Of a stretch of 64,000 nt of DNA, positions 1 through 64,000 are shown piece after piece. The notes below the pieces were generated by a model. The model was not told the DNA's origin. It ran no database searches and was given only the letters and a program-made list of their open reading frames with translations. Both the position numbers and the translations under genes were made by a program. This DNA is from Caldithrix abyssi DSM 13497 (GTDB lineage: Bacteria > Calditrichota > Calditrichia > Calditrichales > Calditrichaceae): assembly GCF_001886815.1 (NCBI RefSeq), contig NZ_CP018099.1, forward strand, positions 2,292,501 to 2,356,500. The letters run 5' to 3'. Each line of letters opens with the position of its first letter. The first letter of the stretch is position 1.

Positions 1-716
1 ACGCCCTGTTCGGCATTGTTCGTCCGGGAGAAACCGGCTTTGACGTCATGCACATCAATTTGCACAAATCATTTTCCACGCCCCATGGCGGCGGCGGGCC
101 GGGCTCGGGACCGGTGGCCGTAAACGACAAACTAAAAGATTATCTGCCCGCGCCGATTATCATTGAAAAGAACGGACGTTATTTGCTGGAATACAATTTG
201 CCAGAGAGCATTGGCAGCGTTCATACGTTTTACGGCAATTTTGCCATTTTTGTGCGGGCCTACGCCTACATCCGTATTCTGGGCAAAAGCGGCTTGCCCC
301 AGGTGACGCGCCATGCGATCATTAACGCCAATTATCTCAAAGCGCAGTTAAAAGAGCTGTTTGAATTGGAATATCCCGCGCCAACCATGCACGAATTTGT
401 CCTTTCGGCCGAAAAACAGAAAAAACGCGGCGCTAAGGCTCTGGACATTGCCAAACGGTTATTGGATTATGGCGTGCATCCGCCCACAGTTTATTTTCCT
501 TTGATCGTTAAAGAGGCGATGATGATCGAACCGACCGAAAGCGAAAGCAAAGAGATGCTCGACGTATTTGTGCAGAGCTTAAAACAGATTGATCGTGAAA
601 TTGACGAAAATCTGGAAACGGTTTTACAGGCGCCGCACAATACGCCGGTTCGGCGGCTGGATGAGGCTGGCGCGGTTAAAAATCTGAATATTAATTATTT
701 TAAGAATAAAGTTTAA
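1..716 (+). CDS. gcvPB: Glycine dehydrogenase (decarboxylating) subunit 2, C-terminal part
   Basis: The reading frame is open at the left edge, so the gene starts before the window; only about the last 237 residues are present. The frame contains the P-protein PLP-binding signature HKSFSTPHGGGGPGSGP, whose lysine forms the Schiff base with pyridoxal phosphate. The split P-protein (alpha/beta subunits, P2 being the PLP subunit) decarboxylates glycine and passes the aminomethyl group to lipoylated H-protein in the cytoplasmic glycine cleavage system. The C-terminal pattern (LDYGVHPPTVYFP, then MIEPTESESKEMLD) is typical of the subunit-2 family. An ATG at 48 is internal and not the real start. 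The next gene follows after 17 bases, suggesting co-transcription. Identity is near certain; the missing N-terminus is a window effect. Confidence 0.95.
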   Translation, partial: ALFGIVRPGETGFDVMHINLHKSFSTPHGGGGPGSGPVAVNDKLKDYLPAPIIIEKNGRYLLEYNLPESIGSVHTFYGNFAIFVRAYAYIRILGKSGLPQVTRHAIINANYLKAQLKELFELEYPAPTMHEFVLSAEKQKKRGAKALDIAKRLLDYGVHPPTVYFPLIVKEAMMIEPTESESKEMLDVFVQSLKQIDREIDENLETVLQAPHNTPVRRLDEAGAVKNLNINYFKNKV

Positions 717-733
717 GAGAGCTCGGAGCTGGG

Positions 734-1477
734 ATGGGAGCCAAAATTCTGATTGTCGATGACAATCCTAATGTATTAAGATTATTGAAAATTTCGCTAA
801 CCAAAGCCGGTAAGGATTACGAGATCATCGAAGCAGAAAACGGTGAGCGCGCTTTTGAAATCGCCAATAAAGAAAAACCGGACCTCATTATATCGGATGT
901 GATGATGCCCCAGATGGATGGCATCGAGCTGTGCTGGATGATCAGAGAAAATTCTCAAATTCCGCTGGTGCCGTTTATCTTTCTCACTTCTTTTGATGAT
1001 CCGGAAATGGAAATTAGAGGTTTCAGAGCCGGCGCCGACGAATATTTGAGCAAGCCGATCGACCGCAAGCTGTTACTGCGCCGCGTTGAGGAACTTTTAG
1101 CTCGTTCGCAAAATGTAAAAAAGATTGAAGATCGCAGCGAAAAACAGCAGGGCTTTGCCGGTGATTTGCGCGATCTTTCGCTGGTAGAGGTGCTGCAGAT
1201 GCTCAATCTGAATAAAAAGAGCGGTCTGCTAACCGTTAAAGGAAAAGTTTCCGGAACCATCTATTTTAAAGAGGGCCAGGTCTGGCATGCTAAAAGCGAT
1301 AATCAGGAAGGCGAAGCCGCCATGTACGAGCTTGTGCCCCTGGAAGAAGGCACCTTTCAATTTAGATCGCAACCGATCAATGTGCAGCGCAATGTGCATA
1401 ATTCGACCATGAATGTAATTATGGAAGCATGCAGAATAATGGATGAAGCCCGGCATCGCGAAGAGTCGGACTCTTAA
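734..1477 (+). CDS. Response regulator: REC receiver plus DUF4388 (PATAN) domain
   Basis: Residues 1-125 are a CheY-like receiver: KILIVDDNP gives the acidic pocket, the phospho-acceptor Asp lies in LIISDVMMPQMDG, the Thr in FIFLTSFDD and the conserved Lys in EYLSKPID. After a short charged linker (about 130-140), residues about 145-225 match DUF4388/PATAN: GDLRDLSLVEVLQMLNLNKK, SGLLTV, IYFKEGQVWHA, EGEAAMYEL. PATAN proteins are associated with two-component and surface-motility signalling; no DNA-binding or enzymatic output domain is present, so the output is probably protein-protein. The start follows a purine-rich stretch (CGGAGCTGGG). It sits 17 bases after gcvPB, but no functional link is evident. 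The partner kinase is unknown; the hybrid kinase at 60352 carries its own receiver. Confidence 0.85.
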   Translation: MGAKILIVDDNPNVLRLLKISLTKAGKDYEIIEAENGERAFEIANKEKPDLIISDVMMPQMDGIELCWMIRENSQIPLVPFIFLTSFDDPEMEIRGFRAGADEYLSKPIDRKLLLRRVEELLARSQNVKKIEDRSEKQQGFAGDLRDLSLVEVLQMLNLNKKSGLLTVKGKVSGTIYFKEGQVWHAKSDNQEGEAAMYELVPLEEGTFQFRSQPINVQRNVHNSTMNVIMEACRIMDEARHREESDS

Positions 1478-1494
1478 AAAAGGCGCTTTTTTAA
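1474..1494. terminator. Possible weak hairpin terminator after the REC-DUF4388 gene
   Basis: A perfect 9-bp inverted repeat, TTAAAAAAG and CTTTTTTAA, surrounds a 3-base GCG loop and overlaps the stop codon. It is AT-rich and the 3' arm itself supplies the U-tract, so it may terminate transcription but is thermodynamically weak. Confidence 0.3.
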
Positions 1495-1628
1495 TCATTT
1501 TAAAAGATTAGTCAAGGCTGATGGGGGGAGCGACGTCCGCCCGGTTAAAATTTGTGAAAAGCAAGACATATTCCTGAAATGTAAGGCCGTTTAAAACGTG
1601 TAAACAAAAGGAGAATGTCATACAGAAA

Positions 1629-2639
1629 ATGAAGAAGATAAATAAAGAGATCATCATCATCGGCGGCGGCCCTGCGGGATTAAAAGCAGCCGAAATCGCC
1701 AGACAAAAAAAGATCGATTACGTGATTCTGGAGCGCGGTAAGCCAGGCCAGTCCTGGTCGGAAATTCGTCCGGATATGCTGATGCTTTCTCCCTGTTTGC
1801 CGCAGCGCGATTGGACCAGCCTTTCCAGCAAACTGCCCATCTGGAAAATGGATGTTTTGCGTCCCTATTGCACGGCCGCGCAATTTGCCCGCTATCTGGA
1901 AGCCTACTGCGACTTTTTTCAGCTTGATGTGCAAACGCACCAGCCTGTGCTTTCAGTGGATCGCGATGCCACCGGCTATGTGGTTAAAACCAAAACGCAC
2001 GAATACACGGCTCCCATTTTGCTGGTAGGCACCGGGATTTTTGGCAATCCCTATTTCCCGGAAATCCCGGGCATTAAAGACAATCCTTATGTGATGCATT
2101 CTCATTTTTACAAAGACAAAATGGATTTTAAAAACCAGCGGATTCTGGTGGTTGGCGGCGGTAATAGCGCAGCGGAAACGGCGATTGATCTTGTGGGGTA
2201 TTCGCTGGTTTACCTGGTTACGCGCGATGAATTGCAATTCTTCTCGGACACCAGAAAACTGTACCACATTCGCGGCGTGTACGAAAGTTATTTAAAGGAA
2301 CTGATCAGCATGGAGATCATTCGCTACAAGGCCTATCAGAAAATTACACATGTTGATCAGAATGTGGTCTATTTTAAAAACTGGCAGTTAGAGGTCGATA
2401 AGGTTATCTTTGCCACGGGCTATCATGGTGATTTGAAGGTGCTTAAAAACTTTAAAATAGGCGTGAACAGAAAGAACTATCCTGATGTTACCGAAAGCGG
2501 AGAGAGCATTCAGTATCCACGCCTGTTCTTTATCGGCCCCTTATTTTTTCTGGGCTTTTCTACCAATGTCATTCATGGTTTCGTAAAACAGATTCCGAAA
2601 TCTCTGGATAAGATCGAACAGCTCTTAAGGGAGCTTTAA
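1629..2639 (+). CDS. FAD/NAD(P)-dependent oxidoreductase, YpdA/CzcO-like
   Basis: 336 residues with two dinucleotide-binding folds. The N-terminal FAD Rossmann motif is IIIGGGPAGLKAA (residues about 8-20), a second GxGxxA-type motif VVGGGNSAAETAID lies near residue 175, and the ATGY sequence near residue 260 is the usual C-terminal flavin contact. The architecture matches the thioredoxin-reductase-like superfamily, closest by eye to the YpdA bacillithiol-disulfide reductase/putative flavin monooxygenase group. No CxxC redox-active pair is visible where thioredoxin reductase has it, so a direct thioredoxin reductase role is unlikely. The substrate cannot be named. AAAGGAG sits about 12 bases before the ATG. 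It is transcribed ahead of pdxS, but a 89-base gap with its own promoter-like sequence separates them. Confidence 0.75.
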   Translation: MKKINKEIIIIGGGPAGLKAAEIARQKKIDYVILERGKPGQSWSEIRPDMLMLSPCLPQRDWTSLSSKLPIWKMDVLRPYCTAAQFARYLEAYCDFFQLDVQTHQPVLSVDRDATGYVVKTKTHEYTAPILLVGTGIFGNPYFPEIPGIKDNPYVMHSHFYKDKMDFKNQRILVVGGGNSAAETAIDLVGYSLVYLVTRDELQFFSDTRKLYHIRGVYESYLKELISMEIIRYKAYQKITHVDQNVVYFKNWQLEVDKVIFATGYHGDLKVLKNFKIGVNRKNYPDVTESGESIQYPRLFFIGPLFFLGFSTNVIHGFVKQIPKSLDKIEQLLREL

Positions 2640-2656
2640 TGGGGGATTGAACTTAC

Positions 2657-2685
2657 TTGACTTCCATCGGTTAAAAAAATAAATT
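2657..2685 (+). promoter_or_regulatory. Candidate sigma70-type promoter for pdxST
   Basis: TTGACT (2657-2662) and TAAATT (2680-2685) are separated by exactly 17 bases and lie 44 bases before the pdxS start. The same TTGACx-17-TAxxxT layout is seen in front of the tRNA-Lys at 10955. Inference from sequence only. Confidence 0.45.
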
Positions 2686-2701
2686 AGTCGGTTAAAAAAA
2701 T
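2667..2701 (+). repeat. 14-bp direct repeat overlapping the pdxST promoter
   Basis: TCGGTTAAAAAAAT occurs twice, at 2667-2680 and 2688-2701, with a 21-bp period (two helical turns). The first copy fills the spacer between -35 and -10 and the second lies over the expected transcription start, as expected for a regulator binding two sites on one DNA face. No regulator is encoded next to it. Confidence 0.6.
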
Positions 2702-2728
2702 CAGAAATTGCTAAAAGAGAGGTGTGAA

Positions 2729-3616
2729 ATGTTTTTAGACAATAAAGATTTTAAGGTAAAAGTGGGCCTGGCAGAGATGTTGAAAGGCGGTGTGATAATG
2801 GATGTTACCAACGCCGAGCAGGCTAAAATTGCCGAAGACGCCGGCGCGGTGGCGGTAATGGCTCTGGAGCGCATCCCTGCCGATATTCGCGCTCAGGGCG
2901 GCGTGGCGCGTATGTCCAATCCTAAAATGATTAAGGAAATTATGGAAGCCGTGTCCATTCCGGTAATGGCCAAGTGCCGCATCGGTCATTTTGCCGAGGC
3001 CCAGGTTTTACAATCCATTGGCGTCGATTTTGTGGATGAAAGTGAAGTGCTAACGCCGGCAGACGATAAAAATCACATCTGGAAGCACGATTTTAAAGTG
3101 CCCTTTGTTTGCGGCTGCCGCGATTTAGGCGAAGCCCTGCGCCGCATAGCCGAAGGCGCGGCTATGATTCGCACCAAAGGCGAGGCTGGCTCCGGGAATA
3201 TTGTGGAAGCGGTTCGACACATGCGTTCTGTCGTTGGCGAAATGCGTCGCATTACCAATATGAATTACGATGAACTGACCAGCTACGCCAAAAATTTAGG
3301 CGCTCCGCTGGAACTGGTTCTGTACATTAAAGAAAACGGAAAACTTCCCGTGCCCAATTTTTCGGCCGGCGGCATTGCCACTCCTGCCGACGCCGCCTTA
3401 ATGATGCAATTAGGCGCCGAATCGGTTTTTGTCGGCTCCGGTATTTTTAAATCTGAAGATCCCGAAGCGCGAGCAAAAGCCATCGTATTGGCCACCACAC
3501 ATTACGACGATCCGGATGTGGTCGCCAGAGCCAGCGAGGGACTGGGCGAGGCCATGCCCGGACTGGAAATGAGTCAGATTCCGGAAGAGGAGCAGTTAAA
3601 TAAGAGAGGCTGGTAA
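2729..3616 (+). CDS. pdxS: Pyridoxal 5'-phosphate synthase, lyase/synthase subunit
   Basis: 295 residues, the usual PdxS length. It condenses ribose 5-phosphate, glyceraldehyde 3-phosphate and ammonia from PdxT to make PLP by the DXP-independent route. The (beta/alpha)8 barrel carries the two key lysines: Lys82 in VMAKCRIGH and Lys150 in RTKGEAG, with the phosphate-binding [10 protein letters not shown] and FVGSGIFKS motifs following. I chose the ATG at 2729 because AGAGAGGTG precedes it; a TTG at 2708 would add seven residues absent from the family. pdxT follows with no gap, giving the standard pdxST operon. PLP serves the neighbouring GcvPB and the aminotransferase at 4270, although no direct regulatory link is shown. 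Confidence 0.97.
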
Positions 3617-4189
3617 TTGAAACAGAAAATTGGTATTCTTTCTTTACAGGGCGACTTTTTAAAACACAAGCAGGCCATTGAACAGTGCGGACACGAGGCG
3701 CTTTATGTGCGAGATGCCGAAACGCTGCAAAAATGCGACAAACTGATTATTCCCGGCGGCGAATCCACCACCATGCTTTTACTAATCGACAAGCTGAATT
3801 TGCGTGAAGCGCTGGTGGATTTCGGGCAGACTAAAGCCATCATGGGCACCTGCGCCGGTTTAATTGTTCTGGCCACAACGCGCGAGCATCTGCCATCGGA
3901 TCCATTAAAGTTGATTGACATCAAAGTTAAACGCAATGCTTACGGTCGCCAGGTCGATTCATTTATTGACACGGTACGGCTTGAATTTGAAGGAAAAGAA
4001 ACCACCTTTGAAGGCGTGTTCATCCGCGCGCCCAAAATTGTGGAACTGGGAGCCGACGTAAAACCGCTGGCCTATCATGGACAGGATGTGGTAATGGCGC
4101 GCAACCAGCGGATTATGGTGGCCACCTTCCATCCGGAACTCACCGACGACTCGACCATTCATCGTTACTTTATTGAGAATTTTGGATAA
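3617..4189 (+). CDS. pdxT: Pyridoxal 5'-phosphate synthase, glutaminase subunit
   Basis: 190 residues. Class-I glutamine amidotransferase that hydrolyses glutamine and channels ammonia to PdxS. Motifs: IGILSLQGDF at the N-terminus, the oxyanion region PGGESTT, the nucleophile Cys in GTCAGL (residue about 79), RNAYGRQ, and the His/Glu of the triad in FHPEL near the C-terminus. The start is a TTG that directly follows the pdxS stop codon (TAATTG), with AGAGAGGC as the ribosome site; no ATG is available nearby, so translation is probably coupled to pdxS. Confidence 0.96.
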   Translation: MKQKIGILSLQGDFLKHKQAIEQCGHEALYVRDAETLQKCDKLIIPGGESTTMLLLIDKLNLREALVDFGQTKAIMGTCAGLIVLATTREHLPSDPLKLIDIKVKRNAYGRQVDSFIDTVRLEFEGKETTFEGVFIRAPKIVELGADVKPLAYHGQDVVMARNQRIMVATFHPELTDDSTIHRYFIENFG

Positions 4190-4212
4190 GCAAACAAAAA
4201 AGGAAATAAATA

Positions 4213-4261
4213 GCCACGAATGTACGAATTAAAATCAAAAAAAAATTAGTGCATTCGTGGC
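4213..4261. terminator. Hairpin between convergent genes; also a dispersed-repeat type sequence
   Basis: GCCACGAATG (4213-4222) and CATTCGTGGC (4252-4261) are perfect 10-bp inverted arms; allowing one G-U pair the stem reaches 13 bp. The roughly 25-base AT-rich loop contains an A-run. It lies exactly between the converging pdxT and aminotransferase genes, so it can act as a bidirectional terminator. Sequences of this CACGAAT...ATTCGTG form are, as I recall, common in intergenic DNA of other bacteria. Confidence 0.55.
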
Positions 4262-4269
4262 AAAAATAT

Positions 4270-5751
4270 CTAAAGAACCGACAGACTGCGGTCAAGCTTT
4301 TCTAAAAAATAATTAACTTCCCCTTCGCTGATGACAGTGGGCGGTAAAAAGCGGATGAAGCTTCCGGTGGAAAGCGATGCCTTTACTCCGTTTTCACGCA
4401 GCGCTGTTTGAACTCTTTCCACATTTTGCGCGCTGCCTAAATCAAAAGCAACCATCAATCCTCGCCCGCGAATCTCGCCCACTACGGGATGCTTTTGCTG
4501 CAGTTCCTTCAGGCCTTCTAATAACTGCTGACTGCGCTCGATGACATTTTGCGTAATGTTTTTGGCGCGCATCTGGCGCGTGGCGATTAATGCGGCGACC
4601 ATGGCCATGGGATTGCCGCCAAAGGTGGAACCGTCGTAACCGTGCTGCATGGCTTCGGCAATCTCCTTGCGCGTAACCACCGCCGTAACCGGGTAGCCCC
4701 CGCCAAATGATTTACCAATAACCATGATATCCGGAGTCACATTGTAGCTCATGCAGGCAAACCAGTCGCCGGATTTTACGGCGGTTCGACCAAAGCCGGC
4801 CTGCACCTCGTCGTCGATTATCAGGGCATTGTGTTTTTTAGCCAGCGCCCACAAACCGTCGATAAATTCCGGCGTGGCAGGCAGGTTTCCGGCTTCTTCG
4901 CCCTGCACCATTTCAAGAATGATGATTTTAGCGCCGGTTTGTTTTAGCAAATCCTCCACGCTTTTCAGATTGTTAAATTCGGCAAAGTGCACCCAATCCA
5001 GCTGATGCAACCCAAACGGTTTGCGGTATTTCTCGTTCCAGGTCACCGCCACGGCGCCGTGCGTGCGCCCATGGAATCCGCCTTTAAAGGCAATAACATT
5101 AGTAGTACCGGTAAAAGCCTTGGCTATTTTCAACGCCTTGTCCACCGCCTCGCCGCCGGAATTTTGCCAGTAGAACTGATTCAGCCCTTCCGGCATCATG
5201 GTATGAATTTCTTTTAAAAAGCGGCTGCGGGCAATTTGAATGCGATCTTCCTTCATGGAAATTAAAGTTGAAGCCTGATTGTACAAGCCACGGGCAATTT
5301 GTTCGTTGGCCATGCCCAGATTGGTGGCGCTGTAGTTGCTGTCCATATCCAGGTACCATTTGCCTTTGGTGTCCATAATCCAGCAGCCCTTGCCCAGCAC
5401 GGGAATGATATCTTCCTCCGGACGCGAAACGGGAATTTTGAACTGGCTGTGCAGCTCGATGGCTTCGGCGGTGGATATTTCGCTTAGCTGAAGCTGAAAG
5501 GTGACGCCGTCGATTTGCTCGCGAGTCAAACCGCTTTTGTCGAAATAAGCGATGATACGATCAGCGGTTTGTTCGTTTATTGGCGACCTTAAATCTTTGA
5601 TCTGCAGTAAATTGTTTAAATTATTAATGTGCTGCGAGGCATCGGCGCCCAGCACATTTTCAAGAACTTCAAAGATTCTTTCCACCGTGGCGTTGGTGCG
5701 TTCCGGATTTTTAGTCGGATTGTAGATGAGAGCATTTCTTAATTCGTCCAT
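4270..5751 (-). CDS. Class-III PLP-dependent aminotransferase
   Basis: 493 residues, longer than a typical acetylornithine/GABA aminotransferase (about 400-430) because of an N-terminal helical extension of about 90 residues. The core shows the family pattern: YLDMDSNYSATNLG, NSGGEAVDKALKIA, FKGGFHGRT, the DDEVQAGFGRT motif whose Asp contacts the pyridine nitrogen, and the PLP lysine Lys347 in VIGKSFGGG, followed by STFGGNP. It likely moves an omega-amino group from a substrate such as ornithine, lysine, GABA or a longer diamine to 2-oxoglutarate; the exact substrate cannot be read from sequence. AGGAGG precedes the ATG. It is the only gene on the minus strand in the first 11 kb. Confidence 0.85.
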   Translation of the reverse strand: MDELRNALIYNPTKNPERTNATVERIFEVLENVLGADASQHINNLNNLLQIKDLRSPINEQTADRIIAYFDKSGLTREQIDGVTFQLQLSEISTAEAIELHSQFKIPVSRPEEDIIPVLGKGCWIMDTKGKWYLDMDSNYSATNLGMANEQIARGLYNQASTLISMKEDRIQIARSRFLKEIHTMMPEGLNQFYWQNSGGEAVDKALKIAKAFTGTTNVIAFKGGFHGRTHGAVAVTWNEKYRKPFGLHQLDWVHFAEFNNLKSVEDLLKQTGAKIIILEMVQGEEAGNLPATPEFIDGLWALAKKHNALIIDDEVQAGFGRTAVKSGDWFACMSYNVTPDIMVIGKSFGGGYPVTAVVTRKEIAEAMQHGYDGSTFGGNPMAMVAALIATRQMRAKNITQNVIERSQQLLEGLKELQQKHPVVGEIRGRGLMVAFDLGSAQNVERVQTALRENGVKASLSTGSFIRFLPPTVISEGEVNYFLEKLDRSLSVL

Positions 5752-5994
5752 GATGTCCTCCTTTACTTGTTAGGTAAAAAAAATTGCAATAGTGTAGCCA
5801 AAAATTCCCTTCAATAGTGTGATAATATCCACTAAAATTAATAAAATTACATAAACGCTTTTCCCTTATGCTTTTTTGAATCCTGTCGAAAAGGAAAGTG
5901 ACCTTAAAAATAACAATGTGCTTGCATCGATTGCCATAAATTTGTAATCTTTAGCGGTTTATAATTTGACTGCATTAAAATGGAAGTTGGGAGT
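5752..5994. other. Divergent intergenic region between aminotransferase and cutA
   Basis: About 240 bases drive both directions. CAATAGTGT occurs twice (5787-5795 and 5812-5820, 25-bp period) upstream of the aminotransferase. A TATAAT hexamer lies at 5960-5965 before cutA, but no -35 element is at standard spacing. Confidence 0.4.
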
Positions 5995-6309
5995 ATGGAA
6001 ATCGTTGTTTTTTGCACAACACCTGATACAAAGACAGCCGAGGCAATCGCGCAAAAGCTCGTGGAAAACGGGCTGGCGGCCTGCTGTAATTTAATTCCCG
6101 GCTTGACTTCGATTTACACCTGGAAGGGAAAGGTTCAAAAGGATGCCGAAGTTTTGATGATGATCAAGACCGATGATCGTCAATACCAAAAGCTTGAACA
6201 AACCATAAAAGAACTGCATCCTTACGAAGTGCCCGAGGTTATTGCCCTGGATATTAAAAGAGGCAGTAAAGATTATTTAAAATGGATTCAAGAGGTTGTT
6301 AGTTTATGA
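5995..6309 (+). CDS. cutA: CutA family divalent-cation tolerance protein
   Basis: 104 residues from the second ATG, matching the usual CutA length of 100-115. Motifs: VVFCTTPD at the N-terminus, AACCNLIPGLTSIYTWKGK, VLMMIKT and HPYEVPEVIALDI, all hallmark CutA segments. CutA forms a very stable trimer of ferredoxin-like folds; in E. coli mutants affect copper tolerance but its general role is unclear. The ATG at 5995 is preferred over 5980 because GGAAG stands about 8 bases ahead of it and the extra five residues are not family-like. The stop overlaps the next start (ATGA), beginning a seven-gene run to 10958. Confidence 0.93.
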   Translation: MEIVVFCTTPDTKTAEAIAQKLVENGLAACCNLIPGLTSIYTWKGKVQKDAEVLMMIKTDDRQYQKLEQTIKELHPYEVPEVIALDIKRGSKDYLKWIQEVVSL

Positions 6310-7196
6310 ATAAAATAAAAATACAGGCCTCCAGGTGTCCGGATGCGTATGCTTTGCTTTTTAGCTATTACGATTCTTTTCTTTCCAGATTAAAAAAAGT
6401 CTCTGATCCGGATGGCGTGAATTGCGAGGCTTTTTACGAGGAAATGCATGAACAGGCCAAACAACTCATAAAAACACATCCGAACAAGGCGCTGATTCGC
6501 AGAAGCACAACCAATGTGTTAAATCATTGCAAAAGGAGCCTGACCTCTCAAAAAGGCAATGCCCATATTCTGGAAAGCTTTAAAACCAAGATATCCGCAG
6601 TATTGGAAGAGATTGAAAAGAATGTGCAAAAAATAGCCACCTATGGCGCGCGTGCCATTGCCCAGGGCAACCGTATTTTAACCATGAGCAATGATTATCT
6701 GGTGGTGCGCACCCTGTTTGAAGCCGAACGTCAGAAACGCCGCTTTGAGGTATTTGTTTTGAAAACAGACCCGCCGGGCGAAGGGCTGGAACTGGCTGAG
6801 CTGCTGGCCAAAAAAAAGATCAGAGTAACGGTTATTCCCGATAGCCAGATGGGAATTTGTTTACCCGACGTAAATCTGGTATTAATCGGTCCAGAACGTC
6901 TTTACGAAAGCGGTTTTATCCACCGGGCGGGCTCTTTGCCTCTGGCTTTAACGGCAAAAAAGCTGAACATCCCCGTTTATCTTCTGGCGGATACGCAAAC
7001 CATTTTGTTTGAACGTGAACGATCCATTAAATTTTATCCTTCTGATGAGAAAGAAGTCTATAAATCGAGGAATAAGAACATTCATGTAATGAATTATTAT
7101 TATGAAAAGGTAATGTACGAGCCGATTTACAAAGTTATTTGTGAGGACGGGATTTTTGAAATGAAAGAGTTTAACAACTGGTTTTTAACGGAGTAA
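6306..7196 (+). CDS. eIF2B alpha/beta/delta-like protein (IF-2B family)
   Basis: 296 residues. The C-terminal half resembles the IF-2B fold shared by eIF2B regulatory subunits, methylthioribose-1-phosphate isomerase and ribose-1,5-bisphosphate isomerase: ILTMSNDYLVVRTLF, FEVFVLKTDPPGEGLELAELL, VTVIPDSQMG, NLVLIGPERLYESGF, AGSLPLALTAKKLNIPVYLL. The N-terminal half is helical with Lys/Arg-rich repeats, also family-like. In archaea such proteins isomerise ribose 1,5-bisphosphate; here the catalytic residues are not clearly placed, so a sugar-phosphate isomerase or nucleotide-sensing role is only an inference. It overlaps cutA by 4 bases and precedes the antitoxin gene by 2. Confidence 0.7.
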   Translation: MNKIKIQASRCPDAYALLFSYYDSFLSRLKKVSDPDGVNCEAFYEEMHEQAKQLIKTHPNKALIRRSTTNVLNHCKRSLTSQKGNAHILESFKTKISAVLEEIEKNVQKIATYGARAIAQGNRILTMSNDYLVVRTLFEAERQKRRFEVFVLKTDPPGEGLELAELLAKKKIRVTVIPDSQMGICLPDVNLVLIGPERLYESGFIHRAGSLPLALTAKKLNIPVYLLADTQTILFERERSIKFYPSDEKEVYKSRNKNIHVMNYYYEKVMYEPIYKVICEDGIFEMKEFNNWFLTE

Positions 7197-7198
7197 TT

Positions 7199-7405
7199 AT
7201 GTTAACAGGCACTTTTATTGCACAATTAAAGGAAAAAAATCGTATTGAAATCCCGGCGGAAATTTTAACAAAGCTTGATCTGAAAGAAGGCGATAAAATC
7301 GAAGTGTCGCTAAAACGCATTCGTCCCGGTAAGTTAGGGATTCGTATTGCCAGAAATCCTTTGTCGAAATTGCTGGAATTAGCGCGGGAGCGTGAAAAAC
7401 GATGA
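7199..7405 (+). CDS. AbrB/MazE-type antitoxin (VapB-like)
   Basis: 68 residues. A SpoVT/AbrB swapped-hairpin fold is indicated by KNRIEIPAEILTKLDLKEGDKIEVSLKRI, the usual 'IPxxLxxxLxLxxGDxIE' pattern. The basic C-terminal tail (LLELAREREKR) is the expected toxin-binding/neutralising segment. It overlaps the PIN-domain gene by 4 bases, the standard VapB-VapC arrangement. Such antitoxins normally bind their own promoter, but here no separate promoter space exists because the upstream stop is 2 bases away. Confidence 0.8.
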   Translation: MLTGTFIAQLKEKNRIEIPAEILTKLDLKEGDKIEVSLKRIRPGKLGIRIARNPLSKLLELAREREKR

Positions 7406-7839
7406 AAATAATGACCACGTTTATTGATTCTTCTGCCTGGATTGCCATCATTGATGTGGACGATCCCCATCATCAAAAGGCAACGGAATTTTTCGAATAT
7501 TTGCTGGAGCGCGACGCCAAACTGGTGACCAATAACCTTATGATCGATGAAACGCTGGATCGGCTGAAAAATCTTGCCAATGTGGAGCTGGCCGCCCAGT
7601 TTATGCGAATTATTGACGAAGCCTTACTGACCATCAGCCTGCGCATGGATTGGATTTCCAGGCGCGTTCGACGCAACGCCATCAACAATTTCTTGCGCTC
7701 GACCAACCCGGCTTTGCACATGCGCCATTTTTTCATTAAAGAAACCTTAAAGCGCAAAAAAGTGGATATGATCTTCTCTTTTGATCCGTCGCTAAAAGAG
7801 TTCAACTTGCCAATAATGCCCCAGGTAGAGTTGAAATGA
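7402..7839 (+). CDS. PIN-domain ribonuclease toxin (VapC-like)
   Basis: 145 residues. PIN acidic residues: Asp9 in TFIDSSAW, Glu in NNLMIDETLDRL and the C-terminal Asp in IFSFDPSLKEF, which together hold the Mg2+ ion for RNA cleavage; VapC enzymes usually cut tRNA or rRNA. The start at 7402 overlaps the antitoxin; an ATG at 7411 (MTTFIDSS) is an alternative. The stop overlaps the following gene by 4 bases. The active site looks intact, so it should be active if not bound by its antitoxin. Confidence 0.82.
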   Translation: MKIMTTFIDSSAWIAIIDVDDPHHQKATEFFEYLLERDAKLVTNNLMIDETLDRLKNLANVELAAQFMRIIDEALLTISLRMDWISRRVRRNAINNFLRSTNPALHMRHFFIKETLKRKKVDMIFSFDPSLKEFNLPIMPQVELK

Positions 7840-8549
7840 ATCAGCTATTTTACAACCAGTTCGGAGTGGCGGAGTTGAAATTTATTTTTCTTTGCGGCGA
7901 TGTTTCGCGCGAGATGGTGTGTAACATCCTGGCCAGAGAAATTGCCGGTCAAAACTTGAAAGCCATTGTCTTTTCTAATGGACCTTTAAAATATCCCATG
8001 GAAGGCCAGATTCTGGTTGACATTGATGCCGAATTATTCCTCGATGAGTTAAAAACGGCTGAGGCAAACACCATCTATCTGTGCAGCGCCATCGAAAACG
8101 ATTTGCTGCTGCCGCCTTCGGAAAAATTGCTGAATACCATTTTACAAATGGAAATTCCTGGGGCGCGCTTTCTCATTCAATCTCAGGGACCTGTTGAAGA
8201 AAGTCTGTTAAAACGAATGACTAAAGAACAACACGCAGCAGCCTGCATGATTACATCTTTAAATTTTAGTAATCTGGAAGAGAAATTAGAACGTTTTTTA
8301 AGCGCTTTTAAATCGGAGCACCTGTTTTCCGACGATTTAATTGAACACTGGCAAAACATCATTAAACCGTATTGCGTGCGGCAATTTACCACAAAAAACG
8401 AAAACGGTTTAAAAACGATTCTGTTCATCAATCAGGTAAAATCTCTAATCGATGAAAATACGATGATGGGCCTTTTCAGAAATTTAAGGCATCTGTACCA
8501 CAAAATTTACCTGGGAAATATTAACGACTTTAAGATAAAGGAAATTTAA
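7836..8549 (+). CDS. YqeC-like protein without a P-loop (tentative)
   Basis: 237 residues, not recognised with certainty. It lies directly upstream of a YqeB/EF2563-family gene, where selenium-dependent molybdenum hydroxylase loci carry YqeC. The N-terminus (KFIFLCGDVSREMVCNIL, then GQNLKAIVFSNG) has the strand-loop-helix-strand layout of YqeC, but the GxGGKT nucleotide-binding loop is replaced by CGDVSRE. No signal peptide or membrane segment is seen. If it is a YqeC relative it has lost the canonical Walker A and may act as a scaffold. An unrelated origin remains possible. It overlaps the toxin gene by 4 bases and the next gene by 1 (TAATG). Confidence 0.4.
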   Translation: MNQLFYNQFGVAELKFIFLCGDVSREMVCNILAREIAGQNLKAIVFSNGPLKYPMEGQILVDIDAELFLDELKTAEANTIYLCSAIENDLLLPPSEKLLNTILQMEIPGARFLIQSQGPVEESLLKRMTKEQHAAACMITSLNFSNLEEKLERFLSAFKSEHLFSDDLIEHWQNIIKPYCVRQFTTKNENGLKTILFINQVKSLIDENTMMGLFRNLRHLYHKIYLGNINDFKIKEI

Positions 8550-9373
8550 TGAACTGGCCTGTAGTGGCAATCACCGGAAGTGGGGACGAGGCGACGGCTG
8601 TGGCCATCCGCCTGTTCAGAGCAGGATTTAAGATTATTTTAGTCACGCAGCTAAAAACGGTTGATTTGCATTTCCATCGAAATTTTACGCGCGTAATTTA
8701 CGCAGGGCAGGGGAAGGTTGAAGGCGTTTCGGCTTTGACTTTTAGCCAGGCCTTTCAACAAAATTTAATCACTGAAGAACAGAACCTGTTTGATTTTATG
8801 CGTTTTGCCCTGAATGACCGCCAGATTCCCGTTATTTTTCTGGAAGAATTAAAGCGCGGTCAAACTTTACCGGCCGATTATCTCGTTAAAATCAGTAATC
8901 CAATTTACGAGAAGTTAAAACCCTTTTTAAAGGAAAAGACGCGGATTATCGGATTCGAAAAAAAGCAGGAAAACGATTTGTGGGTGAGCAGGGAGACGGC
9001 CCTGTTGGGACAGGTTCAGTACCCCTTTTTGGATGAAAAGGAAGCGGCTGCAAGAGCGGAAAAACCCCGACTGCAAAAGGTGATCGAAACGCCGCTTGAA
9101 GGGGTTTTTATCGCCACCAAAGATATTAATGAGCGCGTTCGGGAAAGAGAAGAAATCGCGAAAATTAACGATATTCCCATTTTATCGCCTTACAATGGCG
9201 TGATTAGCGGTATGATTAACAGCGGAGCGATGGTGGCGCGACATACGCCCATCGTAGAAATAACGACGGGCAGAGTTGAAATTAACGCCCGCTGGCTACC
9301 GACGGAGGCTTTTGCCCTGGCCGGCGGCGTGCTGGAGGCAATTATGTTTGACTGGAAAAATACATTGACTTAA
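8549..9373 (+). CDS. yqeB: YqeB / EF2563 family selenium-dependent Mo-hydroxylase system protein
   Basis: 274 residues, the usual family length of about 260-270. The start [31 protein letters not shown] matches the family's 'VVIKGAGDLATGVAxRLxxxGF' Rossmann-like segment, and the C-terminus ([26 protein letters not shown]) the biotinyl-like hammerhead motif. In the family first glycine-rich loop, GAGD is here GSGDEATA. The EF2563 family is associated by phylogenetic profiling with orphan SelD and labile-selenium molybdenum hydroxylases (xanthine dehydrogenase type). No selD or hydroxylase gene is in the window, so the target enzyme must be elsewhere or the role has drifted. The 28-base gap to the symporter is compatible with one operon. 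Confidence 0.7.
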
Positions 9374-9401
9374 TGGAAAAGGTTCAGGAGACTGCTTAAA
9401 A

Positions 9402-10958
9402 ATGGCTGAACAATTACTTCAATTTTTTACGCAGGCCAGAGATTTTGTGTGGGGCGTGCCTCTGCTAATTTTACTGGTTGGTACGGGAATTTATTTGACC
9501 ATCATCTTAAAGGGCCTGCAAATCCGAAAGCTGTTTTACTCTCTTTATCTTGGGCTGGTTAAACGCAAAGAAAAAGGGGATCATCCTGGCGATATAAGCC
9601 ATTTTCAGGCGTTAATGACCGCGCTTTCGGCTACCGTGGGAACCGGAAATATTGCGGGCGTGGCCACGGCCATTACGGTGGGCGGTCCCGGCGCCCTGTT
9701 CTGGATGTGGATTACGGGATTGTTTGGCATGGCCACCAAATACAGCGAAGCCGTGTTAGCCGTTAAATACCGGCAGGTAGATGAAAACGGCACCATGAGC
9801 GGCGGCCCTATGTACTACATTCAGAATGGTTTAAAATTACGCTGGCTGGGTATTTTGTTTGCCATTTTTGCCGCTGTTGCCGCTTTTGGAATCGGTAATA
9901 TGGTGCAATCCAACTCCGTGGCCGAAGCCCTCAGTTTGAGCTTCAACATTCCGCACACCTACACCGGCCTGGTATTGATGATTTTAACCGTGCTGGTTAT
10001 TGTGGGCGGCATTAAGAGCATCGGCAAGGTGACCGGACTGCTGGTGCCGGTGATGATTATCTTTTATTTTAGCAGCGCATTGCTCATTTTGCTACTGCAT
10101 CTCGACCAGTTGCCGGCGATTTTTGTGCTCATTTTTAAGAGCGCGTTTAGCGGTCATGCCGCCGCCGGCGGATTTTTAGGCGCAACAGTGATGTTGACCA
10201 TCAGGCAGGGAGTCAGTCGCGGTGTGTTTTCCAATGAATCAGGACTGGGTAGTTCGCCCATCGCCGCCGCTGCCGCCATTACCAAGCATCCTGTTTCGCA
10301 GGCGCTGGTTTCTATGACGCAGACCTTTATTGACACGCTGGTGATCTGTACCATGACCGGCCTGGTCATTTTGCTTTCTGGCATGTGGACCGCCGGACCG
10401 GATTTAACTGGCGCTAAACTCACGTCCAGCGCATTCTCTGATACGCTGCCTGCGGTAAGCTGGCTGCCGCAAAATTACGGAGGACTGATCGTTTCCATCG
10501 GCCTGGTGCTGTTTGCCTATTCCACCATTCTGGGCTGGAGCTACTACGGCGAAAAAGCGCTGGAATATTTGACCGAAATTGGCCCGGCCGTCAGAAAATT
10601 TATTACCTATTTATTGGTTGCCATAACCTTAATGCCGTTCTATATTGTTCAGCATGTGCAAAACGGCAAAATGCTGTTGAGCAGTGTTTTGATTTTAATT
10701 TACATCTGGGTCTATGTACGAATCAGAAGACATCTTTTAGAGCCAGATTTAAAAACGATCGTCATATTGTATCGGGCGGCTTTCGGTACTTATGTGCTGG
10801 TAGGGACCGTGGCGCAGCTGGAATTGGTGTGGATCATGGCCGACGTATTCAACGGATTAATGGCCTTTCCCAACCTGATTGGCTTGCTGGGACTCTCCGG
10901 CGTGGTGGTGAAAGTAACCAACGATTATTTCCGTAAAAAAAATGAAAATTTGATTTGA
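9402..10958 (+). CDS. Sodium:alanine/glycine symporter, AGCS family
   Basis: 518 residues with about ten or eleven hydrophobic helices. Family signatures: [31 protein letters not shown] (residues about 68-100), [11 protein letters not shown], the [29 protein letters not shown] segment (about 265-295), and a [12 protein letters not shown] motif near residue 385. AGCS proteins import alanine or glycine with Na+ or H+ across the inner membrane. It is the last gene of the run that begins at cutA. The -35 box of the tRNA promoter overlaps its stop codon. Confidence 0.93.
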
Positions 10959-10983
10959 CATAATTTTGATAAATGATTATATT
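10955..10983 (+). promoter_or_regulatory. Strong sigma70-type promoter of tRNA-Lys
   Basis: Consensus TTGACA (10955-10960), a 17-base spacer and TATATT (10978-10983) end 22 bases before the tRNA. The -35 box includes the TGA stop of the upstream symporter gene. Confidence 0.75.
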
Positions 10984-11005
10984 TGGTATCTTGTAACAAA
11001 ATGAT

Positions 11006-11078
11006 GAGCCAGTAGCTCAGCCGGTAGAGCAGCGGCCTTTTAAGCCGTTGGTCCGGAGTTCGAATCTCCGCTGGCTCA
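11006..11078 (+). tRNA. tRNA-Lys (anticodon UUU)
   Basis: A cloverleaf folds with acceptor stem GAGCCAG/CTGGCTC, a D-arm containing AGCTCAGCCGGTAGAGC, an anticodon stem GCGGC/GCCGT around loop CTTTTAA with anticodon TTT at 11039-11041, and a T-arm CCGGAG-TTCGAAT-CTCCG. Discriminator is A at 11078. CCA is not encoded (CCT follows), so it must be added after transcription. Confidence 0.97.
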
Positions 11079-11083
11079 CCTCC

Positions 11084-11109
11084 AAAGCCTGCCTTGCGCA
11101 GGCTTTTTT
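11084..11109 (+). terminator. Rho-independent terminator of tRNA-Lys
   Basis: AAGCCTGC and GCAGGCTT form an 8-bp stem with a 5-base loop, followed by a T-run to 11109; it lies 6 bases after the mature tRNA end. Confidence 0.88.
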
Positions 11110-11138
11110 CGTTTAAAGAAGGAGGCCAAATTTTTTGT

Positions 11139-11175
11139 GTGCTTGCACTGGTGCTTGCACTGTGTGCCTGCACTG
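11139..11175 (+). repeat. Three tandem 12-bp repeats
   Basis: GTGCTTGCACTG occurs at 11139-11150 and 11151-11162 and, with one change (GTGCCTGCACTG), at 11164-11175. No coding frame is supported here. Confidence 0.8.
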
Positions 11176-11199
11176 TGTTTTTAATATTTAATCTGGCGA

Positions 11200-11229
11200 A
11201 ATATTTTACATCATTCGTTGTAAAATATT
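11200..11229. repeat. Perfect 11-bp dyad downstream of tRNA-Lys
   Basis: AATATTTTACA (11200-11210) and TGTAAAATATT (11219-11229) flank an 8-base loop. It is AT-rich and lacks a U-tract, so it resembles an operator or protein-binding dyad more than a terminator. Confidence 0.6.
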
Positions 11230-11277
11230 GAATTGGTTCAGAATTTTTAATCGCCAGAGAAATCCCGCTGCAGCGGG

Positions 11278-11292
11278 CGAATCTCCGCTGGC
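11278..11292 (+). repeat. 15-bp copy of the tRNA-Lys 3' end (att-like)
   Basis: CGAATCTCCGCTGGC matches tRNA positions 11061-11075 (T-loop to acceptor stem) exactly, in the same orientation, 217 bases downstream. Duplication of a tRNA 3' end is the mark left by site-specific integration, although no integrase is present between or near the copies. It is preceded by a perfect 14-base palindrome CCCGCTGCAGCGGG. Confidence 0.5.
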
Positions 11293-11465
11293 GCTCTTTT
11301 AATCTGTAAGCTTTTATCTGCTCAAAATTTTCCCTAATCGCATAAAATCTGTCCGATTCATCGGGTGCGCAGCAGGCACCGCGCAACCGATGGAAAGGAA
11401 AGCTTCTTAGGCAAAAACGGCCTCAGCCCCGAAAAACTTAATTGAAGCAACCGCAAAGAACGGCC

Positions 11466-11753
11466 TTACTTATTTCGCATCCACTCTTTTATCTCGTTCA
11501 GGTCTTTTTTAATTTCGTCAAGCTTAGCAGATATATCCTGTAATTCCTTTTGCGTTGGGCCATTAGCTGTATCTTTGTTACCGCTGGCAATGAGTTTCAA
11601 TAAAACAATTACGAACAGCAGCAACATTACGCCAAAAATTATCTGAAAAAAATACCCGTTCCACATGATGGGCATGCCCGCACGACCGGGCATGCACCCG
11701 GAAAGGAGAAATAGCAATATTGATGTCGTTAAAATTTTTGCCATCGTTTTCAT
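11466..11753 (-). CDS. Small lipoprotein/membrane protein with coiled-coil tail
   Basis: 95 residues. A signal sequence ends in a lipobox (FLLSGC), a second hydrophobic helix follows at about 35-57 (YFFQIIFGVMLLLFVIVLLKLI) and the C-terminus is a charged amphipathic coiled coil (LQDISAKLDEIKKDLNEIKEWM). AAGGGAG is placed before the first ATG; a second ATG three codons later is possible. It stands alone between repeat-containing spacers. No family is recognised. Real-gene support comes from the coherent signal, helix and coiled-coil layout and the ribosome site. Confidence 0.65.
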   Translation of the reverse strand: MKTMAKILTTSILLFLLSGCMPGRAGMPIMWNGYFFQIIFGVMLLLFVIVLLKLIASGNKDTANGPTQKELQDISAKLDEIKKDLNEIKEWMRNK

Positions 11754-12373
11754 CTTTTTAATCTCCCTTTAAATTTGACCATTCATATTTTCCGCTTTTT
11801 GTCAAAAAAAGTTTAACATTCCTTTGTGTTAAAATCTAACGCTGCGCAGCCCCAGCCCCAAAAAAATCTTTGATTGAATCATGCGCAAAGCAATTGCCAG
11901 GGCACGATTCGGAATGACAGGCCGGTTGTTAGTTTAGTGTTATGAACCGGGATATGCTTTTTCCGTTTAAAAATTTTGCCATTAAATTGAACATGAAATT
12001 TCTCATTCGAAGAAAAATCGTGGAAATCCTGTAATCCCATTAATCAAGTTTTAAAAACCAACTCTAAACCCCTAAGCCTCTAAACCTCTAAACCTCTAAA
12101 CCTCTAAACTCGTATACTTTCCTTCCTCTGCTCATAATGTAATACCGAATAATCATCATTTTTCTTTCACTTTTTTAAAGAACTCGAATTGTCATTCACG
12201 CGCTCCGTCCGTTCTGGCGAAAAGAGGGGATTAATAAACTTTTTTAAGACAATTTTTGTTTACAACCATCTTGCATTTTATCAAGTGTTTTTTAATTCAA
12301 AAAGAAGGCCTGAGGCAGGCAACCTCGTTTTGCATGATTGGTTTAGGGTAGCCCTATATTTTACAAAATATTA
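11754..12373. other. Gene-free spacer with low-complexity sequence
   Basis: No supported gene. It contains a cctctaaa tandem tract (12061-12108) and short fragments shared with other spacers, such as a GCGCAGCC string near 11845. A 61-codon frame at 12189 lacks a ribosome site and a coding pattern. Confidence 0.6.
12061..12108 (+). repeat. Octamer microsatellite (CCTCTAAA)n
   Basis: Four perfect CCTCTAAA units (12077-12108) are preceded by two variant units, CCCCTAAG and ACTCTAAA. Similar cttaaactcttatactc strings occur at about 16258 and 18215. Confidence 0.8.
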
Positions 12374-12407
12374 AACGCGCCTTCCCAGGAATGGGAGAAA
12401 GCGCGTT
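12374..12407 (-). terminator. Hairpin terminator of the 12449-15784 gene
   Basis: AACGCGC and GCGCGTT arms enclose a second stem (TTCCC/GGGAG region). Read on the minus strand it follows the stop codon by about 40 bases and is succeeded by an AT-rich tract (TTTAATATTTT). Confidence 0.7.
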
Positions 12408-12448
12408 AAGTGTTTTTTAAAAATCAAAAACCCATTCAAAATGAACGT

Positions 12449-15400
12449 TTAGCGGATTAAAACCATGCGCTTTGTCATGCTGCGCTCGGGTGTTTTCAGG
12501 CGATAAATGTAAATGCCGCTTGGCGCCACCTGACCCTGTTCGTTGCGCCCATCCCAGACAAAACGATGGTTGCCCGCCGAAAGTTCGTCATTAACCAGCG
12601 TTCGAACAACCTGGCCTAAAATATTATAAATTTCCAACCTCACTCGCTCGTGCTGCGGCAAAGAAAACTCAATCGTCGTTTGAGGATTAAAGGGATTGGG
12701 GTAGTTTTGTTTAAGCTGAAACGTTAATGGAATGGCTAAACTCGTGTTAATATCGGTGGCGCTGGCTACCACTAAAATGGTGTCGGTCGGCGTAAAGACT
12801 TTTTTTGTGATAAAGCGAATAATTGTTCCTGCTTCCGGCAATGTGCCTGCGCCGCCAAAATCACAGATGGTGATCCTGGCTAATACTTCCAAACTATTAT
12901 CCCACCAGCTGTAATTCAAAGTATTTGAAGTAACATCATTGACAAAAGCCGAATAGGCACCCTGGGCATTAAGAGGTTTGCGGGCATAAATCCAGTCTGT
13001 GGCAGGAAAGTTAGAATAAGGATCGGAATAACCAAAATCAAAATCGCCGGGCGTTGCGCCGCCGGAATAGCCGCCGGTTAACAGGCGCACATCATCTGTG
13101 TAATCGTCATACGTAATGCCCACATCCCAGAATTCAAAAGGTACATAAGCCCATTGATTATCATCATACCACCATAAAAACACACTGGTGTCCTGATCGG
13201 TGAAGCGGAGCTCAAAATCATGATTATTGGCGTTTAAAATACTGCGTTCGATTCGATACAGATCGCCGTTTGCGCCGCCGGCGCTGATATAAAAACGATT
13301 GGCGTCATTGGGTGAGCTCAAGCTGTGCCAGACATTATTGCCGCCGTACGGAGCGCCATAACCATCAAATTCGTCCGGTGTCAAAGGCCCCTGGGCATCG
13401 GAAACCTGAACAATGGCCTCCAGTCCCGGAGGAGGAGAATAGACCACCCATTGAATGCCGTCAATGACGGGATTGGTCGTCTGTTGTTCTTCTGGAACAG
13501 GTTGATCAACCAATTTATCTTCGTCCGTGGTCAGGTCTTTTAAATTCCACCGTAAATCGGTTTGATTGACGGAATCCTGATAATGGAATGAAAGCTGATA
13601 CTGGTGATCATTGAGTAGTGAGGGATCGGCAACAATCGGAAAGACATTTTTGGCCAATCCGGATATATTGGATATCTCCAGAGTATCGCCCCACAGGGAG
13701 GTGGGTTCCCACGTTTCCAGCGCAAGGGTAAGCGTATCCAGCGCGTAGTTGCCATCATAAGTGATGGCGATGATATCCTGGTAAACGTGGCCGGTATCGG
13801 GCGCCGTTACGATCAAATATAAAGAAGTCGAATCGCTCTGTCCGGCGGGCACCTGTGTTTCGAAAGCTTGTTGAAAATTATTCATACGTAAAGTGATGGC
13901 ATCAATATCAAAGATGATATCTTTATTCACCAGAGTAAAGGCGATTTTAGCCGTTTCGCCGTGATTCAACTTTTGATCCTGTTTTCCGTTCTCCCATACG
14001 ATACGAAAATGTTGAAGTTCCGGCGCCGGCCTCAAAGAAAGCCCTTCAATAATCCCCGGAAACAGAACTTCATCGCCGGCATTAATTTGCAATTTCAGGT
14101 CAATACTAACGGGGTATTTTTGTGTCTGGATAAATCCGGCGAAACTCCAGATGCTGTCGCCGGCAATTTCATCTCCATTGGTGCCGTCATTATACAAAGC
14201 CCGTTCGAAGGGATTGGAATCTTTAGAATTAAAAATCAGGGAAGCAGAGGCAACGCCCGATGAGGGATCGTCTATTTTAAATTGGAAATTGATTTGAGCT
14301 ACAGCGCTATTGTCATCGATTTGCACCTGATTTTTAACAAGCTGAACACTGTGCGGTTTTTGAAGCTCATTTCGGACGGCGCTGGCCAGCTCTTTTAAGC
14401 GCGTTACCGAATTTATATTGGTTTGTCCCATTTTACCCAGGATGGCAAAGGTAAACTCTACCTCATCGCCGGGATCCATCTCAAAAGCGGGCAGCGTAAC
14501 AACTAATCTCCGATCGCCGGGGTTCATATTCTGGCCCATGCCATCGATATCGCCCTGCATTGCGTTGGGATCCATTTCAGGATCGCCATCTAAGGGAAAA
14601 AACGTTGACTGACCGGAATAAGGCCCTGAGTTATACTTAAAGGGGGTGGGGGAGTCGATATTTGTGGTGGGCAGGTAGCCTCTTAATAAATTGAACCAGC
14701 TTAAAGTGCCATCATAAACACCCAACATAGGGTCGTACCATGCTCCGCCTGCAGAAAAATACCCGAAAGAGTGGAGTTGCTGTACATTCGGGTTAGTGGA
14801 TAGTTCGGGCACAAACATAAAACCAGCGGCGGGCGGGGGAACGGAGAAAGGCGCAAATAATTCATCTGTGGGATTGGCGGAATATGTGTAACCAAGATTC
14901 AGCTGTGGATCGCAACCAACCAGATCGTCGCTGTAATCTCCAATATCAAAGTCTCCCCAGTAGCCAATGCGCATTTCATTGACATGGGCCTGGCCATGAT
15001 ATTTTAATCTAAATTTTTTAAAGATTACATCGGCAAAGGGCGCATGATTTAAAGACCACACCGTTATTTGCAACTCGAATCCAATGGGATTTGAGCCGTA
15101 CAGAGCAACGGTCTTAGAGGCATCGTTGTCATTCATCACATACCAAATGACCTGATTGGCATCCTTAATACCAGGATAATCGCCTTGCGCGGCGTCCGGG
15201 TAACCATCTGCATCCAACACCGGATCATATATGCCATTCTCATTTACATCCACATACGGAGCGCCTAAATCGACCGGCCAGTTTTTCCAATCGCTGGCAT
15301 ATCGATCATAAAGCTCCTGGGTCATATCTTGAGTGACGTCTGCCTGACTGATATTGTTGAGAATGGCGGCGTCGTTGATCAGGTCGAAAAAGGTAAGCGT

Positions 15401-15784
15401 TTTCCAGTCTGGTCGAATGCGATAGATTCTTTGAGAGTTAGGATCGTTATTGATGTTGCCGGGAATCATACCCGTCCGGTAGGTTCTGCCTCCCACGCGA
15501 ATGGGCATATCGTTCACATCGAGATTGGCGCCAATGACCAGTCCGTCCGCATAAATGACCGGCGCCATATTAATGGGATAGATACCGCCAGCGTCCCCAT
15601 TAAATGGATTGTGAGCGGAAGTCCCGTCATTGGACTGCCAGTAAAGCCATTTATTGATATTGAAGGCCGTATGGTCGTCTGATATTGTGGCGGAAGTAAT
15701 TTTACTGGCATCGCTTCCCGTATTAGAGCGCGCCTGCAACTGGATAAATAAAGAAAAACAAATTAATAAAATAAGGGCTTTCAT
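12449..15784 (-). CDS. Large secreted protein with T9SS-type C-terminal sorting domain
   Basis: 1111 residues from the ATG at 15784, chosen because AAGGAGA stands before it and a clean signal peptide follows (MKALILLICFSLFIQLQA); an upstream in-frame ATG at 15856 has neither. The body is beta-rich, with Asp/Asn-rich stretches (DVNENGIYDPVLDADGYPD) that look like calcium-binding loops, and a segment around residues 260-305 (FRIGYWGDFDIGDYSDD-like; actual text RIGYWGDFDIGDYSDD) also seen in the 47594 protein. The last 85 residues are a type A sorting domain (LKQNYPNPFNPQTTIEFSLP, NILGQVVRTL, GIYIYRLKT). Such proteins are exported across the outer membrane by the Por system and anchored or released. 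Function unknown; no catalytic motif seen. Confidence 0.85.
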   Translation of the reverse strand: MKALILLICFSLFIQLQARSNTGSDASKITSATISDDHTAFNINKWLYWQSNDGTSAHNPFNGDAGGIYPINMAPVIYADGLVIGANLDVNDMPIRVGGRTYRTGMIPGNINNDPNSQRIYRIRPDWKTLTFFDLINDAAILNNISQADVTQDMTQELYDRYASDWKNWPVDLGAPYVDVNENGIYDPVLDADGYPDAAQGDYPGIKDANQVIWYVMNDNDASKTVALYGSNPIGFELQITVWSLNHAPFADVIFKKFRLKYHGQAHVNEMRIGYWGDFDIGDYSDDLVGCDPQLNLGYTYSANPTDELFAPFSVPPPAAGFMFVPELSTNPNVQQLHSFGYFSAGGAWYDPMLGVYDGTLSWFNLLRGYLPTTNIDSPTPFKYNSGPYSGQSTFFPLDGDPEMDPNAMQGDIDGMGQNMNPGDRRLVVTLPAFEMDPGDEVEFTFAILGKMGQTNINSVTRLKELASAVRNELQKPHSVQLVKNQVQIDDNSAVAQINFQFKIDDPSSGVASASLIFNSKDSNPFERALYNDGTNGDEIAGDSIWSFAGFIQTQKYPVSIDLKLQINAGDEVLFPGIIEGLSLRPAPELQHFRIVWENGKQDQKLNHGETAKIAFTLVNKDIIFDIDAITLRMNNFQQAFETQVPAGQSDSTSLYLIVTAPDTGHVYQDIIAITYDGNYALDTLTLALETWEPTSLWGDTLEISNISGLAKNVFPIVADPSLLNDHQYQLSFHYQDSVNQTDLRWNLKDLTTDEDKLVDQPVPEEQQTTNPVIDGIQWVVYSPPPGLEAIVQVSDAQGPLTPDEFDGYGAPYGGNNVWHSLSSPNDANRFYISAGGANGDLYRIERSILNANNHDFELRFTDQDTSVFLWWYDDNQWAYVPFEFWDVGITYDDYTDDVRLLTGGYSGGATPGDFDFGYSDPYSNFPATDWIYARKPLNAQGAYSAFVNDVTSNTLNYSWWDNSLEVLARITICDFGGAGTLPEAGTIIRFITKKVFTPTDTILVVASATDINTSLAIPLTFQLKQNYPNPFNPQTTIEFSLPQHERVRLEIYNILGQVVRTLVNDELSAGNHRFVWDGRNEQGQVAPSGIYIYRLKTPERSMTKRMVLIR

Positions 15785-16461
15785 CGATTTCTCCTTAATT
15801 TTATTGAACCTGGATTCTTTATTCAAAATAACTTTATGAAACCTTTGAAAAAACAAATAAGAAAGTGTGAATTCCCCAAAATGAGTTACAGCCGGAAAAT
15901 AAAAATATGGTGAAAAATGTCATAGCGCTTTTAACTATCAAGTCCCACAATTGTTTGTTATTATTGTTTTTCCAAAGGTTTTCCCTTATTTAAAAAAAAT
16001 TGTTTTTAACCAGAATAAATTATGCTATAAAATATATGAAAAAAATTAAAAAATTCAACTCCCATATTGATTAATTTTATTTTGAGAATTCTCCAGAAGT
16101 AGGTGAATATTGTTCCAGCGCAATACCACTGTTCACATAAGATTCACCAGAAAAAAATTTGATTGAATCCACCTAAGGCAGCGCAGCTGCAACCCATGGA
16201 GATTTCTCTGCTGACCATTAACCCATAAATTTGAATTTGTTAGGGCAGCCCCGAGCCCCTTAAACTCTTATACTCTTAAACTATTACCACCATTCAACCA
16301 ATCCCACCATGGCAATATAGATGCTCCGAAGGAAGTACTCTAAAGCCTTCCACCCGCTCTTGCATTGATAACAGACATTCTTTAAGTTGATGAAATATGC
16401 TCAATATCCATGAATATCTTTAAAGTTTAATCTGAGTGTGTGGAAAGGGATATTAACGATA
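15785..16461. other. Divergent spacer between the secreted-protein and PpiC genes
   Basis: About 680 AT-rich bases with no supported gene. It holds several shared spacer motifs: AAGGCAGCGCAGCTGCAACCC near 16172, a cttaaactcttatactc tract near 16258, ACCATTCAACCAATCC near 16291, and GGAAGTACTCTAAA at 16331-16344. Promoters for both flanking genes must lie here but none is convincing. Confidence 0.5.
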
Positions 16462-17919
16462 ATGATCAAAGTGAAACTTGTACTTATTTTTAGTCTGTTT
16501 ATTCTGGCGACCGCTTGCAAAAAACAGCAGAGCGAAGCAAACTGGCTGGCCAGAGTGAACGATCGGTTGATCACAGTTGATGAATTTCGGCTTTTTTATG
16601 AACTGGACCCCAACTTTGGCGTTAATTCTTCTGGGTTGCCGGCGCTGAAGACTGAGCTGGACAGGATGATCGACCAGCACCTGGCGTTGATTTTGGCAAA
16701 AGAGAGAGGGCTTTTAAAAGAACCTCCCATTAAAAGAGCCATTCAGTGGGAAAAGCGGCAGGCGGTGCTGCGCGCTTATTATCGAACAAAAATCGGGCAA
16801 AACATTCATATTGAGCAGGCGGATTTACGTAAGGCCTATGTTCAGCGCAATGAGCAGGTGTATTTGCGCCATCTGTTTACAAAAGATGAGAAGATGGCTC
16901 AGAAATGGTTTAAGGAGCTAAAAAAAGACTCCAGCCTGTTCAGGCGATTTGCCCGGCAGGCTTTTCACGATTCCATATTGGCAAAAAACGGGGGAGTCCT
17001 GGGCTGGCTACCGATCGCAGAGCTGGACGAAGCCCTGGCAAAGGGGGTTGACACTCTGCGTCAGGGGCAGATTTCACGCCCCATCCGCACGCGCTGGGGC
17101 TACCATATTGTCCAGATTTTAAATCGCAAAAAACCGGCTATTTTTCGCGAAGATGAGTTCTTGAAACAACAGCCCCTGCTGGAAAAATGGTTGCGCCGGA
17201 AAAAAGGCCTGGCCCTTTCTCAAAAATTCATTGCCCAAACCATTGGACGCTTGAATCCGCAGCCGGATCCACAGTTGTTTTTAAAAATGTGGCTGGCGAT
17301 CAAAGGGGACAATAATCTTGAAAAAATGCAATTAACGCGTGAACATGCCCTTACCAGTCCTTTATTGGAAAAAATACGTCGGGCCATGAAAAATGATCTC
17401 GCGTCTCCTTTCATCCACTTTAAGGGCGGTTCTGTTTCCCTGGCGGCTTTCCTGGGTCTGCTGCAGGAAATTCCGCTTACCCAGCGTCCGCGTTTTAAAA
17501 CGCCGCGGGAGCTCTCCTTACAACTGGCCAAAATCTTTCGCGACGATTATCTCTACAGGCAGGCTCTGAAAGAGGGGCTGGATAGCGATCCGCAGGTTTT
17601 AGCCGAATTGCAGCGTTTTAAGGAAAATCAACTGTACTATTATTTCGTGAATGAGATTGTGGATACGTTAAAGATTCCTGCGGTGGTGGTACGTTATTTT
17701 AAAACGAACGATCAAACAGCGATAGATCAATTTCCGGAGATAACAAAATTTCATACGTTGCAGGAGTGGCAATTTAACAAGGCAGAACAAATTCTGCATC
17801 AGCGGCTACGTCGGTCGGCGCCAGAGATTGAAATCGATGTGCAAAAATTGCAAGAAGAAAATAAGCGAATCAATTGGGATCGCCCCATTCGCATGTTCAT
17901 GATTCGCAAACCGTCCTGA
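16462..17919 (+). CDS. PpiC/SurA-type peptidyl-prolyl isomerase lipoprotein
   Basis: 485 residues from the ATG at 16462 (AAAGGGA upstream; a GTG at 16438 is less likely). A lipoprotein signal ends in ILATAC, which puts it in the periplasm, anchored to a membrane. Residues about 20-105 form a helical SurA-like chaperone module (ARVNDRLITVDEF...), and residues about 120-225 a parvulin rotamase: RHLFTKDEKMAQKWF, NGGVLGWLP, LRQGQISRPIRTRWGYHIVQIL. The rest is helical, ending in a MIRKP tail. Such proteins chaperone outer-membrane and secreted proteins. It is divergent to a T9SS cargo gene and resembles the 52233 protein in layout. Confidence 0.85.
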   Translation: MIKVKLVLIFSLFILATACKKQQSEANWLARVNDRLITVDEFRLFYELDPNFGVNSSGLPALKTELDRMIDQHLALILAKERGLLKEPPIKRAIQWEKRQAVLRAYYRTKIGQNIHIEQADLRKAYVQRNEQVYLRHLFTKDEKMAQKWFKELKKDSSLFRRFARQAFHDSILAKNGGVLGWLPIAELDEALAKGVDTLRQGQISRPIRTRWGYHIVQILNRKKPAIFREDEFLKQQPLLEKWLRRKKGLALSQKFIAQTIGRLNPQPDPQLFLKMWLAIKGDNNLEKMQLTREHALTSPLLEKIRRAMKNDLASPFIHFKGGSVSLAAFLGLLQEIPLTQRPRFKTPRELSLQLAKIFRDDYLYRQALKEGLDSDPQVLAELQRFKENQLYYYFVNEIVDTLKIPAVVVRYFKTNDQTAIDQFPEITKFHTLQEWQFNKAEQILHQRLRRSAPEIEIDVQKLQEENKRINWDRPIRMFMIRKPS

Positions 17920-18295
17920 AGCGCCGATTCAAAGCAAAACGTCTGGCTGATGGCGTCCTTTACAGAGCGTGATAAAAGCGCAATTTTTTTCGCTTTGCAG
18001 AAAAAAATAAAAAAATAGGTGTGCATCTTGCTGGATTTGCAAGAGATAATTTTTTATGCTCAGGCTGTCCGGTCTTTTGTTGGACACATATTTCGCAGAT
18101 GATCGTAGAAAGAATAAAAAACCGTGTTCCTCTGCGCGCTCTACGAGAAATCAATTCATGCACCGTTAAAACGGCAGAAAAATCTCAGCCTGTTCCTCAT
18201 CATCCAACTTTTATACTCTTATACTTTTTTTACCTCATCTGGGCGGGATCGAAATAACAAATCATTCTTTTTTAGAGCGATGTCATTTATAAAAA
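17920..18295. other. Spacer before the IS1634-like element
   Basis: No supported gene. It contains a CCTCTGCGCGCTCTACGAG string, a common type of dispersed intergenic sequence, and ends with GTCATTTATAAAAA, the likely left target duplication of the IS. Confidence 0.5.
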
Positions 18296-20570
18296 CTGAA
18301 TGTCCCCCAAATTTTTTAAGATTACAATATTTTTTCTAAAATCATTTTTATAACTCACCCCCTAATTACAAAATTACTAACACGTTAGCCCATCTTGAAC
18401 ACTAAAAAGACTTAAGTTATTTAAAAACAACATGTCGCTCTTTTTTATTACCACTACAATATTCAAACTCTTATCTTTTTACTGCCTAATGGCTTGGGCT
18501 TGATCTTCAATGCCTGCGCCATTAAATAATGGATCGCTTCCGGCTCGGTCGTATCTCTTATGACTAATAAATCTCCTTTCTGCGTTTTCATCTCAACGCT
18601 TACGCGCTGCTGTACGGAAAGTAATTCACGAATGGTTGACCAGCGATGATAAACGCCGGCATCATGTAATTGTTTTTGAAGACTTATCAATACATGAAAG
18701 GCTAAAATCGAAATGAAAATATGCCCCTCAATGCGCTTATCCTTCTGGTGAAAATTAGGCCTTAAGCCTAACTCACTCTTCAACGAGCGAAATCCATCCT
18801 CCACATCCGTTAAACTGATGTAGAGTTGCCAGATCTGGCGATCTGTTAAATCCAGACGACTCGTCCGCAAATAATATGTGCCGGAAAATCGATCATCCAT
18901 CTTTTGCTCGTCTTTTATCTTCCAGCTGATCTCTGTTACGATACCATTATGGTGCTCAACCGTAATATCATAAAAATAGGCCACCTTTGCATGACGTTCC
19001 TTTATGCGGCCAATGCGTTCTAAAACCTTGGAATATTTCTTGGTGCCTCGTTTCTTGTGTAAACTTTCCGCCGCATACTTCAACTCCGCCTCAAAGCGCT
19101 GCTGATGAAATTGTCGAATGGCTTCCTCTTTCTTTTGCCTTGAGGCGCTGCGACAGTATAAATAAAGCTCCTTATCCTTACGGTAAAGATAGGCTTCCAC
19201 TTTATGGGGTTGATCGTGATTAATCTGCTTAAAAGCATTTTCTTCGATCTCAATTTCCGGTTTACTGCGTGAGACAACCAGATAGTCGTGTCCACGCTTT
19301 GTGATCAGTTTCAAATTCTCTTCTGTGGCAATCCCGGCATCTAAAATAATTAATTTCCTGGCTTTGCCGCCAATCGTATCGAGAATTTTAGACAAAGTCT
19401 CGGGCTCTGAAACATTGCCGGAGAAAAGACGACTCTCCTTGGGGAATCCATCCTCATCCAATACCAGGCCTAAAGTCACCAGGGGCATATCGTAACGCTT
19501 GTCTTTACTGCGTCCGCGAGCCTTGAGCTCGCTGGTACGGCTGCTCTCAAAATATGTATTGGTTAAATCGTACAGGATGATCTTTTCCTGCAAAGAAAAT
19601 AACAGTCGTTCTTGCTCTACCAAACCATTTTCGATTTTGTCCTTATGTTCTAATAATTGATCCGTAATTCGATAAAGTTTATTGTGAGAAAGTCTTGAAA
19701 GGTCTAAATCTAAAAGCTCATCAATGGCGCTTTGCTTTTTGACCCAGCGTAAGGTCGCCCATTCGCTTGAAGGGTGCACCATACGTCCAACGATCAACAG
19801 TTCGGCCAGTTTAATATCCTTCTCATTAAAGCCCAGCTTTTTTAAAATTTCATTGAACTTAAGTTTTCTTAACATCGTCAAACCGATGTATTCGCTTCCT
19901 ATACTACGAGCATCTCTGAATTTGACAGAAGCCGTAAAAATGGTTTCGGTTTCCGTTGGGCTTTGTTTTTCTTCTATCTTTTTTTGTTTTAGTTTGTTTT
20001 GAATTAAAAGTGAGGCATATTGCTGGGCTAATTGTTCAATTTGCTCGTCCACTTCGATCAGCGAAGCCTGTCCGCTTACGATCTCTTCGATGCGATTGGC
20101 CAGTGTTTTCCATTGGTCTTTAGGAATGGTAAGTTTGCCCAGGTTGAGCAATTTTCTTTGCCTTGGTCCTTTTTCGGTACGATATGATTCGACGAGTTGA
20201 TGGTAAACGAAGACCTTGTCGTACCCTTTATTCTTTTTTATGACTTCTTTAACAAACATGTTCAAATATAAGCATAACAGCCAATTAAGTCAATGCCACC
20301 AGCCGATATGTATGGGTACTACATCGACACCTCAAAAATTCGTCTCAATAGAAACAACAACTTACAAAAACCGAAGGTCTAAATTTGGTGATTTGGGCTT
20401 AAATTTTGTTCAAGATGGGTTAGGTATGCTCTTATCCCCCTCTCTTTGCAAAAAGACTCACAGAGCAAGGCGGGGGAATGAGGTGAGTTTTTTATACATT
20501 CAGCTATTGTATTCCCTTAAATATCAATCGATTATAAGGTCTTTGTTTGAAATTTTGGGGGACATTCAAA
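18296..20570 (-). mobile_element. Complete IS1634-family insertion sequence
   Basis: About 2.3 kb. The ends are imperfect inverted repeats: left CTGAATGTCCCCCAAATTTT (from 18296), right end reading TTTGAATGTCCCCCAAAATT on the minus strand (to 20570). GTCATTTATAAAAA (18282-18295) and GTCATTTTTAAAAA (20571-20584) flank it and match at 13 of 14 positions, a probable target duplication; IS1634-type elements are known for long, variable duplications. Subterminal inverted copies of GTTCAAGATGGG occur about 90 and 150 bases inside the two ends. One transposase gene fills most of it. Confidence 0.8.
18463..20265 (-). CDS. IS1634-family DDE transposase
   Basis: 600 residues, full length for the family. 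The N-terminus (FVYHQLVESYRTEKGPRQRKLLNLG) is the typical start of IS1634/IS4-superfamily transposases. The catalytic acidic residues are placed in IILYDLTNTYFES (first Asp), LIILDAGIATEENL (second Asp) and LTDVEDGFRSLKSELGLRP (Glu), followed by RIEGHIFISILAFHVL. No frameshift or internal stop is seen, so it is probably functional. The start ATG is at 20265. Confidence 0.92.
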   Translation of the reverse strand: MNMFVKEVIKKNKGYDKVFVYHQLVESYRTEKGPRQRKLLNLGKLTIPKDQWKTLANRIEEIVSGQASLIEVDEQIEQLAQQYASLLIQNKLKQKKIEEKQSPTETETIFTASVKFRDARSIGSEYIGLTMLRKLKFNEILKKLGFNEKDIKLAELLIVGRMVHPSSEWATLRWVKKQSAIDELLDLDLSRLSHNKLYRITDQLLEHKDKIENGLVEQERLLFSLQEKIILYDLTNTYFESSRTSELKARGRSKDKRYDMPLVTLGLVLDEDGFPKESRLFSGNVSEPETLSKILDTIGGKARKLIILDAGIATEENLKLITKRGHDYLVVSRSKPEIEIEENAFKQINHDQPHKVEAYLYRKDKELYLYCRSASRQKKEEAIRQFHQQRFEAELKYAAESLHKKRGTKKYSKVLERIGRIKERHAKVAYFYDITVEHHNGIVTEISWKIKDEQKMDDRFSGTYYLRTSRLDLTDRQIWQLYISLTDVEDGFRSLKSELGLRPNFHQKDKRIEGHIFISILAFHVLISLQKQLHDAGVYHRWSTIRELLSVQQRVSVEMKTQKGDLLVIRDTTEPEAIHYLMAQALKIKPKPLGSKKIRV

Positions 20571-20585
20571 GTCATTTTTAAAAAA

Positions 20586-20840
20586 GGTTGATTTCCATGT
20601 CTCCTGGCGGTATATTATATTTACATGTCATTGTTTCTGGAGTCCATGAAACGGTTGATAGCATAGCAGGACAAATTACATTTTGATCAGAAAAAAACTG
20701 AATAAATTTTATTGGTGTTTTATGTCCCATTTAACGTATGACGCCTGAAGCTTAACGCCGAATAATATGGAACAGGCTTTTAGAAAAACTTTCTGGCGCT
20801 AAATGGGATACCTAAGTAAAAAATCTCTGGAGGTGAGGAG
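20586..20840 (+). other. Spacer and possible structured leader of the 20841 gene
   Basis: TCCCATTTA (20725-20733) and TAAATGGGA (20800-20808) are perfect inverted arms enclosing about 66 bases, within which GCCTG (20743-20747) and CAGGC (20773-20777) can pair. This would place a branched structure about 30 bases before the ribosome site. Confidence 0.4.
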
Positions 20841-23306
20841 ATGATTCGGTTCGTAGCGCAATTATTTATCTTTTTCCTGCCGTTATTTTCACTCTTCAGT
20901 CAACCCCTTTTAGTTAATGTGGAAAATTCCCCATCCACCTTTCTGCAAACCAATCCTAAAGCATGGAAGGTAAATGGGCAGGAAATTCTCGTAAGCTGGG
21001 ATGACTACCGTCAGGGTATTATAACCGTTTACGGGCAGTATTTAACAAGTGATTTACAATTTGTTGGAAAAAATACGCCCATCTATGGGAATGATAATAT
21101 TCTTGCGATTAATGACTCGACCTTTTTAGCGATCGAGCAAATCGAGAAAGAAGTCGATTATGGTGGATTTTATATCACCCATGTGACTTACAGTGGAGCC
21201 GTCTATCAAAATCACTTTCCGTTATCCGATCCCAGAATATTATTTGGATATACCGGCGATGCGTGCGGAATGGGCTGGCCGGAATTTTTCTTTACCTTTT
21301 TGCCGTTTAATGACCACTTTTTAAAAATTATTTCATCAGACTATTTATCAATTTTTTATTATGATTTTTTAGTCAATACTGTGCGTACCGTTGAATATCC
21401 GGACAGTTTTCCCCTCATCGTCGAAATGGAAGGCCAGGCTTTTAAACATACGTACTGGCTGGCGGGATTAAATGATTTCTGGAAAAATTACCAGCAGGAT
21501 TCCCTTAAACTCAATGTGTTTTTATTTGATGAACGCGATTCATTGCTTAAACAAAGCACATTAGAAAATTTTGGGGCGATTACCGATCTGGGTTCGGATT
21601 ATAACATTCTGGAATATTCAATCATTCGAACCGTGAAATTAAATGATTCCACCGCGCTGCTGGGATATTGGCTGCCCGAGACCGGAACGATATATCTCTT
21701 TACACTGGATGATCGAGCCGCGCTCTTGAAGCGACAAACGATTGAAATCGAAGTGGATGAAAACTTCTACGCCCATGACTTTTCTCTCAAAAAAGGAAAC
21801 GATGGTTCCATGCTGGCCCATCTTTCCGCCATAAAATATGTTAATTCTCAATACGAAAAATGGAATTATTTTTATTATGGAGACTCACTGGGAAATTTTA
21901 ACGGCGATTCTTTTAAAACTTCCGCCATTTTTAAAACCTTAAAATCAACGGACTTTATTTACCTGAAAGAAAATGAATTCCTGGCTGTAAAAAATATAAA
22001 TTATGATATCTATCTAAGCCAATTAGAAGGAGACCGGGAAATCCAGAGTTTCAAGATCAATGACGATTCAACAGGCAGCAATGAGGACGTTTGCGGTATT
22101 GTAGTGGATACGGATGAAAATTACCTGGTGATTTACAAAGACGAGGAAAAACGCAGCGGCCGCAAGGTGGTTGACAACCAGGTAACACCCGACCAGCCAG
22201 AAGTTACGCTGTACGGCTCGAAAGGAGCTTTTTTTAAAAACGGTGATTTCCTCAATTTTTGGGTTAAGCAACATGCCATTGGTTATACGCTTTTTAATGC
22301 CGATTTAAGCGTTATTAAATCGGACACTCTGTTTTATTCAAAAAAATATTCCATTAAATCGGTAAATGGCTTTGTTAAATCCGATTCGAACTTCATCATG
22401 GCCTATACCGTCAACACGGATCTGTATCTTAAAGAAATCAATTTGGACGGAGAAATTTTAAAATCTTATCACGGACAATGCGCTTATGAGGATGATCTGC
22501 AAATCACTTCCTCAGGTGGAGGAGAATTTTGGGTTTACACATCGTGGTCTGCACAAAAATTTTCTCATGATCTCCAGGCTTTGACGAACAAAATTGATCT
22601 TTCCGCCAACCTCTATTTGGTTTCTCCTTCCTCGCACTATTTAGTCAAAGACAAGACGACCTATCTATCCAGAGGCATCATTTTAAAGGAGCAGGATACC
22701 ATTGCCGTGGAAAAAGAACTGGCTCCTTACGGACGCGCGTTTCAATGTGTTAACATTGATGCCGATCATTTTGCCTCCATTTTTGTCGAAGAATCAAAAT
22801 TAAAATTCAGACTATTTAATTGGGAAGGACATTTCATCGCAGAAAAGACTGCTCCGGTTGATTCCACCTATTTTAGTCATGTAAAAAAATTCCAGTGCGT
22901 CGTGCATGATTCATTGCTTTATCTGGCCTGGAGTAATACCAGTCTGGATGTTACCGGTTACAATGTTTACGCCTACACTATGCCCGTGGATTTCGTAACA
23001 GATATTAAAAACAGCGCCGCCATTCCACAAACAACGATACTGGTTAACAATTACCCCAATCCTTTTAATGCTGAAACTACCTTCGAAATTAAACTACCCG
23101 GCAATGGTCTTACAACCGTTACCATATTTAATGTTTTAGGAAAAAAGGTAAAAACGCTGATCAAAAATGGATACAGGGAAAGATCGTTTAAACTGCGGTG
23201 GAACGGGAAGAATGATCTGGATATGCCCGTTTCTTCCGGGGTTTACATCTGTCAGGTTCAATACAAAGGACAGGTGGCGCACAAAAAATTGATCCTTCTA
23301 AAATAG
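20841..23306 (+). CDS. Secreted protein with T9SS-type sorting domain, unknown function
   Basis: 821 residues. Signal peptide about 1-20 (RFVAQLFIFFLPLFSLFSQ). The body is rich in aromatic and beta-strand patterns repeated every 40-60 residues, like a beta-propeller, but no known enzyme motif is visible. The last 85 residues form the sorting domain (NNYPNPFNAETTFEIKLP, NVLGKKVKTLI, WNGKNDLDMPVSSGVYICQ). The start follows a strong CTGGAGGTGAGGAG ribosome site. It is flanked by two insertion sequences and has the AT-rich composition of the neighbouring 12449 cargo gene. Confidence 0.8.
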   Translation: MIRFVAQLFIFFLPLFSLFSQPLLVNVENSPSTFLQTNPKAWKVNGQEILVSWDDYRQGIITVYGQYLTSDLQFVGKNTPIYGNDNILAINDSTFLAIEQIEKEVDYGGFYITHVTYSGAVYQNHFPLSDPRILFGYTGDACGMGWPEFFFTFLPFNDHFLKIISSDYLSIFYYDFLVNTVRTVEYPDSFPLIVEMEGQAFKHTYWLAGLNDFWKNYQQDSLKLNVFLFDERDSLLKQSTLENFGAITDLGSDYNILEYSIIRTVKLNDSTALLGYWLPETGTIYLFTLDDRAALLKRQTIEIEVDENFYAHDFSLKKGNDGSMLAHLSAIKYVNSQYEKWNYFYYGDSLGNFNGDSFKTSAIFKTLKSTDFIYLKENEFLAVKNINYDIYLSQLEGDREIQSFKINDDSTGSNEDVCGIVVDTDENYLVIYKDEEKRSGRKVVDNQVTPDQPEVTLYGSKGAFFKNGDFLNFWVKQHAIGYTLFNADLSVIKSDTLFYSKKYSIKSVNGFVKSDSNFIMAYTVNTDLYLKEINLDGEILKSYHGQCAYEDDLQITSSGGGEFWVYTSWSAQKFSHDLQALTNKIDLSANLYLVSPSSHYLVKDKTTYLSRGIILKEQDTIAVEKELAPYGRAFQCVNIDADHFASIFVEESKLKFRLFNWEGHFIAEKTAPVDSTYFSHVKKFQCVVHDSLLYLAWSNTSLDVTGYNVYAYTMPVDFVTDIKNSAAIPQTTILVNNYPNPFNAETTFEIKLPGNGLTTVTIFNVLGKKVKTLIKNGYRERSFKLRWNGKNDLDMPVSSGVYICQVQYKGQVAHKKLILLK

Positions 23307-23603
23307 CAGTCGGGGATATTCATGAAGGTTAATAAGGCTAAGGCAGCGAAGCCGCAATCAAAAACGAACCACCAAGGGCGCAAAGAATTCGCAAAGGGCG
23401 CAAAAACTATTTTAAATTAAAAATAGTTTCAATTGCCCTCACCCCCTTTCCAAGAAAAAGAGTCTGGGAGAGTGGGAAGAACTGTTCGTTGGAAATTTTT
23501 CTCCAATGATGTTCAATATTTGCGTATTTGTAAGTTTCTATTCAACCATTCAACTAATTAACTATTCAACCAATCCAGCAGCACAAAAATTTTCAAATCC
23601 CGC
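23307..23603. other. Repeat-containing spacer left of the IS1182-like element
   Basis: Carries the shared spacer strings: GCTAAGGCAGCGAAGCCGC near 23335, GGGCGCAAAAACTATTTTAA near 23397, a CCCTCACCCCCTTTCC hairpin-type motif near 23439 and an ATTCAACCATTCAAC string near 23541. No gene. Confidence 0.6.
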
Positions 23604-23607
23604 CCGG

Positions 23608-25314
23608 GAGGCTGTTGCATGGGGGGGAGGAATTAATGCTTATATTCTCCGATATTGATAATTTTTTCTCATTCTTAAGCGTTGGGCAAAATATAGAATT
23701 AAAAACGCCAAAATATTCTTTGAAAATAAAATTAATAGATCATCTTTTTCTTGTGATGCTGTTATAAACGCTGCTAAACGTTTCCCTAACATATTTTTAA
23801 ATAGAACATTAATATTATGCCCAATACACATTAACGTAAATTCACTACGAACATTATTAAGACCAGATAAGGAAAATCCACGATAGCCTAAATTATGCTT
23901 CAAGTTACCAAAAACAGGTTCAACTGTCACCGAACGCTTTTTTAGTCGTTCCTGCGCCGCTGAAGTTTGTAACTTTTTCGCCATACGTTCGCAATAACTC
24001 TCATTAACTGAACGATGGATTTGCTTAACTTTCTTTTTACTGGAAATGCATAAATTAATTAAGGGACAGTCCTGACAATCATTGGAACGATATACGATCC
24101 GTTCGCTATTCCTCTCAACTGGAAAAAGCTTCTTACCCGCCGGACATTCATAGTAATCTCCCTGTTCATGATACACAAAATCACTTCGTTTTAGTTTTCT
24201 TTCTTCTTTTTGCAATTCTTCCTTGGAGGTCGGTGTCTCCTTTATCGAACGATTGGATAACTGGGGATCGGCTATTACGGCATCAATCTGCTTTTCTTCC
24301 AATTCTTTTAGGTCTGTGCTATTGTGATAACCGGAATCGGCCGTGTAAGATCGCTTATCATCTGAACCAAGATTCTTCTCTACTTGTTCTTGGATCGGTA
24401 TGAATTGACCCTGGTCGTTGGGCTGGCTTACCACTTCATGGGCTACAATTAAATGACTGGACATATCTACGCCTAATTGTGCGTTATAACCCGGCCCATC
24501 CACCGAAGGCATCATGCGGGCATCCGGCTCTTTTACATTTATTTGATGTCTTGAACGATGTTCTGATTTGAGCTGTTTCTTACGCTCTTTCAATTGGGCT
24601 TTACGTTCTAATATCTCTTTCTCTAAGCGCTCAAGCCGTTCTTTCTCCGCTCGAAGAGTTTCTAAATCTAATTCATCCGTGGCCCCCTGTTCTACAAAAT
24701 TACAGCGCTGCATGTATTGCTTGATCTCTGCTCTTAACTTCTCTATACGTTTGTCTAATTGATCCTCAGTGTAGCCATGACGCTTACTGCTGTGCGCTTT
24801 GATTTTCGTGCCATCTATGGCTATCTGGTTGAAACTACTTATGCCTTCGGCCTGGGCAATTAAAAGTATCTCTACAAAATATTGGTCTAATAAATCCAAA
24901 TGTGCCTTGCGAAAACGACTTAATGTACTATGATCCGGATGCTGATTCCCAGTGATATAAATGTAGCGCGTATCATATTTACACAATTCCTCCAGCTTAC
25001 GGGTGCTGGTAATGCCGTTACTATAAGCATAAAACCATAAGGCAAGCATCATGTCTGGGGCATAAGAATCACCGCCTTGCGAACTATAACGGGAATAAAG
25101 TGCACTTAAATCAAGGCGCGAAACCAACTCCACTACAAATCGACTCTTTGGATCGTCTCTGGCAAAATCTTCCACACTATAGCCAAAGAGATTCATTTGT
25201 GAGCGATTATAAGTAATAAAACTCATGGAATTCCTTTGTTATTACTTGTTTTATCTGTCGCCCAGAATTTACAAATTTTTTGAATTTTACTCAAACTGAA
25301 TTTGCAACAGCCTC
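23608..25314 (-). mobile_element. Complete IS1182-family insertion sequence
   Basis: 1707 bp with 12-bp perfect terminal inverted repeats GAGGCTGTTGCA (23608-23619) and TGCAACAGCCTC (25303-25314), flanked by a 4-bp CCGG duplication (23604-23607, 25315-25318). Because CCCGGG is itself palindromic, the exact boundary could shift by one base. The element sits in the centre of a 20-bp palindrome. One intact transposase gene is carried. Confidence 0.85.
23640..25226 (-). CDS. IS1182-family DDE transposase
   Basis: 528 residues. The N-terminal DUF772-type domain (LDLSALYSRYSSQGGDSYAPDMMLALWFYAYSNG...ITGNQHPDHSTLSRFR) is typical. Catalytic residues: Asp in IAIDGTKIKAHSS, Asp in YTADSGYHNSTDL and Glu in VEPVFGNLKHNLGYRGFSL, with a C-terminal CxxC-type zinc cluster in YECPAGKK...CQDCPLINLC. 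A charged coiled-coil insertion lies at about 175-215. AAAGGAA precedes the ATG. No inactivating change is seen. Confidence 0.93.
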   Translation of the reverse strand: MSFITYNRSQMNLFGYSVEDFARDDPKSRFVVELVSRLDLSALYSRYSSQGGDSYAPDMMLALWFYAYSNGITSTRKLEELCKYDTRYIYITGNQHPDHSTLSRFRKAHLDLLDQYFVEILLIAQAEGISSFNQIAIDGTKIKAHSSKRHGYTEDQLDKRIEKLRAEIKQYMQRCNFVEQGATDELDLETLRAEKERLERLEKEILERKAQLKERKKQLKSEHRSRHQINVKEPDARMMPSVDGPGYNAQLGVDMSSHLIVAHEVVSQPNDQGQFIPIQEQVEKNLGSDDKRSYTADSGYHNSTDLKELEEKQIDAVIADPQLSNRSIKETPTSKEELQKEERKLKRSDFVYHEQGDYYECPAGKKLFPVERNSERIVYRSNDCQDCPLINLCISSKKKVKQIHRSVNESYCERMAKKLQTSAAQERLKKRSVTVEPVFGNLKHNLGYRGFSLSGLNNVRSEFTLMCIGHNINVLFKNMLGKRLAAFITASQEKDDLLILFSKNILAFLILYFAQRLRMRKNYQYRRI

Positions 25315-25392
25315 CCGGGTGGGATTGATCTTCCAGAGGAAGTATCCTAAAAAACTCACCTACTGCCTTAAAAAATGCATTATCTTTCCGAT

Positions 25393-25421
25393 TTGCCTCA
25401 TATTTTGACGCTGCTTATCTT
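25393..25421 (+). promoter_or_regulatory. Candidate promoter of the Tricorn-like gene
   Basis: TTGCCT (25393-25398), 17 bases, TATCTT (25416-25421), 43 bases before the ATG. Match is partial. Confidence 0.35.
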
Positions 25422-25463
25422 TTTAATGTTCAGGTAATCATCATCTAACCATTTGGAGTTGCC

Positions 25464-28400
25464 ATGAGATTGTTCTCGATCATCTGGCTGGTTATTCATT
25501 TAGCCTTAGCGGATTTTGCTTATTCTTCTAATTTTATCTTTCCCAGAACGCCGGCGCCTTCGCCCGATGGCCAACAGATCGCCTTTTCATTTCAGGGCGA
25601 TATCTGGATCATGCCGGCCGCAGGCGGGCAAGCGCGATGTATAACCGGAAATCCCGGCTACGATTACGCGCCCAAATGGTCGCCAGACGGACGTCGTATT
25701 GCCTTTTCTTCCGACCGCTACGGTAATGACGATGTCTTTGTGATCGATTTAGACGGCGGATCTCTCAGGCGTTTGACCTTCTTTACCAATCCGGATGTGG
25801 TGCAGCAATGGAGCCCCGACGGACAAAACATTCTCTTCGGTTCGCGCCGAGATTTTTATTACCATCGCAATCCGCTTACCTATCAGGTGCCTGTGGAGGG
25901 AGGCACGCCGTTCGAAGTAATCCCGGAATACACGCAGCAGGGAAGACTTTCGCCGGACGGGCAATTTCTGCTTTTTGTGCGCGGCCGGGTTGATGTGTTT
26001 CGCAAAGGGTACCGGGGCAGCAGCAACACCGATATTTTTATCTATGATTTTAAAAAACAAACCTATCGTCAATTAACGGAGTTTGAAGGCAACGACTTAT
26101 TCCCGCTGTGGGGGCTGGATGGCAAGCTCATCTATTTTGTCAGCGAACGGGATGGCGTCATGAATCTGTGGCAGATGAACCCGGACGGTTCGCAAAAAAA
26201 ACAGCTTACTTTCTTTAAGGAAGACGGCATTCGCTACCCTGAAATTTCGGCCGACGGCGCGTGGATTACCTTTGAACGATTGTTCGATATCTATCGCTTT
26301 GATGTGAACAGTGGTCGGGCGCAAAAAATAGAACTGCAACTGCCGGTGGATTATGTGCAGAATCCCTATACCTACCAGAAGTATTCTGGAGAGGCGCGTG
26401 AAATGGCCATCAGCGCGGACGGTAAAGAGATCGCCTTTGTCATCCGCGGAGAAATTTTTGTCATCAATAAAGATGGCCGGTTTTTAAATCAGATAACGCA
26501 ATCTCCCTGGCGAGATGAGGATATTGACTGGTATCCGGGGCGGGATACGCTGGCCTTTGTGTCCGATCGGGCGGGGAACAGGAATATTTATTTAATCTAC
26601 AGCGATGATCCGCAGCAGCGCGCTTTGAGCAGAGCAACGCGCTTTAAAATGGAACGATTGACCGCATCGCCTCGGGACGAGTTTTCGCCGCGCTTTTCAC
26701 CGGACGGCAGGTGGCTGGCTTATGTGCGCGGCAAAGGGGATTTGATCGTCAGAGAGATGGAAAGCGGTCGGGAAAAAACAGTGATCTCCGGATGGTCAAC
26801 GCCCGATTTTAGCTGGTCTCCAGATGGTCAGTGGCTGGCCTATTCTATTGAAGACGAGGAATTTAATCGGGATGTGTATTTGCACCACCTGGAAAGCGGC
26901 AAGCGCTACAATATTTCGCAACATCCGGATAATGACTACGCCCCGGCCTGGTCCAAAGACGGCCGGAGGCTGGCCTTTATCTCGCGAAGAATCGCCAACA
27001 ACACCGATGTGTGGATGGTCTTTTTAAGAAAAGAAGACGATCGCAAAACAAGAGAGGAGTGGGAAGAATATTTTTCGCAGCTGAAAGAGAAAAAGAAGGG
27101 CAAAAAACACCGTGTACAGGTAAAGATCGATGAACCGCAAAAACTTTTTAAACGCTTGCGCCGCGTAACGTCGCTGCCTGGTAGCGAAACGGAGTTCTGC
27201 TGGTCGCCGGACGGTCAGTTTGTGGCCTTTAAAACCAATTCCGCCGGCAAAAGCGATTTATGGAAGGTGAAATGGGACGGCAGTGATTTACAAGCGTTAA
27301 CACGCGATGGAACCGCGCCGTTCAATCTCATCTGGCAGGCTAAAAATAAGCGCATCTATTTTCTTAAACGTGGGGGAAAGATCGCCTCTATTTCCCCGGA
27401 AGGGAAAGACGCTAAAAGCATCAAATTTTCTGCCCGATTGCGCGTCGAAAAATTTCAGGAGCAGCGACAAAAATTCAATGAAGCCTGGCGCACATTGAAC
27501 GAACGTTTTTACGATCCTCAGTTTCACGGCGCGGACTGGCAGGCTCTTTACCAGAAATATTTCCCTGCGGCCTGTAATGCGCCCACCTTGCGTGATTTTA
27601 ATGACATTGTGCGCATGATGCTGGGAGAACTAAACGCTTCGCACCTGGGCATCTCTCCTCCAAAACAGGAGAGATTGATAACCAGCGGCATGTTAGGCGT
27701 TCGCTTTGATGCCCATTATGCCGGCCCGGGTTTGAAAATTAAAGAAATCATTCCCAACGGCCCCTGCGACGCCATCGAACATCCGCTGCAGGTTGGCGAC
27801 GTGATTCTAAAAGTCAGGGGATATCAGGTGGGAACAAAAAACAATTTGTACGCCCATCTGGAAAACAGGGCGGGCAAATTAACAGAATTGACAGTAACAA
27901 CCACATTGAATGACAATCCCCATGAACGGCGCGTCCTGGTAAAACCCGTCACCTATAGCAAATTTATGGAACTGGAATATGACCGCTGGAGAGAAGAGAA
28001 GCGGACGCTGGTGCGCCAACTCAGCCAGGGAAGACTGGGCTACATCCATATCCGAGCCATGGGCCTGAAAAGCCTGGAACAGTTCGAAATGGAATTGTAC
28101 GCCGAAGGTCATGGAAAAGAAGGGTTGATTATTGACGTGCGCAACAACGGCGGCGGCTGGATTGCCGATTACCTGTTAAATATGCTGGAGATTAAAAATC
28201 ACGCTGTAACCATTCCGCGCGACGGCGGAAAGGGCTACCCGCAATCACGAAGGCCGCTCTATGCCTGGACCAAACCGATTGCCGTGCTTTGCAATGAATA
28301 TTCCTACTCCAACGCCGAAATTTTTGCCCATGCTATTAAAACTTTAAAGCGCGGAAAGGTGATCGGCGTGCCGACTGGCGGGCTGGTTATCAGCACGGGC

Positions 28401-28589
28401 AGCATCAGCCTGATCGATGGTTCGGCGTTTCGCGTTCCGTTCCGCGGTTGGTACGTGATCGACAATATGATGAATATGGAAAATCACGGCGCTGTGCCGG
28501 ATATCATCGTAAAAGATTTGCCAGGCGATGTGGCGGCTCACAAAGATCGCCAGCTTGAAACAGCGGTGCAGGTTTTGTTAAAAGAATAA
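25464..28589 (+). CDS. Tricorn-type protease (PD40 propeller, PDZ, S41 peptidase)
   Basis: 1041 residues, close to archaeal Tricorn. A signal peptide (about 1-21) puts it outside the cytoplasm. Residues about 25-660 are repeated PD40/WD40-like propeller blades (SPDGQQIAFSF, SPDGRRIAFSSDR, SPDGQWLAYSI), which gate substrates. A helical C1 domain (KFNEAWRTLNERFYDP), a PDZ domain (about 750-830, LKIKEIIPNGPCD) and the S41 core follow. Proposed catalytic residues are His727 (NASHLGI), Ser949 in NEYSYSNAEIF and Glu about 1006 in MENHGAVPD, matching the Tricorn triad layout. It probably degrades peptides in the periplasm. It is monocistronic as far as can be seen. Confidence 0.9.
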   Translation: MRLFSIIWLVIHLALADFAYSSNFIFPRTPAPSPDGQQIAFSFQGDIWIMPAAGGQARCITGNPGYDYAPKWSPDGRRIAFSSDRYGNDDVFVIDLDGGSLRRLTFFTNPDVVQQWSPDGQNILFGSRRDFYYHRNPLTYQVPVEGGTPFEVIPEYTQQGRLSPDGQFLLFVRGRVDVFRKGYRGSSNTDIFIYDFKKQTYRQLTEFEGNDLFPLWGLDGKLIYFVSERDGVMNLWQMNPDGSQKKQLTFFKEDGIRYPEISADGAWITFERLFDIYRFDVNSGRAQKIELQLPVDYVQNPYTYQKYSGEAREMAISADGKEIAFVIRGEIFVINKDGRFLNQITQSPWRDEDIDWYPGRDTLAFVSDRAGNRNIYLIYSDDPQQRALSRATRFKMERLTASPRDEFSPRFSPDGRWLAYVRGKGDLIVREMESGREKTVISGWSTPDFSWSPDGQWLAYSIEDEEFNRDVYLHHLESGKRYNISQHPDNDYAPAWSKDGRRLAFISRRIANNTDVWMVFLRKEDDRKTREEWEEYFSQLKEKKKGKKHRVQVKIDEPQKLFKRLRRVTSLPGSETEFCWSPDGQFVAFKTNSAGKSDLWKVKWDGSDLQALTRDGTAPFNLIWQAKNKRIYFLKRGGKIASISPEGKDAKSIKFSARLRVEKFQEQRQKFNEAWRTLNERFYDPQFHGADWQALYQKYFPAACNAPTLRDFNDIVRMMLGELNASHLGISPPKQERLITSGMLGVRFDAHYAGPGLKIKEIIPNGPCDAIEHPLQVGDVILKVRGYQVGTKNNLYAHLENRAGKLTELTVTTTLNDNPHERRVLVKPVTYSKFMELEYDRWREEKRTLVRQLSQGRLGYIHIRAMGLKSLEQFEMELYAEGHGKEGLIIDVRNNGGGWIADYLLNMLEIKNHAVTIPRDGGKGYPQSRRPLYAWTKPIAVLCNEYSYSNAEIFAHAIKTLKRGKVIGVPTGGLVISTGSISLIDGSAFRVPFRGWYVIDNMMNMENHGAVPDIIVKDLPGDVAAHKDRQLETAVQVLLKE

Positions 28590-29022
28590 CCGTTCATCAG
28601 CGCGGTTCGAGATAAAAAACGCTTACGTCTGGTTGGCATGCTTTTAATTGTACGCAGATTGTGCAGATATTTGCAGTGGAAATAAAAAAACTGTGTGCAT
28701 CGGCGTGATCCGCGAAAGACAAACGTTTCTGCCATTGAAACGGCTATAAGATTTCCTACCGACTTTAGCAGCTCAACCATTCAAATGCTAAAGGTGAGTT
28801 AAAAATAGTATTTAGAAAGCAAATTTACAATCTACAAATTTGGGAGGACATTTCGCACCTTTTCGTTTGTATTTGTTGTCAAAACCCATAAATTAATAAT
28901 GAAACCTTTAAATAGGTTTTGCGCGAGTAGTGGTCGATTGCGTTTGGATAACGTTTTCTAAGCAAAAGGCTTCAAATCGTTCAAACATCCTCAGGTATTT
29001 TTCAATTGGGAGGCAGAAAAAC
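28590..29022. other. Spacer between the protease and nfeD genes
   Basis: 430 bases without a supported gene. A GTACGCAGATTGTGCAGAT string near 28655 belongs to a common intergenic repeat type. An in-frame ATG at 28930 upstream of nfeD is not favoured. Confidence 0.5.
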
Positions 29023-29472
29023 ATGGCACTCTGGCATATCTGGATCATTCTGGGCATCATACTTTTCATTGTAGAAATTTTTACGCCCGGATTTTTGCTG
29101 GCCACCTTTGGCATCGGCTGTTTAATTGCCGCCATTCCGGCCGCCCTTGAATTACACTTTTTATGGCAGATTTTAACCTTTTCGGTAGCCACATTTTTAT
29201 CTTTTCTGGTCGTGCGTCCCCTGTACTTAAAATTAATATTTCCCAAGCAACAACAAATTCCCACCAATGTGGATGCGCTCATCGGAAAGGAGGGGGTGGT
29301 AATCCAGCCCATCGACAATCTGCAAAATCAAGGTCGTGTCAAGGTCGGCGGGGAAGACTGGAAGGCGCTCTCCAAAAGCGGAGAAGCGCTGGCTCAAAAC
29401 ACCGTGGTTAAAATCGTAGCTATCGATGGCGTTAAACTAATCGTCGAGCCGCTCCAAAAAAATGGGCAATGA
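29023..29472 (+). CDS. NfeD-family membrane protein (short form)
   Basis: 149 residues. The ATG at 29023 is chosen because AATTGGGAGG precedes it; extension to 28930 adds 31 non-family residues. Three hydrophobic segments occupy about 5-75 (IWIILGIILFIVEIFTPGFLLATFGIG is diagnostic), followed by a soluble OB-fold domain (ALIGKEGVVIQPIDNLQNQGRVKVGGEDW...VVKIVAIDGVKLIVEP). NfeD proteins pair with SPFH/stomatin proteins, and the next gene is one. The short form lacks the ClpP-like protease domain of long NfeD. Likely acts in membrane microdomain organisation. Confidence 0.9.
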   Translation: MALWHIWIILGIILFIVEIFTPGFLLATFGIGCLIAAIPAALELHFLWQILTFSVATFLSFLVVRPLYLKLIFPKQQQIPTNVDALIGKEGVVIQPIDNLQNQGRVKVGGEDWKALSKSGEALAQNTVVKIVAIDGVKLIVEPLQKNGQ

Positions 29473-29621
29473 AATATCAAAATCATCGCCGGCAAATAAC
29501 TGACGCATTCCGTTTAATGAGAGCCAAAATCGTATTAACGTCTATGCCATACCGACTTTATTCGGGAAATTAAACAGAATGACGTTTTAAATTCAGTTGA
29601 ACTTTGGAAGGGAGAAAAGTG

Positions 29622-30602
29622 ATGGAGTTTGCAACCTTTATTTTGATCGTTTTCGCTATTTTTATCATCGTGTTTGCCATTAAAGGATTGGTGATGGTTC
29701 AACAGGCGCAGGTCATTGTCGTAGAACGATTGGGAAAATTTCATCGTTTGTTGGGCAGCGGGATTCATATTATCTGGCCGATTATTGAGCAGGCGCGCAA
29801 AATCGAATGGAAGTACGTAAAGGTGCTACCATCCGGCGAGCAGGTGGTGGTGCACAAATCGATTAACCGCATTGATTTACGGGAAACGGTTTACGATTTT
29901 CCAAGGCAATCGGTTATTACCAAAGACAATGTAGTGATCGAGATTAATGCCCTGCTTTATTTTCAAATCACCGACCCCAAGAAGGCCGTGTACGAAATCG
30001 TCAACCTGCCTGACGCCATCGAAAAACTGACGCAAACCACGCTGCGTAATGTAATAGGCGAACTGGACCTGGATGAAACTCTCTCCTCGCGCGACACCAT
30101 CAATCAAAAATTGCGCTCGATTTTGGACGAGGCAACCGACAAATGGGGCGTGAAGGTCAATCGCGTGGAATTACAGGACATTAATCCCCCGCGGGACATC
30201 AAAGAGGCAATGGAAAAACAGATGCGCGCCGAACGCGATCGCCGGGCCATTATTTTGCAGGCCGAAGGCGAAAAACGTTCACGCATTCTGGAGGCAGAAG
30301 GAATCAGAGAAGCGCAGATTCAAAAAGCCAACGGCGAAAAAGAAGCTAAAATTCTTGAAGCGGAAGGCGAAGCCCAGGCTAAAATTAAGGTGGCTCAGGC
30401 CGAGGCCAAAGCGATCGAATTGATTACCAATACCATCAAAGAAAGCGGGGGCAATCCCTCGCAGTATTTGATCGCCATTAAATACATCGAAACCTTAAGA
30501 GAAATGGTCAGCGGTAAAGACAATAAAGTGGTTTACCTGCCCATCGAGGCAACCGGCGTGTTAAGCTCATTGGGCGGCATTAAGGAGATGTTGACAAAAT
30601 AG
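29622..30602 (+). CDS. SPFH/Band 7 slipin (stomatin-like protein)
   Basis: 326 residues from the ATG at 29622, with AAGGGAG upstream. An N-terminal membrane segment (ATFILIVFAIFIIVFAIKGLV) leads to the Band 7 domain (VVERLGKFHRLLGSGIHIIWP, YDFPRQSVITKDNVVIEINALLYFQI, LRNVIGELDLDETLSSRD), then a long alanine/glutamate-rich coiled coil (about 185-270, EAEGIREAQIQKANGEKEAKILEAEGEAQAKI). It forms oligomers on the inner membrane. With NfeD it makes the usual pair; the 149-base gap still allows one operon. Confidence 0.93.
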   Translation: MEFATFILIVFAIFIIVFAIKGLVMVQQAQVIVVERLGKFHRLLGSGIHIIWPIIEQARKIEWKYVKVLPSGEQVVVHKSINRIDLRETVYDFPRQSVITKDNVVIEINALLYFQITDPKKAVYEIVNLPDAIEKLTQTTLRNVIGELDLDETLSSRDTINQKLRSILDEATDKWGVKVNRVELQDINPPRDIKEAMEKQMRAERDRRAIILQAEGEKRSRILEAEGIREAQIQKANGEKEAKILEAEGEAQAKIKVAQAEAKAIELITNTIKESGGNPSQYLIAIKYIETLREMVSGKDNKVVYLPIEATGVLSSLGGIKEMLTK

Positions 30603-30725
30603 GATGATGCCGGAGGAGTAATTCGTAAAGAGTAATGCGTAACGGGTAAAAAATACTTTGAGCGGAGCATTTTACAAAATAGCTCCCGAAACGAAGAACG
30701 CAAAAATTTTCCGCTTTTTTAAATC

Positions 30726-30750
30726 AGGCGGTCCGGGATGACCGCCTTTT
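30726..30750 (+). terminator. Rho-independent terminator after the slipin gene
   Basis: AGGCGGTC and GACCGCCT form an 8-bp GC-rich stem with a 6-base loop (CGGGAT), followed by TTTT. It ends the nfeD-slipin operon. Confidence 0.75.
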
Positions 30751-30917
30751 CAACATAAGCCTGAGCAGGTTGAGTGAACCAAGGCAGCACAGCCGCAACT
30801 AAAACCAACCGCAACGCGCGCAAAGTAATTTTCTCGCAGATTACGCCAATCATCGCAGAAAAAGAAAAAACAAATTATTTTGAGAGAAAAATTAAGCAAA
30901 TCGGCGCAATTTACGCC

Positions 30918-31091
30918 GGGGCTGTCCCAAAAGTCAAAGATAATGTATTTTTATAACTTTCTTCTTTCCCTCACCCCCTTTAATTCCCCCTCTCCCGATT
31001 TTCGGGAGAGGGGGACAGGGGGTGAGGGTTAATGTAAGATTTACCATGAATTTAAATAAATATACATTTAATTTCGCTTTTGAGACACCCC
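30918..31091 (+). mobile_element. 174-bp MITE, copy 1
   Basis: Starts GGGGCTGTCCCAAAAGTC and ends CGCTTTTGAGACACCCC, imperfect inverted ends (GGGG[C]TGTCyCAAAAG). The middle is a long hairpin: CCCTCACCCCC/GGGGGTGAGGG outer arms and a perfect 14-bp inner stem around a TTT loop. A second copy is at 59724-59897. It carries no gene and its ends match neither IS in the window, so it was probably moved by a transposase coded elsewhere. Confidence 0.8.
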
Positions 31092-31361
31092 CGGGCTGGG
31101 GGATGAGTTTTAAAAGCAGCACAAAATTTTTCAAACGCTTTTCGGTTAGATCTTTCAATGGAAGTATTCTAAAAGGCCGCCTGAATCCCAACGGATGGAA
31201 CATTCCCGAGAGCTATTTTGTGCTGTTTGTGGTTAATTGCAGCACATTCTTGCTTGCGCCCTGGTCGTCTTTGAAAAACATAACATCTTAAAAATAAAAA
31301 AAATAGCCGAACACCATTCTGTTTTTTTTACTTTTTCTGAAAAAAAAAGGCCGTATTTTTG

Positions 31362-31390
31362 TTGCATTTTGCCAAACGGGCATTTATATT
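31362..31390 (+). promoter_or_regulatory. Promoter of the aminosugar operon
   Basis: TTGCAT (31362-31367), a 17-base spacer and TATATT (31385-31390), ending 35 bases before the GH2 start. The -10 box touches the operator, so binding there would block transcription. Confidence 0.6.
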
Positions 31391-31412
31391 ATCGATAACT
31401 GTTATCGTTAAC
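31389..31412 (+). promoter_or_regulatory. Candidate LacI-family operator (overlapping palindromes)
   Basis: TTATCGATAAC (31389-31399) and TTATCGTTAAC (31402-31412) are tandem, 13 bases apart. Within them TTATCGATAA is a perfect even palindrome with a central CG, typical of LacI-family sites, and CGATAACTGTTATCG (31393-31407) is a perfect 15-base palindrome. The only regulator in the operon is the LacI protein at 39709. Confidence 0.65.
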
Positions 31413-31425
31413 ATCAGGAGAAGAG

Positions 31426-34017
31426 ATGTTATATCGAATGCTTCTTTTTGTCCTTTCCATCCTTTTTTTCTACAACTGCCACCATTTTCAGGCACAGCCC
31501 GCTCATCGCCTGACTCTAAAAAATTGGCAACTTAAAGCGGCCGATTCCGTGCAGGCTTCCGGCCAGCGCATGACGCAAGCCGATTTCAATCCGCAAAACT
31601 GGTTACCCGTCCGCGTGCCAACCACGGTGATGGGCGCGCTGCTGAAGGCCGGTCGCTACCAAGACATCTTTGTGGGCATGAATCTAAAAAAGGTTCCAAC
31701 CAAACCCTTTCAAAATGGCTGGTGGTATCGGTGTTCCTTCGATTTACCGGATCTAAAACGTCTGCCTAAAAATGTTTTACGTTTTAACGGATTGAACTAC
31801 CGGGCTGATGTATTTTTGAACGGCCGTCAAATTGCCAGCAAAGATTCCATTTTCGGCGCTTTCCGTGTCTTTGAAATGGACATCTCTTCTCTGGTCAAAG
31901 AAAAAAACAATGTGCTGGCGGTTTGCGTCTATCCTCCGCAGGCAGGCGATTTTACGATTGGCTTTGTGGACTGGAATCCGGCGCCGCCCGATCGAAACAT
32001 GGGACTATGGCGACCGGTGGAAATTCGGCGCGCCAGAAACGTTCTATTAAAAAATCCTTTTGTCAAAACCGCCTTTGATTCGTCCTTGCAAACGGCCCGC
32101 CTGACGGTGCAGGTTACGGCCTGCAATTTGAGCGATCAGCCTGTCAGCGGTGTTCTGGAAGGAACCATTGAAAGTCATTCGTTTAAAAAAGCCTTTCATT
32201 TAAAGGCCGGAGAAAGCGCAACCATTACCGTCGATGCTGAGGAGTTTCCGCAGCTTGTTTTTAAACGTCCCCGCTTATGGTGGCCCGTACATTGGGGGAA
32301 AGCCAATCTTTACGATTTAGAGCTATTGGCCAAAATAGAAGGGCAGGTATCCGACGCATTGCAAATTCGTTTTGGGATGCGCAAAATTGAAAGTTACTTT
32401 ACCGACGAAGGACACCGCGCTTTTAAGATCAATGGCCGTAAAATATTGATTCAGGGCGCAGGCTGGACCGATGACCTGTTTTTAGCCCAATCTGCGCAAA
32501 ATGTACGCAGTCAATTGCGCTATGTGAAAGAAATGGGGCTCAATACGATTCGTCTGGAAGGCTTCTGGGGCAACGATCAAACGTTGTATGATGTATGCGA
32601 CAGTCTGGGTATTTTAATCATGGCCGGCTTTAGCTGTCAATGGGAGTGGGAAGATTACCTGGGCAAGGCCTGCGACCAATTTGGCGGCGCCCGCAGCGCG
32701 CAGGACATGGATTTGCTGTCTGCTTACTGGCGAGATCAAATAACGCTTCTGCGCAATCATCCGTCGATCTTTGTGTGGATGGCGGCCAGCGACATGTTGC
32801 CTCGTCCAGCGCTGGAAAAACGCTATTTGCGCATTCTTGAGCAAATCGACGGTACGCGCCCCTACCTGGCGTCAGCCGCCGCACGCGTGAGCCAGGTCAG
32901 CGGCCCGACCGGCGTAAAGATGAACGGTCCGTACGATTATGTTCCCCCACGTTACTGGTTCGAGGACAGAAAATATGGCGGCGCGTTCGGCTTTAATACC
33001 GAAACCGGGCCCGGCCCACAGCCTCCGCCTTTAAGCAGTCTGCAAAAAATGATTCCCGCCCAGCATCTCTGGCCCATTGATTCGGTTTGGAACTACCATT
33101 GCGGTAGGAATGAATTCAATTCTCTCAAACGGTATCAACAGGCTTTAAACAGGCGCTACGGTCAACCTGACCATGTGAACGATTTTGTGCGCATCGCCCA
33201 GGCCATGAATTACGAGGCCATGCGCGCCATGTTCGAAGCCTTTGCCGTTAATAAATTTCAGGCCACCGGCATTATCCAGTGGATGTTGAATTCCGCCTGG
33301 CCGGAGCTGTACTGGCAGTTGTACGACTACTACCTGATGCCCAACGGTGCGTTTTACGGCGCAAAAAAAGCCTGTGATTCGTTGCAGTTAATGTACGATT
33401 ATTCTAACCGGACGGTTTTTTTAAACAACAATACACTCAAGGCGTTTTCCGGACTCGTTGCACATATTAAACTTTTCGATTTGCAGTCGAAGCTGGTAGA
33501 CGAACGGCAAATCCAGACCGCCATTGCCCCCAACGCCGTCAAAGCGGTGACGCGCATTCCGGAATATGAGGCGCCTACCCCTGTTTATTTTCTTGATCTG
33601 CGCTTATTCGATGCGCGAGGCCGGCGCTTAGCTGCCAATTTTTACTGGCTTTCGCGCAAACAGGATGTCCTGGATTACTCAAACTCCACCTGGTTTGTAA
33701 CGCCCATTAAACAATTTGCGGATTTTACCGCTCTCAACGCTTTGCCTGCGGCCACGGTTAAAGTCAAAACCATCCCTGCTGGCGATACCGGCAAGCTGAC
33801 CGTTCGCCTGCAGAATACTTCGGAACATCTGGCGTTCATGCTTTATCTGGAATTGCAAACGGACAGGGGACAGACCATTACGCCGGTTTTCTGGAGCGAC
33901 AATTACCTCAGTCTTTTGCCGGGAGAACAACGCGAGCTTACCGTCCGTTTCGCTGGTAAAGAAAAAGCGGTGGTTAAGGTAAACGGCTGGAATACGGACC
34001 TCCGCTATGAAAATTAA
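31426..34017 (+). CDS. GH2 exo-beta-D-glucosaminidase (CsxA-like)
   Basis: 863 residues with an N-terminal signal sequence (about 1-25). The family order is sugar-binding domain (about 40-200, GWWYRCSFDLP...NGLNYRADVFLNG), immunoglobulin-like domain (about 210-320) and TIM barrel. Asp456 in VWMAASDMLP and Glu526 in GFNTETGPGP fit the acid/base and nucleophile of the exo-glucosaminidase CsxA, which uniquely in GH2 uses Asp instead of Glu; the C-terminal FEAFAVNKFQATGIIQWMLNSAWPELYWQLYDYYL signature is also CsxA-like. It should remove glucosamine from the non-reducing end of chitosan oligosaccharides. First gene of the operon to 40725. No T9SS domain, so probably periplasmic. Confidence 0.85.
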   Translation: MLYRMLLFVLSILFFYNCHHFQAQPAHRLTLKNWQLKAADSVQASGQRMTQADFNPQNWLPVRVPTTVMGALLKAGRYQDIFVGMNLKKVPTKPFQNGWWYRCSFDLPDLKRLPKNVLRFNGLNYRADVFLNGRQIASKDSIFGAFRVFEMDISSLVKEKNNVLAVCVYPPQAGDFTIGFVDWNPAPPDRNMGLWRPVEIRRARNVLLKNPFVKTAFDSSLQTARLTVQVTACNLSDQPVSGVLEGTIESHSFKKAFHLKAGESATITVDAEEFPQLVFKRPRLWWPVHWGKANLYDLELLAKIEGQVSDALQIRFGMRKIESYFTDEGHRAFKINGRKILIQGAGWTDDLFLAQSAQNVRSQLRYVKEMGLNTIRLEGFWGNDQTLYDVCDSLGILIMAGFSCQWEWEDYLGKACDQFGGARSAQDMDLLSAYWRDQITLLRNHPSIFVWMAASDMLPRPALEKRYLRILEQIDGTRPYLASAAARVSQVSGPTGVKMNGPYDYVPPRYWFEDRKYGGAFGFNTETGPGPQPPPLSSLQKMIPAQHLWPIDSVWNYHCGRNEFNSLKRYQQALNRRYGQPDHVNDFVRIAQAMNYEAMRAMFEAFAVNKFQATGIIQWMLNSAWPELYWQLYDYYLMPNGAFYGAKKACDSLQLMYDYSNRTVFLNNNTLKAFSGLVAHIKLFDLQSKLVDERQIQTAIAPNAVKAVTRIPEYEAPTPVYFLDLRLFDARGRRLAANFYWLSRKQDVLDYSNSTWFVTPIKQFADFTALNALPAATVKVKTIPAGDTGKLTVRLQNTSEHLAFMLYLELQTDRGQTITPVFWSDNYLSLLPGEQRELTVRFAGKEKAVVKVNGWNTDLRYEN

Positions 34018-34071
34018 CCGGAGATCGGGTAATCGTAAAAAAGCGTGTAACTAAAAAACGGAGAGATTTTT

Positions 34072-35334
34072 GTGAAACGGAATTACTTCATTGTCTTGCT
34101 CATTTTTCTGGTCTTTTTTGTGATTTCCTTTTTGACCAATATTCTGGGGCCGCTCATTCCGGACATCATTAACAGCTTTCATCTGAGTTTGACCATGGCC
34201 GGTTTTCTGCCTTTCGCCTTTTTTATCGCTTACGGCGTTATGTCCATTCCCGCTGGCATGCTGGTGGAACTGTACGGTGAAAAGCCGGTGATGGTGGGCG
34301 CGTTTTTACTGGCTTTTGTAGCGGCGTTATTGTTTGCCCTTATTCCCGTATATTCGATGGCTATCTTTTCATTATTTTTTATTGGCGTGGGCATGGCCTT
34401 GCTGCAGGTAGCCATTAATCCCTTATTGCGCGTTGCGGGTGGCGAAGAACATTTTGCCTTCAATTCCGTGTTGGCCCAGTTGGTTTTCGGTTCCGCTTCC
34501 TTCCTCAGTCCCTATCTCTACTCTTATCTGGTGCGCAATCTGCAAGATGATGCCCTCCACACGAGCTGGCATCTAAAAATATTGGGACGATTAACACCGC
34601 CTGAATTACCGTGGGTATCGCTGTACTGGGTTTTTGCGCTGGTTGCGCTGATCATGGTGCTGGTTTTATATGCGGCCCGTTTACCGCGCGTGGAACTTAA
34701 AGAAGACGAAAAAGCAGGCGCCTGGCAGACGCACAAAACCTTATTCAAAAATAAAACGGTCATTTTGTTTTTCCTCGGCATTTTTGCTTACGTGGGAACA
34801 GAACAGGGTGTGGCCAACTGGATTTCCAAATTCTTGCAAACCTATCACGGCTTTAATCCGCAAACCGTTGGCGCGCACACGGTTTCGCTGTTCTGGGGCC
34901 TGCTCACAGCGGGTTGTGTATTGGGCCTGTTATTGCTCAAATTGTTCGATAGTCGGCATATTTTAATTGCCTTTACCGGCGCGGCAATGATTGCTTTGAC
35001 CTTTGCCCTGTTTGGCCCGGCCAGCGTCGCTTTGTTTGCTTTCCCGGCCGTGGGCTTCTTTGCTTCTGTAATGTGGTCGATTATTTTTTCGCTTGCCCTC
35101 AATTCCCTTGAAAAACATCATGGCTCATTTTCAGGCATTTTATGTACGGGGATTATCGGCGGAGCCATTGTGCCCCTGATCATTGGTTGGCTGGGCGATC
35201 ACTTTGGGTTGCGTACGGGAATGCTCTTTTTATATTTGACCCTGGGGTATATTTTCAGCATCGGCTTCTGGGCCAATCCCTTAATTACCAACAAAACCAT
35301 CGGCAAAAAATCGGAACCGCAAATGGTTGGATGA
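34072..35334 (+). CDS. Sugar MFS transporter (FucP/NagP-like)
   Basis: 420 residues with about twelve hydrophobic helices. The first helix (YFIVLLIFLVFFVISFLTNILGPLIPDIINSF), followed by AYGVMSIPAGMLVELYGEKPVMV and FFIGVGMALLQVAINPLLR, matches the fucose/glucose/N-acetylglucosamine permease group of the major facilitator superfamily, an H+ symporter of the inner membrane. GTG start with ACGGAGAG before it. Its place between an exo-glucosaminidase and a ROK kinase suggests import of glucosamine or N-acetylglucosamine. Confidence 0.85.
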   Translation: MKRNYFIVLLIFLVFFVISFLTNILGPLIPDIINSFHLSLTMAGFLPFAFFIAYGVMSIPAGMLVELYGEKPVMVGAFLLAFVAALLFALIPVYSMAIFSLFFIGVGMALLQVAINPLLRVAGGEEHFAFNSVLAQLVFGSASFLSPYLYSYLVRNLQDDALHTSWHLKILGRLTPPELPWVSLYWVFALVALIMVLVLYAARLPRVELKEDEKAGAWQTHKTLFKNKTVILFFLGIFAYVGTEQGVANWISKFLQTYHGFNPQTVGAHTVSLFWGLLTAGCVLGLLLLKLFDSRHILIAFTGAAMIALTFALFGPASVALFAFPAVGFFASVMWSIIFSLALNSLEKHHGSFSGILCTGIIGGAIVPLIIGWLGDHFGLRTGMLFLYLTLGYIFSIGFWANPLITNKTIGKKSEPQMVG

Positions 35335-35349
35335 CTTCGGAGGAGGAGG

Positions 35350-35406
35350 ATGCGTTTTTATTTAGAAATGGTAAATCAGCAAGTGGACACGTTCATCAGG
35401 AGGTAA
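35350..35406 (+). CDS. Possible 18-residue leader ORF upstream of the ROK kinase
   Basis: An ATG directly after a GGAGGAGGAGG stretch starts a frame of 18 codons (MRFYLEMVNQQVDTFIRR). Its last codons AGG AGG TAA form the ribosome site of the ROK gene, which starts 9 bases later. This is the geometry of translational coupling or a regulatory leader. No homology is claimed, and chance is possible. Confidence 0.35.
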   Translation: MRFYLEMVNQQVDTFIRR

Positions 35407-35415
35407 CAAACAGAC

Positions 35416-36330
35416 ATGCAACATCATACGGTTATTGGTGTGGATTTAGGCGGCACAAATGTCAGAGCGGCGCGCATTACCGGTGAAAAAATCGAAGACT
35501 CTTTTGCCATGGAAATTTCTGCCCGGGCTGAGAGTGAAGTTGTTTTACAACAGGTGATCGATTGCATTGCCAAAGTTAAGAATCATGATGTGGAAGCCAT
35601 TGGCGTTGGCGTTCCCGGACTGGTGGAGATGGAAAGCGGAATGGTTTATGATGTAGTAAATATTCCTTCCTGGAAAAAAATAAACCTGGGCCAGATTTTA
35701 CAAAATGAATTTAACGTTCCGGTTGCCATTAACAACGATGCCAATTGTTTTGTTCTGGGCGAGGCCTATTTTGGCCTGGCAAAAGGATACGACCATGTGG
35801 TGGGAATGACGCTGGGCACCGGACTGGGAAGCGGTCTTGTTTTAAACGGAAAACTCTATTCCGGAGCCAACAGCGGAGCCGGAGAATTTGGCATGTTGCC
35901 TTACAAGGATTTTTACTACGAATACTATTGTAGCGGTCAGTTTTTTCAAACATTTTACCAGACCACCGGACAGCAGGCTTACCAGAAGGCAGTACAGGGC
36001 GACCAGACAGCGCTTAAGATGTTTGAAGAATTTGGACATCATTTAGGCAACGCTCTTTTAGCCGTGTTTTATGCGCTGGATCCGCAAATAATCGTGCTCG
36101 GCGGCGCGGTTAGCAAGGCATTTCTCTTTTTTGAAAAAGCAATGCGCCAGAGCCTGAAAAAAGCGGTTTTTAAAAAATCGGTTAACAATTTACGAATCGA
36201 GGTTTCGCGTCAGCCCCATATTGCCCTTTTAGGCGCTGCCGCTCTGGCCATGGATTTTGATCGCTTTGTGGCAAAGGCCGTAATTGATGAAAATGGGCAG
36301 GATATCAATTTGTTGGAGGAGCATGGGTAA
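35416..36330 (+). CDS. ROK-family sugar kinase (aminosugar kinase likely)
   Basis: 304 residues, cytoplasmic. The ATP phosphate loop is GVDLGGTNVRAARI, the sugar-binding/catalytic Asp is in INNDANCFVLGEA, and MTLGTGLGSGLV and IIVLGGAVSKA are further ROK motifs. The usual zinc motif (CxCGxxGCxE after the GEFG block) is missing; the sequence reads EFGMLPYKDFYYEYYCSGQFF, a variant I recall from Bacteroidota relatives. It probably phosphorylates glucosamine, N-acetylglucosamine or glucose released by the neighbouring hydrolases and imported by the MFS protein. AGGAGG stands 11 bases before the ATG. Its last 8 bases overlap the GH9 start. Confidence 0.85.
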   Translation: MQHHTVIGVDLGGTNVRAARITGEKIEDSFAMEISARAESEVVLQQVIDCIAKVKNHDVEAIGVGVPGLVEMESGMVYDVVNIPSWKKINLGQILQNEFNVPVAINNDANCFVLGEAYFGLAKGYDHVVGMTLGTGLGSGLVLNGKLYSGANSGAGEFGMLPYKDFYYEYYCSGQFFQTFYQTTGQQAYQKAVQGDQTALKMFEEFGHHLGNALLAVFYALDPQIIVLGGAVSKAFLFFEKAMRQSLKKAVFKKSVNNLRIEVSRQPHIALLGAAALAMDFDRFVAKAVIDENGQDINLLEEHG

Positions 36331-38341
36331 AGTAAAACAGAGAGCGCTGTTTTTTTTATTGATTATCACCATTGTTTCGTCTGCGCAATCGACGGTTTTT
36401 GTAAACCAGGTGGGCTATTTGCCAGATCATTTAAAAATGGCCTATACCGATCATGCCGCCGAAAGTTTTTCGCTGATTGACTTAACCAATAACCGTGCGG
36501 TTTTTTCCGGGGAGGTTGTTTTATTAAAAGAAAATGATCCCTCCAGCGGTCTTGATGTTTACTTGCTCGATTTTTCCGGCTTTCAATCGACCGGGCGTTT
36601 TAAAATTCGGCTGAACGACGGGGAAGAATCGGTTCCGTTTGAAATTTCCGATAGCGTTTTCTCCAGAGTGGCAGACAGGGCGTTAAAGGGATTGTACTAT
36701 CAACGGTGTGGCATGACTCTGGAAGAAGCCTTTGCCGGCGTTTTTAATCACGGGACCTGTCATTCGGCTGATGCCATTGGACATTCAACCTGCGAGCATT
36801 CCGGCTACCTGAACGTACGCGGCGGCTGGCACGATGCCGGCGATTACGGAAAATACGTGGCGCCGGCGGCCCATGCGCTTTCGTACCTGTTAATGCTTGC
36901 CGAATATTTTCCTTCTTTTCTGATCAGCGATCGGTTGGATATTCCTGAAAGTGGAAACGGCATTCCGGATATGCTCGATGAAGCGCGTTACGAACTGCAA
37001 TGGCTTTTAACCATGCAGGATGCGAACTCGGGCGGCGTGTTCTTTAAAGTGACCACTAAAAATTTTGTCGGTTACGTCATGCCCCACAAAAGTTTTGACG
37101 CTCGTTATCTCTATCAAATTTCCAGTACGGCCACGGCCGATTTTGCCGCCATCATGGCGCGGGCCTATCGCGTTTACAAAGATTACGATTCTACCTTTGC
37201 CAGCCAATGCCTGAGCGCCGCCCAACACGCCTGGAGCTATCTGGAGGCGCATCCTGCGATTGTTCCGGACGGCGGTTTCCAAAATCCGGCCGATACTAAA
37301 ACCGGCGAATACGGCGATGCAGACGATGGCGACGAACGGCTGTGGGCGGCGGCCGAATTGTTTGAAGCGACGGCCGCGACGGAATTCAACGATTATTTTT
37401 TGAACCACTATCAGGACGAAGAGATCATTCAAGGACCAGCAGGCTGGCAATATGTCAAACCGCTGGCCCTGATTACTTATCTCAAAAGCGCTCAACCAAC
37501 AGCAGATGAAAACGCCAGAAATATCATCCAAAATGCGCTGGATGATTATTGCCGCAATCAGGTGGCCATTGCCGATGAAGACGGTTTTCATGTGGCTCTG
37601 GAGGGTTGGGAATACTACTGGGGTTCCAATTCGGTGGCGTTGAACAAAGCGCTTATTTTGATCTTCATGTTCGAGGAGACGGGAAAAAAAGAATATTTTG
37701 CCACGGCCCTGCACCAGTTGAATTACATCCTTGGTTGCAACGCCCACAATATGACCTTTGTGACCGGCCTTGGAACAAATGCGCCGCGCCACATTCATCA
37801 CAGCCCTTCTATTGCCGATGGCGTGCAAGAACCCGTGCCGGGCTTGATGGCCGGCGGCCCCAATAAATATCTGAACGATCTCGTATTGCAATTGCATTTT
37901 AACGCCAACACGCCGCCTGCTTTGTGTTATGTGGATGATCAGGAAAGTTACGCCTCGAATGAAGTAGCTGTCTATTGGAACGCGCCGTTGATCTTTGTCG
38001 GCGCTTATTTCAATCAGGGCCGGGGGCCGGTTAGCCTGGACAGCCAACCCGGTAGTAGAGACCTTTCATTGTTTTTAGCGCAAAATTTCCCCAATCCCTT
38101 TAACAACCAGACCGCCATTGTTTTTAAGCTGGAAGAGAGGAGCCCTGTTACGCTGGAAGTGTTCGACATGCGGGGGGAAAAAGTGCGCGCCTTGCTTTCC
38201 GATGTGCGAGGGCCGGGATATTACCGAATCATCTGGGACGGTAAAAACGGAGCCGGGCAGGTTGTTGCCAGCGGTCTGTATCTCTACCGCTTAAAAACCG
38301 ATCGTCGAGTGATCGTAAAAAAGATCGTTTTTATCAGGTAA
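36323..38341 (+). CDS. Secreted GH9 glycoside hydrolase with T9SS-type domain
   Basis: 672 residues from the ATG at 36323, where GGAGGA precedes and a signal peptide follows (QRALFFLLIITIVSSAQS); the longer frame from 36284 has neither. Residues about 24-105 are the CelD-type immunoglobulin domain (VFVNQVGYLPDHLKMAY), then an (alpha/alpha)6 barrel. Catalytic residues are Asp171 and Asp174 in GGWHDAGDYGKY and Glu547 in SNEVAVYWNAPL. The C-terminal domain reads QNFPNPFNNQTAIVF...SGLYLYRLKT. GH9 is mostly cellulase, but exo-glucosaminidases of Vibrio-type chitin operons also belong to it, and this context favours aminosugar substrates. It overlaps the ROK gene by 8 bases. Confidence 0.88.
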   Translation: MGKVKQRALFFLLIITIVSSAQSTVFVNQVGYLPDHLKMAYTDHAAESFSLIDLTNNRAVFSGEVVLLKENDPSSGLDVYLLDFSGFQSTGRFKIRLNDGEESVPFEISDSVFSRVADRALKGLYYQRCGMTLEEAFAGVFNHGTCHSADAIGHSTCEHSGYLNVRGGWHDAGDYGKYVAPAAHALSYLLMLAEYFPSFLISDRLDIPESGNGIPDMLDEARYELQWLLTMQDANSGGVFFKVTTKNFVGYVMPHKSFDARYLYQISSTATADFAAIMARAYRVYKDYDSTFASQCLSAAQHAWSYLEAHPAIVPDGGFQNPADTKTGEYGDADDGDERLWAAAELFEATAATEFNDYFLNHYQDEEIIQGPAGWQYVKPLALITYLKSAQPTADENARNIIQNALDDYCRNQVAIADEDGFHVALEGWEYYWGSNSVALNKALILIFMFEETGKKEYFATALHQLNYILGCNAHNMTFVTGLGTNAPRHIHHSPSIADGVQEPVPGLMAGGPNKYLNDLVLQLHFNANTPPALCYVDDQESYASNEVAVYWNAPLIFVGAYFNQGRGPVSLDSQPGSRDLSLFLAQNFPNPFNNQTAIVFKLEERSPVTLEVFDMRGEKVRALLSDVRGPGYYRIIWDGKNGAGQVVASGLYLYRLKTDRRVIVKKIVFIR

Positions 38342-38347
38342 AAAGTG

Positions 38348-39712
38348 ATGTCTGTAAAAAAACTAAATATAATCATTTTGCTGATCATGCTCTGCGCGGC
38401 ACTCACTTCAGCAAGCTCTTTTAAACTGGGCGGATATTACCGCTCCTGGGCGCAGTACGATTATCCGCCCTCCCGAATTCCGTTCGATCGTTTGACCCAT
38501 ATTTTTCACGCCTTTGCCTGGCCAGAAAGCGACGGGCGATTGGCATACGACGCCGCTTTTTTAAATCCCGAATTGCTGCAAAAAGCGCATCAAGTCAACG
38601 TTAAAGTGTTGCTGGCTCTGGGCGGCGCCGTTAATTCCGGCGGCTTTGCGGCCATGGCGGCAAACGACAACGCACGAGCGCGTTTCATCGAAAATGTGGC
38701 GCAGTTTTTACAAACCCATCACTATGACGGCGTGGATATCGACTGGGAGTTTCCCCAATCCGCAACCGATCGCCTTAATCTGGTAAAACTGGTAAATGAA
38801 TTGCGTCAAAAGCTGGACACGCTTTCCGGCGACTTGCTCATTACCATGGCCGTTCCCGTAAACGACTGGTACGGCCGCTGGTTTCAATTTGAAGTTTTAA
38901 AAAATATGGTGGACTGGTTCAACGCCATGACCTATGATTTCCATGGAAGCTGGACCGCTCATTCCGGCCACAATGCGCCGCTGTATTCGCCATCGCCTCA
39001 GGTGGATGCCTGCGGTTCGGTGGATGACGGCATCCGTTATTTGCTGAATGAACGCGGCCTTCCGCCCGAAAAAATTTTACTGGGTCTGGCGTTTTACGGT
39101 AGAGAGTTTAATAGCCATGGTTTGTACCAGTCCGCAACCGGCGGCGATGTCACCTACGGTTACGCCGATATTGTCGCCTTGATAGGGCAGGGGTGGAACT
39201 ACCGGTGGGACGATGTTTCGAAAGTACCTTACTTAATCAATTCTGCCAGCGCTAAACTGATTACTTATGACGATACGCTATCTATTGCGCTCAAATGTAG
39301 ATATGCCCTGGACAACCACCTGGCCGGCTGCATGACCTGGGCATTGGGGCATGATCAATTGGGCGATCGGCAACCGTTGCTGCAAAAAGCTTCGGAAATT
39401 CTACAGATTTGGACTGATCTTGAAGAATCGCCAGAAAACTTGTTGCCAGCGCAACTGGAATTGCACGTACAGCCCAATCCTTTACAAGCTCATGTTACTT
39501 TTAGATTGATTTTGAGAACAAAACAACGAATTAGCTTACGCCTGTGGGATTTAAATGGTCGGTTGGTGGCAACAATAATCCATAATAAAGAATTTAGCGA
39601 GGGAGAATATTCCCTGAGATGGCAGGCCGCGGGGCTGGCCGCCGGGGCGTACATCGTGGAATTGCAAAATAATTTTCAAACGATAAATCAGAAATTGGTG
39701 TTGCTAAAATGA
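38348..39712 (+). CDS. Secreted GH18 chitinase with T9SS-type domain
   Basis: 454 residues with a signal peptide (about 1-22). The GH18 signature DGVDIDWEF holds the catalytic acid Glu134 and the assisting Asp two residues before it; LLALGGAVNSGGF is the SxGG region and MTYDFHGSW the MxYD motif that positions the N-acetyl group. The final 85 residues (VQPNPLQAHVTFRLIL, DLNGRLVATII, GAYIVELQ) are a sorting domain. It should cut chitin or chito-oligosaccharides, feeding the exo-acting GH2 and the transporter. ATG at 38348 is preceded by a GTG that could also serve. It overlaps the LacI gene by 4 bases. Confidence 0.92.
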   Translation: MSVKKLNIIILLIMLCAALTSASSFKLGGYYRSWAQYDYPPSRIPFDRLTHIFHAFAWPESDGRLAYDAAFLNPELLQKAHQVNVKVLLALGGAVNSGGFAAMAANDNARARFIENVAQFLQTHHYDGVDIDWEFPQSATDRLNLVKLVNELRQKLDTLSGDLLITMAVPVNDWYGRWFQFEVLKNMVDWFNAMTYDFHGSWTAHSGHNAPLYSPSPQVDACGSVDDGIRYLLNERGLPPEKILLGLAFYGREFNSHGLYQSATGGDVTYGYADIVALIGQGWNYRWDDVSKVPYLINSASAKLITYDDTLSIALKCRYALDNHLAGCMTWALGHDQLGDRQPLLQKASEILQIWTDLEESPENLLPAQLELHVQPNPLQAHVTFRLILRTKQRISLRLWDLNGRLVATIIHNKEFSEGEYSLRWQAAGLAAGAYIVELQNNFQTINQKLVLLK

Positions 39713-40725
39713 AAAAACAACGAAAAATAACCATTGCGGATATTGCTCGTGAGGCAGGCGTTTCGGCCATGACCGTTTCGCGGTATTTGAATGGCAAAGG
39801 CCCGGTTGCCGCTTCAACGGCCGAGCGCATCAAAGCCATCATTGAACGGCTGCAATACAACCCCAACTGGCTGGCGCGTAGCCTGTCCAGTAAAAAAAGC
39901 ATGATCATTGGCGTCACCATTCCGCGCATCGAGCATGCTTTACTGGATAATTACATCGCCCAGATTCTATCCGGCGTAACCGATGTAGCCTTACAAAACG
40001 ATTATCGCATCATGCTGTTGCCGTTTAATCCCGAACACGGAACGGACAACGAATTTAGTAACTGGTACCATAGTAAAATGTTTGACGGACTGATTCTGTT
40101 AAAAACCATGCATCGTGATCCGCGTATTAAATCTCTGGCTGAACAAAAAATTCCTTTTGTGCTGGCCAACCACAAGTATTACGCGCCCGATGTCCACTTT
40201 ATTGATGTTAACAACAAACTGGGCATCCGTCTGGCCGTCGAATATCTGGTGGAAAAAGGTCGTTCCCGAATCGCTTTTGTGGCCGGCGATCTGCGCGAAA
40301 CCAACGCCCGCGATCGATGGAACGCATTTTGCAAAACCATGCAGGAGCAGAACTTAACCGTAAACAAAGAATGGGTCATGCACGGTCAGTTCAATCAGGA
40401 AATTGCCTACCGCGAATCGGAGAAGTTGTTTCGGGCCAAAACGATTCCCGATGCCGTCGTTTGTTCCGACGATTACATGGCCCTCGGTGTGATACGCAGG
40501 ATAAAAGAAAGGGGCTTGCGCATTCCGGACGATGTGGCCGTCATTGGCTTTGACGACATCGAAATAGCGGCCTACATTCAGCCGGCTCTGACAACCGTGC
40601 GTCAGCCCATCGAAAAAATTGGTCGCCTGGCTGCGGAGTCGTTATTGAAATTGTTGAATGGTAAAGCAGACCAACCCATACGGCGTTTATTGAGCGTGCA
40701 ATTAATCAAACGGGAATCGGCCTGA
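39709..40725 (+). CDS. LacI-family transcriptional regulator
   Basis: 338 residues. The N-terminal helix-turn-helix and hinge helix are clear (ITIADIAREAGVSAMTVSRYLNGKGPVAASTAERI, then LQYNPNWLARSLSSKKS). A periplasmic-binding-protein fold follows (about 63-335: IGVTIPRIEHA, AVEYLVEKGRSRIAFVAGD, DAVVCSDDYMALGVIRRIKERGLRIPDDVAVIGFDDIE). It is the last gene of the operon and overlaps the chitinase gene by 4 bases (ATGA). The palindromes over the 31389-31412 promoter are its likely operator; the inducer may be glucosamine, N-acetylglucosamine or a disaccharide. Autoregulation follows from the arrangement. Confidence 0.9.
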   Translation: MKKQRKITIADIAREAGVSAMTVSRYLNGKGPVAASTAERIKAIIERLQYNPNWLARSLSSKKSMIIGVTIPRIEHALLDNYIAQILSGVTDVALQNDYRIMLLPFNPEHGTDNEFSNWYHSKMFDGLILLKTMHRDPRIKSLAEQKIPFVLANHKYYAPDVHFIDVNNKLGIRLAVEYLVEKGRSRIAFVAGDLRETNARDRWNAFCKTMQEQNLTVNKEWVMHGQFNQEIAYRESEKLFRAKTIPDAVVCSDDYMALGVIRRIKERGLRIPDDVAVIGFDDIEIAAYIQPALTTVRQPIEKIGRLAAESLLKLLNGKADQPIRRLLSVQLIKRESA

Positions 40726-40792
40726 TTTTTGCGGAAATAGACGCAGCCATAAAAAAGACGCTAACTTTTTATTAAAAGGGAGGAGGGGAGCG

Positions 40793-41812
40793 TTGAACAA
40801 ATACCGGTTGATTTTAAAGATTTTACTGGTGTTTGTGATGGGCGGCGGCCCCGTTTTCGCGCAACGCCTTATTCATTTTGCCGGGGTGGATTGGTGGGTC
40901 AAAAACGGCGGCCCCTATGGTCCCGGCCCTAATTACTGGTCCGACAGCGCGCAAAATGTGTGGATCGATGCGCAGGGGAGATTGCACCTGGCCATTCGAA
41001 AAGTAAATGATATCTGGTATTGTTCCGAAGTGTACACCGTCAAGCCTACCACCTTCGGAGAACACCGTTTTCTGGTTGATGGTTACATTGATCGCATGGA
41101 TAAGAATATCGTGCTGGGCCTGTTTGTTTACGCCGACGATCAGGCGGAGATCGATATTGAATATGCCAAATGGGGCTATCAGAACAAAACGGATGTGGGG
41201 AGCTACACCGTACAGCCCTATTCCACGCCCGGCAATCAATATAGTTTTGAAAGCCCCTTAGATAGTTCGAAAAACACGCATTTTTTTGACTGGCAGCCCG
41301 AATACGTTCTGTTTGGCAGCATGCGCGGCCATTACTACGGCGCGCCGCCCTCGTCTAACTATTACATCGCTCAGTGGGCTTACAATGGCGCGGACAATCC
41401 TTCCGCTTCCCGGCAGCTACACACACACATCAATTTCTGGCTTAATCAGGGACAGGCGCCGCAAGACCTTTCCATACTTGAGGTTATTATTACAGACGTT
41501 GTACAACCTTTAAATACCAGCGCCCTGAAAGGTGAAGAAAAATTACCTCTTGCCGTGGAACTCCGGCAAAACTTCCCAAATCCCTTTAATTCCTGGACTA
41601 CCATTGAATATGCTATCATTCAAGCGACCAGAGTTACCCTGAGCGTGTTCAATATTAACGGAGAAAAAATAAAAGAACTGGTCAACAGGCGGCAAAAGCC
41701 GGGCGTTTACCAGCTGCGATTTGACGCACAGAATTTGCCATCGGGAATGTATTTTTATCAACTAAAAACAGAAATCTTTACCGAAAGACGTAAGATGTTA
41801 ATCATTAAATAA
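40793..41812 (+). CDS. Secreted GH16 (lichenase-type) beta-glucanase with T9SS-type domain
   Basis: 339 residues from a TTG start with a strong GGGAGGAGGGGAG ribosome site. Signal peptide about 1-23. Residues about 30-240 form a beta-jelly-roll: the GH16 catalytic motif E-x-D-x-E is EIDIE with Glu119, Asp121 and Glu123, the lichenase/xyloglucanase spacing rather than the laminarinase ExDxxE. Substrate is likely a mixed-linkage or xylo-beta-glucan. The C-terminal domain reads RQNFPNPFNSWTTIEYAI...SGMYFYQLKTE. It lies just after the LacI gene, 67 bases downstream, and may start the beta-glucan cluster. Confidence 0.78.
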   Translation: MNKYRLILKILLVFVMGGGPVFAQRLIHFAGVDWWVKNGGPYGPGPNYWSDSAQNVWIDAQGRLHLAIRKVNDIWYCSEVYTVKPTTFGEHRFLVDGYIDRMDKNIVLGLFVYADDQAEIDIEYAKWGYQNKTDVGSYTVQPYSTPGNQYSFESPLDSSKNTHFFDWQPEYVLFGSMRGHYYGAPPSSNYYIAQWAYNGADNPSASRQLHTHINFWLNQGQAPQDLSILEVIITDVVQPLNTSALKGEEKLPLAVELRQNFPNPFNSWTTIEYAIIQATRVTLSVFNINGEKIKELVNRRQKPGVYQLRFDAQNLPSGMYFYQLKTEIFTERRKMLIIK

Positions 41813-41885
41813 AAAATTGTGTCTTTGAAAAAAGAAATAAGTGTAGCGATCACCAATGTTTAACTAACTTAAGGAGGCTTAAGCC

Positions 41886-44441
41886 ATGATTACGTATTTA
41901 CGTATCGTTTTTTTACTGATTGCTGTGCCACTAATGCTCAGCGCTCAGTATGTCATCAACAATTTCGACACATTGCCGGATTCCAACTATTTTAGTATTT
42001 ACGGCAATGAAGGCGTGAACCACACCTATCTCCATCTCTCTCTGGAAACGACAAACGTTTACGAAGGGGCTGGCGCCCTGCGCGTGGATTGGCAGAACGA
42101 ATGTTACGATATGTGGGGCGGCTGGATAGGCATGACGCACACCCATCCGGATTCGGGGCAGACGTACGATTTTTCGCCATATACGCATTTATCCATATGG
42201 TATTATAATGAAGTTCCTCAGTCCAAGTCTGGTGAAGTTGAGTTCAGAATTATTTTGAATGATGCCGGGCCAGGTACGGACGAAGCTTCCGGACAATACG
42301 AGATCTGGATTTCGCATCACTGGATTTTAGACAATGCTCCGGGATGGAATCAAATTGAGGTTAAGCTGGAAGATGTGGGAATGATGAGCGACCAGGGATT
42401 CTGGAATCCCGGTTGGGGGCAGGCAGCAGAAGGAAATGGCATTCTTGATCTGGATAAGATTAAAGGATGGACGCTGGAGTTTTCTCAGGGCAATGCGTTG
42501 TATCAGCAACCGGATGATACCGTTTCCGGTGTGATTATTCTGGATGATTTTAAAGCGACGGGAGTGGCGCCGATGAATCTGGTGTTTTTTAATGGCAAAG
42601 CCGTGCCCTCAAATGTGAACATGCACACCGGTTGGAGCGGTTCTGTAGAAGTGACCCAGGAAGACGACGCAGCCAATCAGGGAACGGGCTGCATTAAATG
42701 GAATGGGGGCGCTGCCTGGGACGGCGTTAATTTTGATCTGGCGCAGGCCAAAAATTTGATGAACAACTGGGCAACCGATTCGCTGCAATTGAAAATCAAA
42801 GCGCCAGCCGGAACCGGCGACCTGACGCTGGTCTTCTGGGATACCGATGAAGACACAGGCAAGGTTGACTACGCCTTTCAGGCCACCTTTTTACTTACGG
42901 AAAGCGAGATGGGTTATGACGGCACCTGGAAATCGGTCAAAGTGGCTTTGAGCGATTTTAATCGTTTCGCCGGCGTCTGGGATAACGACCTGGGGCAGAT
43001 GGTTGACGGCGAATTCGATTCCACCAGAGTGGCCGGTTTTGGCATCTGGAGTAATGGTCAGGATTTAAGCGGAACGACGATTTACCTGGATGATATCTGG
43101 ACGGGCAATCCGGAATTTGACTTTGTGCCGCCGGCGCAAGTCACGGGCGTTGCCGCGGCGACCGGCGACTATTACAATCTGGTTTACTGGACGGACGTGG
43201 AAGGCGAAAACGGCGAAGTTTACAATGTGTACGCCAGCGAAAAACCGATTACCGATCTCAGCGATCCTGCTGTGGAGGTGGTGGCCACGGGGATTGTCGA
43301 AGGCGAACAAAATGCCGTACATGAGTTGATCTTTCCCTTAAACGATCATCCGGTAACCTATTACTACGCTGTGGAATGCGTTGACGCTGCCGGTAATGTA
43401 GGGCCGGCCGGCATCAGCGACGCCGTGACCAATACGGCCAGAGGCGTGCCGACCATTGCGGATCATGCGCCTCCCAATTTTGCCGCCGACGGCGATTTCT
43501 CAGAATGGGAGAATGTTATGCCCTGGGTGTTAATGCCTTCACAAAATAATATTGCGGCCGGCGATTTTACCGGTGATGACGATTTAACCGCTACCGTATG
43601 GCTGGCCATGGACAACGATTATTTATACGTGGCTGCCGATGTGGCTGATGAAGTCTTTTCTTATGACGCCAATCTGGTTAATACCTGGTGGACTCAGGAT
43701 GCCTTTGAATTGTTTATCGGATTATGGGATCAAAACGGAAAACCGGTTCATAATTCCACGCCAGAAAATAGCCGTGGCGAGGAGCCCGATTATAAACTGA
43801 TCTTCTTGCAAGATCGTTACTACAATGAATACAAAAATACGTACCTGGGGCGGGGAAGCGATCCTGAACTGACCCCGAACGATGCTAACTACTATTTTGA
43901 AGAATTTGGCGGAAGAGACTGGGCGCTGGAAGCCAGAATTGCGCTGGATTCTATTGCTTTTGGAAATGACCAGCGTTTTTATCCGCAACGCGGCATGCGC
44001 ATCATGTTCGATCTCGTGTTTCATGATAATGATGGCAGTGGCTGGGAAGGTAATTTAAGCTGGTCGCCCAATAATCGTGATTTGGCCTATTTAAATCAGC
44101 ATGAATGGACGCACACCTGGATCGGCGACACCACGCACACGGCAACCGCCATCGAAAAGGACGGCGGCTCTGTGGCCAATTCCTTCAGCTTAAAACAAAA
44201 TTATCCCAATCCGTTCAATCCGCTTACGACCATCGAATATTCCATTCCCAAAACGGCAGACGTACAGTTAACGGTTTACAACATTCTGGGACAAAAGGTT
44301 GCAGAGCTGGTTGATCAAAAACAAAACGCCGGTTTTTATCGCGTAACGTTAAACGGCCACAACCTGCCCTCGGGCGTCTATTTTTATGAATTGAAAGCCG
44401 GTTCGTTTGAACAGGTGCGTAAAATGCTTCTTGTAAAATAA
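41886..44441 (+). CDS. Secreted multi-CBM protein with CBM9-like and T9SS-type domains
   Basis: 851 residues. Signal peptide about 1-20. Two jelly-roll modules (about 24-225 and 232-415) each end in DDF/DDI-type strands (VIILDDFKATG; IYLDDIWTG) typical of carbohydrate-binding folds. A fibronectin-III segment (about 420-515) follows, then a CBM9/DOMON-like module (about 525-755: ADGDFSEWENVMPWVL, LYVAADVADEV, WTQDAFELFIGLWD). The last 85 residues are the sorting domain (LKQNYPNPFNPLTTIEYSIP). No catalytic site is seen; probably a surface glycan-binding protein that works with GH16, GH3 and GH5. AAGGAGG precedes the ATG. A strong terminator follows. Confidence 0.8.
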   Translation: MITYLRIVFLLIAVPLMLSAQYVINNFDTLPDSNYFSIYGNEGVNHTYLHLSLETTNVYEGAGALRVDWQNECYDMWGGWIGMTHTHPDSGQTYDFSPYTHLSIWYYNEVPQSKSGEVEFRIILNDAGPGTDEASGQYEIWISHHWILDNAPGWNQIEVKLEDVGMMSDQGFWNPGWGQAAEGNGILDLDKIKGWTLEFSQGNALYQQPDDTVSGVIILDDFKATGVAPMNLVFFNGKAVPSNVNMHTGWSGSVEVTQEDDAANQGTGCIKWNGGAAWDGVNFDLAQAKNLMNNWATDSLQLKIKAPAGTGDLTLVFWDTDEDTGKVDYAFQATFLLTESEMGYDGTWKSVKVALSDFNRFAGVWDNDLGQMVDGEFDSTRVAGFGIWSNGQDLSGTTIYLDDIWTGNPEFDFVPPAQVTGVAAATGDYYNLVYWTDVEGENGEVYNVYASEKPITDLSDPAVEVVATGIVEGEQNAVHELIFPLNDHPVTYYYAVECVDAAGNVGPAGISDAVTNTARGVPTIADHAPPNFAADGDFSEWENVMPWVLMPSQNNIAAGDFTGDDDLTATVWLAMDNDYLYVAADVADEVFSYDANLVNTWWTQDAFELFIGLWDQNGKPVHNSTPENSRGEEPDYKLIFLQDRYYNEYKNTYLGRGSDPELTPNDANYYFEEFGGRDWALEARIALDSIAFGNDQRFYPQRGMRIMFDLVFHDNDGSGWEGNLSWSPNNRDLAYLNQHEWTHTWIGDTTHTATAIEKDGGSVANSFSLKQNYPNPFNPLTTIEYSIPKTADVQLTVYNILGQKVAELVDQKQNAGFYRVTLNGHNLPSGVYFYELKAGSFEQVRKMLLVK

Positions 44442-44446
44442 ATGAC

Positions 44447-44485
44447 AGGAACTCAGGGGCTTTAACCGGCCCCTGAGTTCCTTTT
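44447..44485 (+). terminator. Strong rho-independent terminator
   Basis: AGGAACTCAGGGGC and GCCCCTGAGTTCCT are perfect 14-bp arms around an 8-base loop, followed by T residues. It ends the GH16-CBM unit and separates it from the receptor operon. Confidence 0.9.
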
Positions 44486-44805
44486 AATAATGACAAACAG
44501 GAAAAAAATCCTTTAGATTGTAACAGCCCTAATCTCCTGTCGAAAGTGAAATCGTGTTGCCGTCAATTATTATTAGTATAATTGCTGATTATCAATTTAA
44601 TAATTAAGCATTCTTTCAATCAAAAAGATGCCTGTCGTAACAGGGAAGAAGTGGCTGGCACACATTATGCAAATAGAGATTAATCTAAAAGAAAATGGCG
44701 GGATCACATGACAAAATTTATCGAAATGGCATTAAAAGCAGAGGTTGTAAAAAAAGACGATGGCAGAAATAATATAAATTCAGCTTTTTAAAAGAGGACA
44801 AGCAT
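44486..44805 (+). other. Leader region of the TonB-receptor operon
   Basis: About 320 bases. AT-rich with a TATAAT at 44577-44582, but only a 14-base gap to TTGCCG, so no firm promoter. A 27-codon frame (44708-44791) is present and listed separately. Confidence 0.45.
44708..44791 (+). CDS. Possible 27-residue leader ORF
   Basis: ATG at 44708 opens a 27-codon frame ending TAA at 44789-44791, 14 bases before the receptor ATG and in a different frame. GGCGGG is a weak ribosome site. The peptide is lysine-rich with no recognisable family. Chance occurrence is quite possible. Confidence 0.22.
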   Translation: MTKFIEMALKAEVVKKDDGRNNINSAF

Positions 44806-47580
44806 ATGAACAGATTTCTACACTTAATCTCAGGACTTTTACTGCTGAGTGTTTCAATGATGTATGCCCAGACAACCGGTAAAATTGCCGGGTTCGTTTT
44901 TGACGAGAGAACGTCTGAGCCTTTGCCTGGCGCCAATATTTATCTGGATGGTACGAGCCTGGGCGCTGCTTCGGGACTGGACGGCAGTTTTTACATCATT
45001 AATGTTTCTCCCGGCAAATATAATGTGGTAGTGGAAATGGTTGGCTACGAAAAAAAGATCATTAAAGATGTGCGCGTTTCCGTCAACCGCACCACCAACT
45101 TAAAAATCACTTTAAAAGAAGCGATCCTCGAAGGCGAAGTGATTGTGGTTGAAGCCGATAAGATGAGCATTAAAAAAGATCAGACCAGCGCCGTGCGCAC
45201 GGTATCTGCCGATCAGATGGAAGCTCTGCCGGTCGAAAATTTAAATGCGGTCGTCGGCCTTCAGGCCGGGGTTGTGCGCGGACACTTCCGCGGCGGGCGT
45301 AGCAATGAAGTCTCGTACATGATCGACGGATTGCAGGTGAACGACGCTTTTGGCGGTGAAGGGCGGCGCGTGGATGTGGAAACCGAGTCCGTGCAAGATG
45401 TGGAAATCATTACCGGCACCTTTAACGCCGAGTACGGGCGGGCCATGAGCGGCGTGGTTAATGCCATCATTAAAGACGGAACGGATGATTTCCATTTTTC
45501 TTACACCAACTACCTGGCTAACTATGTGACCAATCACGACGACATCTTTATCGGATTAAAAGAGAGCGAAATCACCAGGAACCAGGACTATAAACTACAG
45601 CTCAGCGGGCCCATTCTCAAAAGAAAGCTCCACTATTTTACGAACCTCCGTTACCAGGACAACAAAAACCACCTGAACGGCATTCGTCGTTTTCGCGTCA
45701 ACGATTTCAGTGATTTTACATCCACCAATCCTGAGGAATGGTATTCCGAACACACGGGCGATAATGCTTACGTGCCCATGAACAGTTCAAAAACTCTCTC
45801 TTTGCTTGGTAAAATCTCTTACAAAATGACCGATCAAATCAAACTCTCTTTACTGTACACTGGCAACCGGGACGAGTGGAAAAGTTATGATCATGCCTTT
45901 AAATACAATCCAGACGGCCAGGCCAGTCACCATCGTCAATCGGATATGTTTGCGCTACTTCTGAATCAGGCTTTTTCCAATAGCGCCTTTTACGAATTAA
46001 AACTTTCGTCATTGGATAGTTATTACGGATTCTATTTGTTTAAAGATCCTACCGATTCCGGCTATGTGTACGACGCCTTTTTAGCCAACATCAATGAAAC
46101 GGGTTTTTACACTGGCGGCCAGATGAAAGATCACACAGAAAACTGGCAAAAAGAGACAAATATAAAATTTGACTTTACCTGGCAAGCCACCTCTCACCAT
46201 TCGTTAAAGACCGGCTTTTTGTACACGCTGTACGATCTTAAAAATAAATGGACGCCTGTCCGACCCGACACCACTATGAGCGAAGAAGAGCTGGGACTTT
46301 TTTACTACGATGAAACCGGTCATCGCGTGTACTACAACTATAAACCGATCGTTTATCCGTCCAACTCCGTTTATTCCGATATCTACCATGTAAAACCGAT
46401 CGCCTTTTCAGCCTACATTCAGGACAAGATGGAATACGAAGACATGGTCATTAACGCCGGCATTCGTTTCGATTATTTTGATCCAAATACCACCTATCCT
46501 TCCAACTGGCGTAATCCGGCCAATCAATTAAATTTTTATTTAAAAGATGAAGACGGCAATTTGATTCTGGATGAAAACGGCAATCCCCTCTTGAATCCCG
46601 AGCGCATGTCAACCTATCCAAAGGCAGATATCAAAACGCAAATCAGTCCGCGCCTGGGGCTGGCTTATCAGCTTGGCAAAAAGGCCGTTCTCCACTTTAG
46701 TTACGGACACTTTTTTCAGATGCCGCCCATGTACGCTTTGTATCAGAACAATTCGCATCAGATTCCACCCAGCGATTATTCTACAACCCTGGGCAATCCG
46801 CAATTAAAAGCCCAGAAAACCGTACAATATGAGGTGGGGTTGTGGCAAGAAGTGGTCGAAAACATGGGGCTGGAAGTTAACCTCTTTTATCGCGATATTT
46901 ACGACCTGTTGAGCACCAAAATAGTTTCCACTTATAATCAAATCGAATATGGTTTGTACACCAACAAAGATTACGGCAATGCGCGCGGCATTGAATTAAA
47001 GTTTGATTTCTACCGCGGTCCGTTGCAGATTTTCGTCAATTACACGTTGCAATACACGCGCGGCAATGCGGATAATCCTGAACAAACCTTTACGCGGGCC
47101 GGCGCCAGTATGGATCCCATCCCCACGCTCATTCCCATGAGCTGGGATCAACGGCACACGTTCAATGCCACGGTGGGCTATCACAAGGGCAATGTGGGCG
47201 CCACCTTAACCGGCTATTACAATTCCGGCACGCCTTACACCTGGACGCCCATTGTACTTAATCCCGTCTCCCGCGTAAATCTGTTTCCCAACAACGATTA
47301 CATGCCCAGTTCTTATTCGGTCGATTTCTTTTCTTATTACAAATTCAAACTATTCAAGTCGATTCAGGCTCAAATCGAACTTTCAATCTACAATCTGTTT
47401 GATCGTCTTAATCCGGTTTGGGTTTATGGCTCTACCGGACAGCCATACACAGCCGTTATTCAGGAATCCGATCTTTCTAATCATCGCAGCGATTTTAATG
47501 ATTATGAAGATCGAATTAAAAATCCATCGGCTTACTCAGCGCCGCGTATGGTTAAATTAGGTATTGGTTTTACATTTTAA
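44806..47580 (+). CDS. TonB-dependent receptor with carboxypeptidase-regulatory N-domain
   Basis: 924 residues. Signal peptide about 1-21. Residues about 24-105 form the CarboxypepD_reg-like domain (GKIAGFVFDERTSEPLPGANIYL), typical of SusC-type receptors. The plug domain follows (about 115-230: LPVENLNAVVGLQAGVVRGHFRGGRSNEVSYMIDGLQVND, FNAEYGRAMSGVVNAIIKDG), then a 22-strand barrel ending in the aromatic-terminated strand VKLGIGFTF. It lets a large substrate enter the periplasm with energy from TonB. A SusD partner is normally encoded next to SusC; here the next gene is a giant secreted protein. No TonB box is obvious. AAAGAGGA before the ATG. Confidence 0.9.
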   Translation: MNRFLHLISGLLLLSVSMMYAQTTGKIAGFVFDERTSEPLPGANIYLDGTSLGAASGLDGSFYIINVSPGKYNVVVEMVGYEKKIIKDVRVSVNRTTNLKITLKEAILEGEVIVVEADKMSIKKDQTSAVRTVSADQMEALPVENLNAVVGLQAGVVRGHFRGGRSNEVSYMIDGLQVNDAFGGEGRRVDVETESVQDVEIITGTFNAEYGRAMSGVVNAIIKDGTDDFHFSYTNYLANYVTNHDDIFIGLKESEITRNQDYKLQLSGPILKRKLHYFTNLRYQDNKNHLNGIRRFRVNDFSDFTSTNPEEWYSEHTGDNAYVPMNSSKTLSLLGKISYKMTDQIKLSLLYTGNRDEWKSYDHAFKYNPDGQASHHRQSDMFALLLNQAFSNSAFYELKLSSLDSYYGFYLFKDPTDSGYVYDAFLANINETGFYTGGQMKDHTENWQKETNIKFDFTWQATSHHSLKTGFLYTLYDLKNKWTPVRPDTTMSEEELGLFYYDETGHRVYYNYKPIVYPSNSVYSDIYHVKPIAFSAYIQDKMEYEDMVINAGIRFDYFDPNTTYPSNWRNPANQLNFYLKDEDGNLILDENGNPLLNPERMSTYPKADIKTQISPRLGLAYQLGKKAVLHFSYGHFFQMPPMYALYQNNSHQIPPSDYSTTLGNPQLKAQKTVQYEVGLWQEVVENMGLEVNLFYRDIYDLLSTKIVSTYNQIEYGLYTNKDYGNARGIELKFDFYRGPLQIFVNYTLQYTRGNADNPEQTFTRAGASMDPIPTLIPMSWDQRHTFNATVGYHKGNVGATLTGYYNSGTPYTWTPIVLNPVSRVNLFPNNDYMPSSYSVDFFSYYKFKLFKSIQAQIELSIYNLFDRLNPVWVYGSTGQPYTAVIQESDLSNHRSDFNDYEDRIKNPSAYSAPRMVKLGIGFTF

Positions 47581-47593
47581 AAGAGGTGGATCG

Positions 47594-50500
47594 ATGATGA
47601 AAATAAAATTGAATGTAGCGTTTTTTGTAATCATGCTCTTTGCCTTGAATATGGCATTAATAGCGCAGGATCATGGTAAAATTTACGAAGGGCCGGATGA
47701 TCCGGCGGGCGATATTGAAGCCGAACGCGAGGGCTACATGAACGGCAACCGCATCCTGCTTTATTTTCAGAACACGACCGAACTGGCCAAATGGACGCCC
47801 ACCTACAGAGGCTCGCAGTGGTCGCGCTGGCCCAATACTTACGACGGCGTACGCATGTTAGACGGCATTGCCCTGTTGATCGGCGCCAAAGTGTACATCA
47901 AAAACGATTCCATTCCTGTTACCGATTTTGAGGCTATTGCCAATGGCCAGTATGACGATGTGTTGTATTACCTGCAGACCAGCTATCGGGAAGAGATGGA
48001 TCGTAATCCGACAGGCACGGTGGAATGGGGATTGTACCCGGTTTATGGCTATTTCAACGAACTGAGCGAATATCCGGCCATGAGCAATCACAAGGAATCG
48101 TGGCCTCCGGCCGGATGGCCATCCACCGGGCGCTCTTTGAAATGGCCGGGCGAATGGAACGGTCGCTTTGGGCGCGGGGTCATTTATGCCGATCTGGAAA
48201 CCTATTTTGTAGCCAACGACGCTCAAGACCTGGAATATTTGGGGCCGGACGATCGCGTTAAATACTATCCGAGGCGTAAATACGATGCGCAGGGAAATAT
48301 TATTCAGGATATTCGCATCGGCGATATTCGACCCGAAGTCAGCATCCAGAAAGGCGAGCCCTGGGGCGGCCTGGGAATTCGCGTGGAACAGCGCGGCTTT
48401 CAATGGAACAACCCGCAAGCGCGCGACGCCATCTTCTGGGAATACAATATTGCCAATATTTCCGAATATACCCTGCCGGAAGTGGCTTTTGGTTACTGGG
48501 TGGATAACGGCATCGGCGGCGAATCGGACGACGAATTAGGGTATTTTGACACCAAAATCGATATGGCCTATTCCTGGGATAAAGACGGTAAGGGCGAGGC
48601 CGGCAAACCCACCGGCACCATGGGATTCGCCTACCTGGAATCGCCGGGCATCCCTTATGACGGCAAAGACAATGATGAGGATGGACTGGTGGACGAAAGG
48701 CGGGATAATCCCACGGCCGGCGAATTTGTGGGACCCTATGATGGGATCGATAATCTGGAGAATTTCCTTGATTTTTACAATTTGAAAGAAGAAGACCTGC
48801 GCCCACACTGGTCCAGCGATGAAGACCAGGACTGGGAAGACGGCAACGACCTGAACGGCGACGGCGTTTATCAAGCCAATGAGTATGCCGGCGACGATGT
48901 GGGACTGGATGGCGTTGGCCCGCAAGAATTAAACTACACCGGTCCCGACGAAGGAGAATGCAACCACATGCCCGATTACAAACAGGGCGTGGGCTGCGAG
49001 CCCAACTACAACGCCACCGACGTAAGTGAATCGGATATGGTCGGTCTTACCTCCTTTTACATGTTTCCCGTTCCCCAACATAATCCGCCGTACACGCGCT
49101 GGTTTCGCAACGATCAATCGATGTGGGAATTAATCGGTCAGGACAGTCTGGTAGAATATCTGGGCAATATTTCTAATTTAATCGAAACGTTTGCATCCGG
49201 GCCGTTTCCCCTTTACCAGGGCAGAGAAGAACGCATCTCTATGTCCGAATTGCACTCGTTTGACGCGCTGGAAGGATTGAACTCCGATGAGCACTCGGCT
49301 CCCGCTTTGTACGAGGTTAAACGCATTGTGCAGGTTATTTACGAAAAAGACTACCGATTTGCCCAGCCGCCTAAAATGCCTACTTTAACGGCTACGCCCC
49401 TGGACGGCAAAGTCATTTTAACCTGGGACAATGTGGCCGATACCAGAACGCGCGATCCGTTTCTGGGCAACGTTAATGATTTTGAAGGATACAAACTGTT
49501 TCGAGCAACCGATAAAAAGATGTCGGACGCGCAGGTCATTACCGATGGATTTGGCAATCCCATTTACCTGAAGCCTATTTTTCAATGCGATTTAAAAGAC
49601 GGCATTCAGGGCTTTGCCGATTATGGCGCCATTAACGGTATTCAGTACAATCTGGGCTACGACACCGGCATCGTACACCACTTTGTGGACGAAAATGTGC
49701 AAAACGGGCGTACCTATTACTATGCCATTGTGGCTTACGATTACGGCGCGCCGCATATTGGCCCGGGCATTGCGCCTTCGGAGAACAATATTGTCATCGA
49801 ACTGGATGAGGCGGAAGAGATCCGCCGCCTGGAAGACGGTTCGCTGGCCATTGGTCCCAATGTGGCCGTGGTAACGCCGCGTCAGGACGCCGCCGGTTAC
49901 GTGCCGCCTTCGATCGATCAACAGGATGATCAACCGATTCTGGGCACCGGTAAGATCGAACCAGAAATTTTAGCGCGCAACAGTTTAAAAATCGATCATA
50001 CTTATAAAGTTAAGTTTCAGATCGACACCTTGCTCGATGTGCCATATTACGATTTTGCCATTCGCTACACGACCAATGGACTGCGCATTTACGATGTAAC
50101 CGATGGCAATAAACTGGTTTACGAAGAGACGCCGGAAAATTATGCTTACAGCAATCTGGTTTATCGTGACACCCTGGATTACTGGACTTTAAAAACAGGC
50201 AAAACCATCAGCACCGATATTTTCGACGGCCTGCGGCTTAACATCACCCAGGAGGTGGAGCTGGCCGAATTTGACGCGCGTAAATCCGGCTGGTTAAACG
50301 GCGACGCGCCGCTGATTATCAATCCAGCTTCTGACGATAACCTTGTGATGCCCTGGGACTATGAAATCGTCTTTACGGCAAACGATTCCGCTTATGTGGG
50401 GCGCGTAAACAGTCAACACATCAGAGACGAGCAAAATGTTAGAATTAACCGTACCAAATTATTATTCCATCAGAATTTTAATTTCTACGTTTTGAATAAA

Positions 50501-51112
50501 TCTTTCATGGATTCCGCCGGCAATTATTTAAAGATGGACCTGGTGGTGGAAGATCGAAACTATAACCGCCAGTTTGATATCGAAGATCGCATACTGGTTG
50601 GCGATCTGAACACGCGCGGCTATTGGGCGGCAACGGCTTTTTCTTTTGAATTTGCGACATCGGATAGCGCCGACCTGCCGCAAGCGGACGATGTGTATCG
50701 TGTTTATCATAAACGGCCATTCTGGATTTCCGACTCCGTGACGTTCACAGTTAAGCCGGAGGGCGCGCTGAATGAAACGGTATTAAAATCGACCATGGAT
50801 GACATAAAAGTGGTGCCCAATCCCTACATTGCCACCAACGCCATGGAACCGGCCGTGGCCAATCCCTTTTTAAACCAACGCCGAAGACTGATGTTTACGC
50901 ACATCCCGGCGCAGTGCACCATCAAAATTTTTACGGTAAGCGGCGTGCTGGTGGATCAGATTGACGTACAAAACGAACCGAGTAACGGCATTGTGCACTG
51001 GGATTTGAAAACAAGAGAAGGATTGGATGTGGCCGCCGGCATGTACATCTATCATGTAAAATCTTTGAAAACCGGCGATGAAAAAATCGGCAAATTTGCC
51101 ATCATTAAATAG
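47594..51112 (+). CDS. Giant secreted protein with fn3 and variant C-terminal sorting domain
   Basis: 1172 residues from the ATG at 47594 (AAGAGGTGG before it; the longer frame from 47564 would overlap the receptor). Signal peptide about 1-22. The region near residues 290-340 (GYWVDNGIGGESDDELGYFD) resembles a module of the 12449 protein. Asp-rich loops (DNDEDGLVDER, DLNGDGVYQANEY) may bind calcium. A fibronectin-III segment lies at about 595-710 (ATPLDGKVILTWDN). The C-terminal 100 residues (VVPNPYIATNA, LMFTHIPAQCTIKIFTVSG, GLDVAAGMYIYHVKS) are a divergent sorting domain. Function unknown; it stands where SusD would be, so a substrate-capturing or surface-anchoring role is inferred. Confidence 0.7.
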   Translation: MMKIKLNVAFFVIMLFALNMALIAQDHGKIYEGPDDPAGDIEAEREGYMNGNRILLYFQNTTELAKWTPTYRGSQWSRWPNTYDGVRMLDGIALLIGAKVYIKNDSIPVTDFEAIANGQYDDVLYYLQTSYREEMDRNPTGTVEWGLYPVYGYFNELSEYPAMSNHKESWPPAGWPSTGRSLKWPGEWNGRFGRGVIYADLETYFVANDAQDLEYLGPDDRVKYYPRRKYDAQGNIIQDIRIGDIRPEVSIQKGEPWGGLGIRVEQRGFQWNNPQARDAIFWEYNIANISEYTLPEVAFGYWVDNGIGGESDDELGYFDTKIDMAYSWDKDGKGEAGKPTGTMGFAYLESPGIPYDGKDNDEDGLVDERRDNPTAGEFVGPYDGIDNLENFLDFYNLKEEDLRPHWSSDEDQDWEDGNDLNGDGVYQANEYAGDDVGLDGVGPQELNYTGPDEGECNHMPDYKQGVGCEPNYNATDVSESDMVGLTSFYMFPVPQHNPPYTRWFRNDQSMWELIGQDSLVEYLGNISNLIETFASGPFPLYQGREERISMSELHSFDALEGLNSDEHSAPALYEVKRIVQVIYEKDYRFAQPPKMPTLTATPLDGKVILTWDNVADTRTRDPFLGNVNDFEGYKLFRATDKKMSDAQVITDGFGNPIYLKPIFQCDLKDGIQGFADYGAINGIQYNLGYDTGIVHHFVDENVQNGRTYYYAIVAYDYGAPHIGPGIAPSENNIVIELDEAEEIRRLEDGSLAIGPNVAVVTPRQDAAGYVPPSIDQQDDQPILGTGKIEPEILARNSLKIDHTYKVKFQIDTLLDVPYYDFAIRYTTNGLRIYDVTDGNKLVYEETPENYAYSNLVYRDTLDYWTLKTGKTISTDIFDGLRLNITQEVELAEFDARKSGWLNGDAPLIINPASDDNLVMPWDYEIVFTANDSAYVGRVNSQHIRDEQNVRINRTKLLFHQNFNFYVLNKSFMDSAGNYLKMDLVVEDRNYNRQFDIEDRILVGDLNTRGYWAATAFSFEFATSDSADLPQADDVYRVYHKRPFWISDSVTFTVKPEGALNETVLKSTMDDIKVVPNPYIATNAMEPAVANPFLNQRRRLMFTHIPAQCTIKIFTVSGVLVDQIDVQNEPSNGIVHWDLKTREGLDVAAGMYIYHVKSLKTGDEKIGKFAIIK

Positions 51113-51153
51113 GCAGCGATTTTTAAAGTTTAAAAGTCAAATGGAGTGATAGA

Positions 51154-52209
51154 ATGGAAAAAAGAATTTGCACCATATTTTTGTTCGTGTTCCTGTCGTT
51201 TACGTTAAGCTTTGGGCAAAAACCGTATCGTGTGGGAACAACGGCCGCCAACTTTCTGGAAATCGGATACGGTTCCGCAGGCAGCGCCATGGGAGACGCC
51301 TGCGTGAGCTCGGTGAGCGATGTTTCTGCGGTTTATTGGAATCCGGCGGCGCTGGCCTTTTTGCAAAAGAACGAGGCGCAGTTTGTCTTTCAACCATGGA
51401 TTGCCGATATTTCCACGGCTTTTGTGGCCACCAGCGTCAACATCGCCAACATTGGCACCCTGGGCTTTCATCTGATTCATGCTGGTTACGGAAATATCGA
51501 GGTGACCAATTTGAACGCGCAGGAGGGCACGGGCGAATTTTACAGCGCCGACGAATATGCTTTTGGCATCACTTACGCCCGACAACTAACCAACTGGTTC
51601 TCCTTCGGCGCTACCGGAAAATTCATCGCCTCTAAAATCTGGCACGTTTCGGCCAGCGCGCTGGCCCTGGACCTGGGCGTGGTCGTTCAAACGCCGTTCT
51701 TTTCCACAACCGGGCAACGAAAGGATGGCCTGCGCGTGGCCATGAGCATCGCTAATTACGGTTCGCGTATGCGCTACGACGGCCTGGATCTGGTCTATCC
51801 CATCGATCCTTTGCCCGACGAAAACGGCAACTATGCCGATGTGCCCGGTCAATACCGCCTCTCTTACTGGGAATTGCCGCTCATCTTTCGCATCGGCGCC
51901 TCGCTGGATGTGGTTAAAGCGGAGCATCACACGCTTACCCTGGAAGTGGACGCCCTGCATCCCAACAACAACTCCGAATCGGTGAACATCGGAGGTCAGT
52001 ACGCTTTTAAAATACCCACCACCGGCGTGTTCTTTTTGCGCGGTGGATTTAAAGGCCTGTTCATGGATGAATCGCAATACGGTTTAACCCTGGGACTGGG
52101 AATGATTAAGTATTTGATGAACAATATTAGCCTTAAAGTGGATTACGCCTTTAGAGACGTTGGCATTCTGGGCAACGTACACAGCTATTCAATCGGCATT
52201 GTATTTTGA
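51154..52209 (+). CDS. PorV/PorQ-like outer-membrane protein
   Basis: 351 residues. Signal peptide about 1-21. The start of the mature protein (FLEIGYGSAGSAMGDACVSSVSDVSAVYWNPAALAFLQKNEAQF) is the hallmark of the PorV/PorQ/UPF0164 family of FadL-like 14-stranded barrels. In the type IX system PorV moves cargo from the translocon to the attachment machinery. The C-terminus (YSIGIVF) is a barrel terminal strand. It follows the 1172-residue gene by 41 bases and overlaps the next frame, indicating one operon with the receptor and suggesting a dedicated paralogue for this cargo. Confidence 0.85.
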   Translation: MEKRICTIFLFVFLSFTLSFGQKPYRVGTTAANFLEIGYGSAGSAMGDACVSSVSDVSAVYWNPAALAFLQKNEAQFVFQPWIADISTAFVATSVNIANIGTLGFHLIHAGYGNIEVTNLNAQEGTGEFYSADEYAFGITYARQLTNWFSFGATGKFIASKIWHVSASALALDLGVVVQTPFFSTTGQRKDGLRVAMSIANYGSRMRYDGLDLVYPIDPLPDENGNYADVPGQYRLSYWELPLIFRIGASLDVVKAEHHTLTLEVDALHPNNNSESVNIGGQYAFKIPTTGVFFLRGGFKGLFMDESQYGLTLGLGMIKYLMNNISLKVDYAFRDVGILGNVHSYSIGIVF

Positions 52210-52232
52210 AAGAGCGGAGAGGTGATCAATCG

Positions 52233-53780
52233 ATGAACAGAGTTTCGAAATTTATTTTAATTGTGGCTGGCTTTGCCCTGGCTGGCGTCGCCCTGGCTGG
52301 CATCGTCGTTTTTCTCTCGTGCGCCAAAAAAGAGGCCACACACAAAGAGACTCTTGTGGCCCGTGTAAAGGACAGAACCATTTCGGTAAACGAGTTTATT
52401 CGTCGAGCGGAATACACCATCCGTCCGGCTTACTGTCGGGGCGACAATTACATCCATCGTAAAATTGTTCTCAATTCGCTCATAGCCGAAAAACTAATGG
52501 CTCTGGAAGCCGGCGAAAATAATGAATTGACAAACAATCATGAATTTCAGCAATATCTATTGGGCCGAAAAGAGCAGGCCATGCGTCAGTGGCTGTTTTA
52601 CGAAGTAGGCATCAGACCGGTAAAATTAGATACCGCAGAAATACGCAGACTTTACAGCGTGGCAGGTCGCGTGTACCGTGTTTCCTTTCTTAACTGTCCC
52701 GACCATGAAACCGCCCATGACATTTACCGAAAACTGACCGTGGGCAAGATTTCCTTTGAACAGATGGCCAGAGAGCTCAGCGCAAAGAAAAATGTTCCGC
52801 AAAAAGAGATTAAATTCGATGCGCCCGAGCCGGATGTGGTGCACCAGGCCCTTTACGAGCCTTCGATTAAAAAAGGCCAGCTCATTGGACCGTTGGAAGT
52901 GGCCCCCGATAGCTACGTGATTTTACGCGTCGATGGCTGGCGCTCTTATCCGGCGTTAACCGACCAGCAGCAAGCCGATCGTTTAAAACAGGTAAAAGAT
53001 AAGCTCACCGAACGGCAGGCCATTGCCCGCTACGAAAAATTCATCGGCCAATTAATGGGCGATAAAAAACTTCAATTTAATCCAGAAATATTTAAGCGTC
53101 TGGTGAATATCCTGGGGCCAGAATATTTTAAGACGGAAAAAGAAAAAAAAGAGATGTTCAACAAAAAATTCTGGAATAAGGATAACGAAATGATGGTGCG
53201 CAAAAACGGCCTGGAGCAATTAGGCGAAATGGCCGGCCAGACCTTTTTTACCATTGATGGCCAGGCCTGGACGGTGGAAAGATTCATGGATCATTTGCAA
53301 CGCCATCCTCTGGTTTTCAGGAGAAAAAAGTTTCCCCAGAACCAATTTGCCCGGCATTTCAGACAGGCAGTGGCCGATATGATTCGCGACTACTATCTTA
53401 CCCGGGTCGCCTATGAGCGGGGCTACGATAAAATCCCCGAAGTGCAACGCTATGAGCAGATGTGGAAAGATAATTTGCTGGCGCTTTACCACAAAAAACA
53501 ATACCTGGATCGGCATGACATTAAAGGCAAAAAAGGCATGGCCATCATCAAAGAGGTGCTGGATCCCTATGTTGCGCAGTTGCGTCAAAAATACCAGGAT
53601 CAAATCGAAATTAATACCGATGCTTTTGAAAAGATTAAACTTACGCGCATCGATATGTTTGCCATTCAACCCAATCAGGCCTTTCCGGTGGTTGTGCCTT
53701 CTTTTCCGCAACTAACCACGCACAACATGCTGGACTATGGCAGAAAAATGGATTATCCGGAATCCGGAAAAGATTTGTAA
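52233..53780 (+). CDS. SurA/PpiC-like lipoprotein chaperone
   Basis: 515 residues from the ATG at 52233 (GGAGAGGTG upstream; the earlier in-frame ATG at 52206 overlaps the previous stop). A hydrophobic segment ends in a lipobox-like VFLSC. The layout is a SurA-like helical module (ARVKDRTISVNEFIRRAEYT), a degenerate parvulin domain at about 165-270 (YRVSFLNCPDHETAHDIYRKLTVGKISFEQMARELSA...GQLIGPLEVAPDSYVILRVDGW) and a long helical C-terminus. The parvulin core lacks the typical NGGDLG motif, so it may be a chaperone rather than an isomerase. Like the 16462 protein it neighbours T9SS-type cargo. Confidence 0.75.
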   Translation: MNRVSKFILIVAGFALAGVALAGIVVFLSCAKKEATHKETLVARVKDRTISVNEFIRRAEYTIRPAYCRGDNYIHRKIVLNSLIAEKLMALEAGENNELTNNHEFQQYLLGRKEQAMRQWLFYEVGIRPVKLDTAEIRRLYSVAGRVYRVSFLNCPDHETAHDIYRKLTVGKISFEQMARELSAKKNVPQKEIKFDAPEPDVVHQALYEPSIKKGQLIGPLEVAPDSYVILRVDGWRSYPALTDQQQADRLKQVKDKLTERQAIARYEKFIGQLMGDKKLQFNPEIFKRLVNILGPEYFKTEKEKKEMFNKKFWNKDNEMMVRKNGLEQLGEMAGQTFFTIDGQAWTVERFMDHLQRHPLVFRRKKFPQNQFARHFRQAVADMIRDYYLTRVAYERGYDKIPEVQRYEQMWKDNLLALYHKKQYLDRHDIKGKKGMAIIKEVLDPYVAQLRQKYQDQIEINTDAFEKIKLTRIDMFAIQPNQAFPVVVPSFPQLTTHNMLDYGRKMDYPESGKDL

Positions 53781-53794
53781 AGGAGATAAATCAG

Positions 53795-56044
53795 ATGAAA
53801 AAACTACATCTACTTCTGGCGATCTGGTTGCTTATCTTTTATGCAGCAGGCTCTTTATTTTCTGCGCCAAACGATGAAATTGAAAAGAAGATTCAAACTT
53901 TGCTCAGTCAGATGACCTTAAAGGAAAAAGTGGGGCAGATGACGCAAATTACCCTGGAAGTAGTTTCTTTGAAACGGCCGGACGGGTCTTTTGTGAACAG
54001 CCTGGATGAGAACAAATTAAGACAGGCGATTGTCGAATATGGTATCGGTTCCATCATAAATACCGGCGGAGCGGCGAATACAGCCCGAAATTGGCTGGAG
54101 ATGATAACCATCATGCAAAAAATGGCCACCCAGGAAACGCGGCTGGGTATTCCCATACTTTACGGAATCGACGCCATTCACGGGTCGAATTACATCAAAG
54201 AAGCTACGCTTTTTCCGCAGAGCATCGCCATGGCGGCTACCTTTAACAGGCAACTTTCACGCAGAGAAGGCGAAATTACGGCGTTGGAGACCAGAGCGGT
54301 CGGCATTCCGTGGAATTTTAATCCGGTACTTGGGCTGGGACGGAATCCTCTGTGGCCGCGTTTCTGGGAAACCTATGGCGAGGATGTGTACCTGACTTCA
54401 GAAATGGGCAGAGCGTACATTCTGGGCTTGCAGGGCGAAGATGGCGACATCTCCAGGGCGGATCGCGTGGCGGCCTGCATGAAACATTACGCCGGTTATA
54501 GCTTTCCTCTTTCCGGGCACGATCGTACGCCGGCTTGGATTCCGGAACGCCTCATGAGGGAGATGTTTCTCACGCCTTTTAAAAGCGCCGTGGATGCCGG
54601 GGTTTACACAGTAATGATCAATTCCGGCGAAGTCAACGGCGTTCCGGCCCATTCAAGCGCCTTTTTATTAACGCGCGTTTTAAGAGAAGAATGGGGCTTT
54701 AAAGGATTGGCCGTCAGCGACTGGGAAGACGTTAAACGCCTGCACGACCGCGACCATGTGGCTGCCTCGCCCGAAGAAGCCGTGAAAATGGCGGTTATGG
54801 CCGGTCTGGATATGAGCATGGTGCCCTTTGATTTCTCCTTTGCCGAATATCTTTATCAGCTCGTTAAAAAGGGCGAAGTTCCCGAAACCCGCATTGACGA
54901 CGCTGTGGCCAACATTTTACGCGTTAAATTTCAGGCCGGACTCTTTGAAAATCCCTTTCCCGATCCGCAAAGGCTGCAACTGATCGGCAAACCTGAATTT
55001 GCGCAGGTTAGCCTGAGCGCCGCCCGCGAAGCCATTACTCTACTGAAAAACGAAAATAACATTTTGCCCCTACAAAAGGATGTTAAAATTCTGGTTACCG
55101 GTCCCACAGCCAATTCCAGAGCCTATTTAAATGGCGGCTGGACGTACACCTGGCAGGGGGACGACGAGCGCTATTATCCCGCGCATTATAAAACCATCTT
55201 ACAGGCCATTACCGAAAAAGCAGGTCAGCGGAACGTGGTTTACGTACAGGGCGCTGACATTGAAACACAAAAGGATATGGGCGAGGCCGTTCAAAAAGCC
55301 CGAGATGTGGATGTAATCGTTGCCTGCTTGGGCGAAGCGACCTATTGTGAAACGCCCGGGAATATCAATGATTTGCATTTGCCTGCAGTCCAGCGGGAGC
55401 TGATTCATCAACTGGCCAGAACCGGCAAACCCATTGTGCTGGTGCTGGTGGAAGGGCGGCCGCGTGTGATCAACGACATTGTTCCCAAAACAAAAGGCAT
55501 TTTAATGGCTTATCTGCCCGGACCTTACGGCTCCGAGGCCATCGCCGAAGCGCTGTTCGGAGAGGTAAATCCATCTGGCAAGCTGCCTTTTACCTATCCA
55601 AAACACGTTAATGATCTGGTTTGCTACGACCATACCTATCTCAAAGAATTTGACGTCAATCGTTACGATCCGCAATGGCCGTTTGGTTACGGATTGAGTT
55701 ACAGCGAATTTGAATACCGCAACCTGAAACTCAGCCAATCCAGAATCAAAAAAGGCGAGGCCCTGCAGATCAGCGTTGAGGTTGAGAACAGGGGAGAGCG
55801 CGCCGGCAAGGAGAGCGTTTTGCTGTACGTAAGCGATCTGTATCGCTCAGTAACCCCGCCGGTTAAACAACTTAAAGGATTTCAAAAGATAATGTTGCAG
55901 CCGGGGGAGAAAAGGGTCGTTACCTTTACTCTAACCGCCGATGATCTGGCCTTTGTGGGAAGGGACAATCAATGGATCGTCGAGCCCGGGGTTTTTAAGG
56001 TTCGTATTGGGGATCAAACGGCGCAATTTGAGCTGGTGGAATAG
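53795..56044 (+). CDS. GH3 beta-glucosidase
   Basis: 749 residues, 14 bases after the PpiC-like gene, with AAAGGAG before the ATG. Signal peptide about 1-23, so periplasmic or exported. The (beta/alpha)8 domain (about 30-390) contains ILYGIDAIHGSNY, ACMKHYAGYS and the nucleophile Asp309 in AVSDWED. The alpha/beta domain (about 400-640) contains the acid/base region LGEATYCETPGN. A fibronectin-like domain closes it (about 665-745). It should release glucose from short beta-1,3 or beta-1,4 glucans. It completes the cluster formed by GH16, GH5 and the symporter. No T9SS domain. Confidence 0.93.
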   Translation: MKKLHLLLAIWLLIFYAAGSLFSAPNDEIEKKIQTLLSQMTLKEKVGQMTQITLEVVSLKRPDGSFVNSLDENKLRQAIVEYGIGSIINTGGAANTARNWLEMITIMQKMATQETRLGIPILYGIDAIHGSNYIKEATLFPQSIAMAATFNRQLSRREGEITALETRAVGIPWNFNPVLGLGRNPLWPRFWETYGEDVYLTSEMGRAYILGLQGEDGDISRADRVAACMKHYAGYSFPLSGHDRTPAWIPERLMREMFLTPFKSAVDAGVYTVMINSGEVNGVPAHSSAFLLTRVLREEWGFKGLAVSDWEDVKRLHDRDHVAASPEEAVKMAVMAGLDMSMVPFDFSFAEYLYQLVKKGEVPETRIDDAVANILRVKFQAGLFENPFPDPQRLQLIGKPEFAQVSLSAAREAITLLKNENNILPLQKDVKILVTGPTANSRAYLNGGWTYTWQGDDERYYPAHYKTILQAITEKAGQRNVVYVQGADIETQKDMGEAVQKARDVDVIVACLGEATYCETPGNINDLHLPAVQRELIHQLARTGKPIVLVLVEGRPRVINDIVPKTKGILMAYLPGPYGSEAIAEALFGEVNPSGKLPFTYPKHVNDLVCYDHTYLKEFDVNRYDPQWPFGYGLSYSEFEYRNLKLSQSRIKKGEALQISVEVENRGERAGKESVLLYVSDLYRSVTPPVKQLKGFQKIMLQPGEKRVVTFTLTADDLAFVGRDNQWIVEPGVFKVRIGDQTAQFELVE

Positions 56045-56259
56045 TGGAGAGAAATAGCTGGAAAAATCACCGGTGATGATATTTGCGCGCCGTTCGGAGA
56101 AACTGCAGGACAAAGGCCGTGCATATTCCCTGGTAATCTGCCGTTTATTACATGCGGTCGCGGTGCGCTGATGGAAAATTCTGTATTCATTTGGTTCAGC
56201 AAGAAAAATCGTTTTTTTGCGCTTGAATTTAAATACTTAACAGGAGGAAATATTTCATT
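56045..56259. other. Spacer between GH3 and symporter genes
   Basis: 215 bases, no gene; AACAGGAGG at its end is the symporter ribosome site. No clear terminator or promoter seen. Confidence 0.5.
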
Positions 56260-57921
56260 ATGAGTGCGATAGGCCTGACATTTATTGATTGGATCGTCAT
56301 TGCCATTTATTTTGCCTTTGTGCTGGGCATTGGCCTTTACTTAAAACGCTTCACCAAAACACAGGAAGATTTTTTTCTTGCTGGAAGAAAAAACAACTCG
56401 TGGGTAGCCGGTCTGGCTTTTCTTTCTGCCAATCTGGGCGCCCTGGAATTGATGGGCATGACCGGCAATACTTTTAAATACGGAATGTTTGTCGCGCATT
56501 TTTACTGGATCGGCGCCATCCCGGCCATGCTTTTCCTTGGCATTTACATGATGCCGTTTTACTACAGCAGCCGAATCAGTTCGGTGCCGGGATACTTAAA
56601 ACTGCGTTTTGACGAGAAAACGCGCGTTTTAAACGCCATCTCGTTTGCCGTGATGACGCTGTTGGTTTCCGGCATTAATCTGTATGCCATGGCCCTTGTT
56701 TTACACACCTTTTTGGGCTGGAGCTGGGATGTGAGCATGTGGGCATCGGCTTTAACAGTGGCCATTTACGTCAGTTTGAGCGGTTTGATGTCCGCCATCT
56801 TTACGGAAATTATTCAATTCTTTTTGATCTGGTTTGGTCTGTTTTTAGTAACCATTATGGGCATTATTGAAATTGGCAGCGTGGAAGAGATTTTAGCTCG
56901 CGTGCCAGAATCTTTTAACACTCTGTGGTCCACCTCTGCCTCTGCTTCGCAAAATGGAATGATGATTACCTGGGGCGGCATTGTTCTGGGGCTTGGTTTT
57001 GTGCTCTCATTTGGTTATTGGACGACCGATTTTCTGGTTGTTCAGCGCGCTTTTTCGGCTAAAGATTTACGTAGTGCGCGTATGACGCCGATTCTCGCTT
57101 CCTTTTTCAAAATGGCCTTACCTTTCATCGTCATTTTTGGCGGATTAATCGCGTATGTTCTGGCGCATGATCCCCATTCCGGCTTTCAATTACTGCAGGA
57201 CGGCAATAAAATCAATTACGATTCGGCTTTGCCGTTGTTGATTGCGCGGTATTATCCCACCGGACTGATTGGGCTGGGCGTTACGGCTCTGCTGGCAGGC
57301 TTTATGGCCGGACAGGCCGGCAACATAAGCGCCTTTAACACTGTGTGGACTTATGACATTTACCGTTCGGTGATTAATAAGAAGGCGACAGACGAGCAAT
57401 TGTTATGGATGGGACGGGCGGCGACCATCGGCGGTATTATCCTCAGCGTAGGAACGGCTTACTGGGCAAAGAGCATGCCGACCATTATGGATTACATGCA
57501 AGCCATCTTTTCCTGGGTAAACGCGCCTCTTTTTGCTACCATGCTTTTAGGGATGTTTGTGCGCTGGATTACTCCAAACGGAGCCTTCTGGGGCTTACTG
57601 GCCGGAATGGTCTCTTCGTTTTCGCTTTTTATTGCCGTAAAATTTGACTGGTTGGCCAAAAATGTTATAACGCTAACCGATGTTTCCAGCGACATGGCTG
57701 CCAACTTCTGGCGCGCCTGGTGGGCCTGGTTGATTACTTTTGCCGTTACCGTTTTGGTTAGTTTTCACACAAAGAAAAAGCAAGACGAAGAACTGGTAGG
57801 ATTGGTGATCGGTTTAACCGAAGAAACAGTGGATCAGCCGGTGCCTCTGCTGAAAAAACCGGAATTCTGGGCTCTTATCTCATTAGTGGTTCTGGTGTTA
57901 TTAAATATTTACTTCTGGTAA
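56260..57921 (+). CDS. Sodium:solute symporter, SSS family (SGLT-like)
   Basis: 553 residues with about fourteen hydrophobic helices. The SSS pattern is clear: DWIVIAIYFAFVLGIGLYLKRFTKTQEDFFLAGRKNNSWVAGLAFLSANLGALE (first helix and SSS signature, Na2 region), PGYLKLRFDEKTRVLNAISF and LLAGFMAGQAGNISAFNTVWTYDIYR (signature helix). It imports a sugar or related solute with sodium across the inner membrane. Context between GH3 and GH5 points to glucose. It is followed 15 bases later by a small membrane protein gene. Confidence 0.9.
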   Translation: MSAIGLTFIDWIVIAIYFAFVLGIGLYLKRFTKTQEDFFLAGRKNNSWVAGLAFLSANLGALELMGMTGNTFKYGMFVAHFYWIGAIPAMLFLGIYMMPFYYSSRISSVPGYLKLRFDEKTRVLNAISFAVMTLLVSGINLYAMALVLHTFLGWSWDVSMWASALTVAIYVSLSGLMSAIFTEIIQFFLIWFGLFLVTIMGIIEIGSVEEILARVPESFNTLWSTSASASQNGMMITWGGIVLGLGFVLSFGYWTTDFLVVQRAFSAKDLRSARMTPILASFFKMALPFIVIFGGLIAYVLAHDPHSGFQLLQDGNKINYDSALPLLIARYYPTGLIGLGVTALLAGFMAGQAGNISAFNTVWTYDIYRSVINKKATDEQLLWMGRAATIGGIILSVGTAYWAKSMPTIMDYMQAIFSWVNAPLFATMLLGMFVRWITPNGAFWGLLAGMVSSFSLFIAVKFDWLAKNVITLTDVSSDMAANFWRAWWAWLITFAVTVLVSFHTKKKQDEELVGLVIGLTEETVDQPVPLLKKPEFWALISLVVLVLLNIYFW

Positions 57922-57936
57922 GATGGAGGTGGCAAA

Positions 57937-58158
57937 ATGACGCAAAACGCAAAAATGAAAACGATCTGGTTTTTTGTCGGTCTGTTGATGGTATTGATCG
58001 GCGGCATTATTACGCTGACCGGTGTGTATCTTTATTTCAATCCACAGGTTACGCACACGGCCCTGGCCGAAACCCATCCCAACTTGTGGTGGGGCGGCAT
58101 TATGATCATTTTTGGCATTATTATGCTATTGATTAAAGATAACGGTGAAGAAACGTGA
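57937..58158 (+). CDS. Small two-helix membrane protein
   Basis: 73 residues, not recognised. Two hydrophobic segments (about 10-31, IWFFVGLLMVLIGGIITLTGVYLYF; 50-66, WWGGIMIIFGIIMLLI) join by a short loop, and the tail is acidic (KDNGEET). Separated by 15 bases from the symporter and overlapping GH5 by 4 bases; AGATGGAGGTGG supplies its ribosome site. Small partners encoded next to SSS transporters are known for some families, so an accessory role is inferred, not shown. Confidence 0.7.
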   Translation: MTQNAKMKTIWFFVGLLMVLIGGIITLTGVYLYFNPQVTHTALAETHPNLWWGGIMIIFGIIMLLIKDNGEET

Positions 58159-59195
58159 AATTTATTTATCGGATTTACCTTTTCCTGTTTGCTGTCATCT
58201 TTTTCGCCATGTGCAACGCTTCGCTTGATAACGAGGAGGAAGCGAAACAGGAAGAGTGGGCCGAGGCGGGCCTCATTAACCAGCGTCTTGGTCGCGGGAT
58301 CAATCTGGGCAATGCGCTGGAGGCTCCTAAAGAAGGCGACTGGGGCGTTGTGTTGCAAAGCGAATATTTTCAGCTGATTAAGGAAGCGGGATTCAATAGC
58401 GTGCGCATCCCGGTAAGATGGTCGGCCCATGCGAAGGTTGATTCGCCTTTTACAATTGATCCCTCTTTTATGGAGCGCGTTAGCTGGGCCGTTAACCAGG
58501 CCTTTGCTAATGGCTTACTGGCCGTTATCAATATTCACCATTACGATGAACTGTTTGCCGATCCGCCGGCGCACAAACAGCGCTTTCTGGCACTCTGGAG
58601 ACAGATCGCCGAACATTTTCAAAAACATTCACAAAATTTGCTTTTTGAAATCCTCAACGAGCCGCATGATCAGTTAACCCCGGCATTGTGGAACGACTAT
58701 CTGGCCGGGGCGCTGGCTGTGATCAGAAAAACCAATCCCCTGAGAACGGTAATCATCGGTACAGCCAATTGGGGCGGTATTGACGCTCTGGACGAATTGG
58801 TTTTACCGGATGATGACCGCCTGATTTTAACCTTCCATTACTACCAGCCCTTTCAATTTACACATCAGGGGGCTGAATGGGTGTCGGGCAGTGATGCCTG
58901 GTTGGGTACAAAATGGCTGGGCGCTCCTCAGGAAATACAGGCCATACAAAAGGATTTTGACAGGGTCAGCCAGTGGGCGGCATTGCATAACATAGCGGTT
59001 TTTATGGGCGAATTCGGCGCTTACCGTAAAGCCGATTTTGCCTCGCGCGTGCGGTGGACTTCAACCGTGGCGCGGGAGGCGGAAAAACGTAACTTTAGCT
59101 GGGCCTACTGGGAGTTTTGCGCCGGATTTGGCATTTACGATACGCAAAGTAGCTCGTGGTTGAACGATTTGCTAAGGGCTCTTATTCCGCGTTAG
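58155..59195 (+). CDS. GH5 beta-glucanase (cellulase-type)
   Basis: 346 residues from a GTG start overlapping the previous stop (GTGA). A signal with lipobox-like FFAMC suggests a lipoprotein. The TIM barrel shows GRGINLGNALEAP, FNSVRIPVRWS, IHHYDEL, the acid/base Glu169 in FEILNEPHDQ, LTFHYYQPFQFTHQG and the nucleophile Glu286 in FMGEFGAYRK. The substrate is a beta-1,4 or beta-1,3/1,4 glucan. Final gene of the beta-glucan cluster; no T9SS domain. Confidence 0.9.
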   Translation: MKFIYRIYLFLFAVIFFAMCNASLDNEEEAKQEEWAEAGLINQRLGRGINLGNALEAPKEGDWGVVLQSEYFQLIKEAGFNSVRIPVRWSAHAKVDSPFTIDPSFMERVSWAVNQAFANGLLAVINIHHYDELFADPPAHKQRFLALWRQIAEHFQKHSQNLLFEILNEPHDQLTPALWNDYLAGALAVIRKTNPLRTVIIGTANWGGIDALDELVLPDDDRLILTFHYYQPFQFTHQGAEWVSGSDAWLGTKWLGAPQEIQAIQKDFDRVSQWAALHNIAVFMGEFGAYRKADFASRVRWTSTVAREAEKRNFSWAYWEFCAGFGIYDTQSSSWLNDLLRALIPR

Positions 59196-59500
59196 TTTTG
59201 TTTGAAGGAAAGAAAGAGCATTTCCCATTCGGGCAGACCCGGTGGGCAAGCCGGTGATCATTTTACCATTTTGAAGCAGGATTTACTTGATTTTGGGGTT
59301 ACCAGGAATTGGTCTTCCTGTTTTTAAAAGTTTGCCTTAAAATTATTGCAAGCTCTTCCTGAGCGCACTGAGCCCGGGGCAGCGCATCCGCAACCAAAAA
59401 CATTCTTGCAGGGATTTAAGTAACCAGTAGAGGACCCAGAGAAGTCACGAAGGGCGCAAAGTATGTTTAAATTAAAAATAGTTTCTTGTTTCCCAAATTA

Positions 59501-59586
59501 GCCCTCACCCCCTCATTCTCCCTTTCCCAGAATATTGGTCTGAGAAAGGGGAAGCTTCTTTTTTACGGCAGTGTTCGGGATTTCTG
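59501..59586 (+). repeat. 86-bp dispersed repeat A, copy 1
   Basis: Starts GCCCTCACCCCCTCATTCTC and ends CAGTGTTCGGGATTT. It carries a hairpin-forming CCCTTTCCCAGA...TCTGAGAAAGGG segment. Confidence 0.75.
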
Positions 59587-59650
59587 GAATAGGCGTTTTA
59601 AATGGAAGAAAAGAGCCTATTTATGAAGGATGGCGCTCCATTGTTCATTT

Positions 59651-59960
59651 GCTTAAACCGTTGAAACGGTTTCGCTTTTTGTCCCCAATGAGAGGATAGG
59701 TTCATTAGGTTCTGCCGTTTTTAGGGGCTGTCCCAAAAGTCAAAGACAATGTATTTTTATAAAGTTTTTCTTTCCCTCACTCCCTTTAATTCCCCCTCTC
59801 CCGAAAATCGGGAGAGGGAGAAGGGGAGTGAGGGCTATTGTAATCTTTTTTCTATATTTTGCATATATATACATTTGATGTCGCTTTTGAGACACCCTCC
59901 TATAATCATGTCATCCCTTCGGGATTGTTAGGTTAACCATTCAACTCAACCAGTCAGCCA
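59651..59960 (+). repeat. Dispersed repeat B, copy 1, interrupted by a MITE
   Basis: Two halves (59651-59723 and 59898-59960) align with the uninterrupted copy at 59991-60103. It begins at the AAACCGTTGAAACGGTTT hairpin (59655-59672) and ends near CAGTCAGCC. Confidence 0.65.
59724..59897 (+). mobile_element. 174-bp MITE, copy 2
   Basis: Same length and ends as the copy at 30918: GGGGCTGTCCCAAAAGTC start, CGCTTTTGAGACACCC end. Its hairpin stem carries CCCTCACTCCC/GGGAGTGAGGG, a paired change from copy 1, and an AAA loop instead of TTT. Confidence 0.8.
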
Positions 59961-59990
59961 TTCATGGAAGATTTTATTCCGATGTACATT

Positions 59991-60103
59991 GCGTAAACCG
60001 TTGAAACGGTTTCGCTTTTGTCCTCAACGAGGCGATCAGGCGATTACATTCCGCCGTTTACTCATTTCATCCCTACGCGATTATGAGATTAAGCAGTCAG
60101 CCA
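59991..60103 (+). repeat. Dispersed repeat B, copy 2 (uninterrupted)
   Basis: Carries the 18-base palindrome AAACCGTTGAAACGGTTT (59995-60012), then GCTTTTGTCCTCAACGAGGCG and ends ATTAAGCAGTCAGCC. Serves as the empty-site reference for the MITE insertion in copy 1. Confidence 0.65.
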
Positions 60104-60162
60104 ATCCACTTAATCTCTTAACTTTTGTTTTCTGGCGGCGGTGTTCGATATTTCACGCAGTA

Positions 60163-60248
60163 GCCCTTACCCCCTCATTCTCCCTTTCCCAGAATTTTGG
60201 TCCGGGGGAGTGGGAAGCTTCTTTTTTCACATCAGTGTTCGGGATTTA
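60163..60248 (+). repeat. 86-bp dispersed repeat A, copy 2
   Basis: Starts GCCCTTACCCCCTCATTCTC and shares the AAGCTTCTTTTTT block and the CAGTGTTCGGGATTT end with copy 1. Confidence 0.75.
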
Positions 60249-60292
60249 CGCATTTAAAAAACTCTTCGCACCCTAAAGCGCCTTCATCTCTT

Positions 60293-60321
60293 TTGCTTTT
60301 AATCCTGTAAAAAGTTAATTT
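60293..60321 (+). promoter_or_regulatory. Candidate promoter of the hybrid kinase
   Basis: TTGCTT (60293-60298), 17 bases, TAATTT (60316-60321); 30 bases before the ATG. Partial consensus match. Confidence 0.35.
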
Positions 60322-60351
60322 TAAAAACCATAAAAAATCATACGGGACGTT

Positions 60352-63102
60352 ATGGAACACTTTTTTTTAAAACAAAAAACCCTGGGCGCCCTCCAGTTTG
60401 AGCTGGAAGAGCTGACGGTTGTTGCCGTAAATCAACGCGCTTTGCAAATTTTGAACAAACGCCCGGAAAAAGTTAAAGGAAAAAAAATAACGACCTTTCT
60501 GGCCGGCATGGATCAAATTAAAGAACGTCTGCACACCAGGAGCCGCGAAATACTGTGGGAAGGTTTTCTGGTTAACTTACGTACGCCGGTATTTGCCTCG
60601 GTTCTCCAGGATGGAAAGTGGGGCGTAATTGTCTTTGTCGATTCGCCAGCCCCGGATGCCGACAATTTACAGTTCTTACCTTACTTAAGGCAGATTGTCG
60701 GCAGCATCGATTATGATTATCTGGCGCTCGATCTGAACGGCGCGCTTCTGGGAATGACCAGAAATTTATGTCGCGAACTGGGCTATGAAACGCATCAATT
60801 ATTAGGAAAAAATATTCTGCAAACCATTGTTGCCGAGGAGCAAAACGATATCTGGCGCCTTTTGCTGCAGAACGCCTCCAGCAAAATATCGCACCTGCCC
60901 ATGATGCAAACGCGCTTTGTGCATCGAAACGGTAAGCGAGTTGATTTTATTCTTTCTGCCAGAATCCTGTATGACGGGCAAAAAAAGCCGGTAGGCATGG
61001 CCGCCACCTGCGTTAATTTAGCCGAAATCAGCGAACGCATTTTTCAGCGCAAAAAAACGGGCATGTTAGAAGGAATTATCGCCCGTATCTCCTCCATGTT
61101 TGCCCAGAGTCCCTCGTACAAGCTGGACGACTGTATTAACGAAACTTTGAAAATAGTGGGCGAGTATGCCGGCGTCGATCGCAGTTACGTTTTTTTATTC
61201 AGGGAAAACCTACAGATTATGGATAATACACACGAATGGTGCGCGCCGGGCATTGAGCCACAAATTCAGAATTTGCAGGGCCTGCCTTCAAAGTTAGTGC
61301 CGTGGTGGATGAAGTTTCTGTTGCGTAACGAAATTATTCATATTCCGCAGGTTAGCGCCCTGCCGGAAGAAGCGTCTTCAGAAAAAGAAATTCTTGAAGA
61401 ACAGGACATTCAGTCATTGATTGTGGTGCCGTTAACCGAAGGCGAAAATTTAATTGGCTTTATCGGTTTTGATTCGGTACGCCGGGCCAAATTCTGGGCG
61501 CCAGAAGACATCAATCTGTTAAAAATTGTTTCCAGCGTTTTTGTTAGCTCGTTAATCAGAAAAAACGCCGAACTCTCCCTGGCAGATAGCGAAAGAAGGT
61601 ACCGTACCCTCTTTAACATCGCGCCCGATTTAATTTTTGTGCTGGATGACGGGGGACAAGTCCTTTCATTGAATCCGGCTTTTAAGAAAATTACCGGCCA
61701 CGAAATCGAAGAATTTTTAAAAACACCTTTTGTTGAACTCATCGTCGAAGAAGATCGAAGCGTTTTTAAAGAACAACTTGAGATTTGTTTAAGAGGAGAA
61801 GCCCCTCCGTCCCATGAATTCCGCATTCGGGGATACGACGGAGAAAAGGTTGTTGACTTAATCCTGATTCCACTGCAAGAAAAGGGAAAAGCGCGGGTAA
61901 TTTTTGGGATCGGCAGGGATGTGACCGAACGAAAAATACTTGAAGAAAGTCTCCGGCGCGCCGAACGATTAAAATCTATCGGCACACTGGCCGGCGGCAT
62001 TGCGCACGATTTTAACAATATTCTGGAAATTTTACTGGGCAATTACACCATTTTAAAAGATGCGCTGGCGCCTGACTCCGAATTGTACTTTTCGTTAGAG
62101 CTCATCCGCCAGGCCATTGAACGCGGAAAGAACCTTGTTCATAATCTGCTTACTTTTGCCAGTAAAAAAGAGCCGAAATACATTGTATTGGACCTGAATA
62201 AAGAGATCATGCATGTTGTGGAGTTGTTGCAGCAAACCACGCCGCGCGCCATCTATTTTGATTTACACTTGAGCGAGGAAAGGATCTGGATACGGTTTGA
62301 CCAGGTCCAGATTCAGCAGATGATTTTAAATTTGTGTTTGAATGCCATCGACGCCATCAAGGCTAAAAAGCCACAGGGAACGATTACGATCAGAACGAAA
62401 GTCCTCTCAAAAGAGGCTATAAAATCAATTCCCCGCCTTTCCGACATCTCGCATGTGGCCCTGCTTGAGATTGAAGACGACGGCATCGGAATTGATGATC
62501 AGACGCAGAAATTTTTGTTCGATCCTTTTTTTACCACCAAAAAACGGGGCACCGGCCTGGGGCTGTCAGTGGTTTTTGGCGTGGTTAAAAGCATTAAAGG
62601 GCATATTCAGATCAAAAGCGTTCCGGGCGAAGGGAGTTGTTTTTCCTTTTATTTGCCGATGACGGCCCCCGCAGAACAGCCGGTAAAAAAAACCGTTCAA
62701 ACAGAGAAGAAAAGTCCCGTGCGTCACGGTAGCCAGGCGCGCATTTTGTTGGTAGAAGACGACACGCTCCTGAGCAAGATGTTAACTTACATTTTAAATC
62801 GCTACGGTTACAGAGTTCAACAGATTTATTCGGGACGTCAGGCGCTGACCTATTTCGAAAATCATGCGGATGAGATCGATCTGGCCATTCTGGATTACGA
62901 TATACCGGAATTAAACGGCTGGGAATTAGCCCAAAAAATTTTGCAACGCCGCGTCGATTTAAAAATCATTCTGACCAGCGGATTTCTGGATCCTGAGGTA
63001 AGAGAACGTATCGAAGAACACGATGAAATTAAGTTGTTCGAAAAGCCCTACGAACCCGAACAGTTATTAGAATACTTGATTGATTATCTCGATCAAAAAT
63101 GA
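60352..63102 (+). CDS. Hybrid sensor histidine kinase with PAS, GAF and receiver domains
   Basis: 916 residues. No signal peptide or membrane helix, so probably cytoplasmic. Order: PAS-like (about 1-110), PAS (about 115-230, SIDYDYLALDLNGALLGM), GAF (about 240-405, YAGVDRSYVFLF...SLIVVPLTEGENLIGFIGFDSV), PAS (about 412-525, NIAPDLIFVLDDGG...FGIGRDVTERK), HisKA with the phosphorylated His552 in GGIAHDFNNIL, HATPase (N box NAIDAI, DDGIGID, GTGLGLSVVFGVV; to about 780), and a C-terminal receiver (about 797-912, ILLVEDDTLL) with Asp848 in LAILDYDIPELNGW. It would relay a cytoplasmic signal. The receiver has no output domain, so a separate partner is likely. No adjacent regulator is present. Confidence 0.9.
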   Translation: MEHFFLKQKTLGALQFELEELTVVAVNQRALQILNKRPEKVKGKKITTFLAGMDQIKERLHTRSREILWEGFLVNLRTPVFASVLQDGKWGVIVFVDSPAPDADNLQFLPYLRQIVGSIDYDYLALDLNGALLGMTRNLCRELGYETHQLLGKNILQTIVAEEQNDIWRLLLQNASSKISHLPMMQTRFVHRNGKRVDFILSARILYDGQKKPVGMAATCVNLAEISERIFQRKKTGMLEGIIARISSMFAQSPSYKLDDCINETLKIVGEYAGVDRSYVFLFRENLQIMDNTHEWCAPGIEPQIQNLQGLPSKLVPWWMKFLLRNEIIHIPQVSALPEEASSEKEILEEQDIQSLIVVPLTEGENLIGFIGFDSVRRAKFWAPEDINLLKIVSSVFVSSLIRKNAELSLADSERRYRTLFNIAPDLIFVLDDGGQVLSLNPAFKKITGHEIEEFLKTPFVELIVEEDRSVFKEQLEICLRGEAPPSHEFRIRGYDGEKVVDLILIPLQEKGKARVIFGIGRDVTERKILEESLRRAERLKSIGTLAGGIAHDFNNILEILLGNYTILKDALAPDSELYFSLELIRQAIERGKNLVHNLLTFASKKEPKYIVLDLNKEIMHVVELLQQTTPRAIYFDLHLSEERIWIRFDQVQIQQMILNLCLNAIDAIKAKKPQGTITIRTKVLSKEAIKSIPRLSDISHVALLEIEDDGIGIDDQTQKFLFDPFFTTKKRGTGLGLSVVFGVVKSIKGHIQIKSVPGEGSCFSFYLPMTAPAEQPVKKTVQTEKKSPVRHGSQARILLVEDDTLLSKMLTYILNRYGYRVQQIYSGRQALTYFENHADEIDLAILDYDIPELNGWELAQKILQRRVDLKIILTSGFLDPEVRERIEEHDEIKLFEKPYEPEQLLEYLIDYLDQK

Positions 63103-63192
63103 GTTCCTTTCAAAAAAAGATCGGCTGTTTTTTTGCAGCCAATAAAATCCATTTTTTAAAGCAAGCGCATTTAAAATTGAAAAAGGAAACTT

Positions 63193-64000
63193 ATGAAAAA
63201 AATTAAAACTGAAATTTTAATCGTCGGCGCAGGAGCCAGCGGCGTGTGCGCAGCCATCCAGGCGGCGCGCATGGGACGCAAGGTGGCGCTGGTGGAAGAA
63301 TCGCCCTGGCTGGGCGGCATGCTGACCGCCGCGGGTGTTTCGGCCATTGACGGCAACCATAAACTGCCTTCCGGATTGTGGGGGGAGTTTCGCAGCAGAC
63401 TGTACGACCATTACGGCGGCCCCCAGGCGGTGGAAACCGGTTGGGTGAGCAACACGTTGTTTGAACCAAAGGTTGGGGAGCGCATTTTGCGCGACATGGC
63501 GCTCAGCGCGGGAGATGTGCATCTATTCCATGGCTTTTTTCCTGTAGAAGTTTTAATGGAAAAAGACAGAATTATGGGCGTGCGCTTTAGTAACGATCAA
63601 AAGCAGCAAATGGAAATTCGCGCCCTTTACACGATCGACGCCACGGAATATGGCGACGTTATCGCATTGAGCGGCGCGGAATTTCGCTACGGTCGCGAAA
63701 GCGCGGCCGAAACCGGCGAACCCGGCGCTCCTGCAAAAGCAGATCGCTTTGTTCAGGACCTGACTTATGTGGCCGTTTTAAAAGATTACGGCCCCGATGC
63801 GGACAAAACCATTTCCAGGCCGCAGGATTACGATCCGCATGAATTTAAAGGCTGTTGCCGCGAATGGGGCGATGAGTTTCAGAAAAATACAATTGACGCC
63901 CAAAGGATGCTGGAGTACGGACGCCTGCCCGGCGATAAGTTTATGATTAACTGGCCGCGCAACGGCAACGATTATTTTTCCCATTTAGCCGTGATGGATC
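63193..64000 (+). CDS. FAD-dependent oxidoreductase, N-terminal part
   Basis: 269 residues present; the frame runs off the right edge. AAAAGGAAA precedes the ATG. The N-terminal Rossmann motif is EILIVGAGASGVCAAIQAARMGRKVALVEE, followed by WLGGMLTAAGVSAIDGNHKLPSGLWGEFR and TIDATEYGDVIALSGAEFRYGRES, the pattern of the FAD_oxidored family (PF12831-like). Members include xanthan lyase-associated and other uncharacterised oxidoreductases; substrate unknown. The C-terminus is outside the window. Confidence 0.8.
   Translation, partial: MKKIKTEILIVGAGASGVCAAIQAARMGRKVALVEESPWLGGMLTAAGVSAIDGNHKLPSGLWGEFRSRLYDHYGGPQAVETGWVSNTLFEPKVGERILRDMALSAGDVHLFHGFFPVEVLMEKDRIMGVRFSNDQKQQMEIRALYTIDATEYGDVIALSGAEFRYGRESAAETGEPGAPAKADRFVQDLTYVAVLKDYGPDADKTISRPQDYDPHEFKGCCREWGDEFQKNTIDAQRMLEYGRLPGDKFMINWPRNGNDYFSHLAVMD

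Follow-up and report, generated by a model that had tools for sequence, protein, structure and literature searches.

Which protein serves a TonB-dependent receptor at the cell surface when the genome that encodes it has no SusD? The question is raised by a gene cluster of Caldithrix abyssi DSM 13497 that lies within the window, by which we mean the whole 64,000-nucleotide stretch of DNA analyzed (contig NZ_CP018099.1, positions 2,292,501 to 2,356,500). An earlier note, made from these letters alone, had described four open reading frames there, encoding a receptor, a giant secreted protein, a PorV-like barrel, and a PpiC-like lipoprotein, with a GH3 gene next in line; all were recovered at the positions it gave (Table 1). 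Our answer, which we consider probable, is that the first three genes specify a single outer-membrane unit for nutrient capture, in which the giant, exported by the type IX secretion system (T9SS) and anchored on its PorV, does a SusD-like job beside the TonB receptor.

Table 1. The cassette and its surroundings (positions counted from the first nucleotide of the window)
Feature	Coordinates	Strand	Remark
GH9 with T9SS-type tail	36284..38341	+	locus context
GH18 with T9SS-type tail	38345..39712	+	locus context
LacI-type regulator	39709..40725	+	locus context
339-aa protein with canonical type A tail	40793..41812	+	locus context
CBM9 protein with canonical type A tail	41886..44441	+	in other phyla also 5' of receptor
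TonB-dependent receptor, 924 aa	44806..47580	+	CarboxypepD_reg N-domain, plug, beta-barrel; below curated SusC cut-off
Giant secreted protein, 1172 aa	47594..51112	+	about 20 paralogues in genome; predicted surface subunit, exported by T9SS
Giant residues ~40-590, predicted super-beta-sandwich	47711..49363	+	cf. glycoside phosphorylase/hydrolase N-domains; 9ju0 match
Giant residues ~595-740, Fn3-like region	49376..49813	+	stretch of highest conservation among paralogues
Giant residues ~1061-1172, C-terminal sorting/anchor domain	50774..51109	+	PorZ/PorU-like; unlike the same genome's type A tails
PorV-family 14-stranded barrel, putative cognate shuttle/anchor of giant	51154..52209	+	extracellular loops co-vary with giant tail
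SurA/PpiC-like lipoprotein, optional accessory	52206..53780	+	start overlaps PorV stop
GH3 glycosidase	53795..56044	+	locus context
Sodium:solute symporter	56260..57921	+	locus context
GH5 cellulase-family glycosidase	58155..59195	+	locus context

Composition of the locus and absence of SusD

Searches with Pfam and NCBIfam profiles recognized the TonB plug, barrel, and CarboxypepD_reg domain of the receptor, gave a weak SurA_N_2 match for the PpiC-like lipoprotein, and matched no Pfam family to the giant. The receptor had previously been called SusC-type, a label that does not hold at 62.7 bits against the SusC/RagA profile TIGR04056 (cut-off, 368.25). SusD, noted earlier as missing from the cluster, is absent more widely, with no match to families PF07980, PF12771, and PF14322 anywhere in the 4.98-Mb genome. 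A SusD hidden within the giant was rejected, the AlphaFold model of that protein (pLDDT 90) being all-beta and its sequence matching no SusD family. Cassettes of relatives also have glycan-type surroundings, including GH16, CBM9, malectin, GH3, and GH30; some cassettes have peptidases nearby, and glycan is therefore not the general substrate.

Recurrence and co-duplication of the cassette

Among 159 giants of other genomes, chosen on sequence alone, a TonB receptor was found directly upstream in 143 of 155 and a PorV directly downstream in 146 of 158. The linkage of the three genes is far beyond chance; random gene neighbors are rejected by these counts, and the expectation that the cassette would recur in relatives was borne out. 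The proposed order of receptor, giant, PorV, and PpiC stood for its first three members; the fourth is optional, occurring in 3 of about 20 C. abyssi cassettes and in about half of those from other genomes. Most of 79 loci, whose sources include Neomarinimicrobiota, KSB1, Calditrichota, Ignavibacteria, and Rhodothermales as well as other groups, keep this gene order. Tandem extra giants without a receptor of their own were seen at loci L076/L077 and L102, and no natural fusions of receptor, giant, and PorV usable for single-chain folding were found.

The C. abyssi genome, for which counts were taken from searches and fetched regions, encodes about 20 giants, 15 to 16 of them adjoined by a PorV; giant/PorV loci account for 17 of the 30 TonB plugs. 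Giants were present in 39 of 40 genomes sampled from the phylum (2 to 16 each) and SusD in 20 of the same 40 (at most three copies each). One genome, G051, has many SusD proteins and the cassette together, so the cassette is no strict SusD replacement. Across 13 cassettes of the C. abyssi genome, sequence distances for the receptor, the giant, and the PorV are concordant (r of 0.74 to 0.88; Mantel p of 0.0002), most closely for receptor and giant (r of 0.88): the three genes have been co-duplicated.

Fold of the giant and class of its tail

The N-terminal domain of the giant matches the super-beta-sandwich of 9ju0 (Z of 20.0 over 258 residues at 3.0 A). Super-beta-sandwich domains are often only structural, and a shared fold is no proof of function. 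The tail matches 5m11 (Z of 11.5 over 90 residues at 2.1 A; 26% identity), an Ig-like C-terminal domain (CTD) fold as in PorZ and PorU, which are also its top Foldseek matches. By profile, the tail falls below the type A sorting cut-off (TIGR04183, 18 versus 23 bits); the giant is not PorZ (NF052228, 23.9 versus 260, matching the tail only); and neither giant nor barrel matched the type B tail TIGR04131 or PorP/SprF at E values up to 0.01.

Among the fetched loci of the C. abyssi genome, 21 cassette tails separated from all other sorting tails with zero overlap. From the conserved NP motif to the end, cassette tails mostly measure 95 to 109 residues versus 77 to 88 in the other sorting tails, and the same length is 96 and 108 in non-cleaved domains versus 67 to 88 in cleaved ones (PMC11285876). 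In Porphyromonas gingivalis, PorZ is anchored by PorQ and PorU by PorV (PMC5562754). The T9SS core of the C. abyssi genome includes PorU and, with its neighbors, SprA (909.5 bits).

The PorV paralogue and its covariation

The barrel belongs to the PorV/PorQ family (NF033709, 226.1 bits versus a cut-off of 90) and is neither the general-shuttle PorV (NF033710, 93.9 versus 250) nor PorQ (NF033711, 89.9 versus 220). In 228 giant-PorV pairs, covariation between the giant tail and PorV reached a top z of 12.5 versus 6.8 to 7.7 when the pairs were reassigned, and six other parts of the giant gave 5.4 to 6.7. Each of the ten best-scoring PorV positions is no more than 4 residues away from a predicted extracellular loop, against a background of 41%. 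The suggestion that this PorV is specific to its locus was upheld, and it co-varies with the C-terminal domain of the giant and with no other part.

At the level of single residues, the best score, A84-I1165, has no support from counting of co-changes (p of 0.5), which does support pairs 118-1072, 338-1113, and 132-1150. When partners were exchanged with nearest neighbors, much of the tail-PorV signal stayed at 70% identity and was gone at 57%; retention at 70% is expected if close relatives share states, and phylogeny, which this null alone does not fully exclude, may contribute a part. Between receptor and giant, nothing rose above background at this depth; high scores at P1077 were an artefact of an almost invariant column.

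Strong covariation of the tail with PorV and none above background with the receptor is the pattern that would arise if the giant were T9SS cargo acting alone with its own PorV shuttle or anchor, as a surface binder, adhesin, or scaffold, and the receptor adjoined it only on account of the substrate they share. Adhesins are known among type B cargo that has cognate shuttles, SprB being one (PMC12618676), and the tandem giants lacking their own receptor fit as well. We nevertheless regard this explanation as unlikely, because the receptor is as constant a neighbor as PorV and because receptor-giant distances, though compared in one genome, agree best of all, beyond what shared regulation would need.

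That the PorV paralogue is instead an assembly or transport barrel, either a BamG-like platform inserting the receptor or a FadL-like channel, appears very improbable. BamG, of the FadL family, uses its extracellular loops to bind a surface lipoprotein in the Bacteroidota BAM (PMC12578637), and FadL channels come next in the fold list of our barrel, but they rank after T9SS PorV (8gl6_F and 6h3i_F), which supplies its best matches in both fold and sequence, and the part of the giant with which the barrel co-varies is the sorting domain, not the body.

Least probable of all, by analogy with Oar and PopC of Myxococcus, is a receptor that forms part of the export route and passes the giant to PorV: secretion of PopC needs the TonB-dependent transporter Oar (PMC6434023), the receptor matches OMP_b-brl_4 (56.5 bits) beside its TonB barrel, and PorV and receptor couple strongly at V176-Y621 (z of 12.6), but SprA, PorU, and the T9SS-type tail already provide a route, the neighborhood is catabolic, and the coupling is one of about 270,000 pairs, with a p of 2.6e-7 before correction. 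The same coupling is a lead, and the sole pointer, to receptor and exporter forming one complex, as the earlier note had also suggested.

A model for the capture unit

For the nutrient-capture unit that we favor, export of the giant through the T9SS and anchoring on PorV are well supported as predictions from sequence and modeling. The giant would be synthesized with a signal sequence, use its C-terminal domain to pass through the type IX translocon of the outer membrane, and then stay surface-bound on a PorV-family barrel of its own; the domain would be kept, as with PorZ on PorQ and PorU on PorV, making the anchoring permanent. The N-terminal super-beta-sandwich may then capture the substrate of the locus, here glycan, and present it to the TonB-dependent receptor by direct contact, so that the giant would serve its receptor as the SusD lipoprotein serves SusC. 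This docking, or lid, step draws on gene order and co-duplication, because receptor and giant show no covariation above background. Where present, the PpiC lipoprotein may aid the folding or export of the barrel or the giant.

More tentatively, the cassette could represent a second, SusD-independent architecture for TonB import of large substrates across the FCB superphylum, in which a T9SS-exported capture protein sits by a non-cleaved CTD on a dedicated PorV beside the receptor, a two-barrel complex whose secretion-system parts have become an importer subunit. The cassette was undescribed in the literature searched on PorV paralogues, SusD-less loci, and Calditrichota TonB systems, a body that leaves out most subscription papers and preprints. 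If true, the model would explain polymer uptake in Calditrichota, Neomarinimicrobiota, KSB1, Ignavibacteria, and relatives, often without SusD, and unannotated giants and PorV paralogues in dozens of genomes would gain a name and a function. It would also extend T9SS biology, adding multi-copy, cargo-specific anchors of the PorV lineage to the single general shuttle, and prediction of polysaccharide utilization loci (PULs) from SusC/SusD pairs would miss cassette loci.

Comparison with known systems

The cassette resembles Oar/PopC in linking a secreted protein with a TonB-dependent transporter, but an export role is not indicated for its receptor, and the Oar/PopC system is not known to involve either a T9SS tail or a partner of PorV type. 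The likeness to SusC/SusD of Bacteroidota PULs is closer: a TonB receptor with plug, barrel, and CarboxypepD_reg-type N-terminal domain lies in a glycan locus, has an obligate adjacent partner at the surface (in our case predicted), and occurs in many paralogous copies per genome. Unlike that system, the cassette lies in a genome without SusD, its receptor falls below the SusC cut-off, a large all-beta protein whose tail is of T9SS type takes the place of the alpha-helical lipoprotein, and a third protein, PorV, is added.

Type B CTD cargo with a PorP/SprF shuttle, exemplified by SprB/SprF, likewise has its own barrel gene directly after the cargo gene and is multi-copy and pair-specific. The cassette differs in having no PorP/SprF or TIGR04131 match, in including a TonB receptor, and in a tail and barrel belonging to the PorV/type A lineage, in which the known representative, PorV, handles all type A cargo. 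With the PorZ:PorQ and PorU:PorV pairs of the P. gingivalis attachment complex, it has in common a PorZ/PorU-like, non-cleaved CTD and a 1:1 partner barrel of the PorV/PorQ family, as predicted here. PorZ and PorU, however, are single-copy machinery, whereas the cassette comprises 15 to 16 substrate-specific pairs in the C. abyssi genome, tied to TonB receptors and built with a different N-terminal architecture.

Organization of the locus

Our gene and domain calls match the four-gene arrangement that an earlier note had read from the sequence: a TonB receptor, a giant secreted protein, a PorV-like barrel and a PpiC-like lipoprotein, all on one strand. The gaps among these genes are short or negative, so they very probably constitute one operon. 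The neighborhood is a glycan locus, with a ROK kinase, GH9, GH18, a LacI regulator and two secreted proteins that end in type A sorting tails (one bearing CBM9) around the four genes and, after them, GH3, a sodium:solute symporter and GH5; this composition suggests a beta-glucan-like polymer as the substrate. Elsewhere in the window, an open reading frame of the same length as two identical-looking ones in the genome is probably a multicopy insertion-sequence gene.

Coordinates of the cassette at window positions 44806-53780 and of other features
Feature	Position	Reference	Strand	Length (aa)
TonB-dependent receptor	44806-47580	window	+	924
Giant secreted protein, no Pfam family	47594-51112	window	+	1172
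PorV/PorQ-family barrel	51154-52209	window	+	351
SurA/PpiC-like lipoprotein	52206-53780	window	+	524
Open reading frame	23640-25226	window	-	528
Identical-looking frames	952018; 4163661	genome		528
L067; L069	305430-317191; 3291499-3294375	genome
L076/L077	979043-997418	genome
L079	3544717-3557751	genome
L080	4202704-4215918	genome
L082	4422596-4428660	genome		1685
Main PorU	4539630-4542899	genome

The absence of SusD that the note had claimed is borne out genome-wide: PF07980, PF12771 and PF14322 had no match in the host genome (a single contig of 4,978,541 bases with Calditrichota as its nearest named relatives), and a Bacteroides control genome was positive. The note's assignment of the receptor to the SusC type fell, with 62.7 bits against a TIGR04056 cutoff of 368; the receptor falls in a different clade of TonB receptors with CarboxypepD_reg, a clade that has a partner of its own. 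Of 40 Calditrichota genomes, 20 have SusD, never in more than three copies each; it is also present in 8 of 35 further giant-bearing genomes. One of these 8 (G051) shows that both systems can occur together, having the cassette and 16 SusD matches.

A cassette family within one genome

The host genome encodes 24 PorV-family genes over the curated cutoff and about 20 distinct giant paralogues. Inspection of gene order at every PorV-like gene placed a giant next to PorV at 15 to 16 sites, nearly all with a receptor of the same clade just upstream; by our count, these loci hold 17 of the genome's 30 TonB plug domains. In a tree of 31 fetched PorV-like proteins, the cassette paralogues cluster together. 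The differing companions of the cassettes (alpha-amylase, M28 peptidase, TIG/propeller lipoproteins) suggest that each cassette serves its own substrate.

Thirteen complete cassettes of the host genome were compared, a setting free of confounding by a species tree. The pairwise distances of their receptors, giant bodies, giant tails and PorV barrels correlate (r, 0.74 to 0.88), and every P value (0.0002) is the lowest that the permutations allow. The receptor, giant and PorV genes duplicate and diverge jointly, without exchange of partners.

A subgroup of the host cassettes (L067 and L069) has giants of 714 to 725 aa and extra lipoproteins, two of which combine TIG with a beta-propeller and resemble surface binding proteins. 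At L076/L077, one receptor-giant-PorV cassette precedes three tandem giants (1107, 1135 and 1117 aa) that lack their own PorV or receptor and have tails extending beyond the usual end; these giants may share one anchor. Close to SprA at L079 are a 491-aa protein bearing a type A tail and a pair of adjoining PorV-family genes, which may be the housekeeping PorV/PorQ set. The PorV-family gene of L080 is extended by a long C-terminal part to a total of 638 aa and adjoins a protein of more than 3,700 aa with a sorting tail. The gene for a second PorU-like protein (L082; 225.6 bits, under the PorU cutoff) adjoins a PorV paralogue of its own; the main PorU gene has none.

Recurrence in other genomes

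An alignment of seven giants, used to scan the species genomes of GTDB, yielded 79 loci in Calditrichota, Neomarinimicrobiota, KSB1, Melioribacteraceae and other Ignavibacteria, Rhodothermales, Stahlbacteria and unclassified Bacteroidetes, most in the order receptor-giant-PorV. As a fairer test of linkage, 159 more giants were chosen by the giant profile alone and their surroundings then fetched: a receptor gene immediately precedes the giant in 143 of 155, a PorV gene immediately follows it in 146 of 158, and both are within reach in 144 of 154. The order proposed in the earlier note thus holds for receptor, giant and PorV; its inclusion of PpiC as a constant part does not, with PpiC within 8 kb at about half of the 79 loci. 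PpiC is accessory, because only three host cassettes have it. Permuted orders (PorV-giant or giant-receptor-PorV) at four loci (L109, L113, L117 and L133) show that the unit is retained despite changes of order.

Giants are present in 39 of 40 Calditrichota genomes (2 to 16 copies each) and in 108 of 296 sampled genomes from the GTDB phylum of G051. Their neighbors in relatives are again glycan genes: 86 flanking proteins include GH16 (16), CBM9 (12), malectin (7) and GH3 (4), and 33 of the 86 carry type A tails.

The giant and its probable anchor

An AlphaFold2 model of the giant, built with 77 aligned homologues (mean pLDDT, 90.2; pTM, 0.81), is all beta except for the signal helix and a few short helices. 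Structure comparison aligns residues 40 to 590, approximately, to the N-terminal super-beta-sandwich of glycoside phosphorylases and hydrolases, best to dextran dextrinase (9ju0; Z, 20.0; 258 residues; 3.0 Å), then to GH94, GH116 and glucodextranase. Because the model has, by DSSP, no counterpart of those enzymes' catalytic helical barrel, the giant likely binds rather than catalyzes. After an Fn3-like region, the C-terminal domain matches PorZ (Z, 11.5; 90 residues; 2.1 Å; 26% identity) and also PorU. NCBIfam points the same way: the PorZ and PorU models give this tail higher scores than the type A tail model, whose cutoff it does not reach.

A tail profile trained on other genomes only, applied to the fetched host regions, separated 21 cassette tails from all other sorting tails with no overlap; counted from the conserved NP motif, the length is 95 to 109 residues in most cassette tails and 77 to 88 in canonical tails. 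PorU and PorZ are kept at the surface by PorV and PorQ (PMC5562754), and an extra hairpin is not decisive for cleavage (PMC11285876). As length alone has no power to decide cleavage, we only infer that the giant's tail is not cleaved.

Mean-field coupling analysis of 228 giant-PorV pairs (193 effective sequences) gave tail-PorV couplings that peaked at z 12.5; six pairs scored at least 9. With partners re-paired at random, the maxima were 7.7 and 6.8, and PorV against six other stretches of the giants reached only 5.4 to 6.7, a control of equal phylogeny and pairing because the stretches come from the same giants. Exchanging partners among relatives at 57% identity abolished the signal. The PorV model (pLDDT, 91.6; 14 strands) best matches the type IX PorV in complex with a substrate C-terminal domain (8gl6). 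With loop sides set by us from strand order and the C-terminal Phe rather than a membrane model, 8 of the top 10 PorV positions lie inside extracellular loops (background, 23%), and all 10 within four residues of one (background, 41%). At PorV 118 and giant 1072, two like charges are combined 2 times against 42 expected; co-change on the tree backs this pair, 338-1113 and 132-1150 but not 84-1165. In the solved translocon, PorV holds C-terminal domains through its loops (PMC10994853). Covariation thus indicates that each giant's tail probably binds its own PorV.

Covariation between receptor and giant was absent at 179 trios, a low depth for two such large proteins. Between PorV and receptor, a single pair is conspicuous: V176-Y621 (z, 12.6; swap null, 8.1), in which Thr pairs with Tyr, and aliphatic residues or Phe with Phe. 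It could reflect barrels lying side by side and, after correction for about 270,000 pairs, is only a lead.

Model and comparison with known systems

In the model that we propose, the giant would be exported by means of its C-terminal domain via SprA, which is present in the host genome, and then captured and lastingly attached on its cognate PorV. Its super-beta-sandwich would capture substrate and pass it to the TonB receptor, and breakdown products would go to the symporter. The exported glycosidases of the locus have ordinary type A tails and would take the general route. Attachment to the cognate PorV we regard as likely; partnership of giant and receptor in uptake is slightly favored.

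The literature searched holds no description of the receptor-giant-PorV unit. In a text search of the Caldithrix abyssi genome paper, TonB receptors appeared only for cobalamin and thiamine, and neither SusD nor a secretion system came up. There is a reasonable chance that the whole complex merits its own name. Bacteroidota BamG illustrates that a FadL-family barrel can act as a platform for a surface protein (PMC12578637). All type A cargo is served by one PorV, and each type B substrate has its own PorP/SprF shuttle gene directly downstream (PMC12618676). Giant-PorV pairs follow this type B genetic logic but differ in having PorV-lineage barrels, PorZ/PorU-like tails and, in addition, a TonB receptor.
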